Source: a virus | Reading direction: 5' to 3' (one strand) | DNA: 56,386 nucleotides | IMG/VR virus record: IMGVR_UViG_3300025117_000077 | Location: 1-56,386 of that record | Part shown: positions 1-56,386 of the stretch, in pieces | Numbering within the stretch: the stretch's first letter is position 1 | Layout: each line of letters starts with the position of its first letter | Program-made: the position numbers and the translations under genes | The notes under the pieces: model-generated | Database searches by the model: none | What the model was told of the DNA's origin: nothing | Seen by the model: the letters and a program-made list of their open reading frames with translations, nothing else

Positions 1-4
1 CCTT

Positions 5-130
5 GTGGCATGGAATCAGCCCTTGAGACTCTTGTGGCCCAACCAGTTCTCCAGGGCCTATTGAAATTATCACAAGGCTATGGTGCGGAAGGTGTCGCCT
101 CGAGCATTGTCAATATAGCGACTGAAGTCC
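5..130. repeat. Terminal direct repeat, left copy (circular closure)
   Basis: These 126 bp are identical to 56261-56386 (offset 56256, a multiple of three). A repeat this short that lies inside one open gene is best explained as the k-mer overlap of a circular assembly rather than as biological terminal repeats. Genome size after trimming is about 56,256 bp. A circularly permuted (headful) genome or a cohesive-end genome would both assemble this way. Confidence 0.95.
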
Positions 131-732
131 CTGCCAGTTTTACCCCAACCCTCTTAAATCAGATACGGCAGATAACGGACAACACTAAACGGTCCATCTA
201 TGATCCTGACATGATGGCTGTTACGATTAACAAAATGACCAATAAAATTCCTGGCCTTGCCGGATATCTTCCAGAAACTTACGATACCTTGGGGTACAAA
301 AAAGAGGTTTATCCTCAAAAGGGAAACAATCCCTTTAATGTTATGCTGAATCCTGGGTTTGTTAGTAAATTTTTACCGACCACTGGGGATAGCAAGGTTA
401 TGCGGGTATATGAAAAAACGGGAAGCACAAAGGCATTTCCAAGAGAAGTAGGGAAAGTAATCGGTATTCCTGTTTTAAAGGGCAAAATGCAAGATACTTT
501 ACAGGTCGAATTGACTGCCAAAGAATATATTTCTTTACAAAAAAATGTAGGGAAAATAACTCGCCAAATGTTCTCTAAAATACCAGACGATATGCCAGTT
601 GAAGCACAAGAAATGATAATGGTAAGTATGCTGACTTATGCTGGCATTATGGGAAGGCAGGCTATCATTCCGAGTATAAAGACGAGGCTAAAAGACCAAT
701 TAAAACAGGAACAAATTATTCTTTTAAAATAG
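5..732 (+). CDS. Polyvalent-type giant virion protein, C-terminal part (continues from 52798-56386)
   Basis: This is the 3' end of the gene that starts at 52798. Bases 5-130 equal 56261-56386 and both ends are in the same frame, so on the circle the gene runs 52798-56260 then 5-732 and encodes 1396 residues. The methionine at 10 is residue 1157 of the full protein, not a start codon, and no ribosome binding site precedes it. This part resembles the C-terminal domains of phage large polyvalent proteins (LPD38-like): a run of P, R and D residues around PTLLNQIRQ, then LPETYDTLG, then NPFNVMLNPGFVSK. That resemblance is from memory of the family. Bases 1-4 differ from 56257-56260, probably a contig-end error. 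Confidence 0.85.
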
Positions 733-743
733 GAGGCCAGCCA

Positions 744-1160
744 ATGAAGAAAAGAATGTTAATCTCAACCTTAGTCCTGATGTTCGTCCTGTCTTTCGGA
801 GTGCTTCAGGTGAATGCACAACAGGCCGTTTTTGCCATTGATGGGGAGCCTAAGTATGAAGGGACTATCTCGGATACGACCGCATCGGTTGGCTTTAGTT
901 CGTCTTATTTAACCTATACCGATCCGGGATCTGGCAGGGTTATGCAGCCTAAATCTGTCCTGTTTATAGCGGAAACCGCAACTATTACCTTCACGGTTGC
1001 CGGGACAACTCCTACGGTTGCCGCAGGAACCAATGCGGGGGTACAGATGACCGCAGGGCAGAGTTGGGTAATTAAAGGGGCCACGGCTATAAGGGCCTTC
1101 AGGTGTATCAACACAGTCGCTTCTTCGGGGGCTAAGGTTAAATATATTGTAATGTTTTAA
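744..1160 (+). CDS. Small secreted beta-rich protein, probable virion or tail-fibre accessory
   Basis: The 138-residue product starts with a clear Sec signal peptide: KKR, a hydrophobic run at residues 5-20, then VNA-QQ as a likely signal peptidase I site near residue 25. The mature part is rich in T, S, A, G and V with alternating beta-strand patterns and no motif I recognise. It begins the run of signal-peptide genes that ends at 6243, directly downstream of the giant virion gene (11 bp gap, GGAGG-like site at 731-735). Its place in the operon suggests a structural role, but the signal peptide is odd for a virion protein. Confidence 0.75.
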   Translation: MKKRMLISTLVLMFVLSFGVLQVNAQQAVFAIDGEPKYEGTISDTTASVGFSSSYLTYTDPGSGRVMQPKSVLFIAETATITFTVAGTTPTVAAGTNAGVQMTAGQSWVIKGATAIRAFRCINTVASSGAKVKYIVMF

Positions 1161-1189
1161 AACGATAACAACCTTTAAGGAGTATAGAG

Positions 1190-2455
1190 ATGAAACGATT
1201 ATCTATTCTGGTTTGCCTTCTGTTCTTGTTGGGTGGTACGGCCTACGCTCAGTTGGGCGGGTCTGGTATTTCCGGTGGAGGTGGGACTACCACCGTAGCC
1301 ACAGACACCCTATGGGACGCCGCCGGGGATTTAGCATATGGGACCGGGGCGAACACAGGCGGGAGATTAGCCAAAGGGACCGGGTATCAGATTTTGACGA
1401 TGAAAAGTGATGCCAGTATGTTTGAGTGGTCCTCAACCCTTACCCTGTCTGCCTTTGACATGACCTCCGGAACCTCCTCGGTCCCCTGGCCGGTGGGAAC
1501 AGCAGCCGCACCTACGACCGAAGGACAGGCGTACTGGAACAGCACAACGGACACCTTTACTATAGGGACCGGGACTGTTGCGCAGGCATTTCAGGTTTAT
1601 GATGCCGACCTGACCACTTATGCCGGGATCACCCCGAGTGCCAATGTTCAAAGCCTCCTGGGGGCCGCCGATTATCCGGCCATGAAAGTCTTGTTGGACT
1701 TGGAAATAGGGACGGATGTTCAGGCCTATGATGCCCAACTTGACACCCTGTCTACTGGTGGCGCGAACAATACCCTGTTCGGAATCAACGGGGCAGGCGA
1801 ATACGGTTACTATGCCAACCACTCCCACGACGATTCAGCGGCACAGTTTACGAGTGCCACGGCCTCCAAGGGAACAATGAAGAACGTCCAATCGTCTATT
1901 TCTGACGGCGTTCTCTTATCGAATACCCCTGTCGTGACCGGGAATGCCACGATTACGACTCCGTCCCTGGCGGAAGGAACCTATACTCAAGTCTTTGCTG
2001 AAACAGCGAATACCATTGGAAACGGAGGGACCACCAACCAAAAGCTGGTCATTCGGGAAGATACGACCGATGGAGCCTGGACCGGAATAGGGCTATATCG
2101 GACCTGCTTAGCGGCCACAGCCATAGGCGCTCCCGTTTATATCGACAGCGCCGGGAAAGCGGTAGCGGCCAATGCGGCGGCAGCGGCTACCATGCCAGCC
2201 ATAGGGATCAATGTCACGACCACAGCGGAAGCCAATCAGCCTTGCTATATCGTCACCCACGGCACAGTCACTCAAGATACTTGGACCTGGACAGCGGGAA
2301 ACACAATCTACGTTGACGATTCAGCGGCGGGGGTCTTAACGGCCACAATCGGTGATGTTTCCGGAACTGACCATGTGGTTCAGATAATCGGAATCGCTTT
2401 GTCGGACGACACTATTTTGGTTCAGCCAACCTTAGCCACGATTACCCTGGAGTAA
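1190..2455 (+). CDS. Tail-fibre-like protein with N-terminal signal peptide
   Basis: The 421-residue product has a signal peptide (hydrophobic residues 5-17, likely cut at AYA-QLG) followed by a glycine-rich linker and fibre-like repeats. The segments DTLWDAAGDLAYGTG, NVQSLLGAADYPAMK and IGTDVQAYDAQLDTL are of the kind common in phage tail fibres and environmental phage adhesins, where they form short beta/coil repeats. The C-terminal third (IGAPVYIDSAGKAVAA, then HGTVTQDTWTWTAGNTIYVD) resembles a capsid-decoration or fibre-tip beta domain. The likely role is host recognition. It lies in a tight operon with a 29-bp gap before and 3 bp after. The secretion signal is unexpected. Confidence 0.8.
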   Translation: MKRLSILVCLLFLLGGTAYAQLGGSGISGGGGTTTVATDTLWDAAGDLAYGTGANTGGRLAKGTGYQILTMKSDASMFEWSSTLTLSAFDMTSGTSSVPWPVGTAAAPTTEGQAYWNSTTDTFTIGTGTVAQAFQVYDADLTTYAGITPSANVQSLLGAADYPAMKVLLDLEIGTDVQAYDAQLDTLSTGGANNTLFGINGAGEYGYYANHSHDDSAAQFTSATASKGTMKNVQSSISDGVLLSNTPVVTGNATITTPSLAEGTYTQVFAETANTIGNGGTTNQKLVIREDTTDGAWTGIGLYRTCLAATAIGAPVYIDSAGKAVAANAAAAATMPAIGINVTTTAEANQPCYIVTHGTVTQDTWTWTAGNTIYVDDSAAGVLTATIGDVSGTDHVVQIIGIALSDDTILVQPTLATITLE

Positions 2456-2458
2456 GCC

Positions 2459-3250
2459 ATGAGAAAATATTTATTACTTTTTCTCCTTCTACTGATCCCC
2501 TCGATCTGCTTTCCGGCTTCAGAGAATAAGACCATCATGGGGGTAGCCGATTCATCGGTTAAAACAGTCTTTGGAATAGCCACAGCCTCAGTTAAAAACT
2601 GTTTCGGGATTGACTGGAATGATGGGGATGGGGCCGACTCCTGCACCGGCTCCCTGCTCTTGTCCTGGCATGCAGAGGATGCCAATGTGGGGACCGGAAC
2701 CCCTGTAGGCTGTAATTCAGACGCCGACAAGGAGTTTACTTTTGCAGGCAGTTCGGCGGTGTCCACAACTCAAAAAGGGGATGGAACTTACTCGTACCTG
2801 AGAGCAGATTCAGGAGACACGGCGACCATAACCATCTCTTCTGCATCCGCTTCACAGGGGAAAGTGTCGTTCTGGATTTATAGCGGAGATGTTTCGGCAG
2901 ACAATCTTTACATTGCCGAATTGAATTATGACGCTGATGATTTTTTTCGAGTGTATAAAAGCTCAACCAATGCAATCACGGCTATTTATTACTATGGTGG
3001 ATCGTATCGGACGGTTGTAACCAGTGCCTTGACTGCCAACACCGCTTATAATTGTTCGGCCTATTACAGCACAGCAGGATCGCCCTATCTACACGTTGAG
3101 TGTGATGGAGGTATCACGGCGGGGAACCAGACCAACAGCGTATCGGCCATGACCGGCGCACCAACCTCTTTAATTGTCGGTGGCGGAACCAATGCCGCAG
3201 ATGACGCCTATATCGACTTAGTGAAGGTGTACAATGTCTATAATCCGTAA
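2459..3250 (+). CDS. Secreted lectin-like (concanavalin/LamG fold) protein
   Basis: The 263-residue product carries a signal peptide (very hydrophobic residues 4-16, then CFPA-SE). From about residue 60 it has the pattern of a LamG-type jelly roll: SLLLSWHAEDANVGTGTP, then GKVSFWIYSG, DDFFRVYKSS, LTANTAYNCSAYY, and a closing DDAYIDLVKVYN strand. Such domains bind glycans in adhesins and fibres. The 3' end overlaps the next gene by 17 bp, which suggests translational coupling. A role as a receptor-binding or cell-surface protein is inference from fold and context only. Confidence 0.75.
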   Translation: MRKYLLLFLLLLIPSICFPASENKTIMGVADSSVKTVFGIATASVKNCFGIDWNDGDGADSCTGSLLLSWHAEDANVGTGTPVGCNSDADKEFTFAGSSAVSTTQKGDGTYSYLRADSGDTATITISSASASQGKVSFWIYSGDVSADNLYIAELNYDADDFFRVYKSSTNAITAIYYYGGSYRTVVTSALTANTAYNCSAYYSTAGSPYLHVECDGGITAGNQTNSVSAMTGAPTSLIVGGGTNAADDAYIDLVKVYNVYNP

Positions 3251-5210
3251 AATTCTACCAGCTTTAATTCTTTGTTTGTTTCTGGTGTCACCGGCCTTTT
3301 CCGCACCTACGAATTGGTATGTTAGAGATTGTGATGGGGATTCCTCATGCGGAACGGCAGCGGGTACGTCATGGACAAACCCGTTTGACCAATTAACCAG
3401 TGCCGAAACCGCCGCTGCCCGAGGGGATACTATTTATGTAGCCGATGGAACTTATACCGGGGCAACCCTCAACACGGCCGTTTTAAACGAACTTTATATT
3501 TATATTAAAAAAGCAACAGCCTCAGACTATGGAGGAGGGGCCGGTTGGGATAATGCCTATGGAAACGGACAGGCAGTTTTTACCAGCAGACTTAGTATTT
3601 ATACCGCATATTGGGATATTGACGGGATTACAGGGTCAGGAAACTCTGGGCATGGGTTTAAAATAATAAACAGCGCTATTTATGGGGGGATTTCCTCATA
3701 TTTGCCTCAATCAACCAAACATCATATTCGGCTAAAGCATATCGAATTTGCGGGAAGCGGAGGAACCTATAAGGACCTCGGCATCTATTTGTCCATATCC
3801 ACAGCGGTCGCCTCTTACGCAGATCCAAACCTGCTGATTGAAAGCTGTTATTTTTATGACCACGGAGGGGGCCATCTAGCAGGATATGGTGGAAATTATA
3901 TTGTAATTAGAAACAGTTATTTCACGGATTGCTGCCAATATAATGACCCCAACCACAAAGAAATGATTAAGGAGAATGTCGGCTCTGATTACTGGTGGAT
4001 TCACAATAATGTTTTTAAGGATTGGCGGGGGTATTCTGTCACTGGCGGAATCATTCTAGCTGGCGGGAACAGCCATTGGTATATTTATAGTAATTTATTT
4101 TATTATACCGCCCAGACTTTAAGTGGGGGAAATAGAGTAATAGGCGGTTTGGATAGTTCTGCTGAAAACCACGACAATGTAAAAGTCTTTAATAACACCT
4201 TTTATAATATCAATCAGACTGGTGGAGCCAACGTCCTGTCCACCTTTGGAATCTGGACTGATGGAAGCAACGAAGTATATAACAATCTCTGGGTTTCGTG
4301 TACCGGCCTGAGTGGAGTAGGGAATAAAACAGGGATCACGGCGAATCACAACGCTTTCTATTCGACGCCGAATTATACAACGAGAGTGGAAGGTGATGTG
4401 AGTTTAGACGCCGACCCTCTCACCAATTCAGCCGGATATGACTTCACTGTTGGGACCGATGGGCTGATTAACTCAGGGACTGATTTATCGGCCTACGACC
4501 TTTTCACAACGGATTTTGTCGGGAATCCCTGGTCAACCTGGGGGATGGGAGCTTATGTCTACGCGGGTGAACCCGCCCCAGATGTCACCGCACCAACCAT
4601 TTCTTCGGCCACGATAAACACAGATGGGGACTTGTTGACCATCGTCTTATCGGAGGCTTTGGAACTCAATAATAATTCCGGCTTTACCCTCACGATGTCG
4701 AAAGGGGCCGCCGGACTATCTTATTTTGGCAGTTCTGGAAACAACACCCTTATTTACGCAATCACAACAAGAAATATCGACAGCGAAGAAACGGGAACCC
4801 TGGATTATGTAACCGTCGCCAATGGGATTGAAGACCTGGCCGGGAACGATTTGGCCTCAACCGGCGAGTCAGACATCAACGTAACAAACAGTTCGACCTA
4901 TCCTCCCCCAACAGAGACCGTCTATACCATAACCCCGACCTTTGGGGGTGGATGCACGATTGCGCCTTATGTGGCTTTTACCGTTGTATCCGGGGGTACA
5001 GCCCAATTCACCTGCACACCGGACGACAATTATCAATGCGTGGCCTGGACCGGAACCTGTGGAGGAAGCGGAACCACAACCCTGACGACCTCGGCCATTA
5101 CCGCAGACTGTACGGTAATCCAACCCTGTCTTAAAAAAGCCTCAGATCATTCGGTCGGGAGCGGACCAGCCATAACGGTGGGGAGTGGACCGGCTATTTC
5201 GGTTTATTAA
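3234..5210 (+). CDS. Secreted right-handed beta-helix protein with Ig-like C-terminal domains (spike/adhesin-like)
   Basis: The 658-residue product has a signal peptide (residues 1-22, cut near AFSA-PT). It then shows the start typical of secreted parallel beta-helix proteins: NWYVRDCDGDSSCGT, GTSWTNPFDQLTSA, GDTIYVADGTYTG. Rungs with N-rich turns follow to about residue 425 (RNSYFTD, HNNVFKDW, YSNLFYYT, FNNTFYNI, VYNNLWVS). Next comes an Ig-like segment (TISSATINTDGDLLTIVLSEAL), then a cysteine-containing repeat around WTGTCGGSGTTTL. Beta-helix proteins in phages are usually tailspikes that bind or cut polysaccharide. I cannot identify catalytic residues. Confidence 0.8.
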   Translation: MSIIRKILPALILCLFLVSPAFSAPTNWYVRDCDGDSSCGTAAGTSWTNPFDQLTSAETAAARGDTIYVADGTYTGATLNTAVLNELYIYIKKATASDYGGGAGWDNAYGNGQAVFTSRLSIYTAYWDIDGITGSGNSGHGFKIINSAIYGGISSYLPQSTKHHIRLKHIEFAGSGGTYKDLGIYLSISTAVASYADPNLLIESCYFYDHGGGHLAGYGGNYIVIRNSYFTDCCQYNDPNHKEMIKENVGSDYWWIHNNVFKDWRGYSVTGGIILAGGNSHWYIYSNLFYYTAQTLSGGNRVIGGLDSSAENHDNVKVFNNTFYNINQTGGANVLSTFGIWTDGSNEVYNNLWVSCTGLSGVGNKTGITANHNAFYSTPNYTTRVEGDVSLDADPLTNSAGYDFTVGTDGLINSGTDLSAYDLFTTDFVGNPWSTWGMGAYVYAGEPAPDVTAPTISSATINTDGDLLTIVLSEALELNNNSGFTLTMSKGAAGLSYFGSSGNNTLIYAITTRNIDSEETGTLDYVTVANGIEDLAGNDLASTGESDINVTNSSTYPPPTETVYTITPTFGGGCTIAPYVAFTVVSGGTAQFTCTPDDNYQCVAWTGTCGGSGTTTLTTSAITADCTVIQPCLKKASDHSVGSGPAITVGSGPAISVY

Positions 5211-5220
5211 AGGAGAGAGC

Positions 5221-5553
5221 ATGAGACGATTATTTGCAGTTTTACTTTTGGTTTTAATCTGGACCTTAATCCATACTTTTGCTATCGGGGCCGATGTTCC
5301 TTTGTCCTGGGACGCTGTACCAAACGCCACGAGCTACAAAATTCAAATGTCAACCGACATGGGCCTGACCTGGGCGCAGGAAAGACCGGCCACGGGAACC
5401 TCGCTTGTCTGGATAGGCGCACCGGATAATGGCTTACTCCTGTTTCGTGGTGTCGCTATCGGGCCACAGGGTGAAGCCATCAGGGTGGATGCCGGGGGAT
5501 GGTATAACGGGTCATGGTCCCTTAATTTTGTAAAGAAAATGGGAGTGCAGTAA
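5221..5553 (+). CDS. Small secreted fibronectin type III-like protein
   Basis: The 110-residue product starts at 5221, just after an AAAGGAGAG site, in preference to an in-frame upstream start. A signal peptide covers residues 1-24 (likely cut AIGA-D). The mature protein begins VPLSWDAVPNATSYKIQMST, the standard first half of an FN3 domain, and closes with FRGVAIGPQGEA. It is essentially one FN3 module. It abuts the next gene directly (stop 5551-5553, ATG 5554). FN3 modules often decorate tails and capsids and aid weak glycan binding, but here secretion is predicted. Confidence 0.75.
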   Translation: MRRLFAVLLLVLIWTLIHTFAIGADVPLSWDAVPNATSYKIQMSTDMGLTWAQERPATGTSLVWIGAPDNGLLLFRGVAIGPQGEAIRVDAGGWYNGSWSLNFVKKMGVQ

Positions 5554-6243
5554 ATGAAAAAGCTATTTTTAATACTACTGTTTGTTTTGTCTATGGCTAC
5601 GGCGGGAATGGCCTGGGCCATAGGAACCGAGAACCTTGCAGTTAATGTCTTAGACGCTCAGGGGTTGGTTAAGGAAATTGATGGTCAAGTCGCCTTGTCT
5701 TTTTATGATGAATATAAAGTGCGGCTGGTTAATCACAATGACCGAAAAGCCACCGCCAAGGTATTTATTGACGGAGTGCCAGTGTCAAAGCTCGGAGACA
5801 TCATTATACCGGCGAACGGAAAGGTCGACCTCGAAAGATTTTTAACTCATTCCTTAACTGAAGGGGCAAGGTTTAAATTTGTTCCCTTGTCGGATAAGCG
5901 GGTTGACGATCCGGGAAGAGAAGAAAACGGGCTGGTTCGGGTTGAGTTTAAATTAGAGAGGAAGCCGATCAGGATTGAAATTGATCCTCAAATAATTACT
6001 ATTGATGGTTGGGGGAATACCTACACGGTTACGACAGCAAATAACACAATCCCCTGCGATTCAACCTTTGTCCATGATTCGGTTTCAACAACCTTAACTT
6101 CGGCCTCCCTGGAAAGCGGGGCCACGATCGGCGGGGGAAAGTCTGACCAGAAATTCCAGTATGCTCATGTTGATTTAGAGGACAAGGTTATCGTTTTGGA
6201 ACTGAAGCTTAAGGGCTATAGTCGGTATGGGTGGTTAAAATGA
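5554..6243 (+). CDS. Secreted protein of unknown function (beta-rich, phage-associated)
   Basis: The 229-residue product has a signal peptide (residues 1-22, cut near AWA-IGT). After it comes a beta-sandwich-like segment with the pattern YDEYKVRLVNHNDRKATAKVFIDG, then a proline/glycine turn and a lysine-rich strand. Similar short domains in phages and bacteria bind or decorate surfaces, but I have no firm family name. The stop overlaps the next start as ATGA (6240-6243), so the two are probably translated together. It is the last of six consecutive signal-peptide genes. Confidence 0.7.
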   Translation: MKKLFLILLFVLSMATAGMAWAIGTENLAVNVLDAQGLVKEIDGQVALSFYDEYKVRLVNHNDRKATAKVFIDGVPVSKLGDIIIPANGKVDLERFLTHSLTEGARFKFVPLSDKRVDDPGREENGLVRVEFKLERKPIRIEIDPQIITIDGWGNTYTVTTANNTIPCDSTFVHDSVSTTLTSASLESGATIGGGKSDQKFQYAHVDLEDKVIVLELKLKGYSRYGWLK

Positions 6244-6818
6244 GAAAGCTTCTTATCGCCTTACTGATCCTCTCCCTCGCCGGATGTCTGACCGGATGCC
6301 CCAAGGTTGACCTCAAGCCATATTGGGACGCTTTCCAGGCATGGAACGATGAGTATAACCAGCCTAAGCCTCCCGATCCGGTCCCTGACCCTATACCCAT
6401 TCCCGAGCCTATCCCTGACGTGCCCCCCAAGCCTCCCAACGGTGCTCAAATCGGGGGGCCACTGATCGTCTGTGACCTGGCTACCCTCCCCGAGCGAATG
6501 CGGGCTGATGGGATTCTGCTTGGTGATTCATCTATATGGTACGGGGTAGCTTGCGCCTGGGCTGGGCATGGGTGGAGCATGACGAATGAAGTTGTCCCTA
6601 TCTACGAGGCCAGGGACCGCATTCAGGTATGGTTTGAGGCCCTTATTCAACAAAGTGTCTTGAAGCTCAGAGACAACCCTACCTGGACAGCCACGGCCAT
6701 TGCCAACGATGGGCGGGACCGATGCGGTTTTATTATTGGACCGGCCATTATGGAGAGGTTCAAAGAGTTTGGGGATAGGGTTCAACCTGGAACCTGGGTT
6801 CCGGAAAGTGAGTATTGA
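6240..6818 (+). CDS. Proline-rich lipoprotein of unknown function
   Basis: The start at 6240 (ATGA overlap with 5554-6243) gives 192 residues. The N-terminus has two possible lipoboxes, LAGC at residues 13-16 and LTGC at 17-20. A proline-rich hinge of PDP, PIPIP and PKPPN repeats follows at about residues 44-70, suited to spanning periplasm or carrying a domain away from the membrane. The C-terminal 120 residues contain WYGVACAWAGHGWS and a CGFIIGP segment that I do not recognise. The protein is probably anchored in the host envelope. Its place between adhesin-like and lysis genes would fit lysis, exclusion or surface display. Confidence 0.75.
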   Translation: MRKLLIALLILSLAGCLTGCPKVDLKPYWDAFQAWNDEYNQPKPPDPVPDPIPIPEPIPDVPPKPPNGAQIGGPLIVCDLATLPERMRADGILLGDSSIWYGVACAWAGHGWSMTNEVVPIYEARDRIQVWFEALIQQSVLKLRDNPTWTATAIANDGRDRCGFIIGPAIMERFKEFGDRVQPGTWVPESEY

Positions 6819-6819
6819 G

Positions 6820-6972
6820 ATGAAAAGATTATGGATTAACATATCTTCCTTTATAGAAACCATCTACGATATTTACAAATACGGTATTGATGAAGCCTTA
6901 AGAAGGGCAAGACAAGAATATTATGAAGCCAGAATGAAACATTTTGAGTTAACCGGAAAGGCATTAAAATGA
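6820..6972 (+). CDS. Small helical protein, unknown function
   Basis: The 50-residue product starts at 6820, after TGAG in the end of the previous gene. It is one predicted amphipathic region followed by a charged helix (YGIDEALRRARQEYYEARMKHFELTG). It has no signal peptide. Its stop overlaps the next start as ATGA (6969-6972). I do not recognise it. Confidence 0.6.
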   Translation: MKRLWINISSFIETIYDIYKYGIDEALRRARQEYYEARMKHFELTGKALK

Positions 6973-7046
6973 AAACATTATTGATTTTACTCCTTATGGC
7001 ATATTTGCTGTCGGGTTGTTACGCTGATATTTGGTGGATGCCATAA
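6969..7046 (+). CDS. Tiny lipoprotein, 25 residues (possible lysis peptide or o-spanin-like)
   Basis: The product is MKTLLILLLMAYLLSGC followed by eight residues, YADIWWMP. It has a positively charged start, a hydrophobic core and an LSGC lipobox at residues 14-17, so the mature lipopeptide would be nine residues with two tryptophans. It is coupled on both sides: ATGA overlap with 6820-6972, and the ATG of 7047 follows its TAA directly. Known outer-membrane spanins and colicin release peptides are small lipoproteins, but usually longer when mature. Its position at the head of the lysis cassette makes a lysis role plausible and unproven. Confidence 0.65.
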   Translation: MKTLLILLLMAYLLSGCYADIWWMP

Positions 7047-7583
7047 ATGGACCTCTTTGACGTAGGCATCTTAGAGACAAACGATCATTTTGACCCCATG
7101 AGCCGGATCATTAACCAGCGCACTTCTACCTGGCTGACCCATGCGATTTTGTTTAAGGACGAAAAGGGGAATGCCTGGGACCCAAGGCCGGGTGGAATCC
7201 TTGATGGCCACATATCCGATTATGCGGGGCGCCGGATCAGCATTCTCCGGTTTGAGGGATTGTATGACCGGGTAACGGCCCTGGCTTGGATGAACAAGAC
7301 CCAAAAGAAGTGTAAGGGGTATGATTTTAAAGCCCTCTTGGGCTTTCTGACAGGCAATGAATCCTGGGAGAGTAAACACTACTGGTATTGTTCCGAGGTT
7401 CCTTACTGGCTATTCCAGGAACAGCACAACCTACTCACTCGAGTCGACATGACCTTTATTTACCCGAGCTTCTTTTACTTCCATCGGGGATTTGAGCTTG
7501 TTGACGAATTTGTCATCCCCGGAAAGCCGACAGAAAAACCGATTGAGTTTGACTTTAACCAGTTGGTGGTGGGGAGTCCGTGA
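7047..7583 (+). CDS. YiiX/C92-like permuted papain-fold cysteine hydrolase
   Basis: The 178-residue protein matches the layout of permuted NlpC/P60-type (YaeF/YiiX, C92) enzymes. An early histidine lies in WLTHAILF (His32). A WDPRPGG strand follows, and the cysteine comes late in YWYCSEV (Cys115, Glu117). These enzymes cleave amide bonds in peptidoglycan peptides or lipid conjugates. There is no signal peptide, so a holin would have to release it. It sits between a lipoprotein and the holin genes, which fits a lysis accessory. The GTGA overlap at 7580 couples it to the next gene. Confidence 0.65.
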   Translation: MDLFDVGILETNDHFDPMSRIINQRTSTWLTHAILFKDEKGNAWDPRPGGILDGHISDYAGRRISILRFEGLYDRVTALAWMNKTQKKCKGYDFKALLGFLTGNESWESKHYWYCSEVPYWLFQEQHNLLTRVDMTFIYPSFFYFHRGFELVDEFVIPGKPTEKPIEFDFNQLVVGSP

Positions 7584-7816
7584 CCTGCTGTAAATGCGGC
7601 CAGCCAATGTTCCCCGGGGAGCCTCACTTTTGCCCTGGTGATGGTTCGCCGGCGATTGGCTGGAAAATAGACCTCTTGGCCTTGTGGTCAAGATGGCAAA
7701 GAAAGGATGTGAAGCAAAATGGATTGGACAACAATAGCAACTCCGATACTTCAGGCGTTAAGTGGGATACTGGCAACGGTCATAACGGCCTTCCTGGTAA
7801 AATTCTTAAAGGATAA
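7580..7816 (+). CDS. Putative small zinc-ribbon protein (GTG start)
   Basis: The frame starts with GTG overlapping the previous stop (GTGA at 7580-7583) and encodes 78 residues. The first 20 residues hold CCKCGQPM and HFCPGDG, which look like a zinc knuckle. The last 98 bp overlap the holin gene at 7719 in another frame and encode low-complexity N, D and G residues. A real gene with a long overlap, or one truncated by a mutation, are both possible. Confidence 0.45.
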   Translation: MTCCKCGQPMFPGEPHFCPGDGSPAIGWKIDLLALWSRWQRKDVKQNGLDNNSNSDTSGVKWDTGNGHNGLPGKILKG

Positions 7817-8081
7817 AACCGGGATTGCCCTGGATCAAAATCAGCAGAAGCAGGCGAAGGAGATCGTTCTGGGGATTGAAGAGCGAGCCATTGCCCTTTT
7901 AAAGAAGGATAAGGATAATAAAATTCCTGGATCGGTTAAGCACGCCGACGCTGTTAAACAGCTTGAGACGGTGGCCGGCATTTCAAAACCGGAGGCGGTT
8001 TCCCAGATCGACCGGGCGGTCGGTAGCCTGCCCAATGTGGGGGCCTTGGTAGTGGGGTCGCCTTTAATCTCTCAACCGTAA
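7719..8081 (+). CDS. LLH-family phage holin
   Basis: The 120-residue protein has one N-terminal membrane helix (residues 8-28, ILQALSGILATVITAFLVKF). A charged helical domain follows with EIVLGIEERAI and KHADAVKQLETVAG, the layout of phage holins of the LLH type (holin superfamily 6). A holin makes lesions in the inner membrane and sets the time of lysis. Its neighbours are further small membrane proteins and a muramidase, which supports the call. The start at 7719 follows an AAAGGA site. Confidence 0.7.
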   Translation: MDWTTIATPILQALSGILATVITAFLVKFLKDKTGIALDQNQQKQAKEIVLGIEERAIALLKKDKDNKIPGSVKHADAVKQLETVAGISKPEAVSQIDRAVGSLPNVGALVVGSPLISQP

Positions 8082-8092
8082 AGGATTAGACA

Positions 8093-8293
8093 ATGAGCAT
8101 AATCGGATTAATCGTGGTGTTGATAGTAGTTGGTGTCCTTCTGTGGCTGGTTAACTCGTACATACCGATGGACGCCAAGATCAAGCAAATCCTCAACGTG
8201 GTGGTAATAATCCTGGTGGTCCTTTGGCTGCTGTCTCTGTTTATCGACTTCGGCGGGATCGGTTCAACAAGGATTGGCAGAATAAAACTATAG
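8093..8293 (+). CDS. Small two-helix membrane protein (Thivi_2564-like)
   Basis: The 66-residue product has two membrane helices (residues 3-20 and about 32-50) separated by the polar turn SYIPMDAKIKQI, and a short tail. This arrangement is typical of the small Thivi_2564-type membrane proteins found in phage lysis regions. A second holin, an antiholin or a pinholin-like role is possible. It lies 11 bp after the LLH-type holin and 9 bp before the next gene. Confidence 0.65.
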   Translation: MSIIGLIVVLIVVGVLLWLVNSYIPMDAKIKQILNVVVIILVVLWLLSLFIDFGGIGSTRIGRIKL

Positions 8294-8302
8294 GCAACGC
8301 TA

Positions 8303-8662
8303 ATGGCTGAAGATAAAACCATTGAATCCATACCATGGAGATATTGCGAACTTAGGGCGGAGACTTGCGACAGAAAAATCTCCGACCTTGATAAATTATT
8401 GGTTCAAAGGGTGGACTCGGTTAAAACCGCTGTTGATATGGGGTTTACTTCAATGGAGAAAGCGTTGATCCTGGCAAGTAGACAGCAGGAAAAGCACGAT
8501 GCGGGAGTAAACGAATTTCAAAAAAGAATGGATAAATTAGAGGCGACCTTCGCCACAAAATCAGAAGTAGCAAAGGATCTTAAAGCCTCAAACCGAGTGC
8601 TTTTAATTGGGGCCGTGTTGATTGTAGTTTTAACGATTGTTTTGAACTATTTAAAATTATAA
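8303..8662 (+). CDS. Coiled-coil protein with C-terminal membrane anchor
   Basis: The 119-residue product has a long helical, heptad-rich region (residues 20-95, including MDKLEATFATKSEVAKDLK) and a C-terminal hydrophobic helix (residues 97-116). A tail-anchored coiled coil in a lysis region could regulate a holin or join inner and outer membranes. No lipobox or signal anchor at the N-terminus argues against a classic spanin. The function is unknown. Confidence 0.6.
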   Translation: MAEDKTIESIPWRYCELRAETCDRKISDLDKLLVQRVDSVKTAVDMGFTSMEKALILASRQQEKHDAGVNEFQKRMDKLEATFATKSEVAKDLKASNRVLLIGAVLIVVLTIVLNYLKL

Positions 8663-8700
8663 AAAAGATTGGCAAAATAAATTTTAGGGGGTTCCCGTGA

Positions 8701-9024
8701 ATGACAATCAATCTGGAATTATGGAGCATCGTCGGAACTGTAGTTGCTACTTTAGTTGGTAAGTGGGTTTGGGACAGGTGGTTATCAGACTCCAGCCGAA
8801 TTAGCCAAAAAACCTGTGAACTGATACGGGCGAAGTGCCAACAGGAAATGCTCGGTAAAATGGGGCTACAAGAAAACCGCCTGGATGACGGAGACTCACT
8901 TTTTAAGTCAACCAGACATTATCAAAGGGCTGTTATCTTAACCCTGTTGCATATTTGCAATAAAATGGGAATTGACTGTGATCAAATTACTAAGGTCATG
9001 GTGGAGCAGGACATATTGCAATGA
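8701..9024 (+). CDS. Small membrane-anchored protein of the lysis region
   Basis: The 107-residue product has an N-terminal hydrophobic helix (residues 6-22, LWSIVGTVVATLVGKWVW). A soluble domain follows with three cysteines and a predicted helix bundle. An upstream TTTTAGGGGG site at about 8682-8691 serves as ribosome binding site. Its stop overlaps the endolysin start (ATGA, 9021-9024), so it is probably translated with it. I do not recognise a family. An antiholin or an endolysin partner would fit. Confidence 0.6.
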   Translation: MTINLELWSIVGTVVATLVGKWVWDRWLSDSSRISQKTCELIRAKCQQEMLGKMGLQENRLDDGDSLFKSTRHYQRAVILTLLHICNKMGIDCDQITKVMVEQDILQ

Positions 9025-9434
9025 AATCCTCCTGGCCCAAAGCGATTGAGTTTGTCCTCCAGCATGAGGGGGGCTACTCGAATGATCCGGCAGATCCGGG
9101 TGGGGAAACCCATTGGGGTATCTCCAAGAGGGCATACCCAAAACTTGATATTAAAAACCTGACCCGCGAACAAGCCATTTCCATCTATTTTAACGACTAT
9201 TGGATTAAGTCAGGAGCCGATGAATTGTTTTACCCGATGGATATCATAGTCTTTGATTGCGCTGTCAATATGGGCCTCTCCAGGGCCAAGGTACTGCTTC
9301 AGGAGTCCTATGACTGGAAAGATTACCTTCTTAACCGGATAGCCCATTACAAGCGAATTGTGAAGCCCGAGACGGCTAAATTTTTCAAGGGATGGGTCAA
9401 CCGGGTACTTGACCTCTATATTTTGGTTAAATAG
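9021..9434 (+). CDS. GH108-type muramidase endolysin
   Basis: The 137-residue protein opens with the signature of glycosyl hydrolase family 108: FVLQHEGGYSNDPADPGGETHWGIS, where the glutamate of HEGGY (Glu16) is the expected catalytic residue. YFNDYWIKSGADEL and VFDCAVNMG follow at the family's usual places. It cleaves the glycan backbone of peptidoglycan. There is no signal peptide, so it needs a holin for access. It is shorter than the usual 160-180 residues and lacks the C-terminal peptidoglycan-binding part. Confidence 0.85.
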   Translation: MKSSWPKAIEFVLQHEGGYSNDPADPGGETHWGISKRAYPKLDIKNLTREQAISIYFNDYWIKSGADELFYPMDIIVFDCAVNMGLSRAKVLLQESYDWKDYLLNRIAHYKRIVKPETAKFFKGWVNRVLDLYILVK

Positions 9435-9446
9435 GAGACTTTATGG

Positions 9447-9608
9447 ATGATCCATCGACTCTTAGACTGGATGTTCGGCTTGAAATGTCCCTTCTGCAAG
9501 AAGCGCACAGTCCGGGACGTACCGGGGTGTCAGATCGCCCTCCAGGAGTGCCGGGAGTGTAATATGCTCTGGATCAAGGCGCACTATGATAGGTATCGGG
9601 GGCGGTAA
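9447..9608 (+). CDS. Small zinc-ribbon protein
   Basis: The 53-residue frame starts at 9447, about 9 bp after an AGGAG site in the end of the endolysin region. It holds two CxxC pairs, KCPFCKK and ECREC, with a further cysteine between, as in a zinc ribbon. An alternative frame from 9443 gives only 39 residues without motifs. The function is unknown; such ribbons are common in phage early genes. Confidence 0.6.
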   Translation: MIHRLLDWMFGLKCPFCKKRTVRDVPGCQIALQECRECNMLWIKAHYDRYRGR

Positions 9609-9617
9609 GGGGAATAC

Positions 9618-9836
9618 ATGGCCTGGACCTGCACCATCGAGCGAGTAGATAACGGCTATAAAATTAAGTACGAAGGCGAGAACGGTCCTTCCTGGCACGT
9701 TATTCAGGAGGATGAAGTGGACGGCCTCAAGGACCACGAGGAATTATTATTTTGGCTTATGGATTATTTTAATTTCGGCGGCTCAAAACATGACCCGGAG
9801 AGACTACGGATCAAGCGGGAGCAATCAGATGGATAA
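9618..9836 (+). CDS. Small conserved-type phage protein, unknown function
   Basis: The 72-residue product is soluble, with a beta-strand start (WTCTIERVDNGYKIKYE) and a helical acidic second half. A TAAGGGG site precedes the start. It overlaps the next gene by 8 bp. No family recognised. Confidence 0.6.
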   Translation: MAWTCTIERVDNGYKIKYEGENGPSWHVIQEDEVDGLKDHEELLFWLMDYFNFGGSKHDPERLRIKREQSDG

Positions 9837-10116
9837 AATACGCATCCTGGGGCACGACTATTGCCTCACATTTGACCCATTGCTCGACAAAACACGGGGA
9901 TCAAACGGGGAGTGCTGCTCTAATATTTGCCGCATTAATATCGACTCCCACTCCGCACCATCCCGGCAAAAATGGACTGTCATCCATGAGATTATCGAGG
10001 GCATTAACTACGAGTTAGAGCTAAAACTGGAGCATCAACAGATTACAGCCCTGGGAGCGTCCTTCTTTCAGGTCTTTGCCGATAACCCAAAATTGCTGGA
10101 GTATCTAAAGCAATGA
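9829..10116 (+). CDS. Zincin-like phage protein (HExxE motif)
   Basis: The start at 9829 is chosen because it overlaps the preceding gene by 8 bp, and the upstream in-frame extension would lie wholly inside that gene. The 95-residue product contains WTVIHEIIEGINYELEL followed by a second histidine in LEHQQITALG, which resembles the metal site of minimal zincins. A similar small protein is common in phages, with no proven substrate. It overlaps the next gene at ATGA (10113-10116). Confidence 0.6.
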   Translation: MDKIRILGHDYCLTFDPLLDKTRGSNGECCSNICRINIDSHSAPSRQKWTVIHEIIEGINYELELKLEHQQITALGASFFQVFADNPKLLEYLKQ

Positions 10117-10373
10117 GCGTTCCAGGACCAAGAAAAAATTTGTACCGGCTTTGGTCAGAACAAGAGGAAAAAGTTTTAAGAAAAATGGTTGAAGCCGGGT
10201 GTACCGTCTATGAGATCCAGTCTGCCCTGCCCATGCGCTCAATATCGTCTATCCGTCAAAAAACCGATTTCATGAACATGAATTTCAGGTACGATAACGA
10301 GATTGACATGGATGCTTTTAACTCACTTATGGGAGGAAAAATTAGAGGATGGAAGCCTCTGGATGCCGTATAA
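10113..10373 (+). CDS. Small HTH (Myb/SANT-like) protein
   Basis: The 86-residue product has a tryptophan near the start of the helical domain (LYRLWSEQEEKVLRKMVEAG), then VYEIQSALPMRSISSIRQKTDFM. Together these form a SANT/Myb-like three-helix layout of the kind used by small DNA-binding or terminase-small-subunit-like proteins. Its 3' end overlaps the phosphoesterase gene by 25 bp. The target is unknown. Confidence 0.55.
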   Translation: MSVPGPRKNLYRLWSEQEEKVLRKMVEAGCTVYEIQSALPMRSISSIRQKTDFMNMNFRYDNEIDMDAFNSLMGGKIRGWKPLDAV

Positions 10374-11239
10374 TCAGATACGGTAAAAAAGACGCCGAGT
10401 TTTCGATTTACGATATTGCCGATATTCACGCATTAAACCGGGGGATCTCCAAGGCTCATCTTTATCGTGACGTTCAGCGGATCAAAAAAGACCCCTACGC
10501 TCTCTGGTTTGAAGGCGGTGATTACGGGGATTGGATTTATCCCGGCGATCCCCGCTTCGATCCCCAAGCCTTTGACCCCGAAGTCAGAGTTGTCGATTTA
10601 GCCTACCTTGGCAGTTTAATAGCCGATTTCATCATTGATACTTTTACCCCCATTAAGTCTAAATGTGTAGGTTTTCTTATCGGCAACCACTCCATTACGG
10701 CGATCACCAGGAAAGATCAAGCCTGGGTGCATGATTTTATCTGTAAAAAATTAGGCGTTCCAGACATGAGGTTTTCAGGTTTTACGGACCTGTATTTTAT
10801 TTGGGAAGAAGGACGACCCTCAGTCCTTATGGAAGTATCGCAAAAACCGCCTAAGCATTTTACCGCCCGGTTAAGGTGCTTCCTTCATCATGGCATGGGT
10901 GCGGCTAATACGGCAGGAGGGAAAATCAATAAACTCAAGGCCCTGGTCGATATGGTGGACGCTGACCTTGTGATGATGGGCCATGTCCATGAACAATTTG
11001 CCAAAGCCTTTTTAAGATTGTCTCCGAATGAGAACTGTACGGAAATAGGGCAAAAGGTAACAATGGGCCTTATTACCGGATCGTATTTAAGGACCTACGC
11101 TCCTGGCTTTACCGGGTATGGTGAAATCAAGGGCTATTCACCAACCACCCTGGGGGCTACCAGGGCAAGGTATAAACCTGGAGAACTGAGTTTAACCGTT
11201 GAGAACAGAGCCGACGGAGTAGGTTTGAGGGGGATATAG
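10349..11239 (+). CDS. Calcineurin-like metallophosphoesterase
   Basis: The 296-residue protein carries all the metal-binding blocks of the calcineurin-like fold in order: DIH (Asp25, His27), GGDYGDW, GNHS, CFLHHG, and GHVH. It therefore hydrolyses phosphoesters with a two-metal centre. In phages such enzymes are often nucleases, phosphatases or end-processing enzymes; which one here cannot be told. It overlaps the upstream HTH gene by 25 bp, so the two may work together. Confidence 0.8.
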   Translation: MEASGCRIIRYGKKDAEFSIYDIADIHALNRGISKAHLYRDVQRIKKDPYALWFEGGDYGDWIYPGDPRFDPQAFDPEVRVVDLAYLGSLIADFIIDTFTPIKSKCVGFLIGNHSITAITRKDQAWVHDFICKKLGVPDMRFSGFTDLYFIWEEGRPSVLMEVSQKPPKHFTARLRCFLHHGMGAANTAGGKINKLKALVDMVDADLVMMGHVHEQFAKAFLRLSPNENCTEIGQKVTMGLITGSYLRTYAPGFTGYGEIKGYSPTTLGATRARYKPGELSLTVENRADGVGLRGI

Positions 11240-11302
11240 CCAACGTAAATGTTCTCTTAAACCATTGGAGAGAAATACTATACAACGGAGGACGGAGGTT
11301 TC

Positions 11303-11563
11303 TTGAATAAGAATTATGAGGAAATTGGGAAAGAGATAGGGAAACTGGTAGCCGAGAAACAGATTGCCTATGGTGATTCCTTCGGGAAGGCCGGGGAGGT
11401 GCTAAAGATACTTTACCCGTCTGGTGTATCATTAGAGCAGTATGACGATATGTTAAGTATCATTAGGATAATTGATAAGATTTTCCGAATAGCGAATGCA
11501 AGGGATGCCTTTGGCGAGAATCCCTATCGGGACATTGCCGGTTATGGAATATTAAAGTCATAA
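11303..11563 (+). CDS. Small all-helical phage protein (MazG/DUF1599-like pattern), TTG start
   Basis: The 86-residue product starts at a TTG after GGAGG (11288-11300). It reads IAYGDSFGKAGEVLKILYPSG, then LSIIRIIDKIFRIANARDAF, then NPYRDIAGYGILKS. That is close to a pattern common in phage proteins of the nucleotide-modification-associated or MazG-like all-alpha type. The role is unknown. It is rightward and separated from the lipoprotein gene by 45 bp. Confidence 0.6.
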   Translation: MNKNYEEIGKEIGKLVAEKQIAYGDSFGKAGEVLKILYPSGVSLEQYDDMLSIIRIIDKIFRIANARDAFGENPYRDIAGYGILKS

Positions 11564-11608
11564 AGTCAGTAAGTATCAAATGATACTTTTACCTACAAAA
11601 GTAAAATT

Positions 11609-12007
11609 ATGACCAGAATATTATCAATCTTAATCATCCTCCTAACCTCCTGCGCCCACCCAACTTTATTCCAGTCCAACACCTGCGCCATAGATGCCGT
11701 GGTCAACCATCAGCAAGTACGTCTGCAAAGCGCCGACATATGGTGCGAGATTATGCAGGTATCTTGGGAAGAATGGGGCGATAGTTACTCTCACCATTTC
11801 CTTGTCTGGGAGCATCCACGGACCGGCACTCTCTGGGTGTCCGACCAGTACGGGTCGAGTGACACTCATTTGCTCCGAGGGGATGTCACCAACTGGTCAG
11901 GGGTGGCCTTCGTGGGGCTTATGGCTCGGGGTAGAGTTGTCCGGGCCCCTGTTTTAGCTCGGCTTCTTGACCATTTCGGTGATACCGCCGATAAGGTCAG
12001 GCGGTGA
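11609..12007 (+). CDS. Lipoprotein with possible papain/transglutaminase-like fold
   Basis: The 132-residue product has a lipobox (LLTSC, Cys15) after a short hydrophobic start. The mature part contains NTCAIDAVVNHQ, HHFLVWEHP and VSDQYGSS. That order of a cysteine, histidine and aspartate resembles the catalytic order of papain- or transglutaminase-like peptidases. I give this as a pattern, not an assignment. The gene converges on the leftward block and overlaps its last gene by 11 bp. An envelope role at the end of infection is possible. Confidence 0.6.
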   Translation: MTRILSILIILLTSCAHPTLFQSNTCAIDAVVNHQQVRLQSADIWCEIMQVSWEEWGDSYSHHFLVWEHPRTGTLWVSDQYGSSDTHLLRGDVTNWSGVAFVGLMARGRVVRAPVLARLLDHFGDTADKVRR

Positions 12008-12182
12008 GGGTTTCTAATCTTTCCTGCATTGCACTATGAGCAGTAACTAGTGTCCAAAGATTTAAATCTTCATCGGTTATATTTTCAATCCCTGTATCGC
12101 TCAATTTTTTTAGTGCGACCCATAATTCCCGAATCGAAATATCAACCTTTTGTCTTGGAGATATTCCCTTAAACTCTATCAT
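11997..12182 (-). CDS. Small helical protein, last gene of the first leftward block
   Basis: The start at 12182 overlaps the upstream stop as ATGA and gives 61 residues, a better choice than an ATG 11 codons further up. The product is a soluble, mixed-charge helical peptide (ISIRELWVALKKLSDTGIENI, then AHSAMQERLETL). No family recognised. It runs into the convergent gene at 11609-12007. Confidence 0.6.
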   Translation of the reverse strand: MIEFKGISPRQKVDISIRELWVALKKLSDTGIENITDEDLNLWTLVTAHSAMQERLETLTA

Positions 12183-12553
12183 CCTTCCCCCTTCCATCCC
12201 AAAAATTTGGCCCATTCCTCGATGAACTTGGGGCCGATTAGGTCAATATTTATAAACCACACATTTCTTAACCAATTCGGCTTCCCTTCTTCCGGTTCTT
12301 TCTTTCCGTAGTAGGCAATGAACTTTGAGAACCCCTCGCTCCCCATAGCCTTTCTCCAAACTACCATCCAGGTGGAGTCGGTTAGGTAGTTTAGTTTTTC
12401 ATTCTCTTCCCGTATGTGAATAAATAAATTTACTTGGGACGCAAAGGATGCTCGACATTTGCAAAAATAGGCCCCAAATCCATCATGATCAAACTTATGC
12501 CACTCACCCAGCCACTCTGCTATGAACTTGTTGATGCTTTCTTCTTTGGTCAT
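12179..12553 (-). CDS. Unknown phage protein (124 residues)
   Basis: The start at 12553 follows a GGGAGGGGGGAG site, in preference to an ATG 11 codons upstream inside the neighbouring gene. The product begins MTKEESINKFIAEWLGEWHKF, contains a YFCKC pair and NWLRNVWFINIDLIG, and is rich in aromatic residues. Similar starts with KF-[IV]-A-x-W-x-G occur in small phage proteins of unknown function. It overlaps the next gene by 4 bp. Confidence 0.6.
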   Translation of the reverse strand: MTKEESINKFIAEWLGEWHKFDHDGFGAYFCKCRASFASQVNLFIHIREENEKLNYLTDSTWMVVWRKAMGSEGFSKFIAYYGKKEPEEGKPNWLRNVWFINIDLIGPKFIEEWAKFLGWKGEG

Positions 12554-12566
12554 TCTCCCCCCTCCC

Positions 12567-12827
12567 TTAATACTTGACAGGAACAAGTTCCCACTTCCAA
12601 TCTTTTTTGGGAAATCTTTCTAAAAATTTTTCTTCTGGACCCCACCAGCATTCACACCCCCACACCGTTTCCCCATTATCTAAATCAATCCGAGGATTTT
12701 CTTGCCCAAAGTTAAATCCTCCGACCGTTGGCGGTAATTTGAAATCACCGGCATAAACACCATGACCATAATATTTTATTACCCCATTTTTTGCGGACAT
12801 AATAGCAATTACCCTTTTCTTATCCAT
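12567..12827 (-). CDS. Unknown phage protein (86 residues)
   Basis: The 86-residue product is soluble, with glycine/proline-rich turns and aromatic clusters (VWGCECWWGPEEKF, KDWKWELVPVKY). A GGGGGAG site precedes the start. It is one of five small leftward genes probably read from the promoter at 13397-13424. No function recognised. Confidence 0.6.
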   Translation of the reverse strand: MDKKRVIAIMSAKNGVIKYYGHGVYAGDFKLPPTVGGFNFGQENPRIDLDNGETVWGCECWWGPEEKFLERFPKKDWKWELVPVKY

Positions 12828-12884
12828 TCTCCCCCTTCCCGCACGGTTTAATCCCGCTTTTTACTCCCGGTTTGTGTCATAATT

Positions 12885-13061
12885 TCATGTATTTTTAATC
12901 ACCACGGTTTTATTTGTTTTAAAGGGATCATAAATGATATAGACGAACCCACCCTTTCTAAAAACCTCTTTCCAGTTAGGATATAATTCTGGAAGGCCAT
13001 CTGAATTTTTATCATATTCCTTTTCCGGTATCTTCTCACATCTCCAGGCTTTTACGTCCAT
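12885..13061 (-). CDS. Unknown small phage protein (58 residues)
   Basis: The start at 13061 is chosen because AGGAAAGGG lies just upstream and the longer frame would run deep into the neighbour. It overlaps the preceding gene by 26 bp. The product starts MDVKAWRCEKIPEKEYDKN and ends in a beta-strand motif GGFVYIIYDPFKTNKTVVIKN. No family recognised. Confidence 0.55.
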   Translation of the reverse strand: MDVKAWRCEKIPEKEYDKNSDGLPELYPNWKEVFRKGGFVYIIYDPFKTNKTVVIKNT

Positions 13062-13299
13062 CACCCTTCCTTTCCTTGTCAAACTGTTGTACGTCCAGGG
13101 TTTTAACCACAAGAAAACGATCCCCCTCTTTTTGGGTAACAACTTTCATACCCCCTATCCGGGCCAATCCTGCTATAGCAACCCTGTCAGCATGAGTTGA
13201 AACAAAAAAATAATCTCCTATTTTTAAGTCTCTCAGAAATTGGGTCATTCCCCATCTCTTTTTTGATTTTAGTGGGGTATCAATAAAAAATCTTTCCAT
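13036..13299 (-). CDS. Unknown phage protein, first gene of the leftward block
   Basis: The 87-residue product starts after GGGGGAGAGTGAG, about 98 bp downstream of the leftward promoter's -10. It contains LRDLKIGDYFFVSTHADRVAI and ends with a lysine-rich tail. The pattern KIGDYFFVSTH resembles short beta-barrel modules, but I have no name for it. Confidence 0.6.
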   Translation of the reverse strand: MERFFIDTPLKSKKRWGMTQFLRDLKIGDYFFVSTHADRVAIAGLARIGGMKVVTQKEGDRFLVVKTLDVQQFDKERKGDGRKSLEM

Positions 13300-13519
13300 C
13301 TCACTCTCCCCCTTTCCCCTCCAGCATCCCCCTCAAGTCCTCAACCGAGGCATCGGCGTATCTCCTGGCTGTGGCCGGGGAGTTTATTTTCTGGGTAGTA
13401 TATCATTATCAAAATGGGTGTCAAGATATTTTTTTACTTTGGACAAAAGATTTTTTACTTTTTCTCTTGACAATGGGGTTTGACTATGATAAATCTACTT
13501 TTAAATGGAGGTAAAAAGT
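13300..13519. promoter_or_regulatory. Divergent control region between leftward and rightward early genes
   Basis: This 220-bp gap separates the leftward block from the rightward early genes. Besides the promoter at 13397-13424 it holds TTGACA on the plus strand at 13467-13472, with only weak -10 candidates downstream, so a rightward promoter is possible but uncertain. The minus strand at about 13400-13310 keeps an open frame that ends ARRYADASVEDLRGMLEGKGGE but has no usable start, which may be the remnant of a gene cut by rearrangement. Confidence 0.45.
13397..13424 (-). promoter_or_regulatory. Sigma70-type promoter for the leftward block
   Basis: On the minus strand, TTGACA (13424-13419) is followed after 16 bp by TATACT (13402-13397). 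This is a near-consensus promoter that reads toward the five genes at 13299-11997. The transcript would start near 13390. Consensus match only; no experimental support. Confidence 0.7.
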
Positions 13520-13717
13520 ATGGGAAAGAAAAAACATAGACAACCTAAACTACGGAAAAGATGGGAAAAAAGGGACTTTACCAACCTTAAAGAAGATGGT
13601 CCTCCTATTCAAATAGATTTTGCCGGGGCAAAAGCTGCTTATGCCTGGGGTAAAAAGAATGGCGTCCAGGTTCATACGGAAAAAGAAGAGGATCATTACT
13701 TGGTTTGGAGGTTGTAG
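13520..13717 (+). CDS. Small basic protein, first rightward early gene
   Basis: The start at 13520 has a GGAGG site 8 bp upstream (13507-13511). The 65-residue product has a basic N-terminus (MGKKKHRQPKLRKRWEKRDF) and then IDFAGAKAAYAWGKKNGVQVHT, a pattern like a small nucleic-acid-binding or regulatory domain. It may act as an early DNA/RNA-binding protein, which is inference. The next gene starts at its stop. Confidence 0.6.
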   Translation: MGKKKHRQPKLRKRWEKRDFTNLKEDGPPIQIDFAGAKAAYAWGKKNGVQVHTEKEEDHYLVWRL

Positions 13718-14025
13718 TGAAAATTGTCACCGTCTATGTGGTTTATGGGAAACATTGGGGGAAAAAGTGGCAAGTAAAGATAGGCGCAACAGAGGATTTA
13801 AAGGGAAGACTTTATTCACTATTCCAAAACGATAAATATAAATTAATTCATGCAATACAAGCGCCGCCATTTTTAGAAAGAATACTCCATAAAGTAGCTA
13901 AGCCATTTAATGTAGGCGGGCATAATAATGAATGGTTCAGGGTTGATTGTTTACCTAAAGTTAAAGAAATTGTAGATATTTATGAAAAATATAAAAACAG
14001 AGACCAGCGAGGTAGAAAAATCTAA
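13717..14025 (+). CDS. GIY-YIG/T5orf172-type protein (possible homing nuclease)
   Basis: The 102-residue product starts at GTG 13717, overlapping the previous TAG. It shows the order seen in T5orf172/MUG113 domains of the GIY-YIG superfamily: VTVYVVYGKHWGKK, WQVKIGATEDLKGRLYSL, ERILHKVAKPF, NNEWFRVD. Such domains are nicking or homing-type nucleases in phages. Whether this one is active is not known. A second member lies at 23919. Confidence 0.65.
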   Translation: MKIVTVYVVYGKHWGKKWQVKIGATEDLKGRLYSLFQNDKYKLIHAIQAPPFLERILHKVAKPFNVGGHNNEWFRVDCLPKVKEIVDIYEKYKNRDQRGRKI

Positions 14026-14147
14026 TGGTCGAAACCTACGAATTCATAATCAAGATGCAAGTCACCGACTACGACCTCCAAGAAGAGCTTGAGGCCATCA
14101 TCGAGGAGTTGGACCGGCTGTCGACTGAAGAGGCGATATTGGAATGA
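14025..14147 (+). CDS. Small acidic helical peptide (40 residues)
   Basis: The 40-residue frame is coupled on both sides: its A is shared with the preceding TAA, and its TGA overlaps the next ATG (14144-14147). The sequence is a glutamate-rich helix (LQEELEAIIEELDRLSTEEA). The function is unknown; a partner for the methyltransferase is possible from position only. Confidence 0.5.
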   Translation: MVETYEFIIKMQVTDYDLQEELEAIIEELDRLSTEEAILE

Positions 14148-14776
14148 TTAACCTATTTCAAGGCGACTGCATGATCGGCATGAAAGAGTTTCCTGACAAG
14201 TTCTTCGATCTTGCCATTGTTGATCCGCCTTATGGGGTTAAGAGGGATAAGGGCTTTGAGGGCTTTGGCCCTCCCATTGCCCGAACTCAATATCATGGCG
14301 AATGGGATGATAAACGGCCGGATGGTAATTATTTTAAAGAACTTATTAGGGTCTCTAATAATTCAATTATTTTTGGTGGAAATTTCTTTGCCGATCTCTT
14401 GCCCTGTGGAAACCATTGGGTATTTTGGGACAAAATGAACACCATGCCAACCTTTGGAGATGGTGAATTAATCTATACAACCATAAAGAGAAATTCGGTC
14501 AAAAAGAAAATCTTGGAATGGAACGGTCTTTTAGGCAAAGAAAAAGAACCCCGTATCCACCCCACCCAAAAGCCCGTAGCCCTCTACAAATGGCTCCTGA
14601 AGAACTACGCAAATCCGGGGGATAAGATACTTGATACACACTTTGGGAGCCTCTCAATAGGCATAGCGTGTCATGACATGGGGTTTGACCTTTGGGCTTA
14701 CGAACTGGACCCCGAATACTTTCAGGCCGGGAATGAACGCCTTGAACGGCATCAACGGCAGATGATGTTGTTTTAG
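14144..14776 (+). CDS. DNA adenine/cytosine (N6/N4) methyltransferase
   Basis: The 210-residue enzyme has the DPPY catalytic motif (VDPPYGV, Asp27-Tyr30), and a C-terminal half with HPTQKPVALYKWLL and DTHFGSLSIG, the SAM-binding motif in the order of beta-class amino-methyltransferases. It transfers a methyl group to an exocyclic amine of A or C in DNA, often to protect phage DNA from restriction. It is short for the class and has no obvious target-recognition domain. No restriction endonuclease lies beside it, so it looks like an orphan methylase. Confidence 0.85.
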   Translation: MINLFQGDCMIGMKEFPDKFFDLAIVDPPYGVKRDKGFEGFGPPIARTQYHGEWDDKRPDGNYFKELIRVSNNSIIFGGNFFADLLPCGNHWVFWDKMNTMPTFGDGELIYTTIKRNSVKKKILEWNGLLGKEKEPRIHPTQKPVALYKWLLKNYANPGDKILDTHFGSLSIGIACHDMGFDLWAYELDPEYFQAGNERLERHQRQMMLF

Positions 14777-14831
14777 CACTTAACCTCTAACCAGGGCAGG
14801 GTGTTGGCTGGCGCTGCAACCTGCACACCGA

Positions 14832-14849
14832 GCCGGGCGGTTACCCGGC
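14832..14849 (+). promoter_or_regulatory. Hairpin in the 86-bp gap before 14863
   Basis: GCCGGG at 14832-14837 pairs perfectly with CCCGGC at 14844-14849 around a 6-base loop, just before the AAAGGGGAA site of the next gene. No T-run follows, so it is not an intrinsic terminator. It may affect translation or RNA stability. The rest of the gap (14777-14862) holds nothing else I recognise. Confidence 0.4.
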
Positions 14850-14862
14850 AGAAAGGGGAATT

Positions 14863-14994
14863 ATGCCCAACACATACTGGCTAATCTTAGGAATGGGGGT
14901 GGCCCTGATTCTCTTCGTGGTCGGGTACATGGCTTGGGATAGGTGGGACTATAAGCGCAGACAGGCCGAATGGCTTAAGGAGCATGGGTTATGA
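14863..14994 (+). CDS. Small single-pass membrane protein (43 residues)
   Basis: A hydrophobic helix covers residues 5-24 (LILGMGVALILFVVGYMA), followed by a basic tail with DRWDYKRRQAEWLKEHG. The start at 14863 has AAAGGGG upstream. It overlaps the next gene by 4 bp. No known family. Confidence 0.6.
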   Translation: MPNTYWLILGMGVALILFVVGYMAWDRWDYKRRQAEWLKEHGL

Positions 14995-15161
14995 AGGTAA
15001 ATGTCTTGCGTAATATGGGAACAATACGGTTTTTCAATTGGGCTATTTCTGGCCGATATAATTTAAATCAAAAACTTTGGAAACAAAAATGGGTTGTTAG
15101 GCTATTTGGCCCAGGTAGGCATCTGTTGTTTTACACAAAATATGACAATAGAAAGGACTAA
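14991..15161 (+). CDS. Small basic protein (56 residues)
   Basis: The ATGA overlap (14991-14994) couples it to the upstream gene. The product is basic and aromatic-rich (GTIRFFNWAISGRYN, WKQKWVVRLFGPGRHLLFYT). Nothing else can be said. Confidence 0.5.
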   Translation: MKVNVLRNMGTIRFFNWAISGRYNLNQKLWKQKWVVRLFGPGRHLLFYTKYDNRKD

Positions 15162-15164
15162 CCC

Positions 15165-15680
15165 ATGATCTGCCCAACCCTGCACACCCGGACGCTGACA
15201 ATCCCCTGCCTGACCAGGAGGGTAGACGAGAGGTTTCCGACCTGTTCCCGATGTATCCAGGGACTAGCGCTCCATGAGGCTATTTGCTGGATTAATGGCG
15301 ATACCATCACGCCGATTATGATTAAAGGCTATCCGAAGAAAAGAACGTGGGGGAGAGCGTCGTCATGCCCTGAATGCGGAGCCGGAGTAAAAGAGAAATA
15401 CTGCGGCCTTGTCATCTTTGATTGCGAGCATGGGGCTGAAAGGCGGGAAAAAATTAAGCAAATGAAGTGCGAAGCAAATGCGAAAATGAGGCGGGTGCAA
15501 GGGATTAAGGCCAAGGCTGAAACTTGGAGTAAAGTGCTGACCGAGAAAGTATGTTCTGACTGCGGTCTTCCGAAAAAAATCGGAGAATATTACCGTCCTA
15601 ACCGGCCATATTGTCGGGTATGCGATAACAAGCGGCGGGGATTAAGGGACAAGAAAGCGAGGGCTAAAGATGCGAGCTAA
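15165..15680 (+). CDS. Multi-zinc-ribbon protein
   Basis: The 171-residue product contains four cysteine pairs or ribbons: IPCLTRR with PTCSRC, SSCPECGAGVKEKYC, EKVCSDCG, and YCRVCDNKRRG. The last part (SDCGLPKKIGEYYRPNRPYCRVCDNKRRGLRD) resembles the zinc ribbon that precedes nuclease domains in some phage proteins. No HNH motif follows, so it may be a DNA-binding remnant or adaptor. It overlaps the next gene by 11 bp. Confidence 0.6.
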   Translation: MICPTLHTRTLTIPCLTRRVDERFPTCSRCIQGLALHEAICWINGDTITPIMIKGYPKKRTWGRASSCPECGAGVKEKYCGLVIFDCEHGAERREKIKQMKCEANAKMRRVQGIKAKAETWSKVLTEKVCSDCGLPKKIGEYYRPNRPYCRVCDNKRRGLRDKKARAKDAS

Positions 15681-15894
15681 ACCTGAGTACATTTTACCGT
15701 TTGAGAGGCACGAATTTGGCAACGGGGATTTATTACCGATTCTTAAGAAGTTGGCCGCTGAGAAGGCCGTCAAGGTGGATGCGGTTATCACTTCCTCCAA
15801 GGCCGACAAGTTATTAAAGGGTGTGGCCCTTGTATTCTGTGCGGCTCTTGGAATCTTGGTGGCTGTCCAAGTCGCTTTGAGGGTGATCCCATGA
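15670..15894 (+). CDS. Small membrane protein (74 residues)
   Basis: The product has a charged N-terminal half and one membrane helix at residues 49-68 (GVALVFCAALGILVAVQVAL). Overlaps couple it to both neighbours. Function unknown. Confidence 0.55.
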   Translation: MRAKPEYILPFERHEFGNGDLLPILKKLAAEKAVKVDAVITSSKADKLLKGVALVFCAALGILVAVQVALRVIP

Positions 15895-15986
15895 TCTATT
15901 TCCTGCTCGGTCTGTTCCTGGGCGTAGCCCTGGGAGTATTCGCCATGTGTTTGATTATTTCCGGGGCTAAGGTTCCGGTGAATTAA
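15891..15986 (+). CDS. 31-residue membrane peptide
   Basis: ATGA overlap with the upstream gene. The whole product is nearly one membrane helix (MIYFLLGLFLGVALGVFAM). Small hydrophobic phage peptides of this kind can act in host takeover or membrane processes, but nothing specific is visible. Confidence 0.5.
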   Translation: MIYFLLGLFLGVALGVFAMCLIISGAKVPVN

Positions 15987-16006
15987 GAGGAAGGAGGAGA
16001 AACCAA

Positions 16007-16222
16007 ATGAGCCCAACCCCAATTAGCATCATTGGTGAATATCTAAGGAGGCAAATCGTGAGTTCACTAGCCAACGGCATGGTCGAAAGCGCCGCTACGC
16101 AAGATCGCCGGGAGAGGGAAGAGGACAGGAGCGACCTGTTTGAGTTTGCCATAGAACTGACCCGGAGCTATGCCAAGGCGGTATTACAAGAGAAAGGAGA
16201 AGAGGATGGGAACGACACATAG
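16007..16222 (+). CDS. Small charged helical protein (71 residues)
   Basis: AAGGAGGAG lies just upstream of 16007. The product is soluble and helical with an arginine/glutamate-rich centre (TQDRREREEDRSDLFEFAIELT) and ends EKGEEDGNDT. It overlaps the next gene by 17 bp. Unknown function. Confidence 0.55.
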   Translation: MSPTPISIIGEYLRRQIVSSLANGMVESAATQDRREREEDRSDLFEFAIELTRSYAKAVLQEKGEEDGNDT

Positions 16223-16367
16223 GCAAGACCAAGATTTTATAGCCGATGTTTTGCCGAAAGACTTGCTGGAATTGGCTATTGATTGGATTGTACATAACAT
16301 GGAACCGGAAGATGTTTTCGGGGAAGATCGGTTGTTTGAATGGTGCAAGGATAACTACACGGAATGA
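16206..16367 (+). CDS. Small acidic protein (53 residues)
   Basis: The start at 16206 has AAAGGAGAAG upstream. The product reads DQDFIADVLPKDLLELAIDWIVHNMEPEDVF and is acidic and helical. It resembles short phage proteins annotated only as hypothetical. Confidence 0.55.
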   Translation: MGTTHRQDQDFIADVLPKDLLELAIDWIVHNMEPEDVFGEDRLFEWCKDNYTE

Positions 16368-16483
16368 AGCCAAAGTTAATCAAGTGCCCCCACCTTAAAG
16401 GGGATCGTATGGAAATTAGATACTGCCGGGAGATTTGCCGGAAAAAGTGCGAGAGGAGGAAACATGACGGAAGAAAATGCTAA
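16364..16483 (+). CDS. Small cysteine-rich basic protein (39 residues)
   Basis: ATGA overlap with the upstream gene. The product has CPH, then YCREICRKKCERR, so a small zinc-binding module is likely. Its last 20 bp overlap the next gene, whose ribosome binding site (GAGGAGGAAAC) lies inside it. Confidence 0.45.
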   Translation: MKPKLIKCPHLKGDRMEIRYCREICRKKCERRKHDGRKC

Positions 16484-16685
16484 AACCAAATGGTGTCCAT
16501 ACACCCGTTTCCATGTTGTTCCAGATCAAGGGATATGGGTTTACTCCAATCGAAACAATGGAGAATTAACATCAAACTGTATCGCTTCGGCCTGTATGCT
16601 TTGGGTTGAGACGGACAATCTGCCCCAGCCGGGTAATGATTTTAGCGAACCTGTGAGAAGCGGCCATTGCGGTCTGGCCAGATAA
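16464..16685 (+). CDS. Small phage protein with paired cysteines (73 residues)
   Basis: A GAGAGGAGG site precedes the start. The product begins KTKWCPYTRFHVV and later has NCIASACMLWVE and GHCGLAR, a pattern seen in small conserved phage proteins. Zinc or iron binding is likely from the cysteine spacing. Role unknown. Confidence 0.6.
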   Translation: MTEENAKTKWCPYTRFHVVPDQGIWVYSNRNNGELTSNCIASACMLWVETDNLPQPGNDFSEPVRSGHCGLAR

Positions 16686-16699
16686 GGGAGGGAGGAACG

Positions 16700-16858
16700 A
16701 TGGAGCTAAAGATTGAAAAGTATTTGGTTGAGAAAATGCTGATGAAGCTGATCCCCAAGCAAATTCTTGAGGGTCATGTTATCACCCGGATTGAAGCTGA
16801 CTACAATGGGGATATTAAAATACACATGAAGGAGAAGGAAGAAAGCGAGGGGGAATAA
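16700..16858 (+). CDS. Small lysine/glutamate-rich protein (52 residues)
   Basis: Start chosen at 16700, after GGGAGGGAGG. The product is a charged helical peptide (MELKIEKYLVEKMLMKLIPKQ, then HMKEKEESEGE). It abuts the exonuclease gene at 16858 (shared A of TAATG). Confidence 0.5.
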   Translation: MELKIEKYLVEKMLMKLIPKQILEGHVITRIEADYNGDIKIHMKEKEESEGE

Positions 16859-17727
16859 TGGGGTTGAGCGAGGGAGTTTATAAAATACCGCAAGAGGAAT
16901 ACCACCTTGATCCGGTTATCGAACCGAGCCTTTCCAGGGGTATCATAATGGATCTGCTATTCAGGAGTCCGGCCCATGCTCGTATTAACCATCCAAGGTT
17001 AAATCCTGATTGCAAGCCGGAAGTGGATAAGAAGTTTGATCCCGGTCAAGTGGCGCATGGGTTGTTCCTTGAGGGGATTGACAAGGCCGTTGTATTGGAC
17101 TTTGACGACTGGCGCAAGAAGGAAGCGAAGGAATTGCGGGATCAGGCAAGGGCAGAAGGCAAGGTTCCCTTACTTACTCACCAATACGGTGTAGTCACCG
17201 ATATGGTCAAGGCCGCAAGCATTGCCCTCAACGAATCAGAGATTGCCGGTATCTTCGATGATGGCGACGCTGAAATGACCTATGTCTGGCAGGATGGGGG
17301 GGTATGGTGTCGGGCGCTGTTGGATAAGATCAGTAAGAGCCGTCAATTCTGTCTTGATTATAAAACCACCGGGAATTCAGCAAACCCAGAAGATTTTATA
17401 AGGCAGATTCTTAATCACGGCTATGATATTCAAGCCTCATTCTATAGCCGGGGAGTCAAGGCCATTACGGGGGCTGATCCTGCATTCATCTTTCTTGTCC
17501 AAGAGGATAAACCACCTTACCTTTGTTCCTTCATCGCCTTATCACCGGCCTTTATGGAAATGGCGAATCAAAAGGTAATCAGGGGTATGGACCTATGGCG
17601 GTCTTGTATGGCAAGTGGGGAGTGGGCGGGATACCCCAAAAGGGTGTGTTATGCCGAACCGCCACCTTGGGCCTTGACCTGGGAAATGAGAGCAAATTTT
17701 ATCGGTAATTCAATGGAGGATATATAA
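16858..17727 (+). CDS. PD-(D/E)XK exonuclease-like protein (RecE/exonuclease VIII type)
   Basis: The 289-residue protein fits the phage RecE/lambda-exonuclease-like group of the PD-(D/E)XK superfamily. It has a GQVAHGLFLEG segment, a metal site with Asp156 in ALLDKIS and Asp167-Tyr-Lys169 in LDYKTTG, and a QASFY helix (residues 194-198). It probably resects double-stranded ends for annealing-type recombination. The RecA-like ATPase follows directly, which fits a recombination pair. Confidence 0.75.
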   Translation: MGLSEGVYKIPQEEYHLDPVIEPSLSRGIIMDLLFRSPAHARINHPRLNPDCKPEVDKKFDPGQVAHGLFLEGIDKAVVLDFDDWRKKEAKELRDQARAEGKVPLLTHQYGVVTDMVKAASIALNESEIAGIFDDGDAEMTYVWQDGGVWCRALLDKISKSRQFCLDYKTTGNSANPEDFIRQILNHGYDIQASFYSRGVKAITGADPAFIFLVQEDKPPYLCSFIALSPAFMEMANQKVIRGMDLWRSCMASGEWAGYPKRVCYAEPPPWALTWEMRANFIGNSMEDI

Positions 17728-17728
17728 A

Positions 17729-18676
17729 ATGGTGTCATTTAGACCAGCAATAACATCAGAGGCAAAACCGTTAATAGGTTTGTACTCTGAAAGTGGGTGC
17801 GGCAAGACCTATGGGGCATTGCTTTTAGCCAAAGGTTTTTCCGGGGATATGTCAAAAGTGGGAATGATCGAAACAGAATCAGGCCGTGGGGAAATGTACG
17901 CCGATGATCCGGTTGTCGGTGGTTATCAGGTATTGCCTATCAGGGACAACTTTTCCCCTAAAGCCTATGGGGAAGCGATTGTTGAGGCTGGAAAGGCCGG
18001 ATTGACCGTCTTGATAATTGACAGCGGATCTCACGAGTGGGAAGGGGCTGGAGGAGTCCTGTCGATGGCGGCATTGAACCAAGAAGAAGGGAAGAAAGGG
18101 CCTCTTGTCTGGCAACGGCCAAAATTAGATCACCAGAGGGAGTTTATGTTAAGGCTTTTACAAACTCCCGTTTCTCTGGTGATTCTTTGTATGAGGGCTA
18201 AATACCCCATGAAAGAGGAAATCATTAAGGGTGAAAAAAAATGGACCAGATCAACCATTCTTGAACCGAAACAGTCGGACGACATTCTCTTTGAAATGAT
18301 GGTTCACGGGTGGATTGACCAAGAACACAACCTCCACGTTACAAAGTATTCCAAAGAGACGTTTAAGCAAATCTTTCTGGACGGGAAACCAATAACCGTA
18401 GAAACCGGGAAGCGGCTTTCGGAATGGGCCAAGGGGGGCGTCAAGAAAAAGGAGTCCCTCAATACCGCTACTGGCGAGATTGCCCCGGAGAATGGCAACC
18501 AGACGCCCCTATCACCATTTGACGAGTTTATTAAGGGTTGTGATGATATGAAGGCTAAATTGGTCTTTGACTACGTTAAGTCATTTCCAAAAGTTACACC
18601 AGATAGGATTATTGAAAAAGCGAACAGCAATATCGGTAAATTTATTGAATCTTTCGACTCTTGGGTTAACGCATAA
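17729..18676 (+). CDS. RecA-like AAA ATPase of phage recombination type
   Basis: The 315-residue protein has a clear Walker A (GLYSESGCGKT, residues 17-27) and Walker B (TVLIIDSGSHEWEG). The layout is that of phage P-loop ATPases of the Sak4/AAA_24 type, which act beside RecE-type nucleases. It lies 1 bp downstream of the exonuclease gene. Likely job: recombination mediator or annealing-associated ATPase. The C-terminal 80 residues are a low-conservation tail. Confidence 0.75.
   Translation: MVSFRPAITSEAKPLIGLYSESGCGKTYGALLLAKGFSGDMSKVGMIETESGRGEMYADDPVVGGYQVLPIRDNFSPKAYGEAIVEAGKAGLTVLIIDSGSHEWEGAGGVLSMAALNQEEGKKGPLVWQRPKLDHQREFMLRLLQTPVSLVILCMRAKYPMKEEIIKGEKKWTRSTILEPKQSDDILFEMMVHGWIDQEHNLHVTKYSKETFKQIFLDGKPITVETGKRLSEWAKGGVKKKESLNTATGEIAPENGNQTPLSPFDEFIKGCDDMKAKLVFDYVKSFPKVTPDRIIEKANSNIGKFIESFDSWVNA
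18667..18675. repeat. 9-bp direct repeat, left flank of HNH insert
   Basis: TAACGCATA at 18667-18675 recurs at 18997-19005. The pair brackets the 330 bp that hold the HNH gene 18694-18999. In this copy the repeat is the last codons and stop (AACGCATAA) of the ATPase gene. It looks like the footprint of an insertion, or of repair after one. Confidence 0.6.
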
Positions 18677-18693
18677 AAAAATTGGAGGTAAAA

Positions 18694-18999
18694 ATGGTTT
18701 TTGGATCTATGAAAACAAAAAATCATAAAAATTCTGGTAATATTTTTTTTGTTGATGCCGGAGATGGCTGTTATTATTGTTTAAACAGATCATTTCTAAA
18801 TGGAAGGCCACGAGCAAATAATCGTTTTCATAATTGTGTTAATCTATCTCGGGTTATCTTCGAAAAGTATGTAAGAAAACTTAAAAACTCTGAAGATGTT
18901 CACCATGTCTGTTTAAATAAATGGTGTATTAATTTTAATCACTTACAGCCAATAGATATTTCTGAACACAGAAAATTACATAGAAATTTACAATTATAA
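18694..18999 (+). CDS. HNH homing-type endonuclease
   Basis: The start at 18694 (TTGGAGG upstream) gives 101 residues, preferred to a TTG 4 codons earlier. The metal site reads VNLSRVIFEKYV, then EDVHHVCLNKWCINFNHLQPID, an HNH_3-type pattern with HH and N conserved. It is a small freestanding homing-type nuclease. It sits between a 9-bp direct repeat, so it appears to be an insertion behind the ATPase gene. AT-rich codon use (many AAT and TTT) differs from the neighbours. Confidence 0.75.
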   Translation: MVFGSMKTKNHKNSGNIFFVDAGDGCYYCLNRSFLNGRPRANNRFHNCVNLSRVIFEKYVRKLKNSEDVHHVCLNKWCINFNHLQPIDISEHRKLHRNLQL

Positions 19000-19005
19000 C
19001 GCATA
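18997..19005. repeat. 9-bp direct repeat, right flank of HNH insert
   Basis: TAACGCATA again, overlapping the HNH stop codon (TAA at 18997-18999). Deleting one repeat copy plus the insert would restore an ATPase gene ending in AACGCATAG. Confidence 0.6.
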
Positions 19006-19018
19006 GACAACCCAAAAA

Positions 19019-19038
19019 GGGGCGCGACCATGCGCCCC
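19019..19038 (+). promoter_or_regulatory. GC-rich hairpin before 19054
   Basis: GGGGCGC (19019-19025) and GCGCCCC (19032-19038) form a perfect 7-bp stem with a 6-base loop. GGAAAGGAGG follows directly, so the hairpin may stabilise the mRNA or position the ribosome binding site. There is no T-tract. Confidence 0.45.
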
Positions 19039-19053
19039 GGAAAGGAGGGGATG

Positions 19054-19335
19054 ATGATAAGAGGATTTATTGCAAAAAGTTTATTAAGTTGTTCAAATTC
19101 TTTTGATAATGATGATGCACTCCATCTTTATTCAAAAAAGGGCAAAGAAATTCAATGGCATCAAGACGACTATCCCCCGGTTGAGGTCATCGTCCTGGAG
19201 TCCGAGAAGATGGCTGAGGCGGTTAAGGAGTTGCGGCATATCATAAAGAGGACTGACAAAATGGACAGCGGTATAGCAGAGGACTTGAATTATTCGGCCA
19301 CTGTCGCATTGGACATACTGGAGGGGAGGGATTAG
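19054..19335 (+). CDS. Unknown small protein, paralogue of the next gene
   Basis: The start at 19054 gives the best spacing to GGAGG at 19044-19048; ATG 19051 is also possible. The product is 93 residues, with CSNSFDNDDALHLYSKKG near the start and a C-terminal VIVLESEKMAEAVKELRH, then ALDILEGRD. The next gene ends with the same VVLEPEK and ALDILEGRN, so the two appear to be tandem duplicates. Function unknown. Confidence 0.6.
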   Translation: MIRGFIAKSLLSCSNSFDNDDALHLYSKKGKEIQWHQDDYPPVEVIVLESEKMAEAVKELRHIIKRTDKMDSGIAEDLNYSATVALDILEGRD

Positions 19336-19339
19336 GGGG

Positions 19340-19603
19340 ATGATTGATTACAAAAAAGAACTAATTAATCTGATTGACAGCATTTTGTCCCTAAAAAATG
19401 AAGGCTCTGAATTTTATCCAGCGATCAAAATTTTAGACTCCATAAACGCAGAGTGTGTGGCGGTTTGTGATAGGCTGGAAAAGGAGCAGGAGGCAAGCCA
19501 CGTTGTCCTGGAACCCGAGAAGGTGGTGGAAATAACTAGTAATTTAAAGGGTATCCGGGATAAACTTCTTGAAGCTTTGGATATTTTGGAGGGGAGGAAT
19601 TAG
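19340..19603 (+). CDS. Unknown small protein, paralogue of the previous gene
   Basis: The 87-residue product shares its last 40 residues' pattern (VVLEPEKVVEI ... EALDILEGRN) with the preceding gene. GAGGGGAGG inside the end of that gene supplies the ribosome binding site. The same GAGGGGAGG-TTAG spacing recurs before 19607, as if the unit had duplicated in tandem. Confidence 0.6.
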   Translation: MIDYKKELINLIDSILSLKNEGSEFYPAIKILDSINAECVAVCDRLEKEQEASHVVLEPEKVVEITSNLKGIRDKLLEALDILEGRN

Positions 19604-19606
19604 GGG

Positions 19607-19780
19607 ATGAAAAAGGAAGAATGGAAAGAAAAGTATGTTCAGACCTTAATCAATGTTGGCGGTTTGACCAAGAAGCAGGCCAAAGACAATTTTGATGGTA
19701 TTGAAGATTTTTCATCAGAAAGCCTAGAAGAAGATCCGGAGCAAATGGCTCTGGATGAAATGTCTTATTGGAGGGATTAG
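19607..19780 (+). CDS. Small acidic helical protein (57 residues)
   Basis: A GGGGAGGAATTAGGGG site precedes the start. The product reads YVQTLINVGGLTKKQAKDNFDG then FSSESLEEDPEQMALDEMSYW, acidic and helical. It is similar to short phage proteins of unknown role. The resolvase gene starts 3 bp later. Confidence 0.55.
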   Translation: MKKEEWKEKYVQTLINVGGLTKKQAKDNFDGIEDFSSESLEEDPEQMALDEMSYWRD

Positions 19781-19783
19781 GAG

Positions 19784-20257
19784 ATGATAATCGCAATCGA
19801 CCCTGGAGTAACGGGAGCAATAGCCTGTCAAGACGACCAAGGGCGGGTATGGGTAGACGATATGCCTGTGACTATTGGGGATATTTGGGAATACTTTAAT
19901 AGCCTTACTGTTCCTTTTCAGGGTGTTCAAGAGGCCAAGTGCTACTTGGAGAATGTCGGGGGATACAGGAAAGGAAACGCAGGGCCGTCATCGGTTAAAT
20001 TCTCCCGGCACGTCGGACACCTGGAAATGGCCCTGTATGCCGCCGGGATACCGACCACTAAAGTTTCCCCCGTAACCTGGATGAAGGGGATCGGAGTGCC
20101 TAAATTCACCGGGACACCCCAGAGACAGAAAACGCTTCGCAAGAACTGGATAAGGGATTACGCTCAGAGGTATTTCCCTTCACTTAAGATCAAGGTGTCT
20201 CAGGGGGATGCGCTTGGGATGCTTGCTTATGTACTCAAACGGGAGGTAAAGCCATGA
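19784..20257 (+). CDS. RuvC-like Holliday-junction resolvase
   Basis: The 157-residue product has the RNase H-fold metal residues of RuvC-type resolvases: the first aspartate in MIIAIDPGVTGAI (Asp6), a glutamate in YLENV, and a later acidic site in SQGDALGMLAYV. It would cut four-way junctions made during recombination and packaging. It lies downstream of the recombination genes and overlaps the next gene by 4 bp. Confidence 0.75.
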   Translation: MIIAIDPGVTGAIACQDDQGRVWVDDMPVTIGDIWEYFNSLTVPFQGVQEAKCYLENVGGYRKGNAGPSSVKFSRHVGHLEMALYAAGIPTTKVSPVTWMKGIGVPKFTGTPQRQKTLRKNWIRDYAQRYFPSLKIKVSQGDALGMLAYVLKREVKP

Positions 20258-20490
20258 AAGAAAAAGGAGTAAAAAAAGAAATGGATGTAATAAGAAAGGC
20301 TATGAAAACAGACAAGGGTTATTACATGGGATGGCAAGCCAATATCGCAATGGCTTTTTGTGATGAAATGGAAAGGTCTGGATATAGACTTCCAGAACTA
20401 AACAAAATAGCAAATAAGGCCGCCGTAAACTTTCTTAATTTGTTGATAAAACACTCCGGTCTAAGTACCACCAAGGAGATAAAACCATGA
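20254..20490 (+). CDS. Small conserved-type phage protein (78 residues)
   Basis: ATGA overlap with the resolvase gene. The product has a helical centre, GWQANIAMAFCDEMERSG, and NKIANKAAVNFLNLLIK. Such short proteins occur near phage recombination genes but have no assigned role. It is coupled to the lipoprotein gene at 20487. Confidence 0.6.
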   Translation: MKEKGVKKEMDVIRKAMKTDKGYYMGWQANIAMAFCDEMERSGYRLPELNKIANKAAVNFLNLLIKHSGLSTTKEIKP

Positions 20491-20768
20491 AAACGCTACT
20501 CGAAGTAATTGCATTGTTTGTCTTTACGGCCTTCATCGCCATTATTTTGATGGCCTTGGTGGGGTGTAATTCGTCCTCCAGTTCGGGCGGGGGACCGCAG
20601 GAACCGGCTAAGCTGAATATCTGCCAGACCTGTTCCAGAGATTCCCAATGTGAATCAAACCGCTGCGTCCAATTCAAGTCCGGGATGTGGCGCTGCGTCC
20701 CTACCAGCGTGACTAAGTATGAGTGTCCTCAAGGACAGTATTCTTTGAGCGGGGATTCGTGTAGTTAA
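20487..20768 (+). CDS. Cysteine-rich lipoprotein
   Basis: The 93-residue product has a hydrophobic start, then a lipobox at ALVGC, a Ser/Gly linker (NSSSSSGGG), and a cysteine-rich tail: ICQTCSRDSQCESNRCVQF, MWRCVP, KYECPQGQY, DSCS. The cysteine spacing resembles Dickkopf- or EB-type disulfide modules. It is probably anchored in the host envelope, where the disulfides can form. Location between early genes is unusual. A role in exclusion or surface modification is possible. Confidence 0.65.
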   Translation: MKTLLEVIALFVFTAFIAIILMALVGCNSSSSSGGGPQEPAKLNICQTCSRDSQCESNRCVQFKSGMWRCVPTSVTKYECPQGQYSLSGDSCS

Positions 20769-20821
20769 CCGATGCTCCTGCGGTGTGGCGTAGTTAACAT
20801 TTTAACAACAAAGGAGGTTTT

Positions 20822-21133
20822 ATGAAAGAAGAAATTAGGAATTTCTTGATTGATGTTGCAAAAGAAAAGGGATGGAAACGGCCAGAAGAGGAATTTGTTG
20901 AACTGTTGATTGACGGGAAAGAAGTTTGGTCTGGAGAAGAGGATGAGAGGAGGCATTGGATAGAATATACAAAGGTTGTCCAGGTCAAGGATAGGTTTTT
21001 TATGTTTGGATGGGCCAAGGGAGCAGGGGACCAGGGAATTTTTGATGCCGGTTGGGAGTTTGATCCCGAATCCATTATAGAGGTTAAGCCAGTTACTAAA
21101 ACCGTTACCGTGACCGATTATGTGGCTGTTTAG
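20822..21133 (+). CDS. Unknown phage protein (103 residues)
   Basis: AAAGGAGG lies just upstream. The product starts with a charged helix (EEIRNFLIDVAKEKGWKRPEEEF) and ends KPVTKTVTVTDYVAV. It is acidic, soluble and not recognised. It is the last gene before the terminator at 21166. Confidence 0.6.
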   Translation: MKEEIRNFLIDVAKEKGWKRPEEEFVELLIDGKEVWSGEEDERRHWIEYTKVVQVKDRFFMFGWAKGAGDQGIFDAGWEFDPESIIEVKPVTKTVTVTDYVAV

Positions 21134-21165
21134 CAGTTAACCCTAATCTGTTTTAACTATTCCAC

Positions 21166-21189
21166 CCGGTCGAAATGGCCGGTTTTTTT
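21166..21189 (+). terminator. Intrinsic terminator after 20822-21133
   Basis: CCGGTC (21166-21171) pairs with GGCCGG (21177-21182) around GAAAT, with one G-T pair, and seven Ts follow (21183-21189). It ends the early transcription unit before the promoter at 21299. Confidence 0.75.
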
Positions 21190-21298
21190 AGGCACTATCA
21201 ATTACAGTCTTTGTTGTATTTTCGCCATACCGGACGAAATGTTCTTGACAGGTAAACACCAAGATATTGTGGCTGATTCAAACTTTTATCCCAATTAG

Positions 21299-21327
21299 TT
21301 GATTCTTTATGAGTGAGATTGTATACT
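21299..21327 (+). promoter_or_regulatory. Sigma70-type promoter for leader/HNH gene
   Basis: TTGATT (21299-21304) and TATACT (21322-21327) are 17 bp apart. A transcript would start near 21334 and run about 145 nt before the HNH start codon at 21479. Confidence 0.7.
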
Positions 21328-21394
21328 GAGAACGCTGAAGTTAAGAGAGGTTTTACCGTTGATTTTTTATTTTAATCCGATAAGATCGATTCCG

Positions 21395-21478
21395 CCTCCT
21401 TGAGGTAGGTGTGTCCAGTTAGGGCCGTCAACGGTCCCTTTCTTGACTTCAGCCCACTTACTTCAAGGAGGTTTTTTT
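21395..21478 (+). promoter_or_regulatory. Structured leader: terminator-like stem that hides the HNH gene's ribosome binding site
   Basis: CCTCCTTGAGGTAGGTG (21395-21411) pairs along its full 17 bp with CACTTACTTCAAGGAGG (21455-21471), with two G-U pairs. The 43-nt loop holds a second hairpin, AGGGCCG/CGGTCCCT (21421-21427, 21432-21439), with a 1-base bulge and a TCAA loop. Seven Ts (21472-21478) follow, so the shape is that of an intrinsic terminator. The 3' arm is also the Shine-Dalgarno (AGGAGG) of the gene at 21479. Thus this RNA could stop transcription, or block translation, until refolded. It resembles a switch or a small RNA. Confidence 0.7.
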
Positions 21479-22105
21479 ATGGAATTAACCAAACGATGTC
21501 CATGTTGTAAAAATGAAAAAAAACTGGATTGTTTTACCACGGACAATAAAAAGAAATATGGCCGCAGTGTTTATTGTTTGGAATGTATAGGGCTGAAAAG
21601 AAAAGAGTATTATAAAAATAATTTGGATAAATTTAGGCAATATGACCTTGATCGCTATCAGTCATGCCAAGAGAGAAAAGAAAAATGGAAAAAAGAGAAT
21701 ATAGAAAAACAACGGCTTTACAGGAGACGGTCTAATAAAAAGAAATATCAGACTGTTAAAGGAAGATTAGACGTAAAAATGTCTACATCAATATATAGGG
21801 TATTGAAAGAAAACAAAAAATGGGAAAACTGGGAGGAATTGGTTGGATATACGGTTGACGCATTACAAAAACATTTAGAAAAACAATTTTTGCCCGGGAT
21901 GACTTGGGAAAATTATGGTCCATTCTGGCACATAGATCACAAGATACCAATTTCCGCCTATAATTTTAAATCATCTCAAGACATCGACTTTAGAAGATGT
22001 TGGGATTTAAAAAACCTCCAACCATTATGGGCCACCGATAACCTAAAAAAACATGCGAAACTTATTAAAAACTTTCAACCGTCTTTTTCGTTTTCTCAGG
22101 GTTAA
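21479..22105 (+). CDS. HNH homing-type endonuclease with N-terminal zinc finger
   Basis: The start at 21479 follows AGGAGG by 7 bp; an in-frame start 12 codons upstream would lie in the leader hairpin. The 208-residue product has an N-terminal treble-clef finger (CPCCKNEK, YCLECIG) and a basic linker. The nuclease core has MTWENYG, WHIDHKIPISAYNF, and CWDLKNLQPLWATDNLKK. This is the phage HNH type with a DHKIP motif. It is probably a mobile homing-type nuclease, with expression held down by the leader hairpin as in some T4 homing genes. Confidence 0.8.
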   Translation: MELTKRCPCCKNEKKLDCFTTDNKKKYGRSVYCLECIGLKRKEYYKNNLDKFRQYDLDRYQSCQERKEKWKKENIEKQRLYRRRSNKKKYQTVKGRLDVKMSTSIYRVLKENKKWENWEELVGYTVDALQKHLEKQFLPGMTWENYGPFWHIDHKIPISAYNFKSSQDIDFRRCWDLKNLQPLWATDNLKKHAKLIKNFQPSFSFSQG

Positions 22106-22122
22106 GGGGGTCTTTGTGTTTT

Positions 22123-22257
22123 ATGGGGAAAATAAAGAAAAAGAAAAATACTTACCATGATTACAAATTGAGAAAGTCAATCCTAAAAGAACTCCCATTA
22201 ACCGCCAAGGAATACGAACAGGAAATTAAAAAGATCGTAAAGAGGTTAGGGATATAA
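22123..22257 (+). CDS. Small basic peptide (44 residues)
   Basis: The 44-residue frame is lysine-rich (MGKIKKKKNTYHDYKLRKSI ... KEYEQEIKKIVKRLG). It shares its final A with the primase start (TAATG, 22255-22259). It could help the primase load, but only proximity supports this. Confidence 0.5.
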   Translation: MGKIKKKKNTYHDYKLRKSILKELPLTAKEYEQEIKKIVKRLGI

Positions 22258-23915
22258 TGATTGAAAACATCAGGTTAAAAGCGGCACTAATCTATAAGAA
22301 TAAGTTCGGGTTCTCTGTCATACCCTGCCGGGAGGATAAAAAGCCGTTCCTTCCCTGGGAAGAATTCCAAAAAAGAATAGCGACAGATGAAGAGATTACC
22401 GCATGGTGGAACAAATGGCCGATTGCTAATATCGGTATTGTCACCGGGTTAATTAGTAATTTAGCAGTAATTGACATAGATGATATGGAAATAGGTAAAG
22501 CCGAATTAAATAAATATATCCCCGAATCCTTCGTTTGTCCTACCGCCAATACTCCAAGAGGAGGACAGCACCTTTACTGCTTATGCCCTGATGAAAAAAT
22601 AAGAAATAATTCAAAAGTTGTTACCGGATGCGATCTTCGGGCAAACGGCGGTTATGTCTTAGCCCCTCCAAGTTCTAATGGAAAAGGAAAGCAATATAGT
22701 TGGGCGTCAGGACTGCATCTCAAGGATATTACCTTACCAGCACTTCCTAAAGACTATATAGATTTTATAACTACTAATTCTTTAAATAATATTAATATAT
22801 ATAATACTACCTTTGAAGCGTTGCAATCGTCCCTGAGCGTTGCAAAGCGTTGCGTTACCTTTGAGTATGGAAGAAAGGATGACGACCTCTATCATGTAGG
22901 AAATGCAATGGGGAAGGGAGGACTTGAGAGGGATTCAATAGAGAAGGTGTTGTTAATGCTCATGAATTCCTGGGGAGAAAATGATCCTAAATGGGCAAAG
23001 GAAAAAGTTGACAGCATAATGAAGAGGATTCAGCGCCGGGAAAGTCACGTTATGGATGACATCCGGGAATGGTTGAGCGTTGCAAAGGGTTGCTTCAGCG
23101 TCCAAGACTGTTGCCTGTCGTTGCAAAGCGTTGCAGGGGCAGTAAATAGGAGTTCGGTCCGGTCTGCCCTCTGCCGATTGGTTGATGAAGGGATAATAGA
23201 GAGGGTTGGAAACAAGGACAGTCAATTTAGGAAAGTTGAAAATAAAATAGAATTGGTTGATTGGAAAGGATCGGAAGGTAAAACAATGGATCTGGAATTT
23301 CCTTTCGATATGCTTAATTCAATTAACATTTTTCCTGGGTCAATTATCTTGGTGGCCGGATCTCCAAACTCCGGTAAAACAACTTTCCTGTTAAATATGG
23401 CTAAGGAAAACATGGATAAATATAAAATTTTATACATGAATTCAGAAATGGGAGGGGCAGAGTTTAAGGATAGAATAAAACTGTTTGGAGATGATCCGGA
23501 ATCTTGGCCTCTTGATATGGTTGATAGAAGTTCAAATTATGAAGATTTGATAATTCCGGAACAATATAAAATATTTATAATAGATTATCTGGAGGTAACT
23601 AAGGACTTTGCGGAGGTTGGTGTTCCCCTTGCGGCTATTCATCACAAATTAAAAGACAGTATTGCAATCATAGGGATTCAAAAGAATTTTGGAACAGATT
23701 TTGGCCGTGGTGGTGTTTTTACTATAGAAAAACCCCGCCTTGCATTGGCTATTGAAAAAAATAAAATCAAGATAGTAAAAGCAAAGGGGTGGAGAAAAGG
23801 CGTTGAAAACCCAAATGGAAAATATTGCAATTTTTCATTGGTGAACGGGAGCAAGTTTATCAAAAAGGGTGAATGGACGTATGACACCGGAGAATTTACA
23901 GGAAGGAGAGATTAG
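22257..23915 (+). CDS. Primase-ATPase (PrimPol-type N-terminus, RecA-like C-terminus)
   Basis: The 552-residue protein joins two parts. Residues 5-180 form a bifunctional primase/polymerase (PrimPol) domain: GFSVIPCREDKKPFLPWEEF, then VIDIDD with catalytic Asp73 and Asp75, then TPRGGQHLYC. Residues 345-552 form a RecA-like ATPase with Walker A GSPNSGKTT (368-376) and FIIDYLEV as Walker B. It would prime and possibly unwind DNA. The middle section carries DNA repeats (22818-23137). No separate DNA polymerase was recognised in the genome, so this may be the chief replication protein. Confidence 0.8.
   Translation: MIENIRLKAALIYKNKFGFSVIPCREDKKPFLPWEEFQKRIATDEEITAWWNKWPIANIGIVTGLISNLAVIDIDDMEIGKAELNKYIPESFVCPTANTPRGGQHLYCLCPDEKIRNNSKVVTGCDLRANGGYVLAPPSSNGKGKQYSWASGLHLKDITLPALPKDYIDFITTNSLNNINIYNTTFEALQSSLSVAKRCVTFEYGRKDDDLYHVGNAMGKGGLERDSIEKVLLMLMNSWGENDPKWAKEKVDSIMKRIQRRESHVMDDIREWLSVAKGCFSVQDCCLSLQSVAGAVNRSSVRSALCRLVDEGIIERVGNKDSQFRKVENKIELVDWKGSEGKTMDLEFPFDMLNSINIFPGSIILVAGSPNSGKTTFLLNMAKENMDKYKILYMNSEMGGAEFKDRIKLFGDDPESWPLDMVDRSSNYEDLIIPEQYKIFIIDYLEVTKDFAEVGVPLAAIHHKLKDSIAIIGIQKNFGTDFGRGGVFTIEKPRLALAIEKNKIKIVKAKGWRKGVENPNGKYCNFSLVNGSKFIKKGEWTYDTGEFTGRRD
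22818..23137 (+). repeat. Iteron-like GCGTTGCAA repeats inside primase gene
   Basis: The core TTGCAAAGCGTTGC, or a half of it, occurs at 22818-22826 (half), 22837-22853, 23077-23093 (one mismatch) and 23118-23135. In the protein these DNA repeats are read in two frames: as ALQ or SLQ in some copies and as SVAK in others. The DNA sequence, not the peptide, is therefore what recurs. Repeats of this sort bind replication or control proteins, so an origin within the primase gene is possible. Confidence 0.6.
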
Positions 23916-23918
23916 GAA

Positions 23919-24344
23919 ATGAAAGGGTATTTACATGAAATGTTTCAAGTAATTACTGGATATATTTATTTTATCCAAATGGATTGTATCGGACCAATAA
24001 AAATAGGTTTTACAAAGGATATTAAAAAAAGAATGGTCCATCTTCAGCAAGCTAATCCATATAAACTAAATTTGTTGGTTTTGTTCCCAGGGAACGAAGA
24101 AATGGAAAAAGCTATTCATGAAGGATTTAGGGAAGCAAACTTAAAGGGAGAATGGTTTCTTCCTCATCCTGAGATATTAAAGGAGATAGAAGAACGTAAA
24201 AAATGGAATAGAATTAATAGGTTTTATAAGTCGTGTCCAGAAAACGACATAGGTGATTTTACGTTTGGCGGTGGCGGATGGGAAAAGCCGTATTGGAAAG
24301 AAAGATGCACGGAATACCAGAATAAAATATTAGGGGAGGATTAA
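23919..24344 (+). CDS. GIY-YIG/T5orf172-type protein
   Basis: The 141-residue product has the T5orf172/MUG113-like order: TGYIYFIQMDCIGPIKIGFT, KDIKKRMVHLQQANPYKL, EKAIHEGFREANLKGEWF. A second start at 23940 would also keep the domain. It is related in pattern to the gene at 13717. Possible homing or nicking nuclease. It sits between the primase and SSB-like genes, a typical place for an insert. Confidence 0.65.
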   Translation: MKGYLHEMFQVITGYIYFIQMDCIGPIKIGFTKDIKKRMVHLQQANPYKLNLLVLFPGNEEMEKAIHEGFREANLKGEWFLPHPEILKEIEERKKWNRINRFYKSCPENDIGDFTFGGGGWEKPYWKERCTEYQNKILGED

Positions 24345-24348
24345 AATC

Positions 24349-24651
24349 ATGGGAGAATTCATCAAGACCGGAGTAAAAGCAGGGGTGCAATTATCGGAGT
24401 ATAAGGGAGCATGGTCTATTCAAACCGGATTCCAAGGCGATGATGGGAAGATTACCTTAGAATGGGTCCGGGCCGAGCATTGGGACAAGGAAGCCAAGAA
24501 GAAAGTACCCAATGAAAAGAACACCCCGCTACGGGTCTACCTGGGCAACAAAGCCCGAGCAATCGAAGTGCTGGAAGCCCTTCTCTGGGGGCTTAAGGGC
24601 GGTCCAGGTGAGGTCAATAACCAGGGGGATGATTCAGATATCCCTTTTTGA
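24349..24651 (+). CDS. Probable single-stranded-DNA-binding protein (SSB-type acidic tail)
   Basis: The 100-residue product ends NNQGDDSDIPF, the acidic, Asp-Ile-Pro-Phe tail by which SSBs bind partner proteins. The rest is a compact, tryptophan-containing body (GAWSIQTGFQ, ITLEWVRAEHW) with no clear OB motif that I can confirm by eye. It lies downstream of the primase gene, as expected. Alternatively it is a phage protein that mimics the tail. Confidence 0.6.
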   Translation: MGEFIKTGVKAGVQLSEYKGAWSIQTGFQGDDGKITLEWVRAEHWDKEAKKKVPNEKNTPLRVYLGNKARAIEVLEALLWGLKGGPGEVNNQGDDSDIPF

Positions 24652-24671
24652 TCGGAGAAAGGAGACTAATA

Positions 24672-24932
24672 ATGTCCTGCATTAACTGCTTGAATTTAAA
24701 GACCAGAGTATTTACCCCGAAAAACATCAATGGGCAGTTAAGTAATATGACTACTTCTGCTGCCAGGAAACGCATCGACCAGGGTAAGGATATCCGGCTG
24801 GTCTGGTGTCGTCAGGATATCTGGGACAAGTGTTATGTGTTTGATACTGCGCTTAATTACAAGCTGATCGAGTACAGGATTCGGCGGGTGAGTTCAAACG
24901 ATTGTGAATATTTCCAGAATATGGAGGGGTAA
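24672..24932 (+). CDS. Small phage protein with N-terminal cysteines (86 residues)
   Basis: The start at 24672 follows GGAGACTAATA; an upstream in-frame start inside the previous gene is less likely. The product starts MSCINCLNLKTRVF and later has VWCRQDIWDKCYVFD and NDCEYFQN. Four or more cysteines suggest metal binding. Unknown function. Confidence 0.55.
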   Translation: MSCINCLNLKTRVFTPKNINGQLSNMTTSAARKRIDQGKDIRLVWCRQDIWDKCYVFDTALNYKLIEYRIRRVSSNDCEYFQNMEG

Positions 24933-24956
24933 TACCTTTTTGAAAGGAGACAAGCC

Positions 24957-25070
24957 ATGACAAAATACTACAAGGTTGAGATAATCCCCAAGATCGGGGG
25001 ATTTCTGAAGATGCCGCAGAATGCTATTCTGAGCGCACCAGGAGGCCGTAGGAACGATTATCTCCATTAA
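24957..25070 (+). CDS. Small phage protein (37 residues)
   Basis: AAAGGAGACAAGCC lies upstream. The product is MTKYYKVEIIPKIGGFLKMPQ and a basic tail. Nothing else can be said. Confidence 0.45.
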   Translation: MTKYYKVEIIPKIGGFLKMPQNAILSAPGGRRNDYLH

Positions 25071-25109
25071 AAGGTAAATCTATACCACCCAAGAGGGAAA
25101 GGCGGGAAA

Positions 25110-25400
25110 ATGGCAACAGAAGGCTGCAAAGAAAGAATCTGGGAAAGTAATTATTATGGCCCAGGTGGTTTCCATCGACCATGCACCCGGAACCTCTGGA
25201 AGGATGGGTTTTGCAAACAGCACCATCCGGATTCGGTCAAGGCGAGGGATGAAGCCAGAGAGCAGAAATGGAAAGAAGAGGCCATATCCAGAGAAAGAAC
25301 CAGGCGTCGCCAGGAATACCGGACCTGCATAAAATTGACGCTCGAGCATGGGTTCAAAGATGTGGCGGACTATTTCAGCCGGTTACTGGATGGATTATGA
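25110..25400 (+). CDS. Zinc-binding phage protein (96 residues)
   Basis: The 96-residue product contains GCKERIWESNYYGPGGFHRPC and GFCKQHHPDSVKARD, a cysteine/histidine set common in small phage proteins, then a charged helical tail. The likely function is regulatory or nucleic-acid binding. It overlaps the next gene by 4 bp. Confidence 0.65.
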   Translation: MATEGCKERIWESNYYGPGGFHRPCTRNLWKDGFCKQHHPDSVKARDEAREQKWKEEAISRERTRRRQEYRTCIKLTLEHGFKDVADYFSRLLDGL

Positions 25401-25552
25401 TTGAAGAAACAACGGTTTCAGGTTTTAGTATGGGGTCAGTACTGGCAATGATAATTTCCTGGAGCATTAACCATTCGATAGGTTGGTGCATATTGCATGG
25501 GATATTTTCTTGGGGATATGTAGTTTATTACTGGATAGGATATGGGAGATAA
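25397..25552 (+). CDS. Small two-helix membrane protein (51 residues)
   Basis: ATGA overlap with the previous gene. The product reads SMGSVLAMIISWSINHSIGW, then ILHGIFSWGYVVYYWIG, matching a small membrane protein of unknown role that is common in phages and bacteria. It ends the rightward early unit just before the terminator at 25550. Confidence 0.65.
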   Translation: MIEETTVSGFSMGSVLAMIISWSINHSIGWCILHGIFSWGYVVYYWIGYGR

Positions 25553-25581
25553 AAAATCCCCCACCCGGCGAGATGGGGGAT
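25550..25581 (-). terminator. Intrinsic terminator of the second leftward block
   Basis: ATCCCCCA (25556-25563) and TGGGGGAT (25574-25581) form a perfect 8-bp stem with a 10-base loop. Read on the minus strand, the hairpin is followed by a T-run (complement of the A-run up to 25556). It ends transcripts of the leftward genes 28476-25610. On the plus strand it lacks a close T-run and is weaker. Confidence 0.8.
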
Positions 25582-25609
25582 ATGGCGAGGGTTAATTAAT
25601 TATTTTTCA

Positions 25610-25786
25610 TTAATTTGATTCTTCATAGTAATCGTTTGGGTCAGGATGATAAGCTGGATATGGATGTTTAGATAAATAATCAATAGCCTTGTCCCTTGAC
25701 CAATGTTTATCTTTAACGAGATCCTTAACCAACCTTTCGTATAATTCACAGTCAGCATCATATCTTTTACTATCAAAAAAATTCAT
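25610..25786 (-). CDS. Small acidic protein, last gene of the second leftward block
   Basis: The 58-residue product starts at 25786 after GGGAGGGGAAAAG. It reads MNFFDSKRYDADCELYERL, then DYLSKHPYPAYHPDPNDYY. It is acidic and tyrosine-rich. No family recognised. Confidence 0.55.
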   Translation of the reverse strand: MNFFDSKRYDADCELYERLVKDLVKDKHWSRDKAIDYLSKHPYPAYHPDPNDYYEESN

Positions 25787-25836
25787 CTTTTCCCCTCCCG
25801 GCAGTTTTATAGACTTGCCGAGGTCTAGTTAGTTGG

Positions 25837-26025
25837 TTAACGGGCCGTAGTGTCGGCAATATGAGCATTTAATAACACTTCGACCTTTTGTCTTAACCGG
25901 GCCGATTCGCCTATAAGCTCCAGTATTATAATACTTTCTACGTTATCGGCATCCTTGAGAGCGTGCCGCAATTCTCCCCAGATACCGTCAAGGCTGGAAA
26001 GAACACTATTTAATCTTGGCTCCAT
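25837..26025 (-). CDS. Small helical protein (62 residues)
   Basis: A GGGGGGAGAT site lies upstream of the start at 26025. The product is helical and charged (NSVLSSLDGIWGELRHALKD, ESARLRQKVEVLLNAH). Unknown function. Confidence 0.6.
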   Translation of the reverse strand: MEPRLNSVLSSLDGIWGELRHALKDADNVESIIILELIGESARLRQKVEVLLNAHIADTTAR

Positions 26026-26034
26026 ATCTCCCCC

Positions 26035-26118
26035 CTACCTGCCCAATTCGAGCAGAAAAAGTAATTGAATCATCAATATTAACCCCCACGCCGTGACTGT
26101 ATAGATTAGGCGGTACAT
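26035..26118 (-). CDS. 27-residue membrane peptide
   Basis: The frame has a strong site, AAAAGGAGGACTAAC, before ATG 26118. Its product is one hydrophobic helix (YTVTAWGLILMIQLLFLLEL) with a basic end. The strong ribosome site is the main reason to call it a gene. Confidence 0.55.
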   Translation of the reverse strand: MYRLIYTVTAWGLILMIQLLFLLELGR

Positions 26119-26120
26119 TG

Positions 26121-26315
26121 TTAGTCCTCCTTTTTATTGCCAATAATTTTAAAAACCCCAACAGTATTTCCATTGACATCCCTTAAATTAATAGAGTAAT
26201 TAGGAATAGAATAGGCAATTTTGTCGGCTAAATCATGTAATATTCTACCCAATTCTCCATCAGTAGGATCTTCAAAGGCCGCATTGTCCATATTAATTTC
26301 AATTTTAGCTTTCAT
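26121..26315 (-). CDS. Small beta-rich protein (64 residues)
   Basis: The product is acidic (MKAKIEINMDNAAFEDPTDGELGRIL, then NYSINLRDVNGNTVGVFKI). A strand-helix-strand-strand order is likely. It overlaps the upstream gene by 4 bp, and its end is close to the membrane peptide gene. Unknown. Confidence 0.6.
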   Translation of the reverse strand: MKAKIEINMDNAAFEDPTDGELGRILHDLADKIAYSIPNYSINLRDVNGNTVGVFKIIGNKKED

Positions 26316-26680
26316 ATCTCTCCTCCCCGGCCTTCGGCTTTGGCTATGGCCTGAGCCGCTTTGTAAACTTCTGGCCCATGTAATCGGTTATCGGTTATCA
26401 TGTCCAAGAGTTCCTTACAGGCTTCGAGCAGGTCCGGAGCCGCTGCGATTAAATTCCCATTTGCTTCCATTTCTTCTTCTGAAAATTTGCAAATTGTTTC
26501 GATAATTTCGTCCCGGTATTTGCAAACCGTAGGTGATCTTTTTTGTGATAGATAATGGGTTGTTTTAATATGACCAATAGTTCCATTGTAATCTTTTACC
26601 CAAGGTTTAGGTGTATGTTCGCCTAATCTCAAATAAAATCCATCCTCTTTTTGAATAATTTCTGGCTTAATCATTGTCAT
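26312..26680 (-). CDS. Phage protein of the AAAPDLLEA type (122 residues)
   Basis: The 122-residue product contains NGNLIAAAPDLLEACKELLD, a helical signature of a large family of small phage and prophage proteins with no proven role. The first half is a beta-rich domain with GFYLRLGEH. Ribosome site GGGAGGAA is upstream. It overlaps the zinc-ribbon gene at 26667 by 14 bp. Confidence 0.7.
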   Translation of the reverse strand: MTMIKPEIIQKEDGFYLRLGEHTPKPWVKDYNGTIGHIKTTHYLSQKRSPTVCKYRDEIIETICKFSEEEMEANGNLIAAAPDLLEACKELLDMITDNRLHGPEVYKAAQAIAKAEGRGGEI

Positions 26681-26831
26681 TTCCTCCCTTCTTCTCCTTC
26701 CGGGGTTTGTCCCAATAGGGCGAATGGCACGACTGATTCGGACAGGCTACCGGCCTTGATAAGCTCCGAGGATACCAGGAATACCCGCACCTGGTACATT
26801 TCAACTTCCGGATTACTTCTTCTTTTTCCAT
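26667..26831 (-). CDS. Zinc-ribbon protein (54 residues)
   Basis: The product has KCTRCGYSWYPRS, then VACPNQSC, then YWDKPRK. This is the standard short zinc ribbon with CxxC near the start and CPxxxC later, common in archaea, bacteria and phages. It is probably a small DNA- or RNA-binding protein. Confidence 0.65.
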   Translation of the reverse strand: MEKEEVIRKLKCTRCGYSWYPRSLSRPVACPNQSCHSPYWDKPRKEKKGGNDND

Positions 26832-26832
26832 G

Positions 26833-27030
26833 TTAGTTATCCTTTCGGTTGTTTAATTCACGGCAAGCAATGTCAAACAGATAATCATAGTCTTTAGATT
26901 TATGGCAACCATTTATAAATATTCTGATTTTACTTGTAGGCCAATAGGTTATTCCCTCTTTAAATGACATATTTGGTTTCCTATCAAAAGGAACTCCCTT
27001 ACTATCTTCAATTCCTTCATCAAATTCCAT
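26833..27030 (-). CDS. Small phage protein (65 residues)
   Basis: The 65-residue product contains EGITYWPTSKIRIFINGCHKSKDYDYLFDI. A GGGGAGGTTGTT site lies upstream. No family recognised. Confidence 0.6.
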   Translation of the reverse strand: MEFDEGIEDSKGVPFDRKPNMSFKEGITYWPTSKIRIFINGCHKSKDYDYLFDIACRELNNRKDN

Positions 27031-27086
27031 AACAACCTCCCCCTCATATCCGGGTATTATTGCCCCCCGGCTGGGATTGTAGAGGG

Positions 27087-27335
27087 TTAATCTTTAAGAT
27101 TTTCCAGGGCCAGCTTGACGGACAAACGGTTAAAGGTAGCTCCGTCAGGAGTTTTCCCTCCGCCTACATTATTGACAAACCTGGAAGCTGCTGCGCCGAA
27201 TCTATACTTGCCTGTTTTCTTCGACTTGGTAAGTTCAATATCTTCCAGGGCAAGGTTATAAAGCCCTTCATCATTATTAATCCATAAAGCTACATTCCAG
27301 GTGTTCCAGCTTCTGTGACCATTATATTCTTTCAT
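27087..27335 (-). CDS. Small phage protein of the EYNGxxxWxTWxVALW type (82 residues)
   Basis: The start MKEYNGHRSWNTWNVALWINNDEGLY matches a short protein found in many phages and plasmids (DUF7249-like), with no proven function. The rest is lysine-rich with a GGGKTPDG loop. GGGGAGAG is the ribosome site. Confidence 0.65.
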   Translation of the reverse strand: MKEYNGHRSWNTWNVALWINNDEGLYNLALEDIELTKSKKTGKYRFGAAASRFVNNVGGGKTPDGATFNRLSVKLALENLKD

Positions 27336-27369
27336 TCTCTCCCCTCTTTCTCCCCGTTTGGGGTGTTGG

Positions 27370-27582
27370 TTAACGTGCCTTTATTTCCCTTCTCATTCTC
27401 AAGGTCCATTCCCGGTTATACTTGGCAAACCATAAACTATCCAGGGTTGGTCTGTTTAACATCCAAAACCAGAGTTTTTGACCATTGTCTCTCATTTTCA
27501 TGTGACCCAACAAATTCCTGGAATACCGGAAACTCTTTGGAGCATACATTTCAAAGGCATACTGTGATTTACTCATCTTCAT
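27370..27582 (-). CDS. Small basic protein (70 residues)
   Basis: The product is basic and aromatic-rich (RNLLGHMKMRDNGQKLWFWMLN, then WTLRMRREIKAR). GGGAGGGA lies upstream of 27582; a start 2 codons later is possible. Nucleic-acid binding would suit its charge. Confidence 0.55.
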   Translation of the reverse strand: MKMSKSQYAFEMYAPKSFRYSRNLLGHMKMRDNGQKLWFWMLNRPTLDSLWFAKYNREWTLRMRREIKAR

Positions 27583-27652
27583 TCCCTCCCGCTTTTTATT
27601 TAATCCCTTATCAAGTCCCGCTGGCAGTCGGGACTGGGAAAGGATTAAAGGT

Positions 27653-28354
27653 CTAGGCAGCCTTATCTTCTTTTAGTAACCGGTTTCTGAGATTAGAAAC
27701 CCGACTTTCTATATTTCTGGTAAGGGTATAAACCTTTAATAAATCCTGTATTAATTCAACCGGTAGCTTGTGTTCGTAGGTAATTTCCATTTCCAATTCT
27801 TTATCCCAATATACCCAACCATCAAGGGTTTCTCTGATTTGTTCTAAAAGTAAATATGTTCCGATCGCTCCCGAATAGTTATTTCCCAGAATCCAAGAAA
27901 TAGAATGAGGGGAACCATCCATCCAGGAAACGACCTCCTCCCATCGCTTGTCGTGCTTTTTACTTTCACTTCGGGAAATCTTTCTTTCATTCTTATTGAA
28001 CCAGGCCGGTTTATCTTCCTTGTAAATAACCGTCGAAGCAAAAACAATGTCTTCCCGCTGGACTTCTCTGGGCCAATAGTAGGACTGATAAAGGGTTTCA
28101 ACGTCGGTCCGGTTGTTTTCCAGGTGAAAGGCTAATGAAGTGAAAAAGTCAATCCAATTCTCTTTTAAGACCGGTACGGAATAGTTATGTTTTACGTTTC
28201 CGTCCCCATAGGTTTCATACTCCAAAAACCCGCGCCCTAAATAGGCGGCATGGTTTCTGTAATAACTGTCGCTGGTATGAGACAACGAATCGGAGTTAAA
28301 TTCATATCCTATGTTCCCCCTGCCAATACTGCTAAAGCTAAAATAATTTCCCAT
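27653..28354 (-). CDS. Large unknown protein of the leftward block (233 residues)
   Basis: The 233-residue product is the longest in this block. It begins MGNYFSFSSIGRGNIGYEF, has tyrosine/asparagine-rich N-terminal strands, and ends with a helical coiled region (IESRVSNLRNRLLKEDKAA). No catalytic motif is visible. A site GAGGAGAA precedes it. Function unknown. Confidence 0.65.
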   Translation of the reverse strand: MGNYFSFSSIGRGNIGYEFNSDSLSHTSDSYYRNHAAYLGRGFLEYETYGDGNVKHNYSVPVLKENWIDFFTSLAFHLENNRTDVETLYQSYYWPREVQREDIVFASTVIYKEDKPAWFNKNERKISRSESKKHDKRWEEVVSWMDGSPHSISWILGNNYSGAIGTYLLLEQIRETLDGWVYWDKELEMEITYEHKLPVELIQDLLKVYTLTRNIESRVSNLRNRLLKEDKAA

Positions 28355-28380
28355 TTTATTCTCCTCTCAGTTTATTTTGT

Positions 28381-28476
28381 TTAGATCAAAGATAACCAAC
28401 TTAATAAACTAACCAGGACACAGATACCAACCTGCACCGCCGCAATCCCTAATAATATTTTTTGGAAGATTATCAT
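28381..28476 (-). CDS. 31-residue membrane peptide, first gene of the second leftward block
   Basis: ATG 28476 follows AAACGGGAGGGAAAA. The product is almost all hydrophobic (ILLGIAAVQVGICVLVSLLS). It is well placed as the first gene after the control region 28477-28986. Confidence 0.55.
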   Translation of the reverse strand: MIIFQKILLGIAAVQVGICVLVSLLSWLSLI

Positions 28477-28986
28477 TTTTCCCTCCCGTTTAATGTTAAC
28501 TGCCGTTACCAATATGATAAGCACATATCGTGCCAAGTTATTATAATAATATGATTATATTTATAAGTCTATTAAATCACTACATATTTATTTTATTACA
28601 CCAGGTATCAGGCCATTTATCGGACCTTAGAGCATGGTGAAAACTGTAAGGTTTCCCGACGCTTTTCGTGATAATCATTCCTATTAAGCTAATAATCTTA
28701 TCATAATCACATATTTAAGCCACTTTTCAAAACTGTAAACTATTCCGACGTTTTATCTCATATCTCAGGGTATAATAATGTAAGTTGATAATATGTTTAG
28801 TTAACTGGTAATAATCAAATATGTAAAGAAATTCGACAAGCCATTTAAATCCAATATGAGCGCATATCTTTTATGGTAGGCAATCACTAAGGGTCTAAGC
28901 CTATCGCCCGCCCTGGCCCCTCCTGCTTCTCCCATTTCTCCCATTTCTCCTGATTACTTGACATTTTAATAGGTAATCGGGAAAAT
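28477..28986. promoter_or_regulatory. AT-rich divergent control region (510 bp)
   Basis: This gap lies between the leftward block and the rightward gene 28987. It is AT-rich with many TAAT/TTAT runs from 28540 to 28600 and a TATAAT at 28771-28776. It has imperfect repeats at 28640-28666 and 28729-28754, and an inverted repeat GATTAC/GTAATC (28952-28957, 28973-28978) around TTGACA (28958-28963). It probably holds divergent promoters and operators, and may hold an origin. I could not assign exact start points. Confidence 0.55.
28640..28754. repeat. Imperfect direct repeat in control region
   Basis: AAAACTGTAAGGTTTCCCGA with CGCTTTT (28640-28666) and AAAACTGTAAACTATTCCGA with CGTTTT (28729-28754) share AAAACTGTAA and CCGACG with the same order and spacing. 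A weaker third copy (ATGTAAAGAAATTCGAC) lies at about 28820. They look like protein-binding sites. Confidence 0.55.
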
Positions 28987-29553
28987 ATGCTCACTATGGA
29001 TAACCAAGTCAATTCTGACTTACTTCCTGTTTCCTCTCAAGATTCATTCCCAGGGTATTATAACCGCCACAAAGGTGTTTCAACCAAACGCATCCTTCGA
29101 ATGTATTTCGAGGAAGGCAAAAATCAGGCTGAAATTGCGAAAATATTAGATATAACAAAACAATCCGTAGACTATCACCTTAAACCATTCAAACATGGCC
29201 TGCTCCCAAAACCCCAACTGCAAGCACTTAGAGAGAAAAAATCTGACCTCTTTGAAGGTGCTGTATATCAGTTATTATCTGACTGTGTAGACCCAGGCAA
29301 AAGGGAGAAGGCCAGTTTAAACAATTCCGCTTATGCCTTAAAGCAGATTCATGAGATATTTCGATTAGAAACGGACCAGTCAACCAGCAATCAGGCCCAT
29401 GTTATCGGTATAGACCAAGGTGTCCGTCAAGGCTTAAACGGTCTGTCAACCCTCCTATCAGCCTCTAAGGTGGAGGATAAGACCCAGGATATTAGGGATT
29501 CAGATACTTCTGAACCTGGTCAATCCCTTGTTACCGAGGATAATGAGCCATAA
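28987..29553 (+). CDS. HTH regulator or small-terminase-like protein
   Basis: The 188-residue product contains TKRILRMYFEEGKNQAEIAKILDITKQSVDYHLKP, a clear helix-turn-helix with a QAEIAKIL first and TKQSVDYHL second helix. A helical middle (SLNNSAYALKQIHEIFRLE) and an acidic tail follow. The layout fits a phage small terminase subunit or a regulator of the structural operon. The weak ribosome site and an ATG at 28996 leave the exact start open. It is not beside the large terminase, but lies before it in the same direction. Confidence 0.6.
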   Translation: MLTMDNQVNSDLLPVSSQDSFPGYYNRHKGVSTKRILRMYFEEGKNQAEIAKILDITKQSVDYHLKPFKHGLLPKPQLQALREKKSDLFEGAVYQLLSDCVDPGKREKASLNNSAYALKQIHEIFRLETDQSTSNQAHVIGIDQGVRQGLNGLSTLLSASKVEDKTQDIRDSDTSEPGQSLVTEDNEP

Positions 29554-29910
29554 TATTATGTCAACTTGGCAATGGTAACAATATCAATACATTATCCAAT
29601 AATGCAAGGATACATAATGGATATTATCAGACATTACATAAAAGTCCAAGTGTATCTTGTTGTGGACAGTGGTGCGGTGATTGTTGGAGCCAGGAGACCG
29701 GGGGGGGTCAGAAACGGTCAACCCAACTGGAGCCATCCCCGGCAAGCTCCCACTATATTTATAGTATCACTCTAAAACATTTATGGTTAAGAAGGTTTTT
29801 GAGGATTATGCTTGGAATGAGGTTTTTAACTAAATGCTATTGTGTTTACTTCGAGTCCACCACGTGAACTGGTGGTAGTTCACCAGGTGAACTGGTAGGT
29901 TAGGAACTAT
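29554..29910 (+). promoter_or_regulatory. Control region before the structural operon (357 bp)
   Basis: I see no convincing gene here; a 69-codon TTG frame at 29566 has poor coding character. The region holds a G-run at 29699-29706 and the palindromic operator at 29857-29893 immediately before gene 29911. Promoters for the head genes probably lie here, but no exact consensus pair was found. Confidence 0.55.
29857..29893 (+). promoter_or_regulatory. Palindromic tandem operator before 29911
   Basis: AGTTCACCAGGTGAACT (29877-29893) is a perfect 17-bp palindrome centred on one A. A second copy of its half, GTGAACTGG, lies at 29864-29872 within a CCACCA/TGGTGG inverted repeat (29857-29862, 29870-29875). 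Two overlapping dyads 18 bp before an ATG look like an operator for a dimeric repressor, perhaps the HTH product of 29911. Confidence 0.7.
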
Positions 29911-30375
29911 ATGAAAACATTAGACATAAAGAAACGCATCCGGGAGAAGAAAAAAGAGGATTTTTATAAGGCGCCGATGGTTATAAGGGACTCCCGGGAG
30001 CATGAGTTTTTCATAACGAACGATGTCTTTGTGGACAAATATGCAAGGTTATGTGGGATTTACGGGTTGGGGGTTTACAATCTTCTCTGTAGGCACTCAG
30101 GAAAGGACCAGACCTGTTACCCTTCGATAGACCTTATGGCTTACCGGTTAAACATCTCCAGGGGGTCTGTAATTGCCGGGTTAAAGGAATTGGAGAAACA
30201 TCGAATAATCCAGGTTGACCGTGTGAAGGGGGAGCCGAACATTTATACCCTGATGAATAAGAAAAAGTGGGGTATTACTTTTTCCAAGGTGGTGTTAATG
30301 AAGAAGGCGAGCCAATCCAGCCTGGAGGCATTTAGGGAACTTAACCATTTAAAGGAGGGACAACCTAATGGGTAA
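29911..30375 (+). CDS. Winged-helix DNA-binding protein (HTH_36-like)
   Basis: The 154-residue product holds QTCYPSIDLMAYRLNISRGSVIAGLKELEKHRII, the pattern of HTH_36 winged helices used in replication initiators and regulators. The N-terminus is basic (KKRIREKKKEDFYK). The operator at 29857-29893 lies 17 bp before its ATG, so it may regulate itself. Its stop overlaps the next gene. Confidence 0.7.
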   Translation: MKTLDIKKRIREKKKEDFYKAPMVIRDSREHEFFITNDVFVDKYARLCGIYGLGVYNLLCRHSGKDQTCYPSIDLMAYRLNISRGSVIAGLKELEKHRIIQVDRVKGEPNIYTLMNKKKWGITFSKVVLMKKASQSSLEAFRELNHLKEGQPNG

Positions 30376-30532
30376 GGGGGAGGATAAAATACAAAAGATA
30401 AGGCGCTTTACGGAGGAAACATTTATTTCAATGACTGAATTTGAGGGGAAGAGATTGGTTTTAACTTCCAATGGTCTTTACTATTTTAGGGGTAATAAGC
30501 TTATAAAAGTTCTGATAGAGATTAATAAATAA
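30368..30532 (+). CDS. Small basic protein (54 residues)
   Basis: AAAGGAGGG lies at the end of the previous gene. The product is MGKGEDKIQKIRRFTEETFI, then RLVLTSNGLYYFRGNKLIKVLIE. A compact beta-rich body is likely. Function unknown. Confidence 0.55.
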   Translation: MGKGEDKIQKIRRFTEETFISMTEFEGKRLVLTSNGLYYFRGNKLIKVLIEINK

Positions 30533-30533
30533 G

Positions 30534-30543
30534 GGAGGTGATC
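30534..30543 (+). promoter_or_regulatory. Perfect extended Shine-Dalgarno (GGAGGTGATC)
   Basis: GGAGGTGATC, followed by C at 30544, is fully complementary to the last bases of typical 16S rRNA. This is far longer than the sites of most genes here. It lies 8 bp from GGAGG to the ATG at 30547. Confidence 0.75.
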
Positions 30544-30546
30544 CAA

Positions 30547-30633
30547 ATGGCAATTAAGAAGAAGGACAAGCCGAAGGGCAAGAAGCCCAAAAAGCAGATG
30601 GGTCCGGTGGTGTCCGGGAAGAAGAAGAAATAG
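30547..30633 (+). CDS. Lysine-rich micro-protein (28 residues)
   Basis: The product MAIKKKDKPKGKKPKKQMGP plus VVSGKKKK is about half lysine. It has the strongest ribosome site in the window. It sits just before the head and packaging genes, so high-level late expression is likely. A DNA- or RNA-condensing or capsid-associated function is inference from charge. Confidence 0.6.
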   Translation: MAIKKKDKPKGKKPKKQMGPVVSGKKKK

Positions 30634-30668
30634 GGTTTCCACGTGGAACAAAAAAGGAGAATAAGGCT

Positions 30669-30986
30669 ATGGGCATGACCAGTATGAAGATGAGCAAGGA
30701 GCAGAAGACAGAGGGGCGGGAGTTGGATGCTACGCATATGGCCGAGATGCCAAACTACCCCTATGGGCTGAAGATTCACCTGGAAGACGACCAGATTGAG
30801 GCCCTGGGGTTTAGGATGGACAAGCACAAGGTGGGGGAGACGGGGGAGTTGACGGCCAAGTTTTCGATTGAGTCGATGGAGTCCTTAAAGACGGACGGTG
30901 GTGAAGAAAAGCGGGTTTGCCTTCAGATAACTGATTTGGGGTTTACGGAGAAAGAGGACCGGATGTCATTTGAGGGGAGTAAGTAG
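30669..30986 (+). CDS. Small virion-associated protein (capsid-staple-like pattern)
   Basis: The 105-residue product contains MPNYPYGLKIHLEDDQIEALGFRMDKHKVGE. The run of PYGL, L-D-D-x-x-x-x-L-G, and VGE recalls small capsid-staple proteins of tailed phages, from memory and not verified. It lies 8 bp before the terminase. A scaffold or cement role is possible. Confidence 0.55.
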   Translation: MGMTSMKMSKEQKTEGRELDATHMAEMPNYPYGLKIHLEDDQIEALGFRMDKHKVGETGELTAKFSIESMESLKTDGGEEKRVCLQITDLGFTEKEDRMSFEGSK

Positions 30987-30994
30987 GCCAGGGT

Positions 30995-32803
30995 ATGCCT
31001 AAAGGCCAATACGCCAGATACCGGCCTCAACAGCCTGCACAGCCTCAGCAGGAGTGGATACCGGATAGTACGCCTGCGGACGTTGAAGCCCTGCTTGGGA
31101 AGATGAACGAGCTTCAGCTTCAGACGTTCAAGGTGGTTATTGGCAGGAATGTAGTCGGGAAGATAACCGACAAGGATGTGTTCAAGTATGAGAAGGCTTT
31201 GAGCCTGGTGGACCCTGGAAGATGGGCCATGCAGAATCACCTTTACCTGCCTTCTTCCGGGAACTACTTTACCTTCGAGGGGCATGAATATCTGAGGGAT
31301 ATCTACGACACCCATGCGCCTTATATCGTCTTGCTTAAGGGAGCGCAGTTGGGCCTTTCAGAGTGGTGCGTCATAACCTCACTTCATGACTGCGCTTATC
31401 GTTTAAAGTCGGGGCTGATTTACTATTTTCCTACATACACCCACGTTTTGAAGTTCTCCAAGTCGAGGTTTAACCCAATAATCAAGGCCAATCCTATCCT
31501 GCAAAGTATGGTTAGAAACACTAACTCTGCGGATATCAAACAGGTTGGGAATTGCACCCTTCATTTCTTTGGTCTACGGGGGCCGATGGGGGCCAAGACA
31601 ACCCCGGCGGATAAGCTGGTGTTCGATGAAGAGGACGAGGTTGAAGATCCTACCTATGTGGATATGGCCCATAAGCGTATGGCTCATAGCGAGTTCCAGG
31701 AGGAAGTTCACCTGAGTACCCCTACCATCCCTGACTTCGGGGTGGATGATAAGTTCCAGCTTACAGACCAGAGATACCGGATGATGTACTGTGAGGGATG
31801 CCGGAGCTACACCTGCATGGAAGAAGAGTTCCCGGAATGTTTGATTATGACACCGGAGGGGGCCAAGCGGGTCTGTGTCAAGTGCCAGAGGGAGTTGAAC
31901 CTTTCCCACCCTAAGAATCAGTATGTAGCTAAATATCCGGGCAAGGAACTGAATGGGCGGCCTGCCGTGGGGTACTGTGTCAGCCAGCTTCACTCTATTT
32001 ATGTCCCTATGGACGAGATATGGAGTGAGTACCATACGACCAAGTACCCGCAGGACTTCTGGAACCAACGGCTTGCCAGGGCTTTCATAGAGGTTCAGAA
32101 CCGGATGGAAGTGGCCCACGTTATAGCCATGTGCGGTTCTCACGGGATGGAACAGAGATCGGACGTGCCTACCTGTATCGGGGTGGATATAGGGCCTAAG
32201 ACGCACCATGTGGTTGTGGGAAGGAAGGAGTACGGGGGATCGGTTAAGATAATCTATCTCGGAGAAACCAAGCCGAATAACAATGCTAACCCTAATGAAG
32301 CCTGGGACGACTTGAAGCAGATTATCAAGAAGTTTGACGGGTACTTGGTTTTGGATGGTCTGCCGGAACCTAAGAAGGCTTTGAACTTCACCAAGGACCA
32401 CCCTTACCGGGCCTGGGCCTGTTTCTACTCCAACTCCCCTTCAACCGGGATGAGATGGGATGATGACCAAAAGAAGATAACCGTTTATCAGTCTATGGCT
32501 ATGGACGCCAGTCACCAGATACTACAGGACGGCAAGACGGTTCTACCGAGGAAATCAGACCTGATAACTGAATTTGCCAAGCATTGCCATAACGTAGCCC
32601 GGAAGAAGATAGAGGACCGGGAAACGGGAAGCGTTTATAATAAGTGGATCAAGACTGGCCCGGACCATTACCGGAAGGCATTTTCTTATATGTGCTTGGC
32701 TATGGAGAGGACACCGGAAAGCAAGTACAGCGGAAGGGATTATTCCTACCTGGATGGAACCAGCAGTTCGGCCAGGGGGGACTTAGCGGGGAGTTATGCG
32801 TAA
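30995..32803 (+). CDS. terL: Terminase large subunit (GpA-like)
   Basis: The 602-residue protein has the packaging ATPase motifs of the GpA-like terminases: a Walker-A-like LLKGAQLGLSEW (residues 113-124) and Walker B KLVFDEEDEVEDP (207-219). It also has a cysteine-rich insert (CEGCRSYTC, CVKCQRELN) and the nuclease domain with CIGVDIGPKTHHVVVG (Asp398) and a later LVLDGLPEP. It drives DNA into the prohead and cuts it. Nearby are the probable small subunit (28987) and the portal. Confidence 0.9.
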   Translation: MPKGQYARYRPQQPAQPQQEWIPDSTPADVEALLGKMNELQLQTFKVVIGRNVVGKITDKDVFKYEKALSLVDPGRWAMQNHLYLPSSGNYFTFEGHEYLRDIYDTHAPYIVLLKGAQLGLSEWCVITSLHDCAYRLKSGLIYYFPTYTHVLKFSKSRFNPIIKANPILQSMVRNTNSADIKQVGNCTLHFFGLRGPMGAKTTPADKLVFDEEDEVEDPTYVDMAHKRMAHSEFQEEVHLSTPTIPDFGVDDKFQLTDQRYRMMYCEGCRSYTCMEEEFPECLIMTPEGAKRVCVKCQRELNLSHPKNQYVAKYPGKELNGRPAVGYCVSQLHSIYVPMDEIWSEYHTTKYPQDFWNQRLARAFIEVQNRMEVAHVIAMCGSHGMEQRSDVPTCIGVDIGPKTHHVVVGRKEYGGSVKIIYLGETKPNNNANPNEAWDDLKQIIKKFDGYLVLDGLPEPKKALNFTKDHPYRAWACFYSNSPSTGMRWDDDQKKITVYQSMAMDASHQILQDGKTVLPRKSDLITEFAKHCHNVARKKIEDRETGSVYNKWIKTGPDHYRKAFSYMCLAMERTPESKYSGRDYSYLDGTSSSARGDLAGSYA

Positions 32804-32813
32804 GGAGGGAACC

Positions 32814-33008
32814 ATGAAAATCGAAACAATAGGGGATGAGCTTAACTTCAAGTATCACCGCACCGGGGATGATATTCATTACGAGTGCAAAAACTGCGGC
32901 CATGAGTACCATCCGATTTATCGCAAGGGCATACCGATTAAGATGCAGAACGGAAAACTGGATGAAATATGGCTGGCCCTGGGGAACCATTTTAAAGGGT
33001 GTAAATAG
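32814..33008 (+). CDS. Small zinc-binding protein (64 residues)
   Basis: The start at 32814 follows AAGGAGGGAACC. The product has YECKNCGHEYHP and a C-terminal NHFKGCK, so a zinc-binding CxxC with later His/Cys is likely. Between terminase and portal it may be a packaging accessory, but this rests on position. Confidence 0.6.
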   Translation: MKIETIGDELNFKYHRTGDDIHYECKNCGHEYHPIYRKGIPIKMQNGKLDEIWLALGNHFKGCK

Positions 33009-33018
33009 GCTTTAACCT

Positions 33019-33189
33019 ATGCGTCAAATAGATAATACCTATAAAAAAACCTTGACAATGCCGCAATTATCTGATAAGGGAAAAGATAAAATAGCTTCTA
33101 TTTTTACGGAGGACGAACGCGATCAGATAATTTCCATACTTAAAACAATGGAGGGATTCAAGCGTAAGCTATTATTATTGCTTAAATAG
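33019..33189 (+). CDS. Small helical protein (56 residues)
   Basis: The 56-residue product has SDKGKDKIASIFTEDERDQII and a lysine/leucine-rich tail (KRKLLLLLK). The ribosome site is weak. It ends 31 bp before the terminator at 33220. Confidence 0.45.
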   Translation: MRQIDNTYKKTLTMPQLSDKGKDKIASIFTEDERDQIISILKTMEGFKRKLLLLLK

Positions 33190-33219
33190 TCTCCTAAACT
33201 TAAATTTTCGCACTAAGCC

Positions 33220-33270
33220 AAAGGTCACTTATTCGGGGTAGCATTTCCCGGTAGTGGCCTTTTTTATTTT
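33220..33270 (+). terminator. Intrinsic terminator between terminase and portal genes
   Basis: AAAGGTCACT (33220-33229) pairs with AGTGGCCTTT (33253-33262), ten pairs with one G-U. The loop holds an inner CGGG/CCCG stem, and a T-rich tail follows. Readthrough to the portal gene is likely, so it may act as an attenuator inside the late operon. Confidence 0.7.
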
Positions 33271-33281
33271 GGAGGGATTGG

Positions 33282-33530
33282 ATGCCGTTAAATCAGAACC
33301 GCTGTAACACCTGCCGGAGAGGGGTAGCCGAGTTCGTGGGACATAACTACGATGTCAAAAAAGATAAGTGTGTTTCTGTCTACCGCTGTATCGAGTGCGG
33401 AGCCATACACCTGGAACCCTGGAGGTTTATCGGAAGCGGGTCTTTCGATATTGAGCATCCCAAAGCACAGAAGGGGATGTTGCCAACCGATGATTACATG
33501 AAAAGGAAATTTCACGGATGGACCCCTTAA
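33282..33530 (+). CDS. Zinc-ribbon protein before portal (82 residues)
   Basis: The product has RCNTCRRG and YRCIECGAIHLEPW, a four-cysteine ribbon. A GGAGGGATTGG site precedes the start. It overlaps the portal gene by 13 bp. A role in packaging or regulation is unknown. Confidence 0.6.
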   Translation: MPLNQNRCNTCRRGVAEFVGHNYDVKKDKCVSVYRCIECGAIHLEPWRFIGSGSFDIEHPKAQKGMLPTDDYMKRKFHGWTP

Positions 33531-35578
33531 CCGGAATAAATCTATCTTCGGCGGGAACGGGCGACCAGATTTTCGATGTTCCCCCCAAGACGGAACCAAA
33601 GACCAAGAAGGCCAAAACTCAGACTATCGACCTGAATGAAACCAGGGACTTGATTCTGGCCTGTCAACAGGAAGCGGAAGAAATTTACCGTGAAGTGCGT
33701 AATACCTGGAACGATTGTTGGGATGCCTACCGGATGTACCAGGACTTCTCTAAGAAGCAGGACTGGCAGTCAAAGGTTTATGTTCCCGAGCTAAACCCGG
33801 CTATCAAGAAAGCGACTTCCATGATTCGCCGGATCATCATTCAGGCCGGGGAGTATTTCGATATCCATGATCCTCTCAACACCAATATCAACGACAGAAG
33901 CGTTCCTGGGCAGAAAGCGGCGCTTAAATACTTTTTGGATAGTATAAAGTTCGACACCAAATTGATGGAGGGGGTTGAATCCGGATTTACCTTTGGAACC
34001 GGAGTTCTCAAGCTCTGGTGGGAACCGCAGGAGAAGTGCCGGATAGAGGCTAAACAGGCGGTCAACTGGACGAACATCTTTCAACCAACCACAGAAACTA
34101 CTTTTGAAGAAGTGAAATGGATGTCGTCCGGTCTGGCCGCCAGGGTAGTTGATCCCCGGCAGATTTATTTCGACCCGGAACACAGCTATATCGTGGAAGA
34201 ATCTATGGCCAGCTTGCCGGACATAGTGGCCTTATCCAAGATTAAAATGCCGGACGGCTCCTGGTATTATGACCCCAAGCAGGTTGAAAAGTTAAAAAAC
34301 ACCGATTACTCGGAGGACCCCAAGGAAGTTGAACGGCTGGAGAAATTAAAGCTCTACACCGGGAAGAATGAGTTTAAGCGTCGGGTTCACCTTTACGAAT
34401 ATTGGGGGCCTGTCTATAACCGCAAGGGCGAAGTTCTAAAAAAGAATGCCCGTGTCGTTCTGGCCAACAAGCAGTATATCCTCAACACCGGGAACCTTGA
34501 GAACCCCATGCGGTTCTATGGGCCTCTCTACGGGAAACCGCCTTACATCATCTTCTCCCCAGTAGACTTCCTGTTCCGTCTTGAGGGGCAATCATTGATC
34601 GAAGGTGCTATCAGCCTCCAAAAAGCCATTGTCAACATCACCAACATGAGCCTCGATGGTTTGCTCTGGAAATTGATTAAGCTGTTTGAGGTCAACCCGG
34701 ACAGACTGAGAAACCCTGATGTCTTGACCAAGCTACGCCCTGGTAGTCCTATCCTGGTCAATGGAGACGGTAAGGCCATTAATGAAGTCCAAATAAGTGA
34801 TGTCCCCCGCGGAGCAATGGCTGAGACGGAGATTCTTAGACGGGCCTTGCAGAACTCTGACATGGTAACTGACTTCTCGTTAGCCCTGGAAACCAAGAAA
34901 ACAACGGCGACCGAGTACGAAGGGGCCAACAAGCAGACCGACAGTATGTTTGAGAGCATAGGCCGGAATCTGGAAGAGGGGCTTATCGAACCTTCAATTG
35001 AAATGTCACGGCAACTGATTATCCAGTTTTGGGATGATTTCAGAGATCCGGCCTTGCAGAAAATGGCTATGCAGTTCGGCCTTCCCTTTGCCGCACAGAC
35101 CAGGGAGGAACGTATTGCTTTCATGCTAAAGACCTCATGGGTGACTTCCAGGGGCATTTCCTCTTACTTCGAGAAGATGGCCAAGCTTAAGAAGATTATT
35201 GACTTCTTCGGGGTAGCGTCCAAAATACCGCCGCTTCTGGAACGGCTCAAGCTGAGGGAGTGGACAAACCGGATTATTGACTGTTTCAGCTTTGAACGAC
35301 CCCACGAACTGGTTGTCGATGAGCAGGAAGAACAGCAGATACAGGCCAACAATCAGGCTGAGAAGCAGGCCAAGATGGACAACCTCAATATGCAGAAAGA
35401 GGCTTTCGATATGAAGAAGATGGAAGCCCAGGCCAAGACCCAACAATTACAGGGCCAGTTGCCTCCCCCGCAGGGGATGCCGCCTGGTGGTAATGGGGGC
35501 GGGGGGAGAGCCGGGATACCTCCCGAAGCTATTCTTGCTGCTCTTGCCGCACAGAGCCAGGGGAGGACGCTTCAGTAA
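33518..35578 (+). CDS. Portal protein
   Basis: The 686-residue product fits a podovirus-type portal. It has a polar N-terminus and a long helical body with DWQSKVYVPELNPAIKKATSMIRRII, then EGVESGFTFGTGVLKLWWEP, VVDPRQIYFDPEHSY, FSPVDFLFRLEGQSLIEGAI. Its C-terminal coiled coil is rich in Q and E (EQQIQANNQAEKQAK) and ends in a proline/glycine stretch. The portal ring is the gate for DNA and the seat of the tail. Its place between terminase and capsid gene is standard. Confidence 0.85.
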   Translation: MDPLTGINLSSAGTGDQIFDVPPKTEPKTKKAKTQTIDLNETRDLILACQQEAEEIYREVRNTWNDCWDAYRMYQDFSKKQDWQSKVYVPELNPAIKKATSMIRRIIIQAGEYFDIHDPLNTNINDRSVPGQKAALKYFLDSIKFDTKLMEGVESGFTFGTGVLKLWWEPQEKCRIEAKQAVNWTNIFQPTTETTFEEVKWMSSGLAARVVDPRQIYFDPEHSYIVEESMASLPDIVALSKIKMPDGSWYYDPKQVEKLKNTDYSEDPKEVERLEKLKLYTGKNEFKRRVHLYEYWGPVYNRKGEVLKKNARVVLANKQYILNTGNLENPMRFYGPLYGKPPYIIFSPVDFLFRLEGQSLIEGAISLQKAIVNITNMSLDGLLWKLIKLFEVNPDRLRNPDVLTKLRPGSPILVNGDGKAINEVQISDVPRGAMAETEILRRALQNSDMVTDFSLALETKKTTATEYEGANKQTDSMFESIGRNLEEGLIEPSIEMSRQLIIQFWDDFRDPALQKMAMQFGLPFAAQTREERIAFMLKTSWVTSRGISSYFEKMAKLKKIIDFFGVASKIPPLLERLKLREWTNRIIDCFSFERPHELVVDEQEEQQIQANNQAEKQAKMDNLNMQKEAFDMKKMEAQAKTQQLQGQLPPPQGMPPGGNGGGGRAGIPPEAILAALAAQSQGRTLQ

Positions 35579-35827
35579 ATGGATGCCAATGAGAGGTATT
35601 TAAAACTTGCCAGGTTGATTGAATCGGAACACGGGAAGGTTCTGATTGAGGTCATAGATAACTGGATTATGGGAATACTTGAAAATCTCGACATCGCAAA
35701 AATTGATGAAATCCCCAAGGTAGTCGGGGCCTACATCAACATGAAGCAGTTCAAAAACCATTTGGTTAAGTCACCGGATGTTGTGAGTGCGATTAATATA
35801 ATGAAGAAGTTAGAAGGTAAATCATAA
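35579..35827 (+). CDS. Small helical protein after portal (82 residues)
   Basis: The gene starts directly after the portal stop. The product is helical (NERYLKLARLIESEHGKVLIE, NMKQFKNHLVKSPDVVSAIN). It may help head assembly. No family recognised. Confidence 0.6.
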   Translation: MDANERYLKLARLIESEHGKVLIEVIDNWIMGILENLDIAKIDEIPKVVGAYINMKQFKNHLVKSPDVVSAINIMKKLEGKS

Positions 35828-35880
35828 CAATTTAGCAATAGCGAACACTTCCGCTTGAGCGGGACTCGCAAGGAGGTTTT

Positions 35881-37107
35881 ATGGCTTGGCCAAAAGGTGT
35901 ACCAAGAAAGAGACAAAACATAGATAAGGAATCGGCTGTGAATCCATTTGAACCGCAAGAACCGGCAATGCAGGCCCAACCACAAGGCGATACGGCCCCC
36001 CCGCAGAGTGATGCTATTACTCAGAAACCGGACGCCCCGCCTAATTTTGTGGAAAACAAGCCTGTCTTCAGACCGTTTCATGACCGTGATTCCCTCGAAG
36101 AGAAATACGCCAAGCATCTTGGCCTTGATACTTTAGGGGAACAGAAAATGGAAACCGCCGAGGACAAGCAAGAAACGCCCCCTGCCGAAGCGGATACGGG
36201 CGTAGTAAAAACAGAGACTTCGGAAACCATTGAGGTAAAAAAAGATGAACCTGTAACGGCAACGGAATCCACTACGGTTACGCAACCAGAGGCCACACCC
36301 GTAACCGCCCCTATTGAAGAGAAGGTCTTTAAGCATAAGACTATCGAAGAGGCGGAGAAGGCGGCCAAGGAAGCGGAACGGAAGATGCACGAAGCCACAC
36401 AGGAACGGGCCAGAATCGAAGCAGAGAAGAAAAGCCTTGAAACCCTCAACAAGCAAATGCTGGAAGTGTTGCAGACTATCAAGACTTCTCAGGTTCCGCC
36501 CGCCGAAACACAACCTAAAGACGAATTGGAACTGACACCGGAACAAAAGACAGAACTGATTATCAATGACCCGGATAAATACGAGCGGCTTGTTATTGAA
36601 AAAGCCAAACGTGAGATCCGGGGAGAGTTCGAAACAAAGCAAAAAGCCGACCAGGAAGCGATCGCCAAGGCTTCTCAACAACGGGGCTTAGAATTGTTTC
36701 TTCGCATGGGAGATCAACACTTCGTAACTACTTACCCCGAAATGCAGATATTTGGGCCTTATGTTAAAGAAGCGGCAGAAAAGATTCTCCGTTCTCCGGG
36801 GGCTAAAGAACTGATTTCCCAAAAAGGGCCACAGGGATTAATAGATCAGGCTGTCGAAGATACCAAAATCAGGATTGAGCAGATTAAGACCGATTTAACC
36901 GCTGGAGCTACACCTCCACCGCAAAACGCCGCCCCTGCCAATACCGGAGAAGTCAGAACTCCTATTCCTGCATCCCCTGTCGTTAAACCGTCAGGAGTTA
37001 TTCCAGCACCCGTAGCGCCGGCAGTAGTTATTCCGACGCAAGAACAAATAACAAAAGATTATGCCGCCGAGAAGAATGCCTGGAGACAACAGCGCGGCCT
37101 CGGCTAA
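35881..37107 (+). CDS. Scaffold-like protein
   Basis: The 408-residue product has the character of a capsid scaffold. It is rich in E, K, P, T and A, with a long charged helical coiled region at residues 150-250 (HKTIEEAEKAAKEAERKMHEA ... ERARIEAEKKSLETLNK), disordered proline-rich ends, and a basic start. It lies directly before the major capsid gene, the usual place. No catalytic motif is seen. Confidence 0.75.
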   Translation: MAWPKGVPRKRQNIDKESAVNPFEPQEPAMQAQPQGDTAPPQSDAITQKPDAPPNFVENKPVFRPFHDRDSLEEKYAKHLGLDTLGEQKMETAEDKQETPPAEADTGVVKTETSETIEVKKDEPVTATESTTVTQPEATPVTAPIEEKVFKHKTIEEAEKAAKEAERKMHEATQERARIEAEKKSLETLNKQMLEVLQTIKTSQVPPAETQPKDELELTPEQKTELIINDPDKYERLVIEKAKREIRGEFETKQKADQEAIAKASQQRGLELFLRMGDQHFVTTYPEMQIFGPYVKEAAEKILRSPGAKELISQKGPQGLIDQAVEDTKIRIEQIKTDLTAGATPPPQNAAPANTGEVRTPIPASPVVKPSGVIPAPVAPAVVIPTQEQITKDYAAEKNAWRQQRGLG

Positions 37108-37126
37108 ATATACCAGGAGGTAAAAA

Positions 37127-38047
37127 ATGTCTGAACAACTGTGGGTAACTTCATCACTTGGCGGGTATGCTGCCGCCCCTATCCTCTCCAAAGAGGTTCG
37201 GGTAGCCGCACAGCCGTTAATGCGATTCATGCAGTTTTGCACCACCAAGGAAGACTTCGGGAAGGGTAAAGGCGACACCATCCTTTTCGATAAAATCGGA
37301 AACGTTGCAACCGGCGGAGGTACTTTGGTTGAAACCACCACCATGCCCTCCACTTATTTTACAATGGCCCAGGGTACTTTGACCCTTACAGAATACGGGA
37401 ATAGTATTCCTGTGACGGGAAAACTGTTAGCCCTGGCCGATATAGACATGAAAACTCCGGTTATCAAGGCCCTGAAGAACGATGCGGCCAAGGTTATGGA
37501 AACCGCAGTGGAAGCCGAAATGAATAAATGTAAGATTCGGTATGTCGGTTCCACCGCTTCAACCGGGAACTTCACCACCAATGGTACGGCTACCGAAAGC
37601 TGTAGCGTGGTTTTGGATGCCTATCATCTCCGCACCATAATTGACTATCTCATGGGAACCCTTTACGCTCCCCCGGCTGATGGCGAGTTCTATTTCGGTA
37701 TTCTTACCGTCGCCGCCGCCCGGAGCCTGTACGAGTCCCTGGAAGGGGTCTGGCAGTATACCCAATATCCCGTAAACGGCGAGATGGGCAAGAATTATAA
37801 GTGCCGTCTGGTACGTGATGCCTATGCGATGGACAACTCAATCGGGGTCAGCAACGTGAGTGGTGAGGCTTATTTCTTCGGGGATGAAGCCGTAGCCGAA
37901 GGTGTTGCCATTCCGATTGAAATCCGGACCGAACCCATCAAGGACTTTGGCCGGTCCAATGCCTTTGCCTGGTACGCTATCGAAGGCTTTGAGCTTATAT
38001 GGGTCGGAGATCCCGATAATCGTATATGCAAATGGGACTCAGCTTAG
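37127..38047 (+). CDS. Major capsid protein (N4-gp56 family)
   Basis: The 306-residue protein matches N4-gp56-type capsid proteins: GKGDTILFDKIGN, GGTLVETTTMPSTYF, AQGTLTLTEYGNSIPVTGKL, then DAAKVMETAVEAEMN and a TVAAARSLYESLEG segment. It has the HK97-like fold of this family and builds the head shell. CCAGGAGGTAAAAA is its ribosome site. An HNH gene is inserted just after it. Confidence 0.9.
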   Translation: MSEQLWVTSSLGGYAAAPILSKEVRVAAQPLMRFMQFCTTKEDFGKGKGDTILFDKIGNVATGGGTLVETTTMPSTYFTMAQGTLTLTEYGNSIPVTGKLLALADIDMKTPVIKALKNDAAKVMETAVEAEMNKCKIRYVGSTASTGNFTTNGTATESCSVVLDAYHLRTIIDYLMGTLYAPPADGEFYFGILTVAAARSLYESLEGVWQYTQYPVNGEMGKNYKCRLVRDAYAMDNSIGVSNVSGEAYFFGDEAVAEGVAIPIEIRTEPIKDFGRSNAFAWYAIEGFELIWVGDPDNRICKWDSA

Positions 38048-38069
38048 TGATATTATTAGGAAAATAGAC

Positions 38070-38705
38070 ATGGACAAAACTTGGAAATTTCCTATTTATG
38101 ATGATAGCGGCACTTTAAAGCCTTATCTCGAAGTAGTGGAATGCAAGATTTGTGGTGTTAAATTTCCTGATAAAAAATGTCATAGGCGAACCTATTGTTC
38201 ATCGGAGTGCCAGCATGAGGACCAAAAAAGCAAAATGAATGCTGTTTGTGTAAATTGTGGAGAAATTTATTCTTATGAAAAATCTTCACGGTGGGGTTTG
38301 TTTTGCTCCAATAAATGTCATCATGAATGGAGACGTAAGAGAGAACTGGTACAATGTCTTTATTGTGGGAAGGAATTTATTGATAAGGTTAGTTCTCACC
38401 GTAAGTTCTGTTCCCTTAAGTGTTTTAAGGCACATCATGTTCTTGAAAATCATCATTGGTGGAAGGGCGGGGTGTTTGTTAAAAAGTATATATCGGTGCG
38501 GAAGCCCTACCATTCAAGATCGAGAGACGGCTATGTCTATGAGCATCTTTTAGTGATGGAGGAAAAGTTAGGACGGCCAGTAAAATTGGGCGAGATAGTC
38601 CATCATATAAATGGTGATCCTCTGGACAACCGAAGTGAAAATTTAATGTTAATCAATAACCAAGCCGATCATGCCTATTATCACAGGACTGGTCGGTTTA
38701 GATAA
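38070..38705 (+). CDS. HNH homing-type endonuclease with repeated zinc fingers
   Basis: The start at 38070 follows AGGA, giving 211 residues; an upstream in-frame extension would lie wholly inside the capsid gene. It holds three zinc-finger-like blocks (CKICGVKFP with YCSSEC, CVNCGEIY with FCSNKC, CLYCGKEF with FCSLKC). The nuclease core is YEHLLVMEEKLGRPVKLGE, IVHHINGDPLDNRSENLMLI. It is a freestanding homing-type nuclease. Lying between the capsid and another structural gene, it is a likely insertion. Confidence 0.8.
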   Translation: MDKTWKFPIYDDSGTLKPYLEVVECKICGVKFPDKKCHRRTYCSSECQHEDQKSKMNAVCVNCGEIYSYEKSSRWGLFCSNKCHHEWRRKRELVQCLYCGKEFIDKVSSHRKFCSLKCFKAHHVLENHHWWKGGVFVKKYISVRKPYHSRSRDGYVYEHLLVMEEKLGRPVKLGEIVHHINGDPLDNRSENLMLINNQADHAYYHRTGRFR

Positions 38706-38726
38706 CTTTTCAGGAGGTAAGCTAAG

Positions 38727-39218
38727 ATGTCTAAATATTCTGACGAAAAATATGGTGTTGTTGAACGCCATTGGTTCGGATTAACCAAGAAGTTCGGAGG
38801 TGATGCCGCCAGTGGTTTCACTTTCGGCACAACGGATGCGACGAGCGTGAATCAGGTAACTCGTTTTTATCCGAAAGGCCCTATCCGAATGTTAAAATTC
38901 GGGTACATAACCCTTGGGACTGTTTCTGGTGGTGGAACCGGAATGGATGTTATCCCCTTACGGTTAAGGGTAAACGGTAGCAATGAGTCTTCTACCATTA
39001 ACATTCCTACCGCCGCCATCAATTATGCTATTGGGTCCACGGAAACCTTCACCAATCCGGTTGTTGATGCCGGTTCGTACATCGACATCATTACCGGAAC
39101 CCCCCAAACTGCCGATGGAACTGCCGCTAATGCGGCCACCTCTTCGGGGACCGTTTCGTTTTTCTTGGATTATGTGCGTGAGTACGCAAGCGGTTGGGAC
39201 CGGGAAGATTACAGCTAA
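38727..39218 (+). CDS. Probable virion (head decoration or connector) protein
   Basis: The 163-residue product is beta-rich, with SGFTFGTTDATSVNQVTRFYPKG and VIPLRLRVNGSNESSTINIP. Without the HNH insert it would follow the capsid gene directly. A head-decoration or head-completion role is the best guess. AGGAGGTAAGCTAAG is its ribosome site. Confidence 0.6.
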   Translation: MSKYSDEKYGVVERHWFGLTKKFGGDAASGFTFGTTDATSVNQVTRFYPKGPIRMLKFGYITLGTVSGGGTGMDVIPLRLRVNGSNESSTINIPTAAINYAIGSTETFTNPVVDAGSYIDIITGTPQTADGTAANAATSSGTVSFFLDYVREYASGWDREDYS

Positions 39219-39228
39219 CCTTTAACCG

Positions 39229-39262
39229 GGTATGGTGGGGGGACACCGCCTCTCACCATACC
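39229..39262 (+). terminator. Hairpin after head genes (weak terminator)
   Basis: GGTATGGTG (39229-39237) pairs with CACCATACC (39254-39262), extended by wobbles to about 12 pairs. A weak T-run (TAATCTTT) follows. It lies between head genes and the glycosyltransferase cassette, and could reduce transcription of the cassette. Confidence 0.55.
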
Positions 39263-39295
39263 TAATCTTTAGATGGGAATTAGAGGGGAGAGGGA

Positions 39296-40351
39296 ATGAA
39301 AATAGTGATGGTAAGCAACCACAACTGCATAAGAGTCCATAAGGAGTCATTGCCTATAATGGACTTAGGGAATGAGGTTCACTTGATCGCCAAAAAGCAG
39401 GTGGGTTTTTCTGAATTTTATAAAACATTTATTCATTATTCAGACATAGGCCAATGTATCGAAGGGATAAAACTTCATCCTGATGCCGATATTTTCCATT
39501 GCCACAATGAACCGTCTTGGTTTGTTTCCGCAGTTAAAGAGGTATTCCCTAATAAGCCGGTTGTCCTTGATGTTCACGATACGTTTTTAACCCGGTCAAC
39601 AAGTGAAGAAGCAGATGAAGCTATGTCTAAAGGATTGCCTCACGTTAGAGTTACTACCGAGGAACGCAATAATTTTCAATTAGCAGACGCATTAGTATTC
39701 GTTTCCGATGCAGTCAGGGACGCAACGGTTGAGGAATTTGATTTAAAGCAAAAAAAAATAGTTCTTCCTTCTTATGTCCCGGCTACGCTGTTCCAGTACC
39801 ACACAAAAGAATGGATGGGTGGATTGGTCTACGAAGGACGGGTTACTTTGCCAGAGGAAAACCAGGGATTAAACCTTAATACCGGGGCATACTATTGTGA
39901 TTATCAGCAGGTAGCCGGGGCCGCCAAAGAAATAGGTATCGACTTTCATGTCTATGCTGGCAGGGAAGACGAGGCTTTCAAGAAAGCCTATTCGGAAATT
40001 TCTTTTATCCATCCGGGATATGATTTTAGAAATCTTTTGCGCCAGATAAGCAGACACGATTGGGGGTTGGTTGGAAACTTAATTAACAGCCCACAATGGA
40101 ACATGACACTTCCCAATAAATTATTTGATTACATGGCTTCTGGTATTCCTTCGGTTTGTATAAACGCATCCTCTTCGTCGGAAGTAGTTGAGGGCCGCAA
40201 AATAGGTATAACCGTGGCATCCTTACCTGAATTGGCAGAAAGGTGGTCCGAACACAGAGAATGCAGAAATAATCTTTGGAAGGTACGCAAAGGATTAAGC
40301 ATGGAAGCCAATATAGGAAGTCTGGTTGAATTATATAAGGGGCTTTTATGA
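39296..40351 (+). CDS. GT-B glycosyltransferase (GT4-like)
   Basis: The 351-residue product has a Rossmann-type start (MKIVMVSNHNCIRVHKE), a HCHNEPSWFVSAVKE segment, and the GT4-type acceptor/donor region with VLDVHDTF and LPNKLFDYMASGIPSVC. It would transfer a sugar from a nucleotide sugar to an unknown acceptor. It is the first gene of the seven-gene cassette and overlaps the next by 4 bp (ATGA). GAGGGGAGAGGGA is its ribosome site. Confidence 0.8.
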   Translation: MKIVMVSNHNCIRVHKESLPIMDLGNEVHLIAKKQVGFSEFYKTFIHYSDIGQCIEGIKLHPDADIFHCHNEPSWFVSAVKEVFPNKPVVLDVHDTFLTRSTSEEADEAMSKGLPHVRVTTEERNNFQLADALVFVSDAVRDATVEEFDLKQKKIVLPSYVPATLFQYHTKEWMGGLVYEGRVTLPEENQGLNLNTGAYYCDYQQVAGAAKEIGIDFHVYAGREDEAFKKAYSEISFIHPGYDFRNLLRQISRHDWGLVGNLINSPQWNMTLPNKLFDYMASGIPSVCINASSSSEVVEGRKIGITVASLPELAERWSEHRECRNNLWKVRKGLSMEANIGSLVELYKGLL

Positions 40352-40950
40352 GAGACAGCGAATCGGCCTATTGGGACTCTGAGGCTAAAATAAAACTTGA
40401 AAAAAGCAGAGATAATGTTTGGAAGAGGGCCGCAATAGCAAGCAGGATTTTTTCAATTCCCTGGCACAATGCAAGAGTTTTAGAAATAGGGGCAGGTCAG
40501 GCGGCCATTGCAGCCGCTTTAAAATTTATTTATCTTAATAATTTGAAGTATGTGGGAACTGATGTTTCAAAAATGTATTGCGACTACTGTAAAGAACGTC
40601 TCGGGATGAATATGATTCACACCGACATTCTTGCACTCCCCAAAATTGATGGGGGATTTACGAGGGTAATCGCCCTTGACAGCCTTGAACATATTAGACC
40701 TGAAGACAGGGAACAAGGCTACAAAAACATTGGGAACGTTATAGCCGAAGATGCCACGATGGTTATCAATATGCCGTTGAATGAATCGTATCATGATCCT
40801 CAGTTTGATTATATGTTTGGAGTAAATGACGTTGCCAGGTTATGTGAACTCGCAAAAATGGAGGTTGTCTCCTGGGAAACATATAATATTAATGCCCCAA
40901 GTGGAAAGGCTTTTTATGGGTGGATTGTATTGCAGAAAGGTCTTGGATGA
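40348..40950 (+). CDS. SAM-dependent methyltransferase
   Basis: The 200-residue protein has class I motifs: VLEIGAGQAAIA (residues 44-55), GTDVSKMYCDYC, and VIALDSLEHI. It would methylate a sugar, protein or small molecule made by the cassette. ATGA overlaps couple it to the genes on both sides, so it is translated with them. Confidence 0.75.
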   Translation: MRDSESAYWDSEAKIKLEKSRDNVWKRAAIASRIFSIPWHNARVLEIGAGQAAIAAALKFIYLNNLKYVGTDVSKMYCDYCKERLGMNMIHTDILALPKIDGGFTRVIALDSLEHIRPEDREQGYKNIGNVIAEDATMVINMPLNESYHDPQFDYMFGVNDVARLCELAKMEVVSWETYNINAPSGKAFYGWIVLQKGLG

Positions 40951-41924
40951 GAGCCCCAAACTTAGATGAAATTCTGATCGGCGCAAGTCCTAAACGGTAT
41001 ATTTGTGAAATACATCGGGAGTTATACGATCTTGTTGATAAGAGTGAATTAAACGGGGATAAAGAATCTTTCCTAAATCTGATTGCCGAAGCCTATTGGT
41101 CGGGGAAGCGGATGAGCGAACGGTTAAGCGATTTAAAGAAGGGATGGCAAAACGAAGAAGACTGGGGGGATAATTTAGACTACAACGAGGACTTGGTGCG
41201 AAGAGCCACCAGAATGAATCTACTTAGAAATGTAAAGTCGGTCAACATAGAAACCATTGATTATTGTAACAGGAAGTGCGATTGGTGTCCAAATAAGAAC
41301 AGGGAAACATCCCCCGAAAATTTAATGACCTGGGAAACCATTAGAAGGGTTATCAGGCAACTCTTAGAATATCAATACGCCGGGGACATTCATCTATTTC
41401 TTAACGGCGAACCATCCTTGGACGAGCGCATAATTAAAATAGTTAGTTTAGCAAAGACCTTCTTACCTAAAAACTATATTCGGATTGTAAGTAATGGGTC
41501 CGGCTTTGATTATGATAAGGTCAGCAATCTGTTTAAGGCGGGTCTTAATTCTTTGCACATTAATCACTATGACGGGCCGCTGTCCGACAAAGGTAAACTG
41601 AGAGATGAAGATTTTCCGGGAATGTCTCATTTTGGGATGAAGACCCTGTTGCCTACATTTTATAACAGGGCCGGGAAAGTTAATTATACACCAGAAAACA
41701 AAGCCAAAAGGTGTCTAAATTTTAACAACAAATTGGTTTTTAATTGGAAGGGGGACTTGATTCTTTGTTGTTCTGATTTTAATAGCGAGGTTGTTTTCGG
41801 AAACATTAACGAACAGCCGCTAAGTATTATTCTGGCTTCAAAAAAATACCGTGAATACTATTATGCGCACAGGGAGGGGAAGGCAAAAACTTTGCCTTTG
41901 TGTGAGAAATGCAACTTAATATGA
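40947..41924 (+). CDS. Radical SAM protein with SPASM-like C-terminus
   Basis: The start at 40947 overlaps the upstream stop as ATGA; the longer frame is less likely. The 325-residue protein has the radical-SAM cluster IDYCNRKCDWCPNKN (Cys107, Cys111, Cys114) and a GEPSLDE motif. The C-terminus has KAKRCLNFNNKLVFNWKGDLILCC, and then PLCEKC, as in SPASM domains that bind extra FeS clusters. Such enzymes modify peptides, sugars or other radical substrates. The substrate here is unknown. It is unusual in a phage structural region. Confidence 0.8.
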   Translation: MRAPNLDEILIGASPKRYICEIHRELYDLVDKSELNGDKESFLNLIAEAYWSGKRMSERLSDLKKGWQNEEDWGDNLDYNEDLVRRATRMNLLRNVKSVNIETIDYCNRKCDWCPNKNRETSPENLMTWETIRRVIRQLLEYQYAGDIHLFLNGEPSLDERIIKIVSLAKTFLPKNYIRIVSNGSGFDYDKVSNLFKAGLNSLHINHYDGPLSDKGKLRDEDFPGMSHFGMKTLLPTFYNRAGKVNYTPENKAKRCLNFNNKLVFNWKGDLILCCSDFNSEVVFGNINEQPLSIILASKKYREYYYAHREGKAKTLPLCEKCNLI

Positions 41925-41937
41925 GGGGAAGGGTAAA

Positions 41938-42915
41938 ATGAAAATATTAATTATTGATTATCCCTGGAACAAGACATGGCTCCCGCTTTATGCGAAGGCC
42001 ATTAACGAATTGGGTCATGAGGTTGCCGTGTGGGACGGAAAGGGTGAAGTTACTCTCCAACACATACCGGATGTTGTTTTATGCACCTGGGCTGACCGAG
42101 ATTTTACGGAGATGTTTCCGAACTCTCGCCATATTCTTATGATGAGGAGATTTGAATTTTATCATGCTCCCTGGATCAATTATAAATGGGACAAAGTATC
42201 GGCGTTGATTTGTTGTAACCCCTGGATTGCTAATCAGGTCAGGATGGGATTACCGGACCACAAGGATAAGATCCACTATATTCCTAACCCAATCTCTCCT
42301 TCCTCCTGGACCTACATGGATAGGGGGCACGGTAAAAAGATAGGCATGGTGGGGCGGATTCATTCGGTTAAAAATTATCCATTAGCCGCTCAAATTCTCA
42401 TGGCACTCCCCGACGATTATGAACTCCATATTGCCGGGGAAAGAAATGACTCCTGGATTGAAATTTATCTGCGGGAATTGAAATTAAAAAACTTATTCCT
42501 TCATGGGCCGATACAGCATAGCGACCTTGACAGGTGGTGGGAAGATAAAAACTATTGCCTGTCTACGGCCACCTCTGAGGGTGATCCCATGTTTGTATTA
42601 GAAGCTATGTCTAAAGGGATTAAACCAATTATTCATGAATGGCCGGGAGCCAAAGAAATGTATCCGGTAGGCTGGACCTTTGACAGTATTGAAAGGGCCA
42701 AAGAGATAATTTTGTCAAGCCAATATGATTCAAGACAATACAGAACTTTTATTGAGAAACACAGACCAGTAGTGCTTGCTGACAAAGTGGCTGATATAAC
42801 CTGTAACATTGGCATCCTGGGCGGCAGTGAACCCTCTAATCTGTCGCCATCCCAGGGGGGGCGGGTTCCCTTCCCTCCCCGCTCCCCCATTACTTTTCAA
42901 GAGGTAAGAGTATGA
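41938..42915 (+). CDS. GT-B glycosyltransferase (GT4-like), second
   Basis: The 325-residue product has a GT-B start (MKILIIDYPWNKTWLPLYAKAINELG), a KIGMVGRIHSVKNYPLAAQI segment (donor-binding start), and ATSEGDPMFVLEAMSKGIKPIIHEW (the E-x7-E-like end). The C-terminal 35 residues are a proline/serine-rich tail. GAGGGGAAGGG precedes the start. Different from the first transferase in sequence, so a different sugar or acceptor is likely. Confidence 0.8.
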   Translation: MKILIIDYPWNKTWLPLYAKAINELGHEVAVWDGKGEVTLQHIPDVVLCTWADRDFTEMFPNSRHILMMRRFEFYHAPWINYKWDKVSALICCNPWIANQVRMGLPDHKDKIHYIPNPISPSSWTYMDRGHGKKIGMVGRIHSVKNYPLAAQILMALPDDYELHIAGERNDSWIEIYLRELKLKNLFLHGPIQHSDLDRWWEDKNYCLSTATSEGDPMFVLEAMSKGIKPIIHEWPGAKEMYPVGWTFDSIERAKEIILSSQYDSRQYRTFIEKHRPVVLADKVADITCNIGILGGSEPSNLSPSQGGRVPFPPRSPITFQEVRV

Positions 42916-42943
42916 AAATAGATGCCACTATTTTGAGGTTGGA

Positions 42944-43537
42944 ATGATGCAGATAAACGACTTTTGGGAAGAAGAATGGAATAAGCGTATCCTGGGTGAT
43001 GGGACAGTTAAGTTCAATGTTGGCAAGGCGGAGAAGATATTGGGGAACCTAAAGGGTAGAGAATATTTTAAGCCACATAAAATTCTTGATATAGGTTGCG
43101 GCCCAGCGTTCCATGCCATAAGAATTTTACAAGATGACCCAACTTATAAAAACAGATGGTATGGAATTGATTTGGCGCAAAATGCCGTTCAGTTTTTTCA
43201 GGAACAAGGTCTTCAGGGAGAATGCGGGAGTATTTATAACTTTAACCCTAACGGCAATAAATTTGGCATATTCCTGTTGCTCGACACCCTTGAACATATA
43301 ATGGACAGAGATAGACTGGCAGGTAAGATAAAAGAATTAGCGGAACAAAAATATATCATTTTCGGGAACATCCCCCTTTATACGGACAAAGTAAACGGGG
43401 GGGCGGGCTTTGAGAATCCGATGGACATAGGTATTTTAAAAAAGTTTATGAAGGATGCCGGGATACCGGAATTTGACTACCTTGTTTATGGCATTTATGG
43501 TTGGCCATACATGATGTTTGAGGGAAAAGTTTTATGA
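42944..43537 (+). CDS. SAM-dependent methyltransferase, second
   Basis: The 197-residue protein has the SAM motif ILDIGCGPAFHAIRIL (near residues 46-61) and GIDLAQNAVQFFQEQ, then LLLDTLEHIMDRDRLA. It is a class I methyltransferase of the UbiE/methyltransf-11 type. It overlaps the next gene by 4 bp (ATGA). Its substrate is unknown. Confidence 0.75.
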   Translation: MMQINDFWEEEWNKRILGDGTVKFNVGKAEKILGNLKGREYFKPHKILDIGCGPAFHAIRILQDDPTYKNRWYGIDLAQNAVQFFQEQGLQGECGSIYNFNPNGNKFGIFLLLDTLEHIMDRDRLAGKIKELAEQKYIIFGNIPLYTDKVNGGAGFENPMDIGILKKFMKDAGIPEFDYLVYGIYGWPYMMFEGKVL

Positions 43538-44106
43538 CCTGGACAAATCCAAAAGGAGAATATGTTTCTGAGACAGCCAAGTGCCGTTTTAGGCTTATCC
43601 CCTACTGCCTTGGAGTAGGACTCGACATAGGTTGCGGGATAGATAAGATACGGGTTGAGGCCATTGGCATTGATATTGACGGAACAGGGGATTTAAACTT
43701 TGACGTTAATCGGGGCCTGGACATTTTAGCCGACGAATCATTTGACTATGTGTTTAGCTCCCATTGTCTTGAGGACTTGGAGTACCCCGAGATTTCCCTG
43801 AAGGACTGGTGGAGCAAGATCAAAGTCGGAGGTCACTTGGTGCTGTATCTCCCCCATAAGGACTTTTATCCGAATGTCGGTCAGGAAGGGTGCAACACCA
43901 AGCATAAACATGACTTACTGCCGGAGGACATTATAACGATGATGGATAAATTCGCCTGCTCCATCGTCCTTCATCAAAAGATATGCTTCGAGAAAGATGA
44001 GTATAGCTTTGAGTTTGTTTTTAAGAAGCTGTCTAATTTTAAGATAAGGGCCGAGTTTATCAACTATCAATCCAAAGCCATTAACTTTGATTGGAAAAGC
44101 GTATGA
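43534..44106 (+). CDS. SAM-dependent methyltransferase, third
   Basis: The 190-residue product has GLDIGCGIDKIRVEAIGIDIDG (from residue 29), FDYVFSSHCLEDLEYPE and GGHLVLYLPHKDFYPNVG, the pattern of class I methyltransferases in sugar and lipid pathways. It is coupled to 42944-43537 and to the next gene by 4-bp overlaps. The three methyltransferases are not close copies of each other. Confidence 0.75.
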   Translation: MTWTNPKGEYVSETAKCRFRLIPYCLGVGLDIGCGIDKIRVEAIGIDIDGTGDLNFDVNRGLDILADESFDYVFSSHCLEDLEYPEISLKDWWSKIKVGGHLVLYLPHKDFYPNVGQEGCNTKHKHDLLPEDIITMMDKFACSIVLHQKICFEKDEYSFEFVFKKLSNFKIRAEFINYQSKAINFDWKSV

Positions 44107-45209
44107 AGCGGGTCATGGTGCATAGGTACGGAGGTCACGGGGACCACATAATCGGCAGTCCTTTATTCAAGAGACTGAAACGGGATGGCTTTGAAACAAC
44201 CTTAAATACAACGTCCCGGGCCTTTGCAAGTATCAAGAACTCCCCCTATATCGACAGGGTTCTTTTGCAGGAAGACGACCTTATTCCAAGGAACAGGCTT
44301 GGCGATTATTGGGATGCCATAGGAGAAGGTTACGACAAGGTGGTTAATCTCTCTGAAACCCTTGAAGTTAAATTCTTGTTTCACCCCAGAACTCCAGAGT
44401 ATGCACTTCCGGTTGAGAAGCGGAGGGAACTATCGGGAGGGGCTAATTATTACGACTATGTTCTACAACACGCCGGTTATACCGATATTGAGGCTCCCGT
44501 AGGCGAGCTTTACCCGGATGAACTTGAGGTAGCCTTAATGAGTACCTTCAGGAAGAAATTCAAGGGTAAATTCCTCATTCTTTGGTGTCTGTCTGGGTCT
44601 GCTATGCACAAGGCATGGCTGAGGGCTGAAGAAACGGCCATTACCTTTCTGGCACGGCACAAGGACGTTATTATTATCACCATTGGGGATTACTTTACCA
44701 AGATGATCGACTTTGCTCAGTGGTCCCCTCCCGGCAGGGTATTAAGCCAGGTTGGAGAATGGGATGTACGGACCTCTATGCTTATGACCAACTATGTTGA
44801 CTTGGTTGTATCTCCTGAAACAAGCATCCTGAATGCCGCGGGGTGCTACGATACTCCAAAGATAGGGTTGTTGACCCATTCCAACAAGACGAACCTGACG
44901 AAGCATTTCAAGAACGACTACTCGCTCCAGGCCGAAACGGAATGCTCCCCATGCCACAGGATGATTTATATGGACAATTTCAAGACGGATTGTCCCTTGC
45001 TCGGTGGTGGTAAGGAGAAGATAGGTTTCGATACTTGTGCCTGTGCGGACGGCTTCTCGGTAGACAGGGTATTAAGGAACATGGAGAAAGTCTATCAGAT
45101 ATGGAAGTCCGGGCATAACACGGTTCAATTTACCAAGCCGGAGAAACCCATTGTTCTTTATGGGCCAGCCGGACAGAAGGTTTATCAGTCCAATGCGGTT
45201 TTGCAATAG
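44103..45209 (+). CDS. Glycosyltransferase, GT9-like
   Basis: Start chosen at 44103 by the ATGA overlap, giving 368 residues. The product begins MKRVMVHRYGGHGDHIIGSPLFKRLK, then NSPYIDRVLLQEDD, in the style of GT9 (heptosyltransferase-like) enzymes. It has VVSPETSILNAAGCYDTPKIGLLTHSN, the usual GT9 donor-side block, and ends with cysteine-containing DTCACADGF. GT9 enzymes add heptose or related sugars. It closes the cassette. Confidence 0.75.
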   Translation: MKRVMVHRYGGHGDHIIGSPLFKRLKRDGFETTLNTTSRAFASIKNSPYIDRVLLQEDDLIPRNRLGDYWDAIGEGYDKVVNLSETLEVKFLFHPRTPEYALPVEKRRELSGGANYYDYVLQHAGYTDIEAPVGELYPDELEVALMSTFRKKFKGKFLILWCLSGSAMHKAWLRAEETAITFLARHKDVIIITIGDYFTKMIDFAQWSPPGRVLSQVGEWDVRTSMLMTNYVDLVVSPETSILNAAGCYDTPKIGLLTHSNKTNLTKHFKNDYSLQAETECSPCHRMIYMDNFKTDCPLLGGGKEKIGFDTCACADGFSVDRVLRNMEKVYQIWKSGHNTVQFTKPEKPIVLYGPAGQKVYQSNAVLQ

Positions 45210-45218
45210 GTATGTAAA

Positions 45219-45749
45219 ATGGACAAACAATTAATAAACATGATATTGGCAGATTTGCTTTTTGGCCGTTCGGGACAAAATGAAAGCGGTGTCCTGTCTG
45301 ACCAAAAAATGCGTTCTATCCTGGGAGCCAATATAGATAAAAATTTTGTCCAGAGGCTACTTAATCCTTCTATATTTCCAGTAGTTCAAAGACCGGAACT
45401 TGGGCCTAATACTGCCTCGACACATTTAATGGCTTCAAACGGCAATACGGTTTTTCCTTGGATTACACAGAATCCAGTTACGGGAGAACTGGAAATGGCT
45501 TCAGAACCCCGATCCCCTTCTATCCCGTATGATTGGCGACAGGCGCAGAAAGTAGCAGAAAGCAGGGGAGATACAATAAATTTCGATAATGAAGATGAAG
45601 CTATACATTTTGGCGAAAATTACAAGCGTGTGTTAGATCAATTTGCAAATCTGCCGTACAATTATAATGAAAAACAAACTTTACCAGAAATTATTCCGAA
45701 TACTGACAATGATATATTAAATAGCTTGATGTTGCTTAATCAAAAATAA
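45219..45749 (+). CDS. Unknown virion-region protein (176 residues)
   Basis: The 176-residue product has polar, disordered-looking ends and a centre with SPSIPYDWRQAQKVAESRGDTINFDNEDEAIHFGENYK. That IPYDWRQA and FGENYK pattern is seen in small domains of phage ejection proteins. Weak ribosome site TAGGTATG. It may belong to the internal virion set. Confidence 0.55.
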   Translation: MDKQLINMILADLLFGRSGQNESGVLSDQKMRSILGANIDKNFVQRLLNPSIFPVVQRPELGPNTASTHLMASNGNTVFPWITQNPVTGELEMASEPRSPSIPYDWRQAQKVAESRGDTINFDNEDEAIHFGENYKRVLDQFANLPYNYNEKQTLPEIIPNTDNDILNSLMLLNQK

Positions 45750-45760
45750 GGAACAATAAA

Positions 45761-46420
45761 ATGGCAACAGTAGGAACCCTGAAAACAAGAGTCCTTTACG
45801 ACCTGAGTGATATCAGCCAAAACAACTATGTCGATGCGGAGATATGGATTCAGTTCAATAAGGGATTAAACTTCATAAGCAAAGAACTGGCTAAATTCGA
45901 TTCTAAGGTTGGGGTAGATAATACTACCCTGACCATAGCGGCAAGCGGAAACTCGGCCTCTCTCAACGCCGCATTCCTTAACTTTGTCGTTAATGAGAAA
46001 AGCGAACCCAAGGTGTTTAATGCTACCAATGATTACTCCCAAATGACTCAAGCCAAGGAATCGGATGTTGATTTATGGGAGCAGGAAGATTCAACAGATA
46101 CCGGAACCCCAAGCGAATTTTATCTCAGGGGCCTTACCTTCTATGTTCATCCTTGGGCCGATGTGGAAACGACCGTCAAGTACCACTACCATCCTATCAA
46201 GACCATAACCAATGATGCCTCTACGATGCCCTGGGACGGCTTATTTGACGAAGCTGTAGCTCATTTCGTAGTTCTTGCCCTTCGTACAAGGGATGAGCGT
46301 CTTAATATGGTGCAGATGGATTCTTTCCTGTTTGATGTTCTCAAGAGAGACGTTATGGATATCCTCTTCAAGCGGGAAGGTTTTACTATGAATTTCGCTG
46401 ATGGAGCCGGTTGGAATTAA
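45761..46420 (+). CDS. Putative head-tail adaptor protein
   Basis: The 219-residue product starts MATVGTLKTRVLYDLSDISQNNYVDAEIWIQFNKGLNFISKEL, which fits small head-completion or adaptor proteins that plug into the portal. It also has FYLRGLTFYVHPWADVETTVKYHYHP. It directly precedes the nozzle-like gene. Call rests on order and pattern. Confidence 0.6.
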   Translation: MATVGTLKTRVLYDLSDISQNNYVDAEIWIQFNKGLNFISKELAKFDSKVGVDNTTLTIAASGNSASLNAAFLNFVVNEKSEPKVFNATNDYSQMTQAKESDVDLWEQEDSTDTGTPSEFYLRGLTFYVHPWADVETTVKYHYHPIKTITNDASTMPWDGLFDEAVAHFVVLALRTRDERLNMVQMDSFLFDVLKRDVMDILFKREGFTMNFADGAGWN

Positions 46421-47935
46421 ATGAAGCCAATTAAGTTTAACATAAGAATGCCGAAGGACTGGCCACTGATTATATCTAAGCTGGATGGCGGGGTTAATTA
46501 TTCAGTCCCGGAAGATTCGATAAAAGACAGCGAACTCTCCGGGGCCTTGAATTATTTCTATGATCCCAACACCTACAGGCTTATGCACCGGCCTGGAGTT
46601 TCCCGGTATAGCGGAACTGTTTTGGCGGGATCAGGGACAGAACTTCAAATAAAGGGGAGCTTCTATTCCAGCATTCTGGATAAGGTTTTTATCGTTGCCA
46701 ACTCGGTCTTATATTACCTGGATTCAAGTAAAAATCCTCAGTCCATTGGAACCTTGAACGGGTCCGGATACCCATTCTTTCTCGACTTTAACGGCCAATG
46801 CCTTATTGCCAGCGGGGGAGTTTTGGAAACAACGGATGGTTTGCTTTTGGCCGATGTCTCCGGCGCTCCAATTTTATCCAAGATATTTACCAAGGATGGC
46901 CGGGTTTGGGGAACGGGGGATACTGCAAATCCACACAGAGTTTGGGGATCAGGGCCAGGGGATGAAACAGATTGGGATTCGGTCGGCGGGAATGCTGTTT
47001 ACTTTGACGTAGAACAAAATGTCGGGGACCGGGTGGTCAATGCCGATATTTATAAAAATAATGTCATAGTCTTTAAGGGGATTCAACAACGGGGCATTTT
47101 TGCCATTGTCGTTCCCCTGGGAGTTTATGCAGATGCCTATGTCCAGGAGATAAGCACCAAGAGTTCGGCCCTGAACATTCATTGTAGTATTGAAGAAGGG
47201 AACGACCTTCTGTTTCTTGATAATACCGGATTCAGGTCTTTGGTTGGAGTTCAACAATATGGTGATATCGAACAAGACCCGGTAGGCTATAAAATAAATT
47301 CTACACTTTTGCCTACTCTGGATAGCTCGTTCGCCTTTTTAGCCAGGAACCCTTACTATAATCAGGTTTTAATAAAATATGCTGATGTGCAGACCTGTTT
47401 TGTGTTTAATCCGACCAAGAAGTCATTCTTACCCATAGAGTTTACCAGTCTTAAACCCTATTCGGCCTGTTATATGGAGAACGACAAGACTTTCCTTATC
47501 GGTATGGATGATGGGTTTTTGTATAAGATGGAAACCTCTGTTTTTACGGATAACGGTGTAGCCGTTCCCGCCTTCTTTAAAACCAAGAAGTTTACCGGCA
47601 AAGTGGGGGGGAGTTTTCTTAAGGTTCTAAAGTCGGTCATTTTTGACTATGAGGGCTTAGCATCAGGGTCTGCCTCCCTGCAAGTCATTGTCAACGGTGG
47701 GGAGAAGACCGTTTCGCTTTCATCCATTACACCGGAGGCCGGTAGTGGTTTGCTCTTTGATGCAACCGGATACATTGATGCGGCCACAGGGCTTTTATAT
47801 GGAGAGAGTTTTTCGACTTCTTTTATCAATAAGTTTGTCAATTTTTATGACATTATCTTTTTGGTTTCCAATGACACGGGAGCGATAAGGTTTAATCGCT
47901 TGGAGGGACGATGTTCTACGTTGAAACGGAGATAG
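46421..47935 (+). CDS. Putative tail nozzle/tube protein (beta-propeller-like)
   Basis: The 504-residue product resembles podovirus nozzle proteins. Beta-rich repeats include SKLDGGVNYSVPEDSIKDSELSGALNYFYD, LDKVFIVANSVLYYLDSS, GKNV-type turns and FLIGMDDGFLYKM. A propeller-like fold with repeated YY/W and DG turns is likely. It follows the adaptor without a gap. It would close the tail channel. Confidence 0.65.
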   Translation: MKPIKFNIRMPKDWPLIISKLDGGVNYSVPEDSIKDSELSGALNYFYDPNTYRLMHRPGVSRYSGTVLAGSGTELQIKGSFYSSILDKVFIVANSVLYYLDSSKNPQSIGTLNGSGYPFFLDFNGQCLIASGGVLETTDGLLLADVSGAPILSKIFTKDGRVWGTGDTANPHRVWGSGPGDETDWDSVGGNAVYFDVEQNVGDRVVNADIYKNNVIVFKGIQQRGIFAIVVPLGVYADAYVQEISTKSSALNIHCSIEEGNDLLFLDNTGFRSLVGVQQYGDIEQDPVGYKINSTLLPTLDSSFAFLARNPYYNQVLIKYADVQTCFVFNPTKKSFLPIEFTSLKPYSACYMENDKTFLIGMDDGFLYKMETSVFTDNGVAVPAFFKTKKFTGKVGGSFLKVLKSVIFDYEGLASGSASLQVIVNGGEKTVSLSSITPEAGSGLLFDATGYIDAATGLLYGESFSTSFINKFVNFYDIIFLVSNDTGAIRFNRLEGRCSTLKRR

Positions 47936-47945
47936 GAGGTTAAAG

Positions 47946-49019
47946 ATGTTTCGCAAAATTACCAATATAGTCCTGTCAACCATTTTTGCCGTTGCCATAA
48001 CTACTGGTATTTCATACGGAGTCTGGACGAAATCGTATACCATCGACTTTGGTGCAACCGGGGACACGGTAAAGCAAGGCATTGATAAACTTGAAGATAA
48101 CATTGATGCGATTATTACCTACCTGAATCTTCTCAAGTCAACCTTCGTCAGCACTACGGCCCCGACCAGTCCGGATACCGGTCAGTTCTGGCTGGATAGC
48201 AACACGACCCCGTATACCCAAAAATATTATAACGGGTCTGCCTGGGTAGTTGTCGGGGTTGGTTTGCCGACTAATCACCTTTCGGGCCTCACCGTTTCCC
48301 ATGATACCGATACGGATCACGATGTTTCCATAGCCGCAGGGAAGGCCAGGGATGCCACGGATGCGGTTGATATAATTTTAGCCTCAGCGATTGTAAAGCG
48401 ATTTGACGCAACTTGGGTGGTTGGAACGACTAATGGGGGAGCGTGTGACGGAGATGCTTTACCGACTTCTGGAACATGGCACGTTTTTGTTATTAAGAGG
48501 GTTGACACAGGCGTAGTCGATGTGTGCGGAGACACAAGTCTTACCCCAACTTTGCCTACCAGCTATGGCTATAAACGCCGGATCGCTTCTTACAGGACTG
48601 ACGGTTCGGCCAATATTTTAAACGGAGATCAATACGGGACTGGCAATCATAGAGAATTTGTTCTTGATGTCCCCATTGTGGATATATCGGCCAACAACCC
48701 TGGGACCAGTGCAGTTACAGCGGCGGTTAGTGTGCCGTCCGGGATTGTAGTCAAAGCCCTTGGACGGGCCAGGGTAAACAATACGGCAAGCGCATCATAT
48801 CCTTTATTGTGGATTTCGTCACTCGCCACTACTGATGCTGCGCCTTCGGCAACAGCTACCCCAGGGACCACTGCGTATACTAATGTTGATGCGGCAGGTG
48901 AGTTTACCCAATTTGATGTTTTCAGTAACACCTCTGCACAGATTAGGTATCGAATATCGGCCAGCGCCGCTGAAAACACGGTCTATATTATCACGGATGG
49001 GTGGGAAGATTATCTCTAA
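47946..49019 (+). CDS. Tail-fibre-like protein with N-terminal hydrophobic/signal segment
   Basis: The 357-residue product begins with a hydrophobic segment (IVLSTIFAVAITTGISYGVW) that could be a signal peptide or anchor. A fibre-type repeat follows, APTSPDTGQFWLDSNTTPYTQKYYNGSAWVVVG, which is common near fibre attachment domains. The C-terminal 100 residues are a beta-rich tip. It lies after the nozzle gene, so it is probably the main fibre. AGGAGGTTAAAG is the ribosome site. Confidence 0.7.
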   Translation: MFRKITNIVLSTIFAVAITTGISYGVWTKSYTIDFGATGDTVKQGIDKLEDNIDAIITYLNLLKSTFVSTTAPTSPDTGQFWLDSNTTPYTQKYYNGSAWVVVGVGLPTNHLSGLTVSHDTDTDHDVSIAAGKARDATDAVDIILASAIVKRFDATWVVGTTNGGACDGDALPTSGTWHVFVIKRVDTGVVDVCGDTSLTPTLPTSYGYKRRIASYRTDGSANILNGDQYGTGNHREFVLDVPIVDISANNPGTSAVTAAVSVPSGIVVKALGRARVNNTASASYPLLWISSLATTDAAPSATATPGTTAYTNVDAAGEFTQFDVFSNTSAQIRYRISASAAENTVYIITDGWEDYL

Positions 49020-49044
49020 CCAGTTGAAACAAAAGGAACATACA

Positions 49045-49467
49045 ATGAAATACTACGACTTAGACGAAAATGGAAGAATCGAAGGCAGTTATGCGGTTGA
49101 ACAGCCGGGAAGGGTTCTTTATTTTTTAGAGGAACCGATTATCCCCTTCCCCATGCGTGACGGAGTACCAGGGGAGAACTGGATAACTGATCCCATAGCA
49201 GAAGCAGCGGCCCAGGCGGTAGCAGACTTTGAAAATACGAAGGCAGAGGCTATATTGGATTTGTTGCCTTCACGCCAACAGGTCATCAATTTCTTTGCCG
49301 ACCTCCATACAGCTATAAACACGACCAAGACCAACATTCAGGATATGCCAGCCGGAGCCGCTAAGATAGCGATTGCAAGTCTTGGGGGAGTTGTGGAAAG
49401 CATGGAAACAGTTTTGGAGAAATTAGTTCAACTGGAATATCTTATTGTTAAAAGCAGTTTGGATTAA
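49045..49467 (+). CDS. Small protein after fibre gene (140 residues), possible chaperone
   Basis: The start at 49045 follows AAAGGAACA; the longer frame would lie inside the fibre gene. The product starts MKYYDLDENGRIEGSYAVEQ, a beta-rich 50-residue part, then a helical part with AAAQAVADFENTKAEAILD. Its place just after the fibre gene suits a fibre-assembly or tip-chaperone protein. Confidence 0.6.
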   Translation: MKYYDLDENGRIEGSYAVEQPGRVLYFLEEPIIPFPMRDGVPGENWITDPIAEAAAQAVADFENTKAEAILDLLPSRQQVINFFADLHTAINTTKTNIQDMPAGAAKIAIASLGGVVESMETVLEKLVQLEYLIVKSSLD

Positions 49468-49479
49468 AGGAGAACCATC

Positions 49480-50220
49480 ATGGCCAATTTATACGAAGGA
49501 ACAGACTGGTATAACAATCCGCAGGATACGGTAAGGCAGTATTATCAGACTTATGGGGGCAGAGAGCCGGACGCTGAAGGATTAGCATGGTGGTCAAATA
49601 ATGTAAAAAATAATTGGGGTACGGGAAGCATTGACCAGGTTTTTTCTGATTTGCAAAGAGACCTTTCTGCAAACCAGGGGGGGGGTGGAGGCGAAGAAGA
49701 AGGTGGGATTGAATGGCCAATGGACTTATTCCCGAAATCGGAATCAAAGTCATCGTCTGTCAGTTCTGCCGGACTTCCCGAATGGGGGGCGCAATGGGTG
49801 AAGGACTATCTGGCTAAATATGCCCCGGAACTGGCGGGAGGTTTGTCAAAGTCTTTGGCCGAGCTGGAAGATCCCGTAGCCCTGAATGCAGCGGAAAAGT
49901 CCAATCTGGAATATATGTCCCAGGAGAATCTTAACCCCATAATTAGCGGCCTTGGCTCGAAGGGTGTTCTTAATTCGTCTACTTCCCAGAATGCCATTGC
50001 TAAGGTCCTGGCTGAGCTTGGCGGGACTTCTTACGACAGGGCTATGACTAATCAACAGGCAAAAATTAACGATTACCTGAAGGGCATGGCGTTGCTCTCA
50101 TCCTTACTTGGAGCTTCAAGGGTAAGTTCTGGAAGCGCAAAGTCTGAATCTACCCAAAGCAATGCTTGGGAACCTTATGGCGATTTAATGAATTATATGG
50201 CCTTAATGAGTAATGTATAG
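49480..50220 (+). CDS. Putative internal virion protein with DUF4214-like start
   Basis: The 246-residue product starts DTVRQYYQTYGGREPDAEGLAWW, close to the DUF4214-type short helical repeat. A glycine/glutamate linker follows, then a helical C-terminal half (LGSKGVLNSSTSQNAIAKVLAELGG) like those of small ejection proteins. It opens the late block of five uncharacterised proteins before the giant one. Confidence 0.55.
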   Translation: MANLYEGTDWYNNPQDTVRQYYQTYGGREPDAEGLAWWSNNVKNNWGTGSIDQVFSDLQRDLSANQGGGGGEEEGGIEWPMDLFPKSESKSSSVSSAGLPEWGAQWVKDYLAKYAPELAGGLSKSLAELEDPVALNAAEKSNLEYMSQENLNPIISGLGSKGVLNSSTSQNAIAKVLAELGGTSYDRAMTNQQAKINDYLKGMALLSSLLGASRVSSGSAKSESTQSNAWEPYGDLMNYMALMSNV

Positions 50221-50231
50221 GAGGAAATGAA

Positions 50232-50747
50232 ATGGCAACCGAAACGGGCGGAACTGATTGGGGATCTTTGATAACCTTACTGGCCGGGGTTGTAGGCGGT
50301 CTTTCGAGCGGTCAATCTTTAACGGGTAAGCCACAGCAGCAGGTGTCAAATACCGGGCCTTTGACCGCAGAAGGGCAACGGATCATGGATGAATATACTC
50401 GGACCCTGGACCAGACCCCCATGACGACTACAAACAGAATGGGGAATGTCAGTGTTACCCTGCCCAATAAATCGAGACTTGGAATACTCAAGAATATGGC
50501 GGCCTTGGAATTGATACGAAAGGGCAATTTAACCCAACAATCGGCGGAAGAAGGGATTCTTGGGAAGCTGGCCCCGCTTTTGGCCGCTATGACCAAGAAG
50601 AAGAAAGACCCCAATGACCCCTATAATTTGGGGACTACTACTCCTAACACCAACTATAATGCCGGAACTGTCGGGTATGATCCTAACTATAAGCCGGAGA
50701 ATGATTGGATGGCCGATATTTGGCGGTATGGGTCAGAAGGAGAATAA
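50232..50747 (+). CDS. Putative internal virion protein (171 residues)
   Basis: The 171-residue product begins ATETGGTDWGSLITLLAGVVGGLSSG (a hydrophobic patch), has a helical TPMTTTNRMGNVSVTLPNKSR, and ends in a repeated Y-N-P/T-rich tail (NYNAGTVGYDPNYK). The hydrophobic start suits a protein ejected into the cell envelope. No family recognised. Confidence 0.55.
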   Translation: MATETGGTDWGSLITLLAGVVGGLSSGQSLTGKPQQQVSNTGPLTAEGQRIMDEYTRTLDQTPMTTTNRMGNVSVTLPNKSRLGILKNMAALELIRKGNLTQQSAEEGILGKLAPLLAAMTKKKKDPNDPYNLGTTTPNTNYNAGTVGYDPNYKPENDWMADIWRYGSEGE

Positions 50748-50749
50748 AC

Positions 50750-51469
50750 ATGGGCCTTCTTAACGATATCTATAAGCAGGAAATGGCAAAGAACACAAAG
50801 GAAAAGTACCCCAATGCCTCCAAGGAAGATCAGGAGTATTATGAGTTGCTTAAGGAGGTTAATGCCAACTTGGGTGGTAAATATGGCTCTGGGATTGACT
50901 CTGGTGGGACAGGGATTGCATCTGAGTCTGGTTCGCAAATGAGTGTTGCCGATGCTTTGGCTTTGGCTTCCAGTCCTCCAAATGCGTATGTCTCTGGACT
51001 TGGAAATGTTTTAGGTACTGTCGGTAGGGGTGCTGTAGCTACTATACCAGGGATTAATACGGCCTATGGTATTGCTAACTCCTTATTTGGGCAAAGCATG
51101 AACAATTCTTGGGGAAATTTGTTTAACACACAACAAATGGGCCTCAACGCACTTAGCGATTATGGAGTAACGGCAGATGATATAGCCGAAATGCTTGCGG
51201 CAGAAAATGAAAATGAATTGGCTATTCTTCTTTCTAAGTTTGGTGGTGATAAGGGAGAAAGTCCGATAGGTGCTTATGATGCTCGGGGGAACCCCGTTAA
51301 TAATGACTTCACTGGATTTACTTATGGCAAAAACGGCGAACCTACTGGATTTCAATTCGGGGCTAAGGGCGATGTAAGCGCAACGTATGGTGGTGGCGAT
51401 TTGCAGGGGGCAGAAGGAAATCCGTCTGGAATAGTAGCAGGTGATGGTTTTACTGGTAGTTTTATCTAA
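50750..51469 (+). CDS. Putative internal virion protein (239 residues)
   Basis: The start at 50750 follows AGAAGGAGAATAAAC; the longer frame lies in the previous gene. The product begins MGLLNDIYKQEMAKNTKEKY, has an Ala/Ser/Gly-rich hydrophobic middle (ALASSPPNAYVSGLGNVLGTVGRGAVATIPG) and a glycine-rich tail. It looks like a small ejection or capsid-lumen protein. Confidence 0.55.
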   Translation: MGLLNDIYKQEMAKNTKEKYPNASKEDQEYYELLKEVNANLGGKYGSGIDSGGTGIASESGSQMSVADALALASSPPNAYVSGLGNVLGTVGRGAVATIPGINTAYGIANSLFGQSMNNSWGNLFNTQQMGLNALSDYGVTADDIAEMLAAENENELAILLSKFGGDKGESPIGAYDARGNPVNNDFTGFTYGKNGEPTGFQFGAKGDVSATYGGGDLQGAEGNPSGIVAGDGFTGSFI

Positions 51470-51480
51470 GGAGAACCAAG

Positions 51481-52797
51481 ATGGGCTTAATGGACATTTT
51501 AAAGGACATTGACCTGAAAGACATAGCGATGGGCATGGCGGTTGCTTCTCATGGCAACACGGCTGTTCCTAATGTTATTAACATAATGGAACAACGAAGG
51601 AAAGAAGAAGAAGCACGGGAGAGGTCGGCCAATACCACCAACTTCATTACGTCTCTTTTTAAGAACCTGAGTGGGCCTGACCCGACTATGGATTTAATGA
51701 AGCAACAGAGAACCGTCAATGCTATGCCGGATGAAGTGACCCAATATGATACTTCTGGAATACCTGCCGCTGTTTCCCAAGAAGACCTTATGGCTTCTAT
51801 GGTAGACCCCACTGTCGGGATAGTTAGGGAATCTCCTGAAGACCAAACCCCTGCTTGGGATACCGGAAGTATTACGGGAAAAAGAGTATCCAATCCGGAG
51901 AAGGCCAAGGCGAGTGCCGACTTTATCCTGTCCGTCTACAAGGCCAGGGAGACTATCCCAAACGTAGCCGATGCCGTAGCCTCTCTTATGCCTCAGATTC
52001 AAGGGAAAGACCTTGACCCACAGCTTGTAATGTCTGCCTTGAGTACCGTTTATAATAAGCGGGAATCACAGATAGCCAAGATGATGGATATAGCGGCAAG
52101 ACATGAGGAGAAGGAAGCTGACAGAAAGGCAAAGAGTATGGAAATAGTCAGCTTTGATCCTACCCATAGAGTTATGACAAAAGGCGGCAAGCTAATAAGT
52201 GAAGGTTCTTCTAAAAAGACAGGGGCTATCTATAACGACCTTTCCGCTATTTATGGTTCTGAGGCTGTTGATGCTATGTCCCCGGCAGAACGAATTACGG
52301 CTTGGAAAAACATCAAGTCTGACAAGGTTACTGTGATTGGTCATGATCCCAAAGGAAATCCGATTACTACCGACGAAGTTGGACAACAATGGGTTACTTT
52401 TTCTGACGGAACAAAGGAGGTTTATAGAGGTAAAATTACTCCGAAAGTCGATAGAGTTGAGAAAACGGAAAAAGACAGACAACCAACAACACTTACTGAA
52501 TTGAAAGGCATGATGGAAAGGGGAGAAATAACAAGAGATCAGTACAAAAAGAGATTGTTGGCTGTTCCCGGTTTATTCAATTATCTCTCGGAAGAAGGTG
52601 GAGGTGGAGAACCGACTTCAGGCGAAAGACCTCAAGCAAAACCGAAGGGGGAAGCTCCAAAGCCCACCACAGCACAGCCCCAAACAAATTCGATCAAGGC
52701 GAATGCTATTGGCAATAATGTTATTATCGAAGGGAAATCATATCCCATAGTAAATGGGATCGTAACGGTTGGGAAACAAAAGTACAGGGTCAAATAA
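51481..52797 (+). CDS. Putative internal virion protein (438 residues)
   Basis: The 438-residue product starts with a helical segment (GLMDILKDIDLKDIAMGMAV), then a long charged and disordered body with coiled-coil stretches (ARHEEKEADRKAKSMEI, TELKGMMERGEITRDQYKKRL). It ends in a small beta module (NNVIIEGKSYPIVNGIVTVGKQKYRV). It abuts the giant protein's start (TAAATG). A virion internal protein is the likely role. Confidence 0.6.
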   Translation: MGLMDILKDIDLKDIAMGMAVASHGNTAVPNVINIMEQRRKEEEARERSANTTNFITSLFKNLSGPDPTMDLMKQQRTVNAMPDEVTQYDTSGIPAAVSQEDLMASMVDPTVGIVRESPEDQTPAWDTGSITGKRVSNPEKAKASADFILSVYKARETIPNVADAVASLMPQIQGKDLDPQLVMSALSTVYNKRESQIAKMMDIAARHEEKEADRKAKSMEIVSFDPTHRVMTKGGKLISEGSSKKTGAIYNDLSAIYGSEAVDAMSPAERITAWKNIKSDKVTVIGHDPKGNPITTDEVGQQWVTFSDGTKEVYRGKITPKVDRVEKTEKDRQPTTLTELKGMMERGEITRDQYKKRLLAVPGLFNYLSEEGGGGEPTSGERPQAKPKGEAPKPTTAQPQTNSIKANAIGNNVIIEGKSYPIVNGIVTVGKQKYRVK

Positions 52798-55700
52798 ATG
52801 GCGCAAGTTACTCTTGAACCGATAGAAGAACAGACCGAACAGATGGTTACTCTTGAACCTATTCAGGAGCAACCTCCCGGCGGTGCGGTCAATCGTCTCA
52901 AACAGTATTATGAATATCTGCATACGCCAACCGAGGGACCAAAAAGCGTTAAGGATTTTCTTACAAGAGTTGTTCCGGCGAGCCTTGAAAAAACTGCTTA
53001 TGGGCTTATTGAATTTCCATACCAAGTAGTCAAGTCTGTTACTGATCCTATTATCCACGAAAAGGGGGTTAAGGCAGGGGCAACAAAATTAGGCAAGAAT
53101 CTTTATGAAAATGTTGAAGGTTTAGCAAGATTTTCGGGCGAGCAAATAGGCGTTTATGGGTGGGACAAATTAAAAGAAAGGTGGTCAACTGACCCCATTG
53201 GTTCTGTTCTAGGATTAGCTCCTTTAATTAAAGGCGTTGTGTCTTATGCCAAAACAAAAGGAATTACTCCTAAAGAAGCAGTAAATGAAATAGTTCTTGA
53301 TAAGACTTTTAGCAATTTTGAGAGATTGAAGGAGGAACAGGTTAAGGCCGTCCAGAACAAACTTGCAGGAGGTCAGCGACCTCTCGGAAAATTAGTAACC
53401 TTAGAAAGAATGGCCGAATCAGAAGGAAAGATTCGGGGCAAGGTGGGCGGTGAAGATTATGCCAAGAACATTTTTACTGAGGAAAACTTACAGAGGACTG
53501 AAGATTTAGTAAAGGCGCAGAAGGGTTTTGATGAAAGATTAAAACCGGAAGAACAAACGTTAGACCAACTTCATGAACAGGCGTATGGCGAAAAAGTTGC
53601 CCCTGAAGAATTAGCCAAACAGCAGACTGAGTTTGATACAAGAATGGCAGGCAAGGAACCAGAGCCGCTTATTATGGATAAAATCAGAGAAGCCGCCGTC
53701 AAAGAAGAGGCTTTGGCAAAGGGAGAAATATCAGGTTTTTATCCGGCAGAAGAACGAGCAAAGGCGGCAGTTGGTGGAACCGAAGGGATAAGAGAGAAAG
53801 TTCTTCCAGTAGAAGAACTTATTGAAAAACCTGTTGCGACGCAAGAACAGAGTAACCCCCAAGTTTTCTTCCACGCTACCGATACCCCGATAACCGAGTG
53901 GAAACCGGGCCAGAAGGTGAACTTTTCCGAGCGTCCCATGACCGAGGACTTTGGAAATCACGTTTACAAGATGGAAGTGGAGTTGAAACGCCCTGCTCCC
54001 GATATGGATGCCTATCAAACAGACCTGGCCCAAAAGACAGGGAAATATGATGGGGTAATAGTAGAAGGTACGGACTATCAGGGCAAGCCTATTAAGTGGG
54101 GGATAGCCAGCGATCCGAGTAGTTTGAAGAACATCGAGTACCAGGGGCCGAAGGCGGGAGAGGTTGGGGTTGAAGAATCAAGAACCATAAAAAACATTAT
54201 CTCCGATATTAATACTGCTATGGGCGAGAAAGGGGCTATCGGCAATATTGAATTATCTCCTGAACAGATTGCGGCCAGAAAAAGACTATTGTCTGATTTT
54301 GATAAGATAAAAGCTAACGCCGCCAATGTCGGAAAAAACATTGATGATTATTTAAGCGGTCTTGGTGTGGACGAAAAAGTCATATCTTCCATGAAAGGAG
54401 TAGTTAAGGAACAACCCGTAAAGGAAGGTGAAGGGATTGTTATTAATAAGGGAGATTATGTAGGTGAAAGTGGAGAAAAGGTTCGGTCATTTGCCGTTAC
54501 CGCCGCCACTTCTGATTTAGTAGCTCCCGAGGTTAAATCGGGGATCATTGAAGAAATAAAGCCTGGGGGGAAAGGCGTTTATGAACCGATAACCCTCAAG
54601 GACGCCCAGGCCGAGGCAGTAAAGAAAATAACACAAGACACGGAAAAAGCGGTTAGATTCTTAAGGTCTTCTCGTAACCCTGGCGCTGTACATACCGCTG
54701 TTGGGGAAGAATTGATTAAGAAATTTCAGTCTGAGGGAAATCACGAAAGGGCTACGGAAGTTGCTCTCGACTTATCAAAGAGATTAACCAAGGCTGGCCA
54801 AGAAATTGTTGCCGCAAGGCTTATGGGTAAACTTTCCCCAGAAGGAATTTTAATTACAGCTAATCGAGCTATCGAGGAATTTAACAATAAATCCTTAAGG
54901 AAGGCAGGAGTTAAACTTGTTCCAGGTTGGGTTAAACAGCTTGAACTTGGGCCTGATACAGCTAAGAATTTACATGATTTAGCTAAGGCGATAAAGGAGG
55001 CTAAGGATGAAAAGGTAAAAATAGAGCTTAGCCAGGAATTACAAAATGCCTTGAATGCCATTACTCCTTCAACAATAGGGCAAAAAATATCGACCTTGCA
55101 AATTATAGCTCAATTATTTAACCCAAAGACTATTGTTACCAGGAATCCGTTAGGAAATGAGCTTTTTTATCGAGTGGAACGGATGAACAAGTATCCTACC
55201 GCTTTGGTTGATTGGGCCGCTTCAAACCTTGGTGGTGGAGACCGATATATCACTTTTAGAACCGGCGGTGCAGGCCGGGGGAAATATTGGGAAGGTTGGC
55301 TGACAGGTTGGAAGGCTGGCTTTGAAGGAGTAAACCCCCAAGGATTACAAACTCAATATGACTTAGGGCGTAAGCCAGCCTTTAGGAATAAGCCTTACGA
55401 AATAAAGCTGGATGACGGAACCTGGACTTATAAAATGCCTAATAGGGCTGAGCGAGTTGCCAGCTTTCTTGAAAGGACAATGGGGGCCACCCTTAAGTCA
55501 TTTGACTATGCGGCTTATAACCGAGCTTATTGGAACACCATTGGAGAAATGGCAACCTTAAGGTCTATGAATGAAGTCGGCAAAGTAGATCCCAAATTAG
55601 TACAGCAATATATAAAAACATTTGATGAAAATGTTAATAAAACAGCCATGGAATACGGGAAATATGTAACTTTCCAGGACAATAATATTATTTCTGTTGG

Positions 55701-56386
55701 TCTTAATAGGGCAAAGAAGGCCATGAATCTTGGTTTTGAGTTCGGATATGGTGATATGATTTTAAAGTACCCCAAAACTCCGGGAGCATTATTGGCCAGA
55801 GGGTTAGAGTATTCTCCGGCAGGGATACTTAAAGCTACCTATGAAGCCACAAAGCCTTTATTTACTGACAATAAGTTAGACAATAGGGCATTGTCACTTT
55901 CGGTAGGCAGGGCCATTTTCGGAACAATGGGATTATCGGCCTTGGGGTATTACTTTTTCGATCAAGGCATTATTACTGGACCAACGAATAAGGACAAAGA
56001 CGTTGCATCTGCTCAAAGAACAATGGGTACGCACCCTTATAAAGTAAATATTTCGGCCTTTAAAAGATGGGCTTTTTCGGGGGGAGATACAGACCAAGTT
56101 AAGCCACAAGAAGGGGACACTTATTATTCTTATGATTGGGCACAGCCGGTAGCGATGGCTATCGCTGGTGGTGCTAATATGGCCAAGGAATACGAAGAAA
56201 GAAAGGTTTTTACAAAAGCCTTCAGGGAGTCCATGAAGGGAGCTCCCCATATTATTTATCGTGGCATGGAATCAGCCCTTGAGACTCTTGTGGCCCAACC
56301 AGTTCTCCAGGGCCTATTGAAATTATCACAAGGCTATGGTGCGGAAGGTGTCGCCTCGAGCATTGTCAATATAGCGACTGAAGTCC
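52798..56386 (+). CDS. Polyvalent-type giant virion protein (ART-like + LPD38-like), N-terminal part
   Basis: Starts right after the previous stop; the full product is 1396 residues (continues at 5-732). Residues 4-24 hold two VTLEPI-x-EQ repeats. Residues 352-447 resemble the ADP-ribosyltransferase domain of phage polyvalent proteins: PQVFFHATDTP (His359), then TGKYDGVIVEG and IKWGIASDPSSLKNI. Residues 800-1150 are helical, with TRNPLGNELFYRVERM and FLERTMGATLKSFDYAAYNRAYW. Such proteins are usually carried in the head and injected with DNA, where toxic domains act on host defences. Catalysis here is not shown. Confidence 0.8.
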   Translation, partial: MAQVTLEPIEEQTEQMVTLEPIQEQPPGGAVNRLKQYYEYLHTPTEGPKSVKDFLTRVVPASLEKTAYGLIEFPYQVVKSVTDPIIHEKGVKAGATKLGKNLYENVEGLARFSGEQIGVYGWDKLKERWSTDPIGSVLGLAPLIKGVVSYAKTKGITPKEAVNEIVLDKTFSNFERLKEEQVKAVQNKLAGGQRPLGKLVTLERMAESEGKIRGKVGGEDYAKNIFTEENLQRTEDLVKAQKGFDERLKPEEQTLDQLHEQAYGEKVAPEELAKQQTEFDTRMAGKEPEPLIMDKIREAAVKEEALAKGEISGFYPAEERAKAAVGGTEGIREKVLPVEELIEKPVATQEQSNPQVFFHATDTPITEWKPGQKVNFSERPMTEDFGNHVYKMEVELKRPAPDMDAYQTDLAQKTGKYDGVIVEGTDYQGKPIKWGIASDPSSLKNIEYQGPKAGEVGVEESRTIKNIISDINTAMGEKGAIGNIELSPEQIAARKRLLSDFDKIKANAANVGKNIDDYLSGLGVDEKVISSMKGVVKEQPVKEGEGIVINKGDYVGESGEKVRSFAVTAATSDLVAPEVKSGIIEEIKPGGKGVYEPITLKDAQAEAVKKITQDTEKAVRFLRSSRNPGAVHTAVGEELIKKFQSEGNHERATEVALDLSKRLTKAGQEIVAARLMGKLSPEGILITANRAIEEFNNKSLRKAGVKLVPGWVKQLELGPDTAKNLHDLAKAIKEAKDEKVKIELSQELQNALNAITPSTIGQKISTLQIIAQLFNPKTIVTRNPLGNELFYRVERMNKYPTALVDWAASNLGGGDRYITFRTGGAGRGKYWEGWLTGWKAGFEGVNPQGLQTQYDLGRKPAFRNKPYEIKLDDGTWTYKMPNRAERVASFLERTMGATLKSFDYAAYNRAYWNTIGEMATLRSMNEVGKVDPKLVQQYIKTFDENVNKTAMEYGKYVTFQDNNIISVGLNRAKKAMNLGFEFGYGDMILKYPKTPGALLARGLEYSPAGILKATYEATKPLFTDNKLDNRALSLSVGRAIFGTMGLSALGYYFFDQGIITGPTNKDKDVASAQRTMGTHPYKVNISAFKRWAFSGGDTDQVKPQEGDTYYSYDWAQPVAMAIAGGANMAKEYEERKVFTKAFRESMKGAPHIIYRGMESALETLVAQPVLQGLLKLSQGYGAEGVASSIVNIATEV
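56261..56386. repeat. Terminal direct repeat, right copy (circular closure)
   Basis: Identical to 5-130. See the left copy. Base 56260 is C while base 4 is T, so the match ends there. Confidence 0.95.

Follow-up and report, generated by a model that had tools for sequence, protein, structure and literature searches.

A putative virion-glycosylation island with a BtrN-like radical-SAM gene beside the capsid genes of an uncultured phage family

A seven-gene cassette (positions 39296–45209) is placed between the capsid and the tail genes of a complete ~56-kb genome of an uncultured phage; the whole 56,386-nt stretch analysed is referred to below as the window. On balance we consider the cassette to be a late-expressed, swappable virion-glycosylation island acting on a protein associated with the capsid; the likeliest target is g163, modified through the glycosyltransferase GT1. 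The sugar chemistry, the acceptor, the order of the steps and the biological role are what we infer; the gene content, the linkage to the capsid gene and the phylogenetic signal are described first.

Results

The first-pass annotation of this DNA had listed three glycosyltransferases (two GT4-like, one GT9-like), three methyltransferases and one radical-SAM enzyme, and this content was recovered. GT1, MT1, the radical-SAM gene, GT2, MT2, MT3 and GT3 follow one another on the plus strand, with all seven frames open and family matches in Pfam as expected, except for GT3, which has none. Most of the genes had been said to be joined by ATGA overlaps, and such a 4-bp overlap is present at 4 of the 6 junctions, the other two being gaps of 13 nt (radical-SAM/GT2) and 28 nt (GT2/MT2). 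For two genes the start was corrected to one downstream of that of the longest ORF (radical-SAM, ATG at 40947, gene 40947–41924; GT3, gene 44103–45209). Upstream, on the same strand, lie the gene of the HK97-fold, N4-gp56-like major capsid protein (MCP; 37127–38047; phrog_1357 major head protein, E 1.5e-9; PF05065 weak), syntenic in 30 relatives, and g163 (38727–39218), encoding a product of ~160 aa. Downstream, the plus-strand tail/adaptor genes g219 and g504 (45761–47935), syntenic in L003, close the island, and their positional equivalent at locus L027 (L027:7351–8058) matches SU10_adaptor. Several glycosyltransferase genes and methyltransferase genes are found in this way within a virion structural operon. 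Promoter and terminator consensus scans gave hits at chance level only. The window also contains an HNH ORF.

The cassette is not a chance assembly, as relatives carry these genes in the same position (39–70% identity for GT1, 50–62% for the radical-SAM protein). A pseudogene reading was likewise rejected; besides the open frames, the radical-SAM cysteines, the EX7E motif and the GT1 motifs are kept across diverged relatives. The comparison set consisted of about 30 relatives, with 30 non-redundant loci carrying both MCP and GT1. One 'Bacteriophage sp.' entry (H21/L073) was set aside, as it reads as a bacterial chromosome fragment with V-type ATPase-like genes. Gene content differs strongly between the loci: every locus has GT1, GT2 and GT3 are found in the majority, and neighbouring islands add a PIG-L deacetylase, hexapeptide acyltransferase, UDP-sugar dehydrogenase, Gfo/Idh/MocA protein, epimerase and sulfotransferase. 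Almost all island cargo that could be assigned to a family is sugar-related. Group I introns were seen in the MCP gene of relatives. Comparison of GT1, GT3 and g163 with 50,697 cultured phage records returned no match, and hence no cultured model.

GT1 (39296–40351) is a GT-B, GT4-like protein with PF13439 above the cut-off; its HNEP and D-H-D motifs are invariant and homologues occur at 44 viral loci. The GT1 profile matches the glucosyltransferase 4w6q and the Gtf3-like structures 3qkw and 3rhz. Gtf3 acts on a protein-bound glycan, but the profile match, spanning the C-terminal half of GT1, is weak and too distant for function to be transferred. GT2 (41938–42915), of the GT4 type, has the GT-B C-terminal domain PF00534 above the cut-off and an EX7E motif (E214–E222) seen in the alignment; its profile matches an LPS 1,6-galactosyltransferase (E 1.4e-8) and also O-antigen WbnH. 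For GT3, a 21-member profile matches the GT9 structure 3tov over positions 5–87 only (E 4e-6), and a C-terminal CxPCH...C...C cluster is conserved, with C281, C284, C297 and C314 invariant. All three methyltransferases are class I: MT1 (40348–40950; SAM-dependent; PF13649, E 2e-10) is 55, 49 and 32% identical in L003, L010 and L011, respectively, MT2 (42944–43537; PF13649) has no match in L003, and MT3 (43534–44106; PF08241, weak) is 57% identical there. Unlike O-antigen conversion cassettes, the seven proteins contain no transmembrane segment (maximum 19-residue hydropathy 1.36), which speaks for a virion role, and neither the membrane flippase nor the membrane-anchored glycosyltransferase of gtrABC serotype conversion was found among them.

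By its sequence, the radical-SAM protein (PF04055 and PF13186) is a BtrN-like, twitch-type enzyme. The cysteines assigned earlier to its CxxxCxxC motif (C107, C111 and C114) are correct provided that the protein starts at ATG 40947, as in the aligned relative L003, and they are invariant in six homologues. The label "SPASM-type" had to be replaced: we found four auxiliary-cluster cysteines (C256, C274, C319 and C322, with C275 beside C274) and no further C-terminal cysteine, the protein stopping 3 residues later, so the seven-cysteine SPASM arrangement with two auxiliary clusters is not there and the domain is a single-cluster twitch. All seven cluster cysteines of the protein are conserved. 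BtrN was the only PDB match (phmmer, single sequence, E 1.6e-18) and was also matched by the profile (E 4e-35), with YydG as a weaker profile match. A viperin-like (pVip) reading was rejected, since the PADLOC match was weak (E 5.5e-7) and limited to the core, whereas BtrN fits over the full length. The AlphaFold2 model was poor (pLDDT 61 from a 6-row alignment) and was set aside. When genome contigs were scanned with the radical-SAM alignment, the one match was remote and lay in a Clostridium MAG; no host was assigned from it.

BtrN is a structurally solved sugar-alcohol (aminocyclitol) dehydrogenase. The likeness to this 2-deoxy-scyllo-inosamine dehydrogenase of butirosin biosynthesis (PDB 4M7T) extends over the full length, radical-SAM core plus twitch: the CxxxCxxC motif and the four auxiliary-cluster cysteines align, and the phage NR(A/G)G motif aligns with what we take to be BtrN Arg152, this residue and the cluster-cysteine numbering being presumed from a count on the alignment. 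The BtrN auxiliary cluster has four-cysteine ligation (PMC9012708). The two sequences are distant, however, the full-length alignment scoring only 70 bits, and the phage enzyme is accompanied by glycosyltransferases, in contrast to the aminocyclitol synthesis genes around BtrN. It also has an additional small helical domain in its first ~90 residues, which occurs alone or fused to GT2 in 7 other loci and is missing in L039.

A strong GC-rich hairpin (39229–39262, plus strand; 9-bp perfect stem GGTATGGTG/CACCATACC; z -5.2) separates the cassette from the capsid genes. Such a hairpin follows g163 in most relatives, and z was ≤ -3 in 14 of 19 g163–GT1 gaps vs. 20 of 89 other gaps. The element is likely an attenuator or RNA-processing site.

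It had been suggested to survey related phages for co-occurrence with the N4-gp56-type capsid gene. Wherever both genes occur (30 of 30 non-redundant loci), GT1 follows MCP closely, 0.3–1.9 kb downstream on the same strand. The g163 gene stands between them in 29 of the 30; the exception, L003, keeps only the C-terminus of g163. MCP relatives without GT1 also lack g163 and have another protein of ~140 aa at that position, and at L065, L066 and L068 a ~140-aa protein at the g163 position is followed by other sugar enzymes. The g163 product, proposed from its position to be a structural capsid decoration protein, was modelled as all-beta (AlphaFold2, pLDDT 81); its fold search gave weak, generic beta-sandwich matches (TM ≤ 0.43 among the PDB matches listed, about 0.5 in BFVD).

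The g163 and GT1 trees have 10 of 18 splits in common and no supported conflict, while the MCP tree has 4 of 18 splits in common with each of them and 4–6 supported conflicts. Portal and MCP trees agree in 9 of 10 splits, a backbone to which GT3 also conforms. Distance correlations were 0.77 for g163–GT1, 0.27 for g163–MCP and 0.46 for GT1–MCP. In AU tests the g163 and GT1 trees were each rejected for the other gene. We conclude that g163 and GT1 have one common history, distinct from that of MCP and portal. This co-inheritance could reflect a shared recombination block and not an enzyme–substrate pair, and L003, the closest long relative, retains GT1 having lost most of g163; therefore, GT1 may have another target in L003.

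Discussion

The first-pass annotation saw no substrate for the cassette, a statement overtaken by the comparative evidence, which points to g163 as candidate acceptor. Most probably, GT1 would begin a short glycan on this protein, encoded directly after MCP, and GT2 and GT3 would lengthen that glycan or attach a second one. The BtrN-like enzyme may oxidise one sugar hydroxyl to a ketone through hydrogen abstraction by the 5′-deoxyadenosyl radical followed by electron transfer to the auxiliary [4Fe-4S] cluster, and MT1–MT3 may methyl-cap hydroxyl, amino or carboxyl groups. The hairpin 3′ of g163 may keep the enzymes less abundant than the structural proteins. Relatives would change the outer decoration by way of sulfate, N-acyl, uronate or deacetylated sugars, which fits masking or varying of the particle surface. 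A more specific version is tentative: a keto-sugar, or another sugar of radical origin, would be produced by the BtrN-type radical-SAM dehydrogenase and enter a methylated glycan carried by the virion surface protein g163, and phages would exchange this acceptor together with its cognate glycosyltransferase as a single cassette.

The earlier idea, a virion protein bearing an unusual methylated sugar, is favoured by the comparative evidence over modification of the host surface or of DNA, its product and substrate being predictions. Remodelling of LPS or capsule on the host surface by the enzymes at a late stage of infection, serving superinfection exclusion or keeping progeny from sticking to debris, seems to us rather unlikely. 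The GT4/GT9-like enzymes would also fit LPS chemistry, given the LPS galactosyltransferase and WbnH matches of GT2 and the putative heptosyltransferase-like GT9 character of GT3; the accessory genes resemble O-antigen pathways, and in SAR11 myophages glycosyltransferase and radical-SAM genes lie in a host-recognition region, the glycosyltransferases being assigned to host LPS (PMC7029224). Yet no transmembrane flippase, polymerase or GtrA/GtrB-like protein was found in the cassette, GT1 is strictly linked to the capsid gene and g163, and the island sits inside the late structural operon, not as an early or lysogenic moron. A cargo hot spot, where heterogeneous morons gather between MCP and the tail genes without a single pathway and each host selects its own genes for its own purposes, we regard as improbable: GT1 in all loci, GT2 and GT3 in most and the almost uniformly sugar-related cargo weigh against it, even though content varies strongly, MT2 is absent from L003, and the HNH ORF and the MCP introns of relatives point to mobility.

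Hypermodification of phage DNA against restriction, with glycosylated or methylated bases, is very unlikely. Phage glycosyltransferases can glycosylate DNA, at least as Pyle 2024 is cited in PMC12619734, and radical-SAM and methyltransferase activities would suit exotic base chemistry; but among 40 early-region proteins no nucleotide hydroxymethylase or thymidylate-synthase-like family was found (PHROG matches better than 3e-8), the cassette lies within the capsid module, GT1 co-evolves with g163, and the substrates of the closest glycosyltransferase relatives are sugar or protein glycans. We give the least credence to a RiPP-like maturase acting on a side chain of a virion polypeptide, with the glycosyltransferases using that residue. 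SPASM/twitch proteins often modify peptides, the N-terminal domain could bind one, and YydG was among the matches. Against this, the small-molecule dehydrogenase BtrN is the best and the only single-sequence structural match, over the full core and auxiliary domain; that domain holds a single cluster instead of two; no small ORF resembling a precursor recurs consistently; and the N-terminal domain is dispensable, being absent in L039 and stand-alone elsewhere.

With at least 30 distinct contigs, the loci represent a large, so far uncultured family with a glycan island tied to the capsid gene and a decoration chemistry predicted to vary (methyl, sulfate, N-acyl, uronate, radical oxidation), and g163–GT1 is a candidate acceptor–enzyme pair. 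If virion glycosylation by the island is true, it would be a general route for phages to vary the particle surface; protein glycosyltransferases and a sugar-oxidising radical enzyme might also be obtained from it. If the keto-sugar version also holds, the result would be a portable protein-glycosylation system, and we know of no earlier case of a virus particle bearing a glycan made with a radical enzyme.

For a few mycobacteriophages, glycosylation of the virion has been demonstrated. In cluster O, the Corndog virion operon likewise combines a methyltransferase with several glycosyltransferases (gp35–gp38: O-methyltransferase, two glycosyltransferases and a GlcNAc-transferase; PMC4351075), and Corndog-type glycans are reported on capsid and tail tube, according to the accounts of Freeman 2023 in PMC11600133 and PMC12619734. 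The four Corndog genes are placed between portal and protease, without a radical-SAM enzyme among them, whereas the present island follows MCP–g163. The claim that such a cassette is rare is accordingly narrowed: glycosyltransferase plus methyltransferase cassettes in phage structural operons are known (PMC4351075), while the BtrN-like radical enzyme is unusual. Hypervariable regions of SAR11 myophages also hold glycosyltransferase, UDP-glucose 6-dehydrogenase and radical-SAM genes (PMC7029224), but these regions are linked to tail fibres and not to MCP–g163. The Campylobacter phages CP20 and WX1 carry BtrN-like radical-SAM proteins ('BtrN protein', 26–27% identical); their neighbours are amidinotransferase, aminotransferase and other radical-SAM genes rather than glycosyltransferases beside a capsid gene. 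While virion glycosylation by such cassettes is already known from Corndog-type mycobacteriophages, the BtrN-like enzyme, the g163–GT1 pairing and the breadth of the family are new.

Genome layout and cassette content

The window, a virus record, carries a 126-bp perfect direct repeat at its two ends (5-130 and 56261-56386), and because of this repeat it probably represents a complete genome, about 56.3 kb long. The late genes for the terminase (30995-32803) and portal (33518-35578) are followed by a scaffold-like ORF, the major capsid protein gene (MCP, 37127-38047), an HNH ORF that overlaps the MCP end (37902-38705) and g163 (38727-39218), which encodes a protein of approximately 160 AA directly before the cassette (39296-45209, + strand); the tail genes lie 3′ of the cassette. 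Several relatives have a major capsid gene split by a group I intron (L003 7058-7355, L027 790-1075, L040 5219-5517, L052 6443-6700), where the window has the overlapping HNH ORF instead. At 6423-6459 (+), within an ORF region, a match to the abiF RNA (RF03085) scores above the gathering cut-off; Pfam and PADLOC found no Abi_2 protein among the neighboring ORFs searched.

Pfam confirmed the two GT4-type glycosyltransferases (GT), three class I methyltransferases (MT) and one radical-SAM protein (rSAM) proposed in the first-pass annotation, the last with a SPASM-family C-terminus. GT3 had no Pfam match and gave a GT9 structure match with a 21-member profile. Alignment with relative L003 moved the rSAM and GT3 starts to 40947 and 44103, both overlapping the upstream stop by ATGA, and such overlaps occur at four of the six cassette junctions. 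None of the cassette proteins contains a transmembrane segment. The cassette showed no gene for nucleotide-sugar synthesis, and the window therefore depends on host nucleotide sugars.

The gap between g163 and GT1 contains a strong hairpin in most loci (z <= -3 in 14/19 called gaps vs. 20/89 other gaps), its stem varying in sequence and its position conserved; T-runs come after some of these hairpins, a feature of intrinsic terminators. Because of this hairpin, the capsid and enzyme blocks are probably expressed at different levels. The proposal that the cassette is translated as one unit inside the virion operon is qualified by the hairpin, which separates the capsid block from the enzyme genes.

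Linkage to the capsid gene

The cassette forms a genuine glycan island that is conserved and linked to the capsid genes. A GT1 alignment scan gave 44 viral loci, and in all 30 non-redundant loci carrying both genes GT1 follows MCP in the same orientation, with a gap of 0.3-1.9 kb. In 29 of these 30, g163 lies between them (27 by ORF call; a six-frame search added L039 and L045). L003, the closest long relative (56.9-kb record), keeps GT1 and, in the stretch 8037-8349, has g163 reduced to a C-terminal piece of about 29 residues; its identities are 70% for GT1, 62% for rSAM, 60% for GT2, 57% for MT3 and GT3, and 55% for MT1, with no counterpart of MT2. Six-frame search found no g163 in five MCP relatives without GT1 (L065, L066, L068, L071, L025). 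Where examined, another small protein occupies its position, adjoined by other sugar enzymes in the first three of these loci. In L060, whose capsid belongs to another family (phrog_334), MCP and a ~150-AA protein are likewise followed by a relative of GT1 together with a radical-SAM gene.

Islands of the relatives also encode UDP-sugar dehydrogenase, Gfo/Idh/MocA oxidoreductase, hexapeptide acyltransferase, PIG-L deacetylase, cupin, NAD epimerase, GT2-family and GT17 transferases, and sulfotransferases, a predicted sugar-tailoring repertoire. L066 (2734-4377) has an MptE-like domain fused to a methyltransferase adjoining the capsid gene, then radical-SAM, sulfotransferase and GT3 genes. An 11-kb stretch of L058 (1-11002), 5′ of tail-like genes, holds one radical-SAM gene, one GT1 relative and many GT-, methyltransferase- and PIG-L-like ORFs, their functions mostly judged by eye. 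In L018 (genome record G002, 41.9 kb) GT3 (40356-41351) has one in-frame TGA, and the contig ends fall between it and GT1 and GT2, suggesting a circular map. L073 (MT835743.1), deposited as 'Bacteriophage sp.', was rejected; with ABC transporter and V-type ATPase-like genes it reads as a bacterial chromosome fragment.

Shared history of g163 and GT1

In maximum-likelihood trees of 21 loci, g163 and GT1 had 10/18 splits in common and zero supported conflicts, while MCP had 4/18 in common with each and 4-6 supported conflicts. Smaller sets including portal, GT2 and GT3 gave agreement at 9/10 splits for portal-MCP and 7/10 for g163-GT1, with GT3 tracking the portal/MCP history. Distance comparisons gave the same pattern; when divergent g163 sequences were left out, the advantage over GT1-MCP dropped to 74% of bootstraps. 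AU tests rejected the exchange of any two of the trees, at a likelihood cost that for g163 and GT1 (68 and 96) was roughly one third of the cost with MCP (212 and 318). MCP is nearer to g163 than GT1 is in most relatives, so proximity alone does not account for a breakpoint before g163.

The AlphaFold2 model of g163 is all-beta (pLDDT 81, pTM 0.76), and structure searches gave weak, mixed beta-sandwich matches, nothing stronger. Its Ser+Thr content (19.5%) is the highest among the families compared, which is suggestive at most. From the gene histories we read g163 as a protein that would share a function with the glycosylation enzymes, in the simplest case as their acceptor; a glycan-binding role is possible. 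As acceptor and transferase, g163 and GT1 likely form a pair.

A BtrN-like radical-SAM enzyme

Searched as a single sequence against the whole PDB, rSAM matched BtrN only (E 1.6e-18, query 80-324), and the rSAM profile gave BtrN at 4e-35, far above every other match. The radical-SAM cysteines are 107/111/114. rSAM is a predicted twitch-type enzyme with one auxiliary cluster, like BtrN, because C256, C274, C319 and C322 align with the cysteines that bind the auxiliary cluster of BtrN and the chain stops three residues after the last of them. Its NR(A/G)G motif is conserved in L003 and L039 and includes Arg241, opposite what we take, by counting on the alignment, to be BtrN Arg152. Residues 1 to ~90 are an independent small helical domain, matching no Pfam family, that stands alone in six relatives (L011, L030, L042, L044, L052, L054), is joined to GT2 in L010 and is missing from the radical-SAM protein of L039. 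The MT1-GT2 slot holds this domain or a radical-SAM gene in the window, L003, L010, L011, L039 and L044.

BtrN carries out a two-electron oxidation of an aminocyclitol alcohol (PMC9012708). In Campylobacter phage WX1 (L072, 1252-8258) a BtrN-like protein is clustered with amidinotransferase, aminotransferase and further radical-SAM genes, which resembles a phage-borne guanidino-aminocyclitol pathway.

Comparison with known systems

We infer a particle-surface role for the island. The main rival is modification of the host surface, the interpretation given for SAR11 myophages that carry GT and radical-SAM genes (PMC7029224). The particle-surface reading has its parallel in the Corndog-type mycobacteriophages, whose virion operon carries an O-methyltransferase and three transferases, enzymes detected by mass spectrometry in infected cells and absent among virion proteins (PMC4351075). 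Passages of PMC11600133 and PMC12619734 citing Freeman 2023 describe these enzymes as modifying capsid and tail-tube proteins. The window island may work like this system and can be grouped with it by gene content and position, not by the defining chemistry. New in the island, relative to known systems, are the BtrN-like radical enzyme and the likely acceptor-transferase pair.
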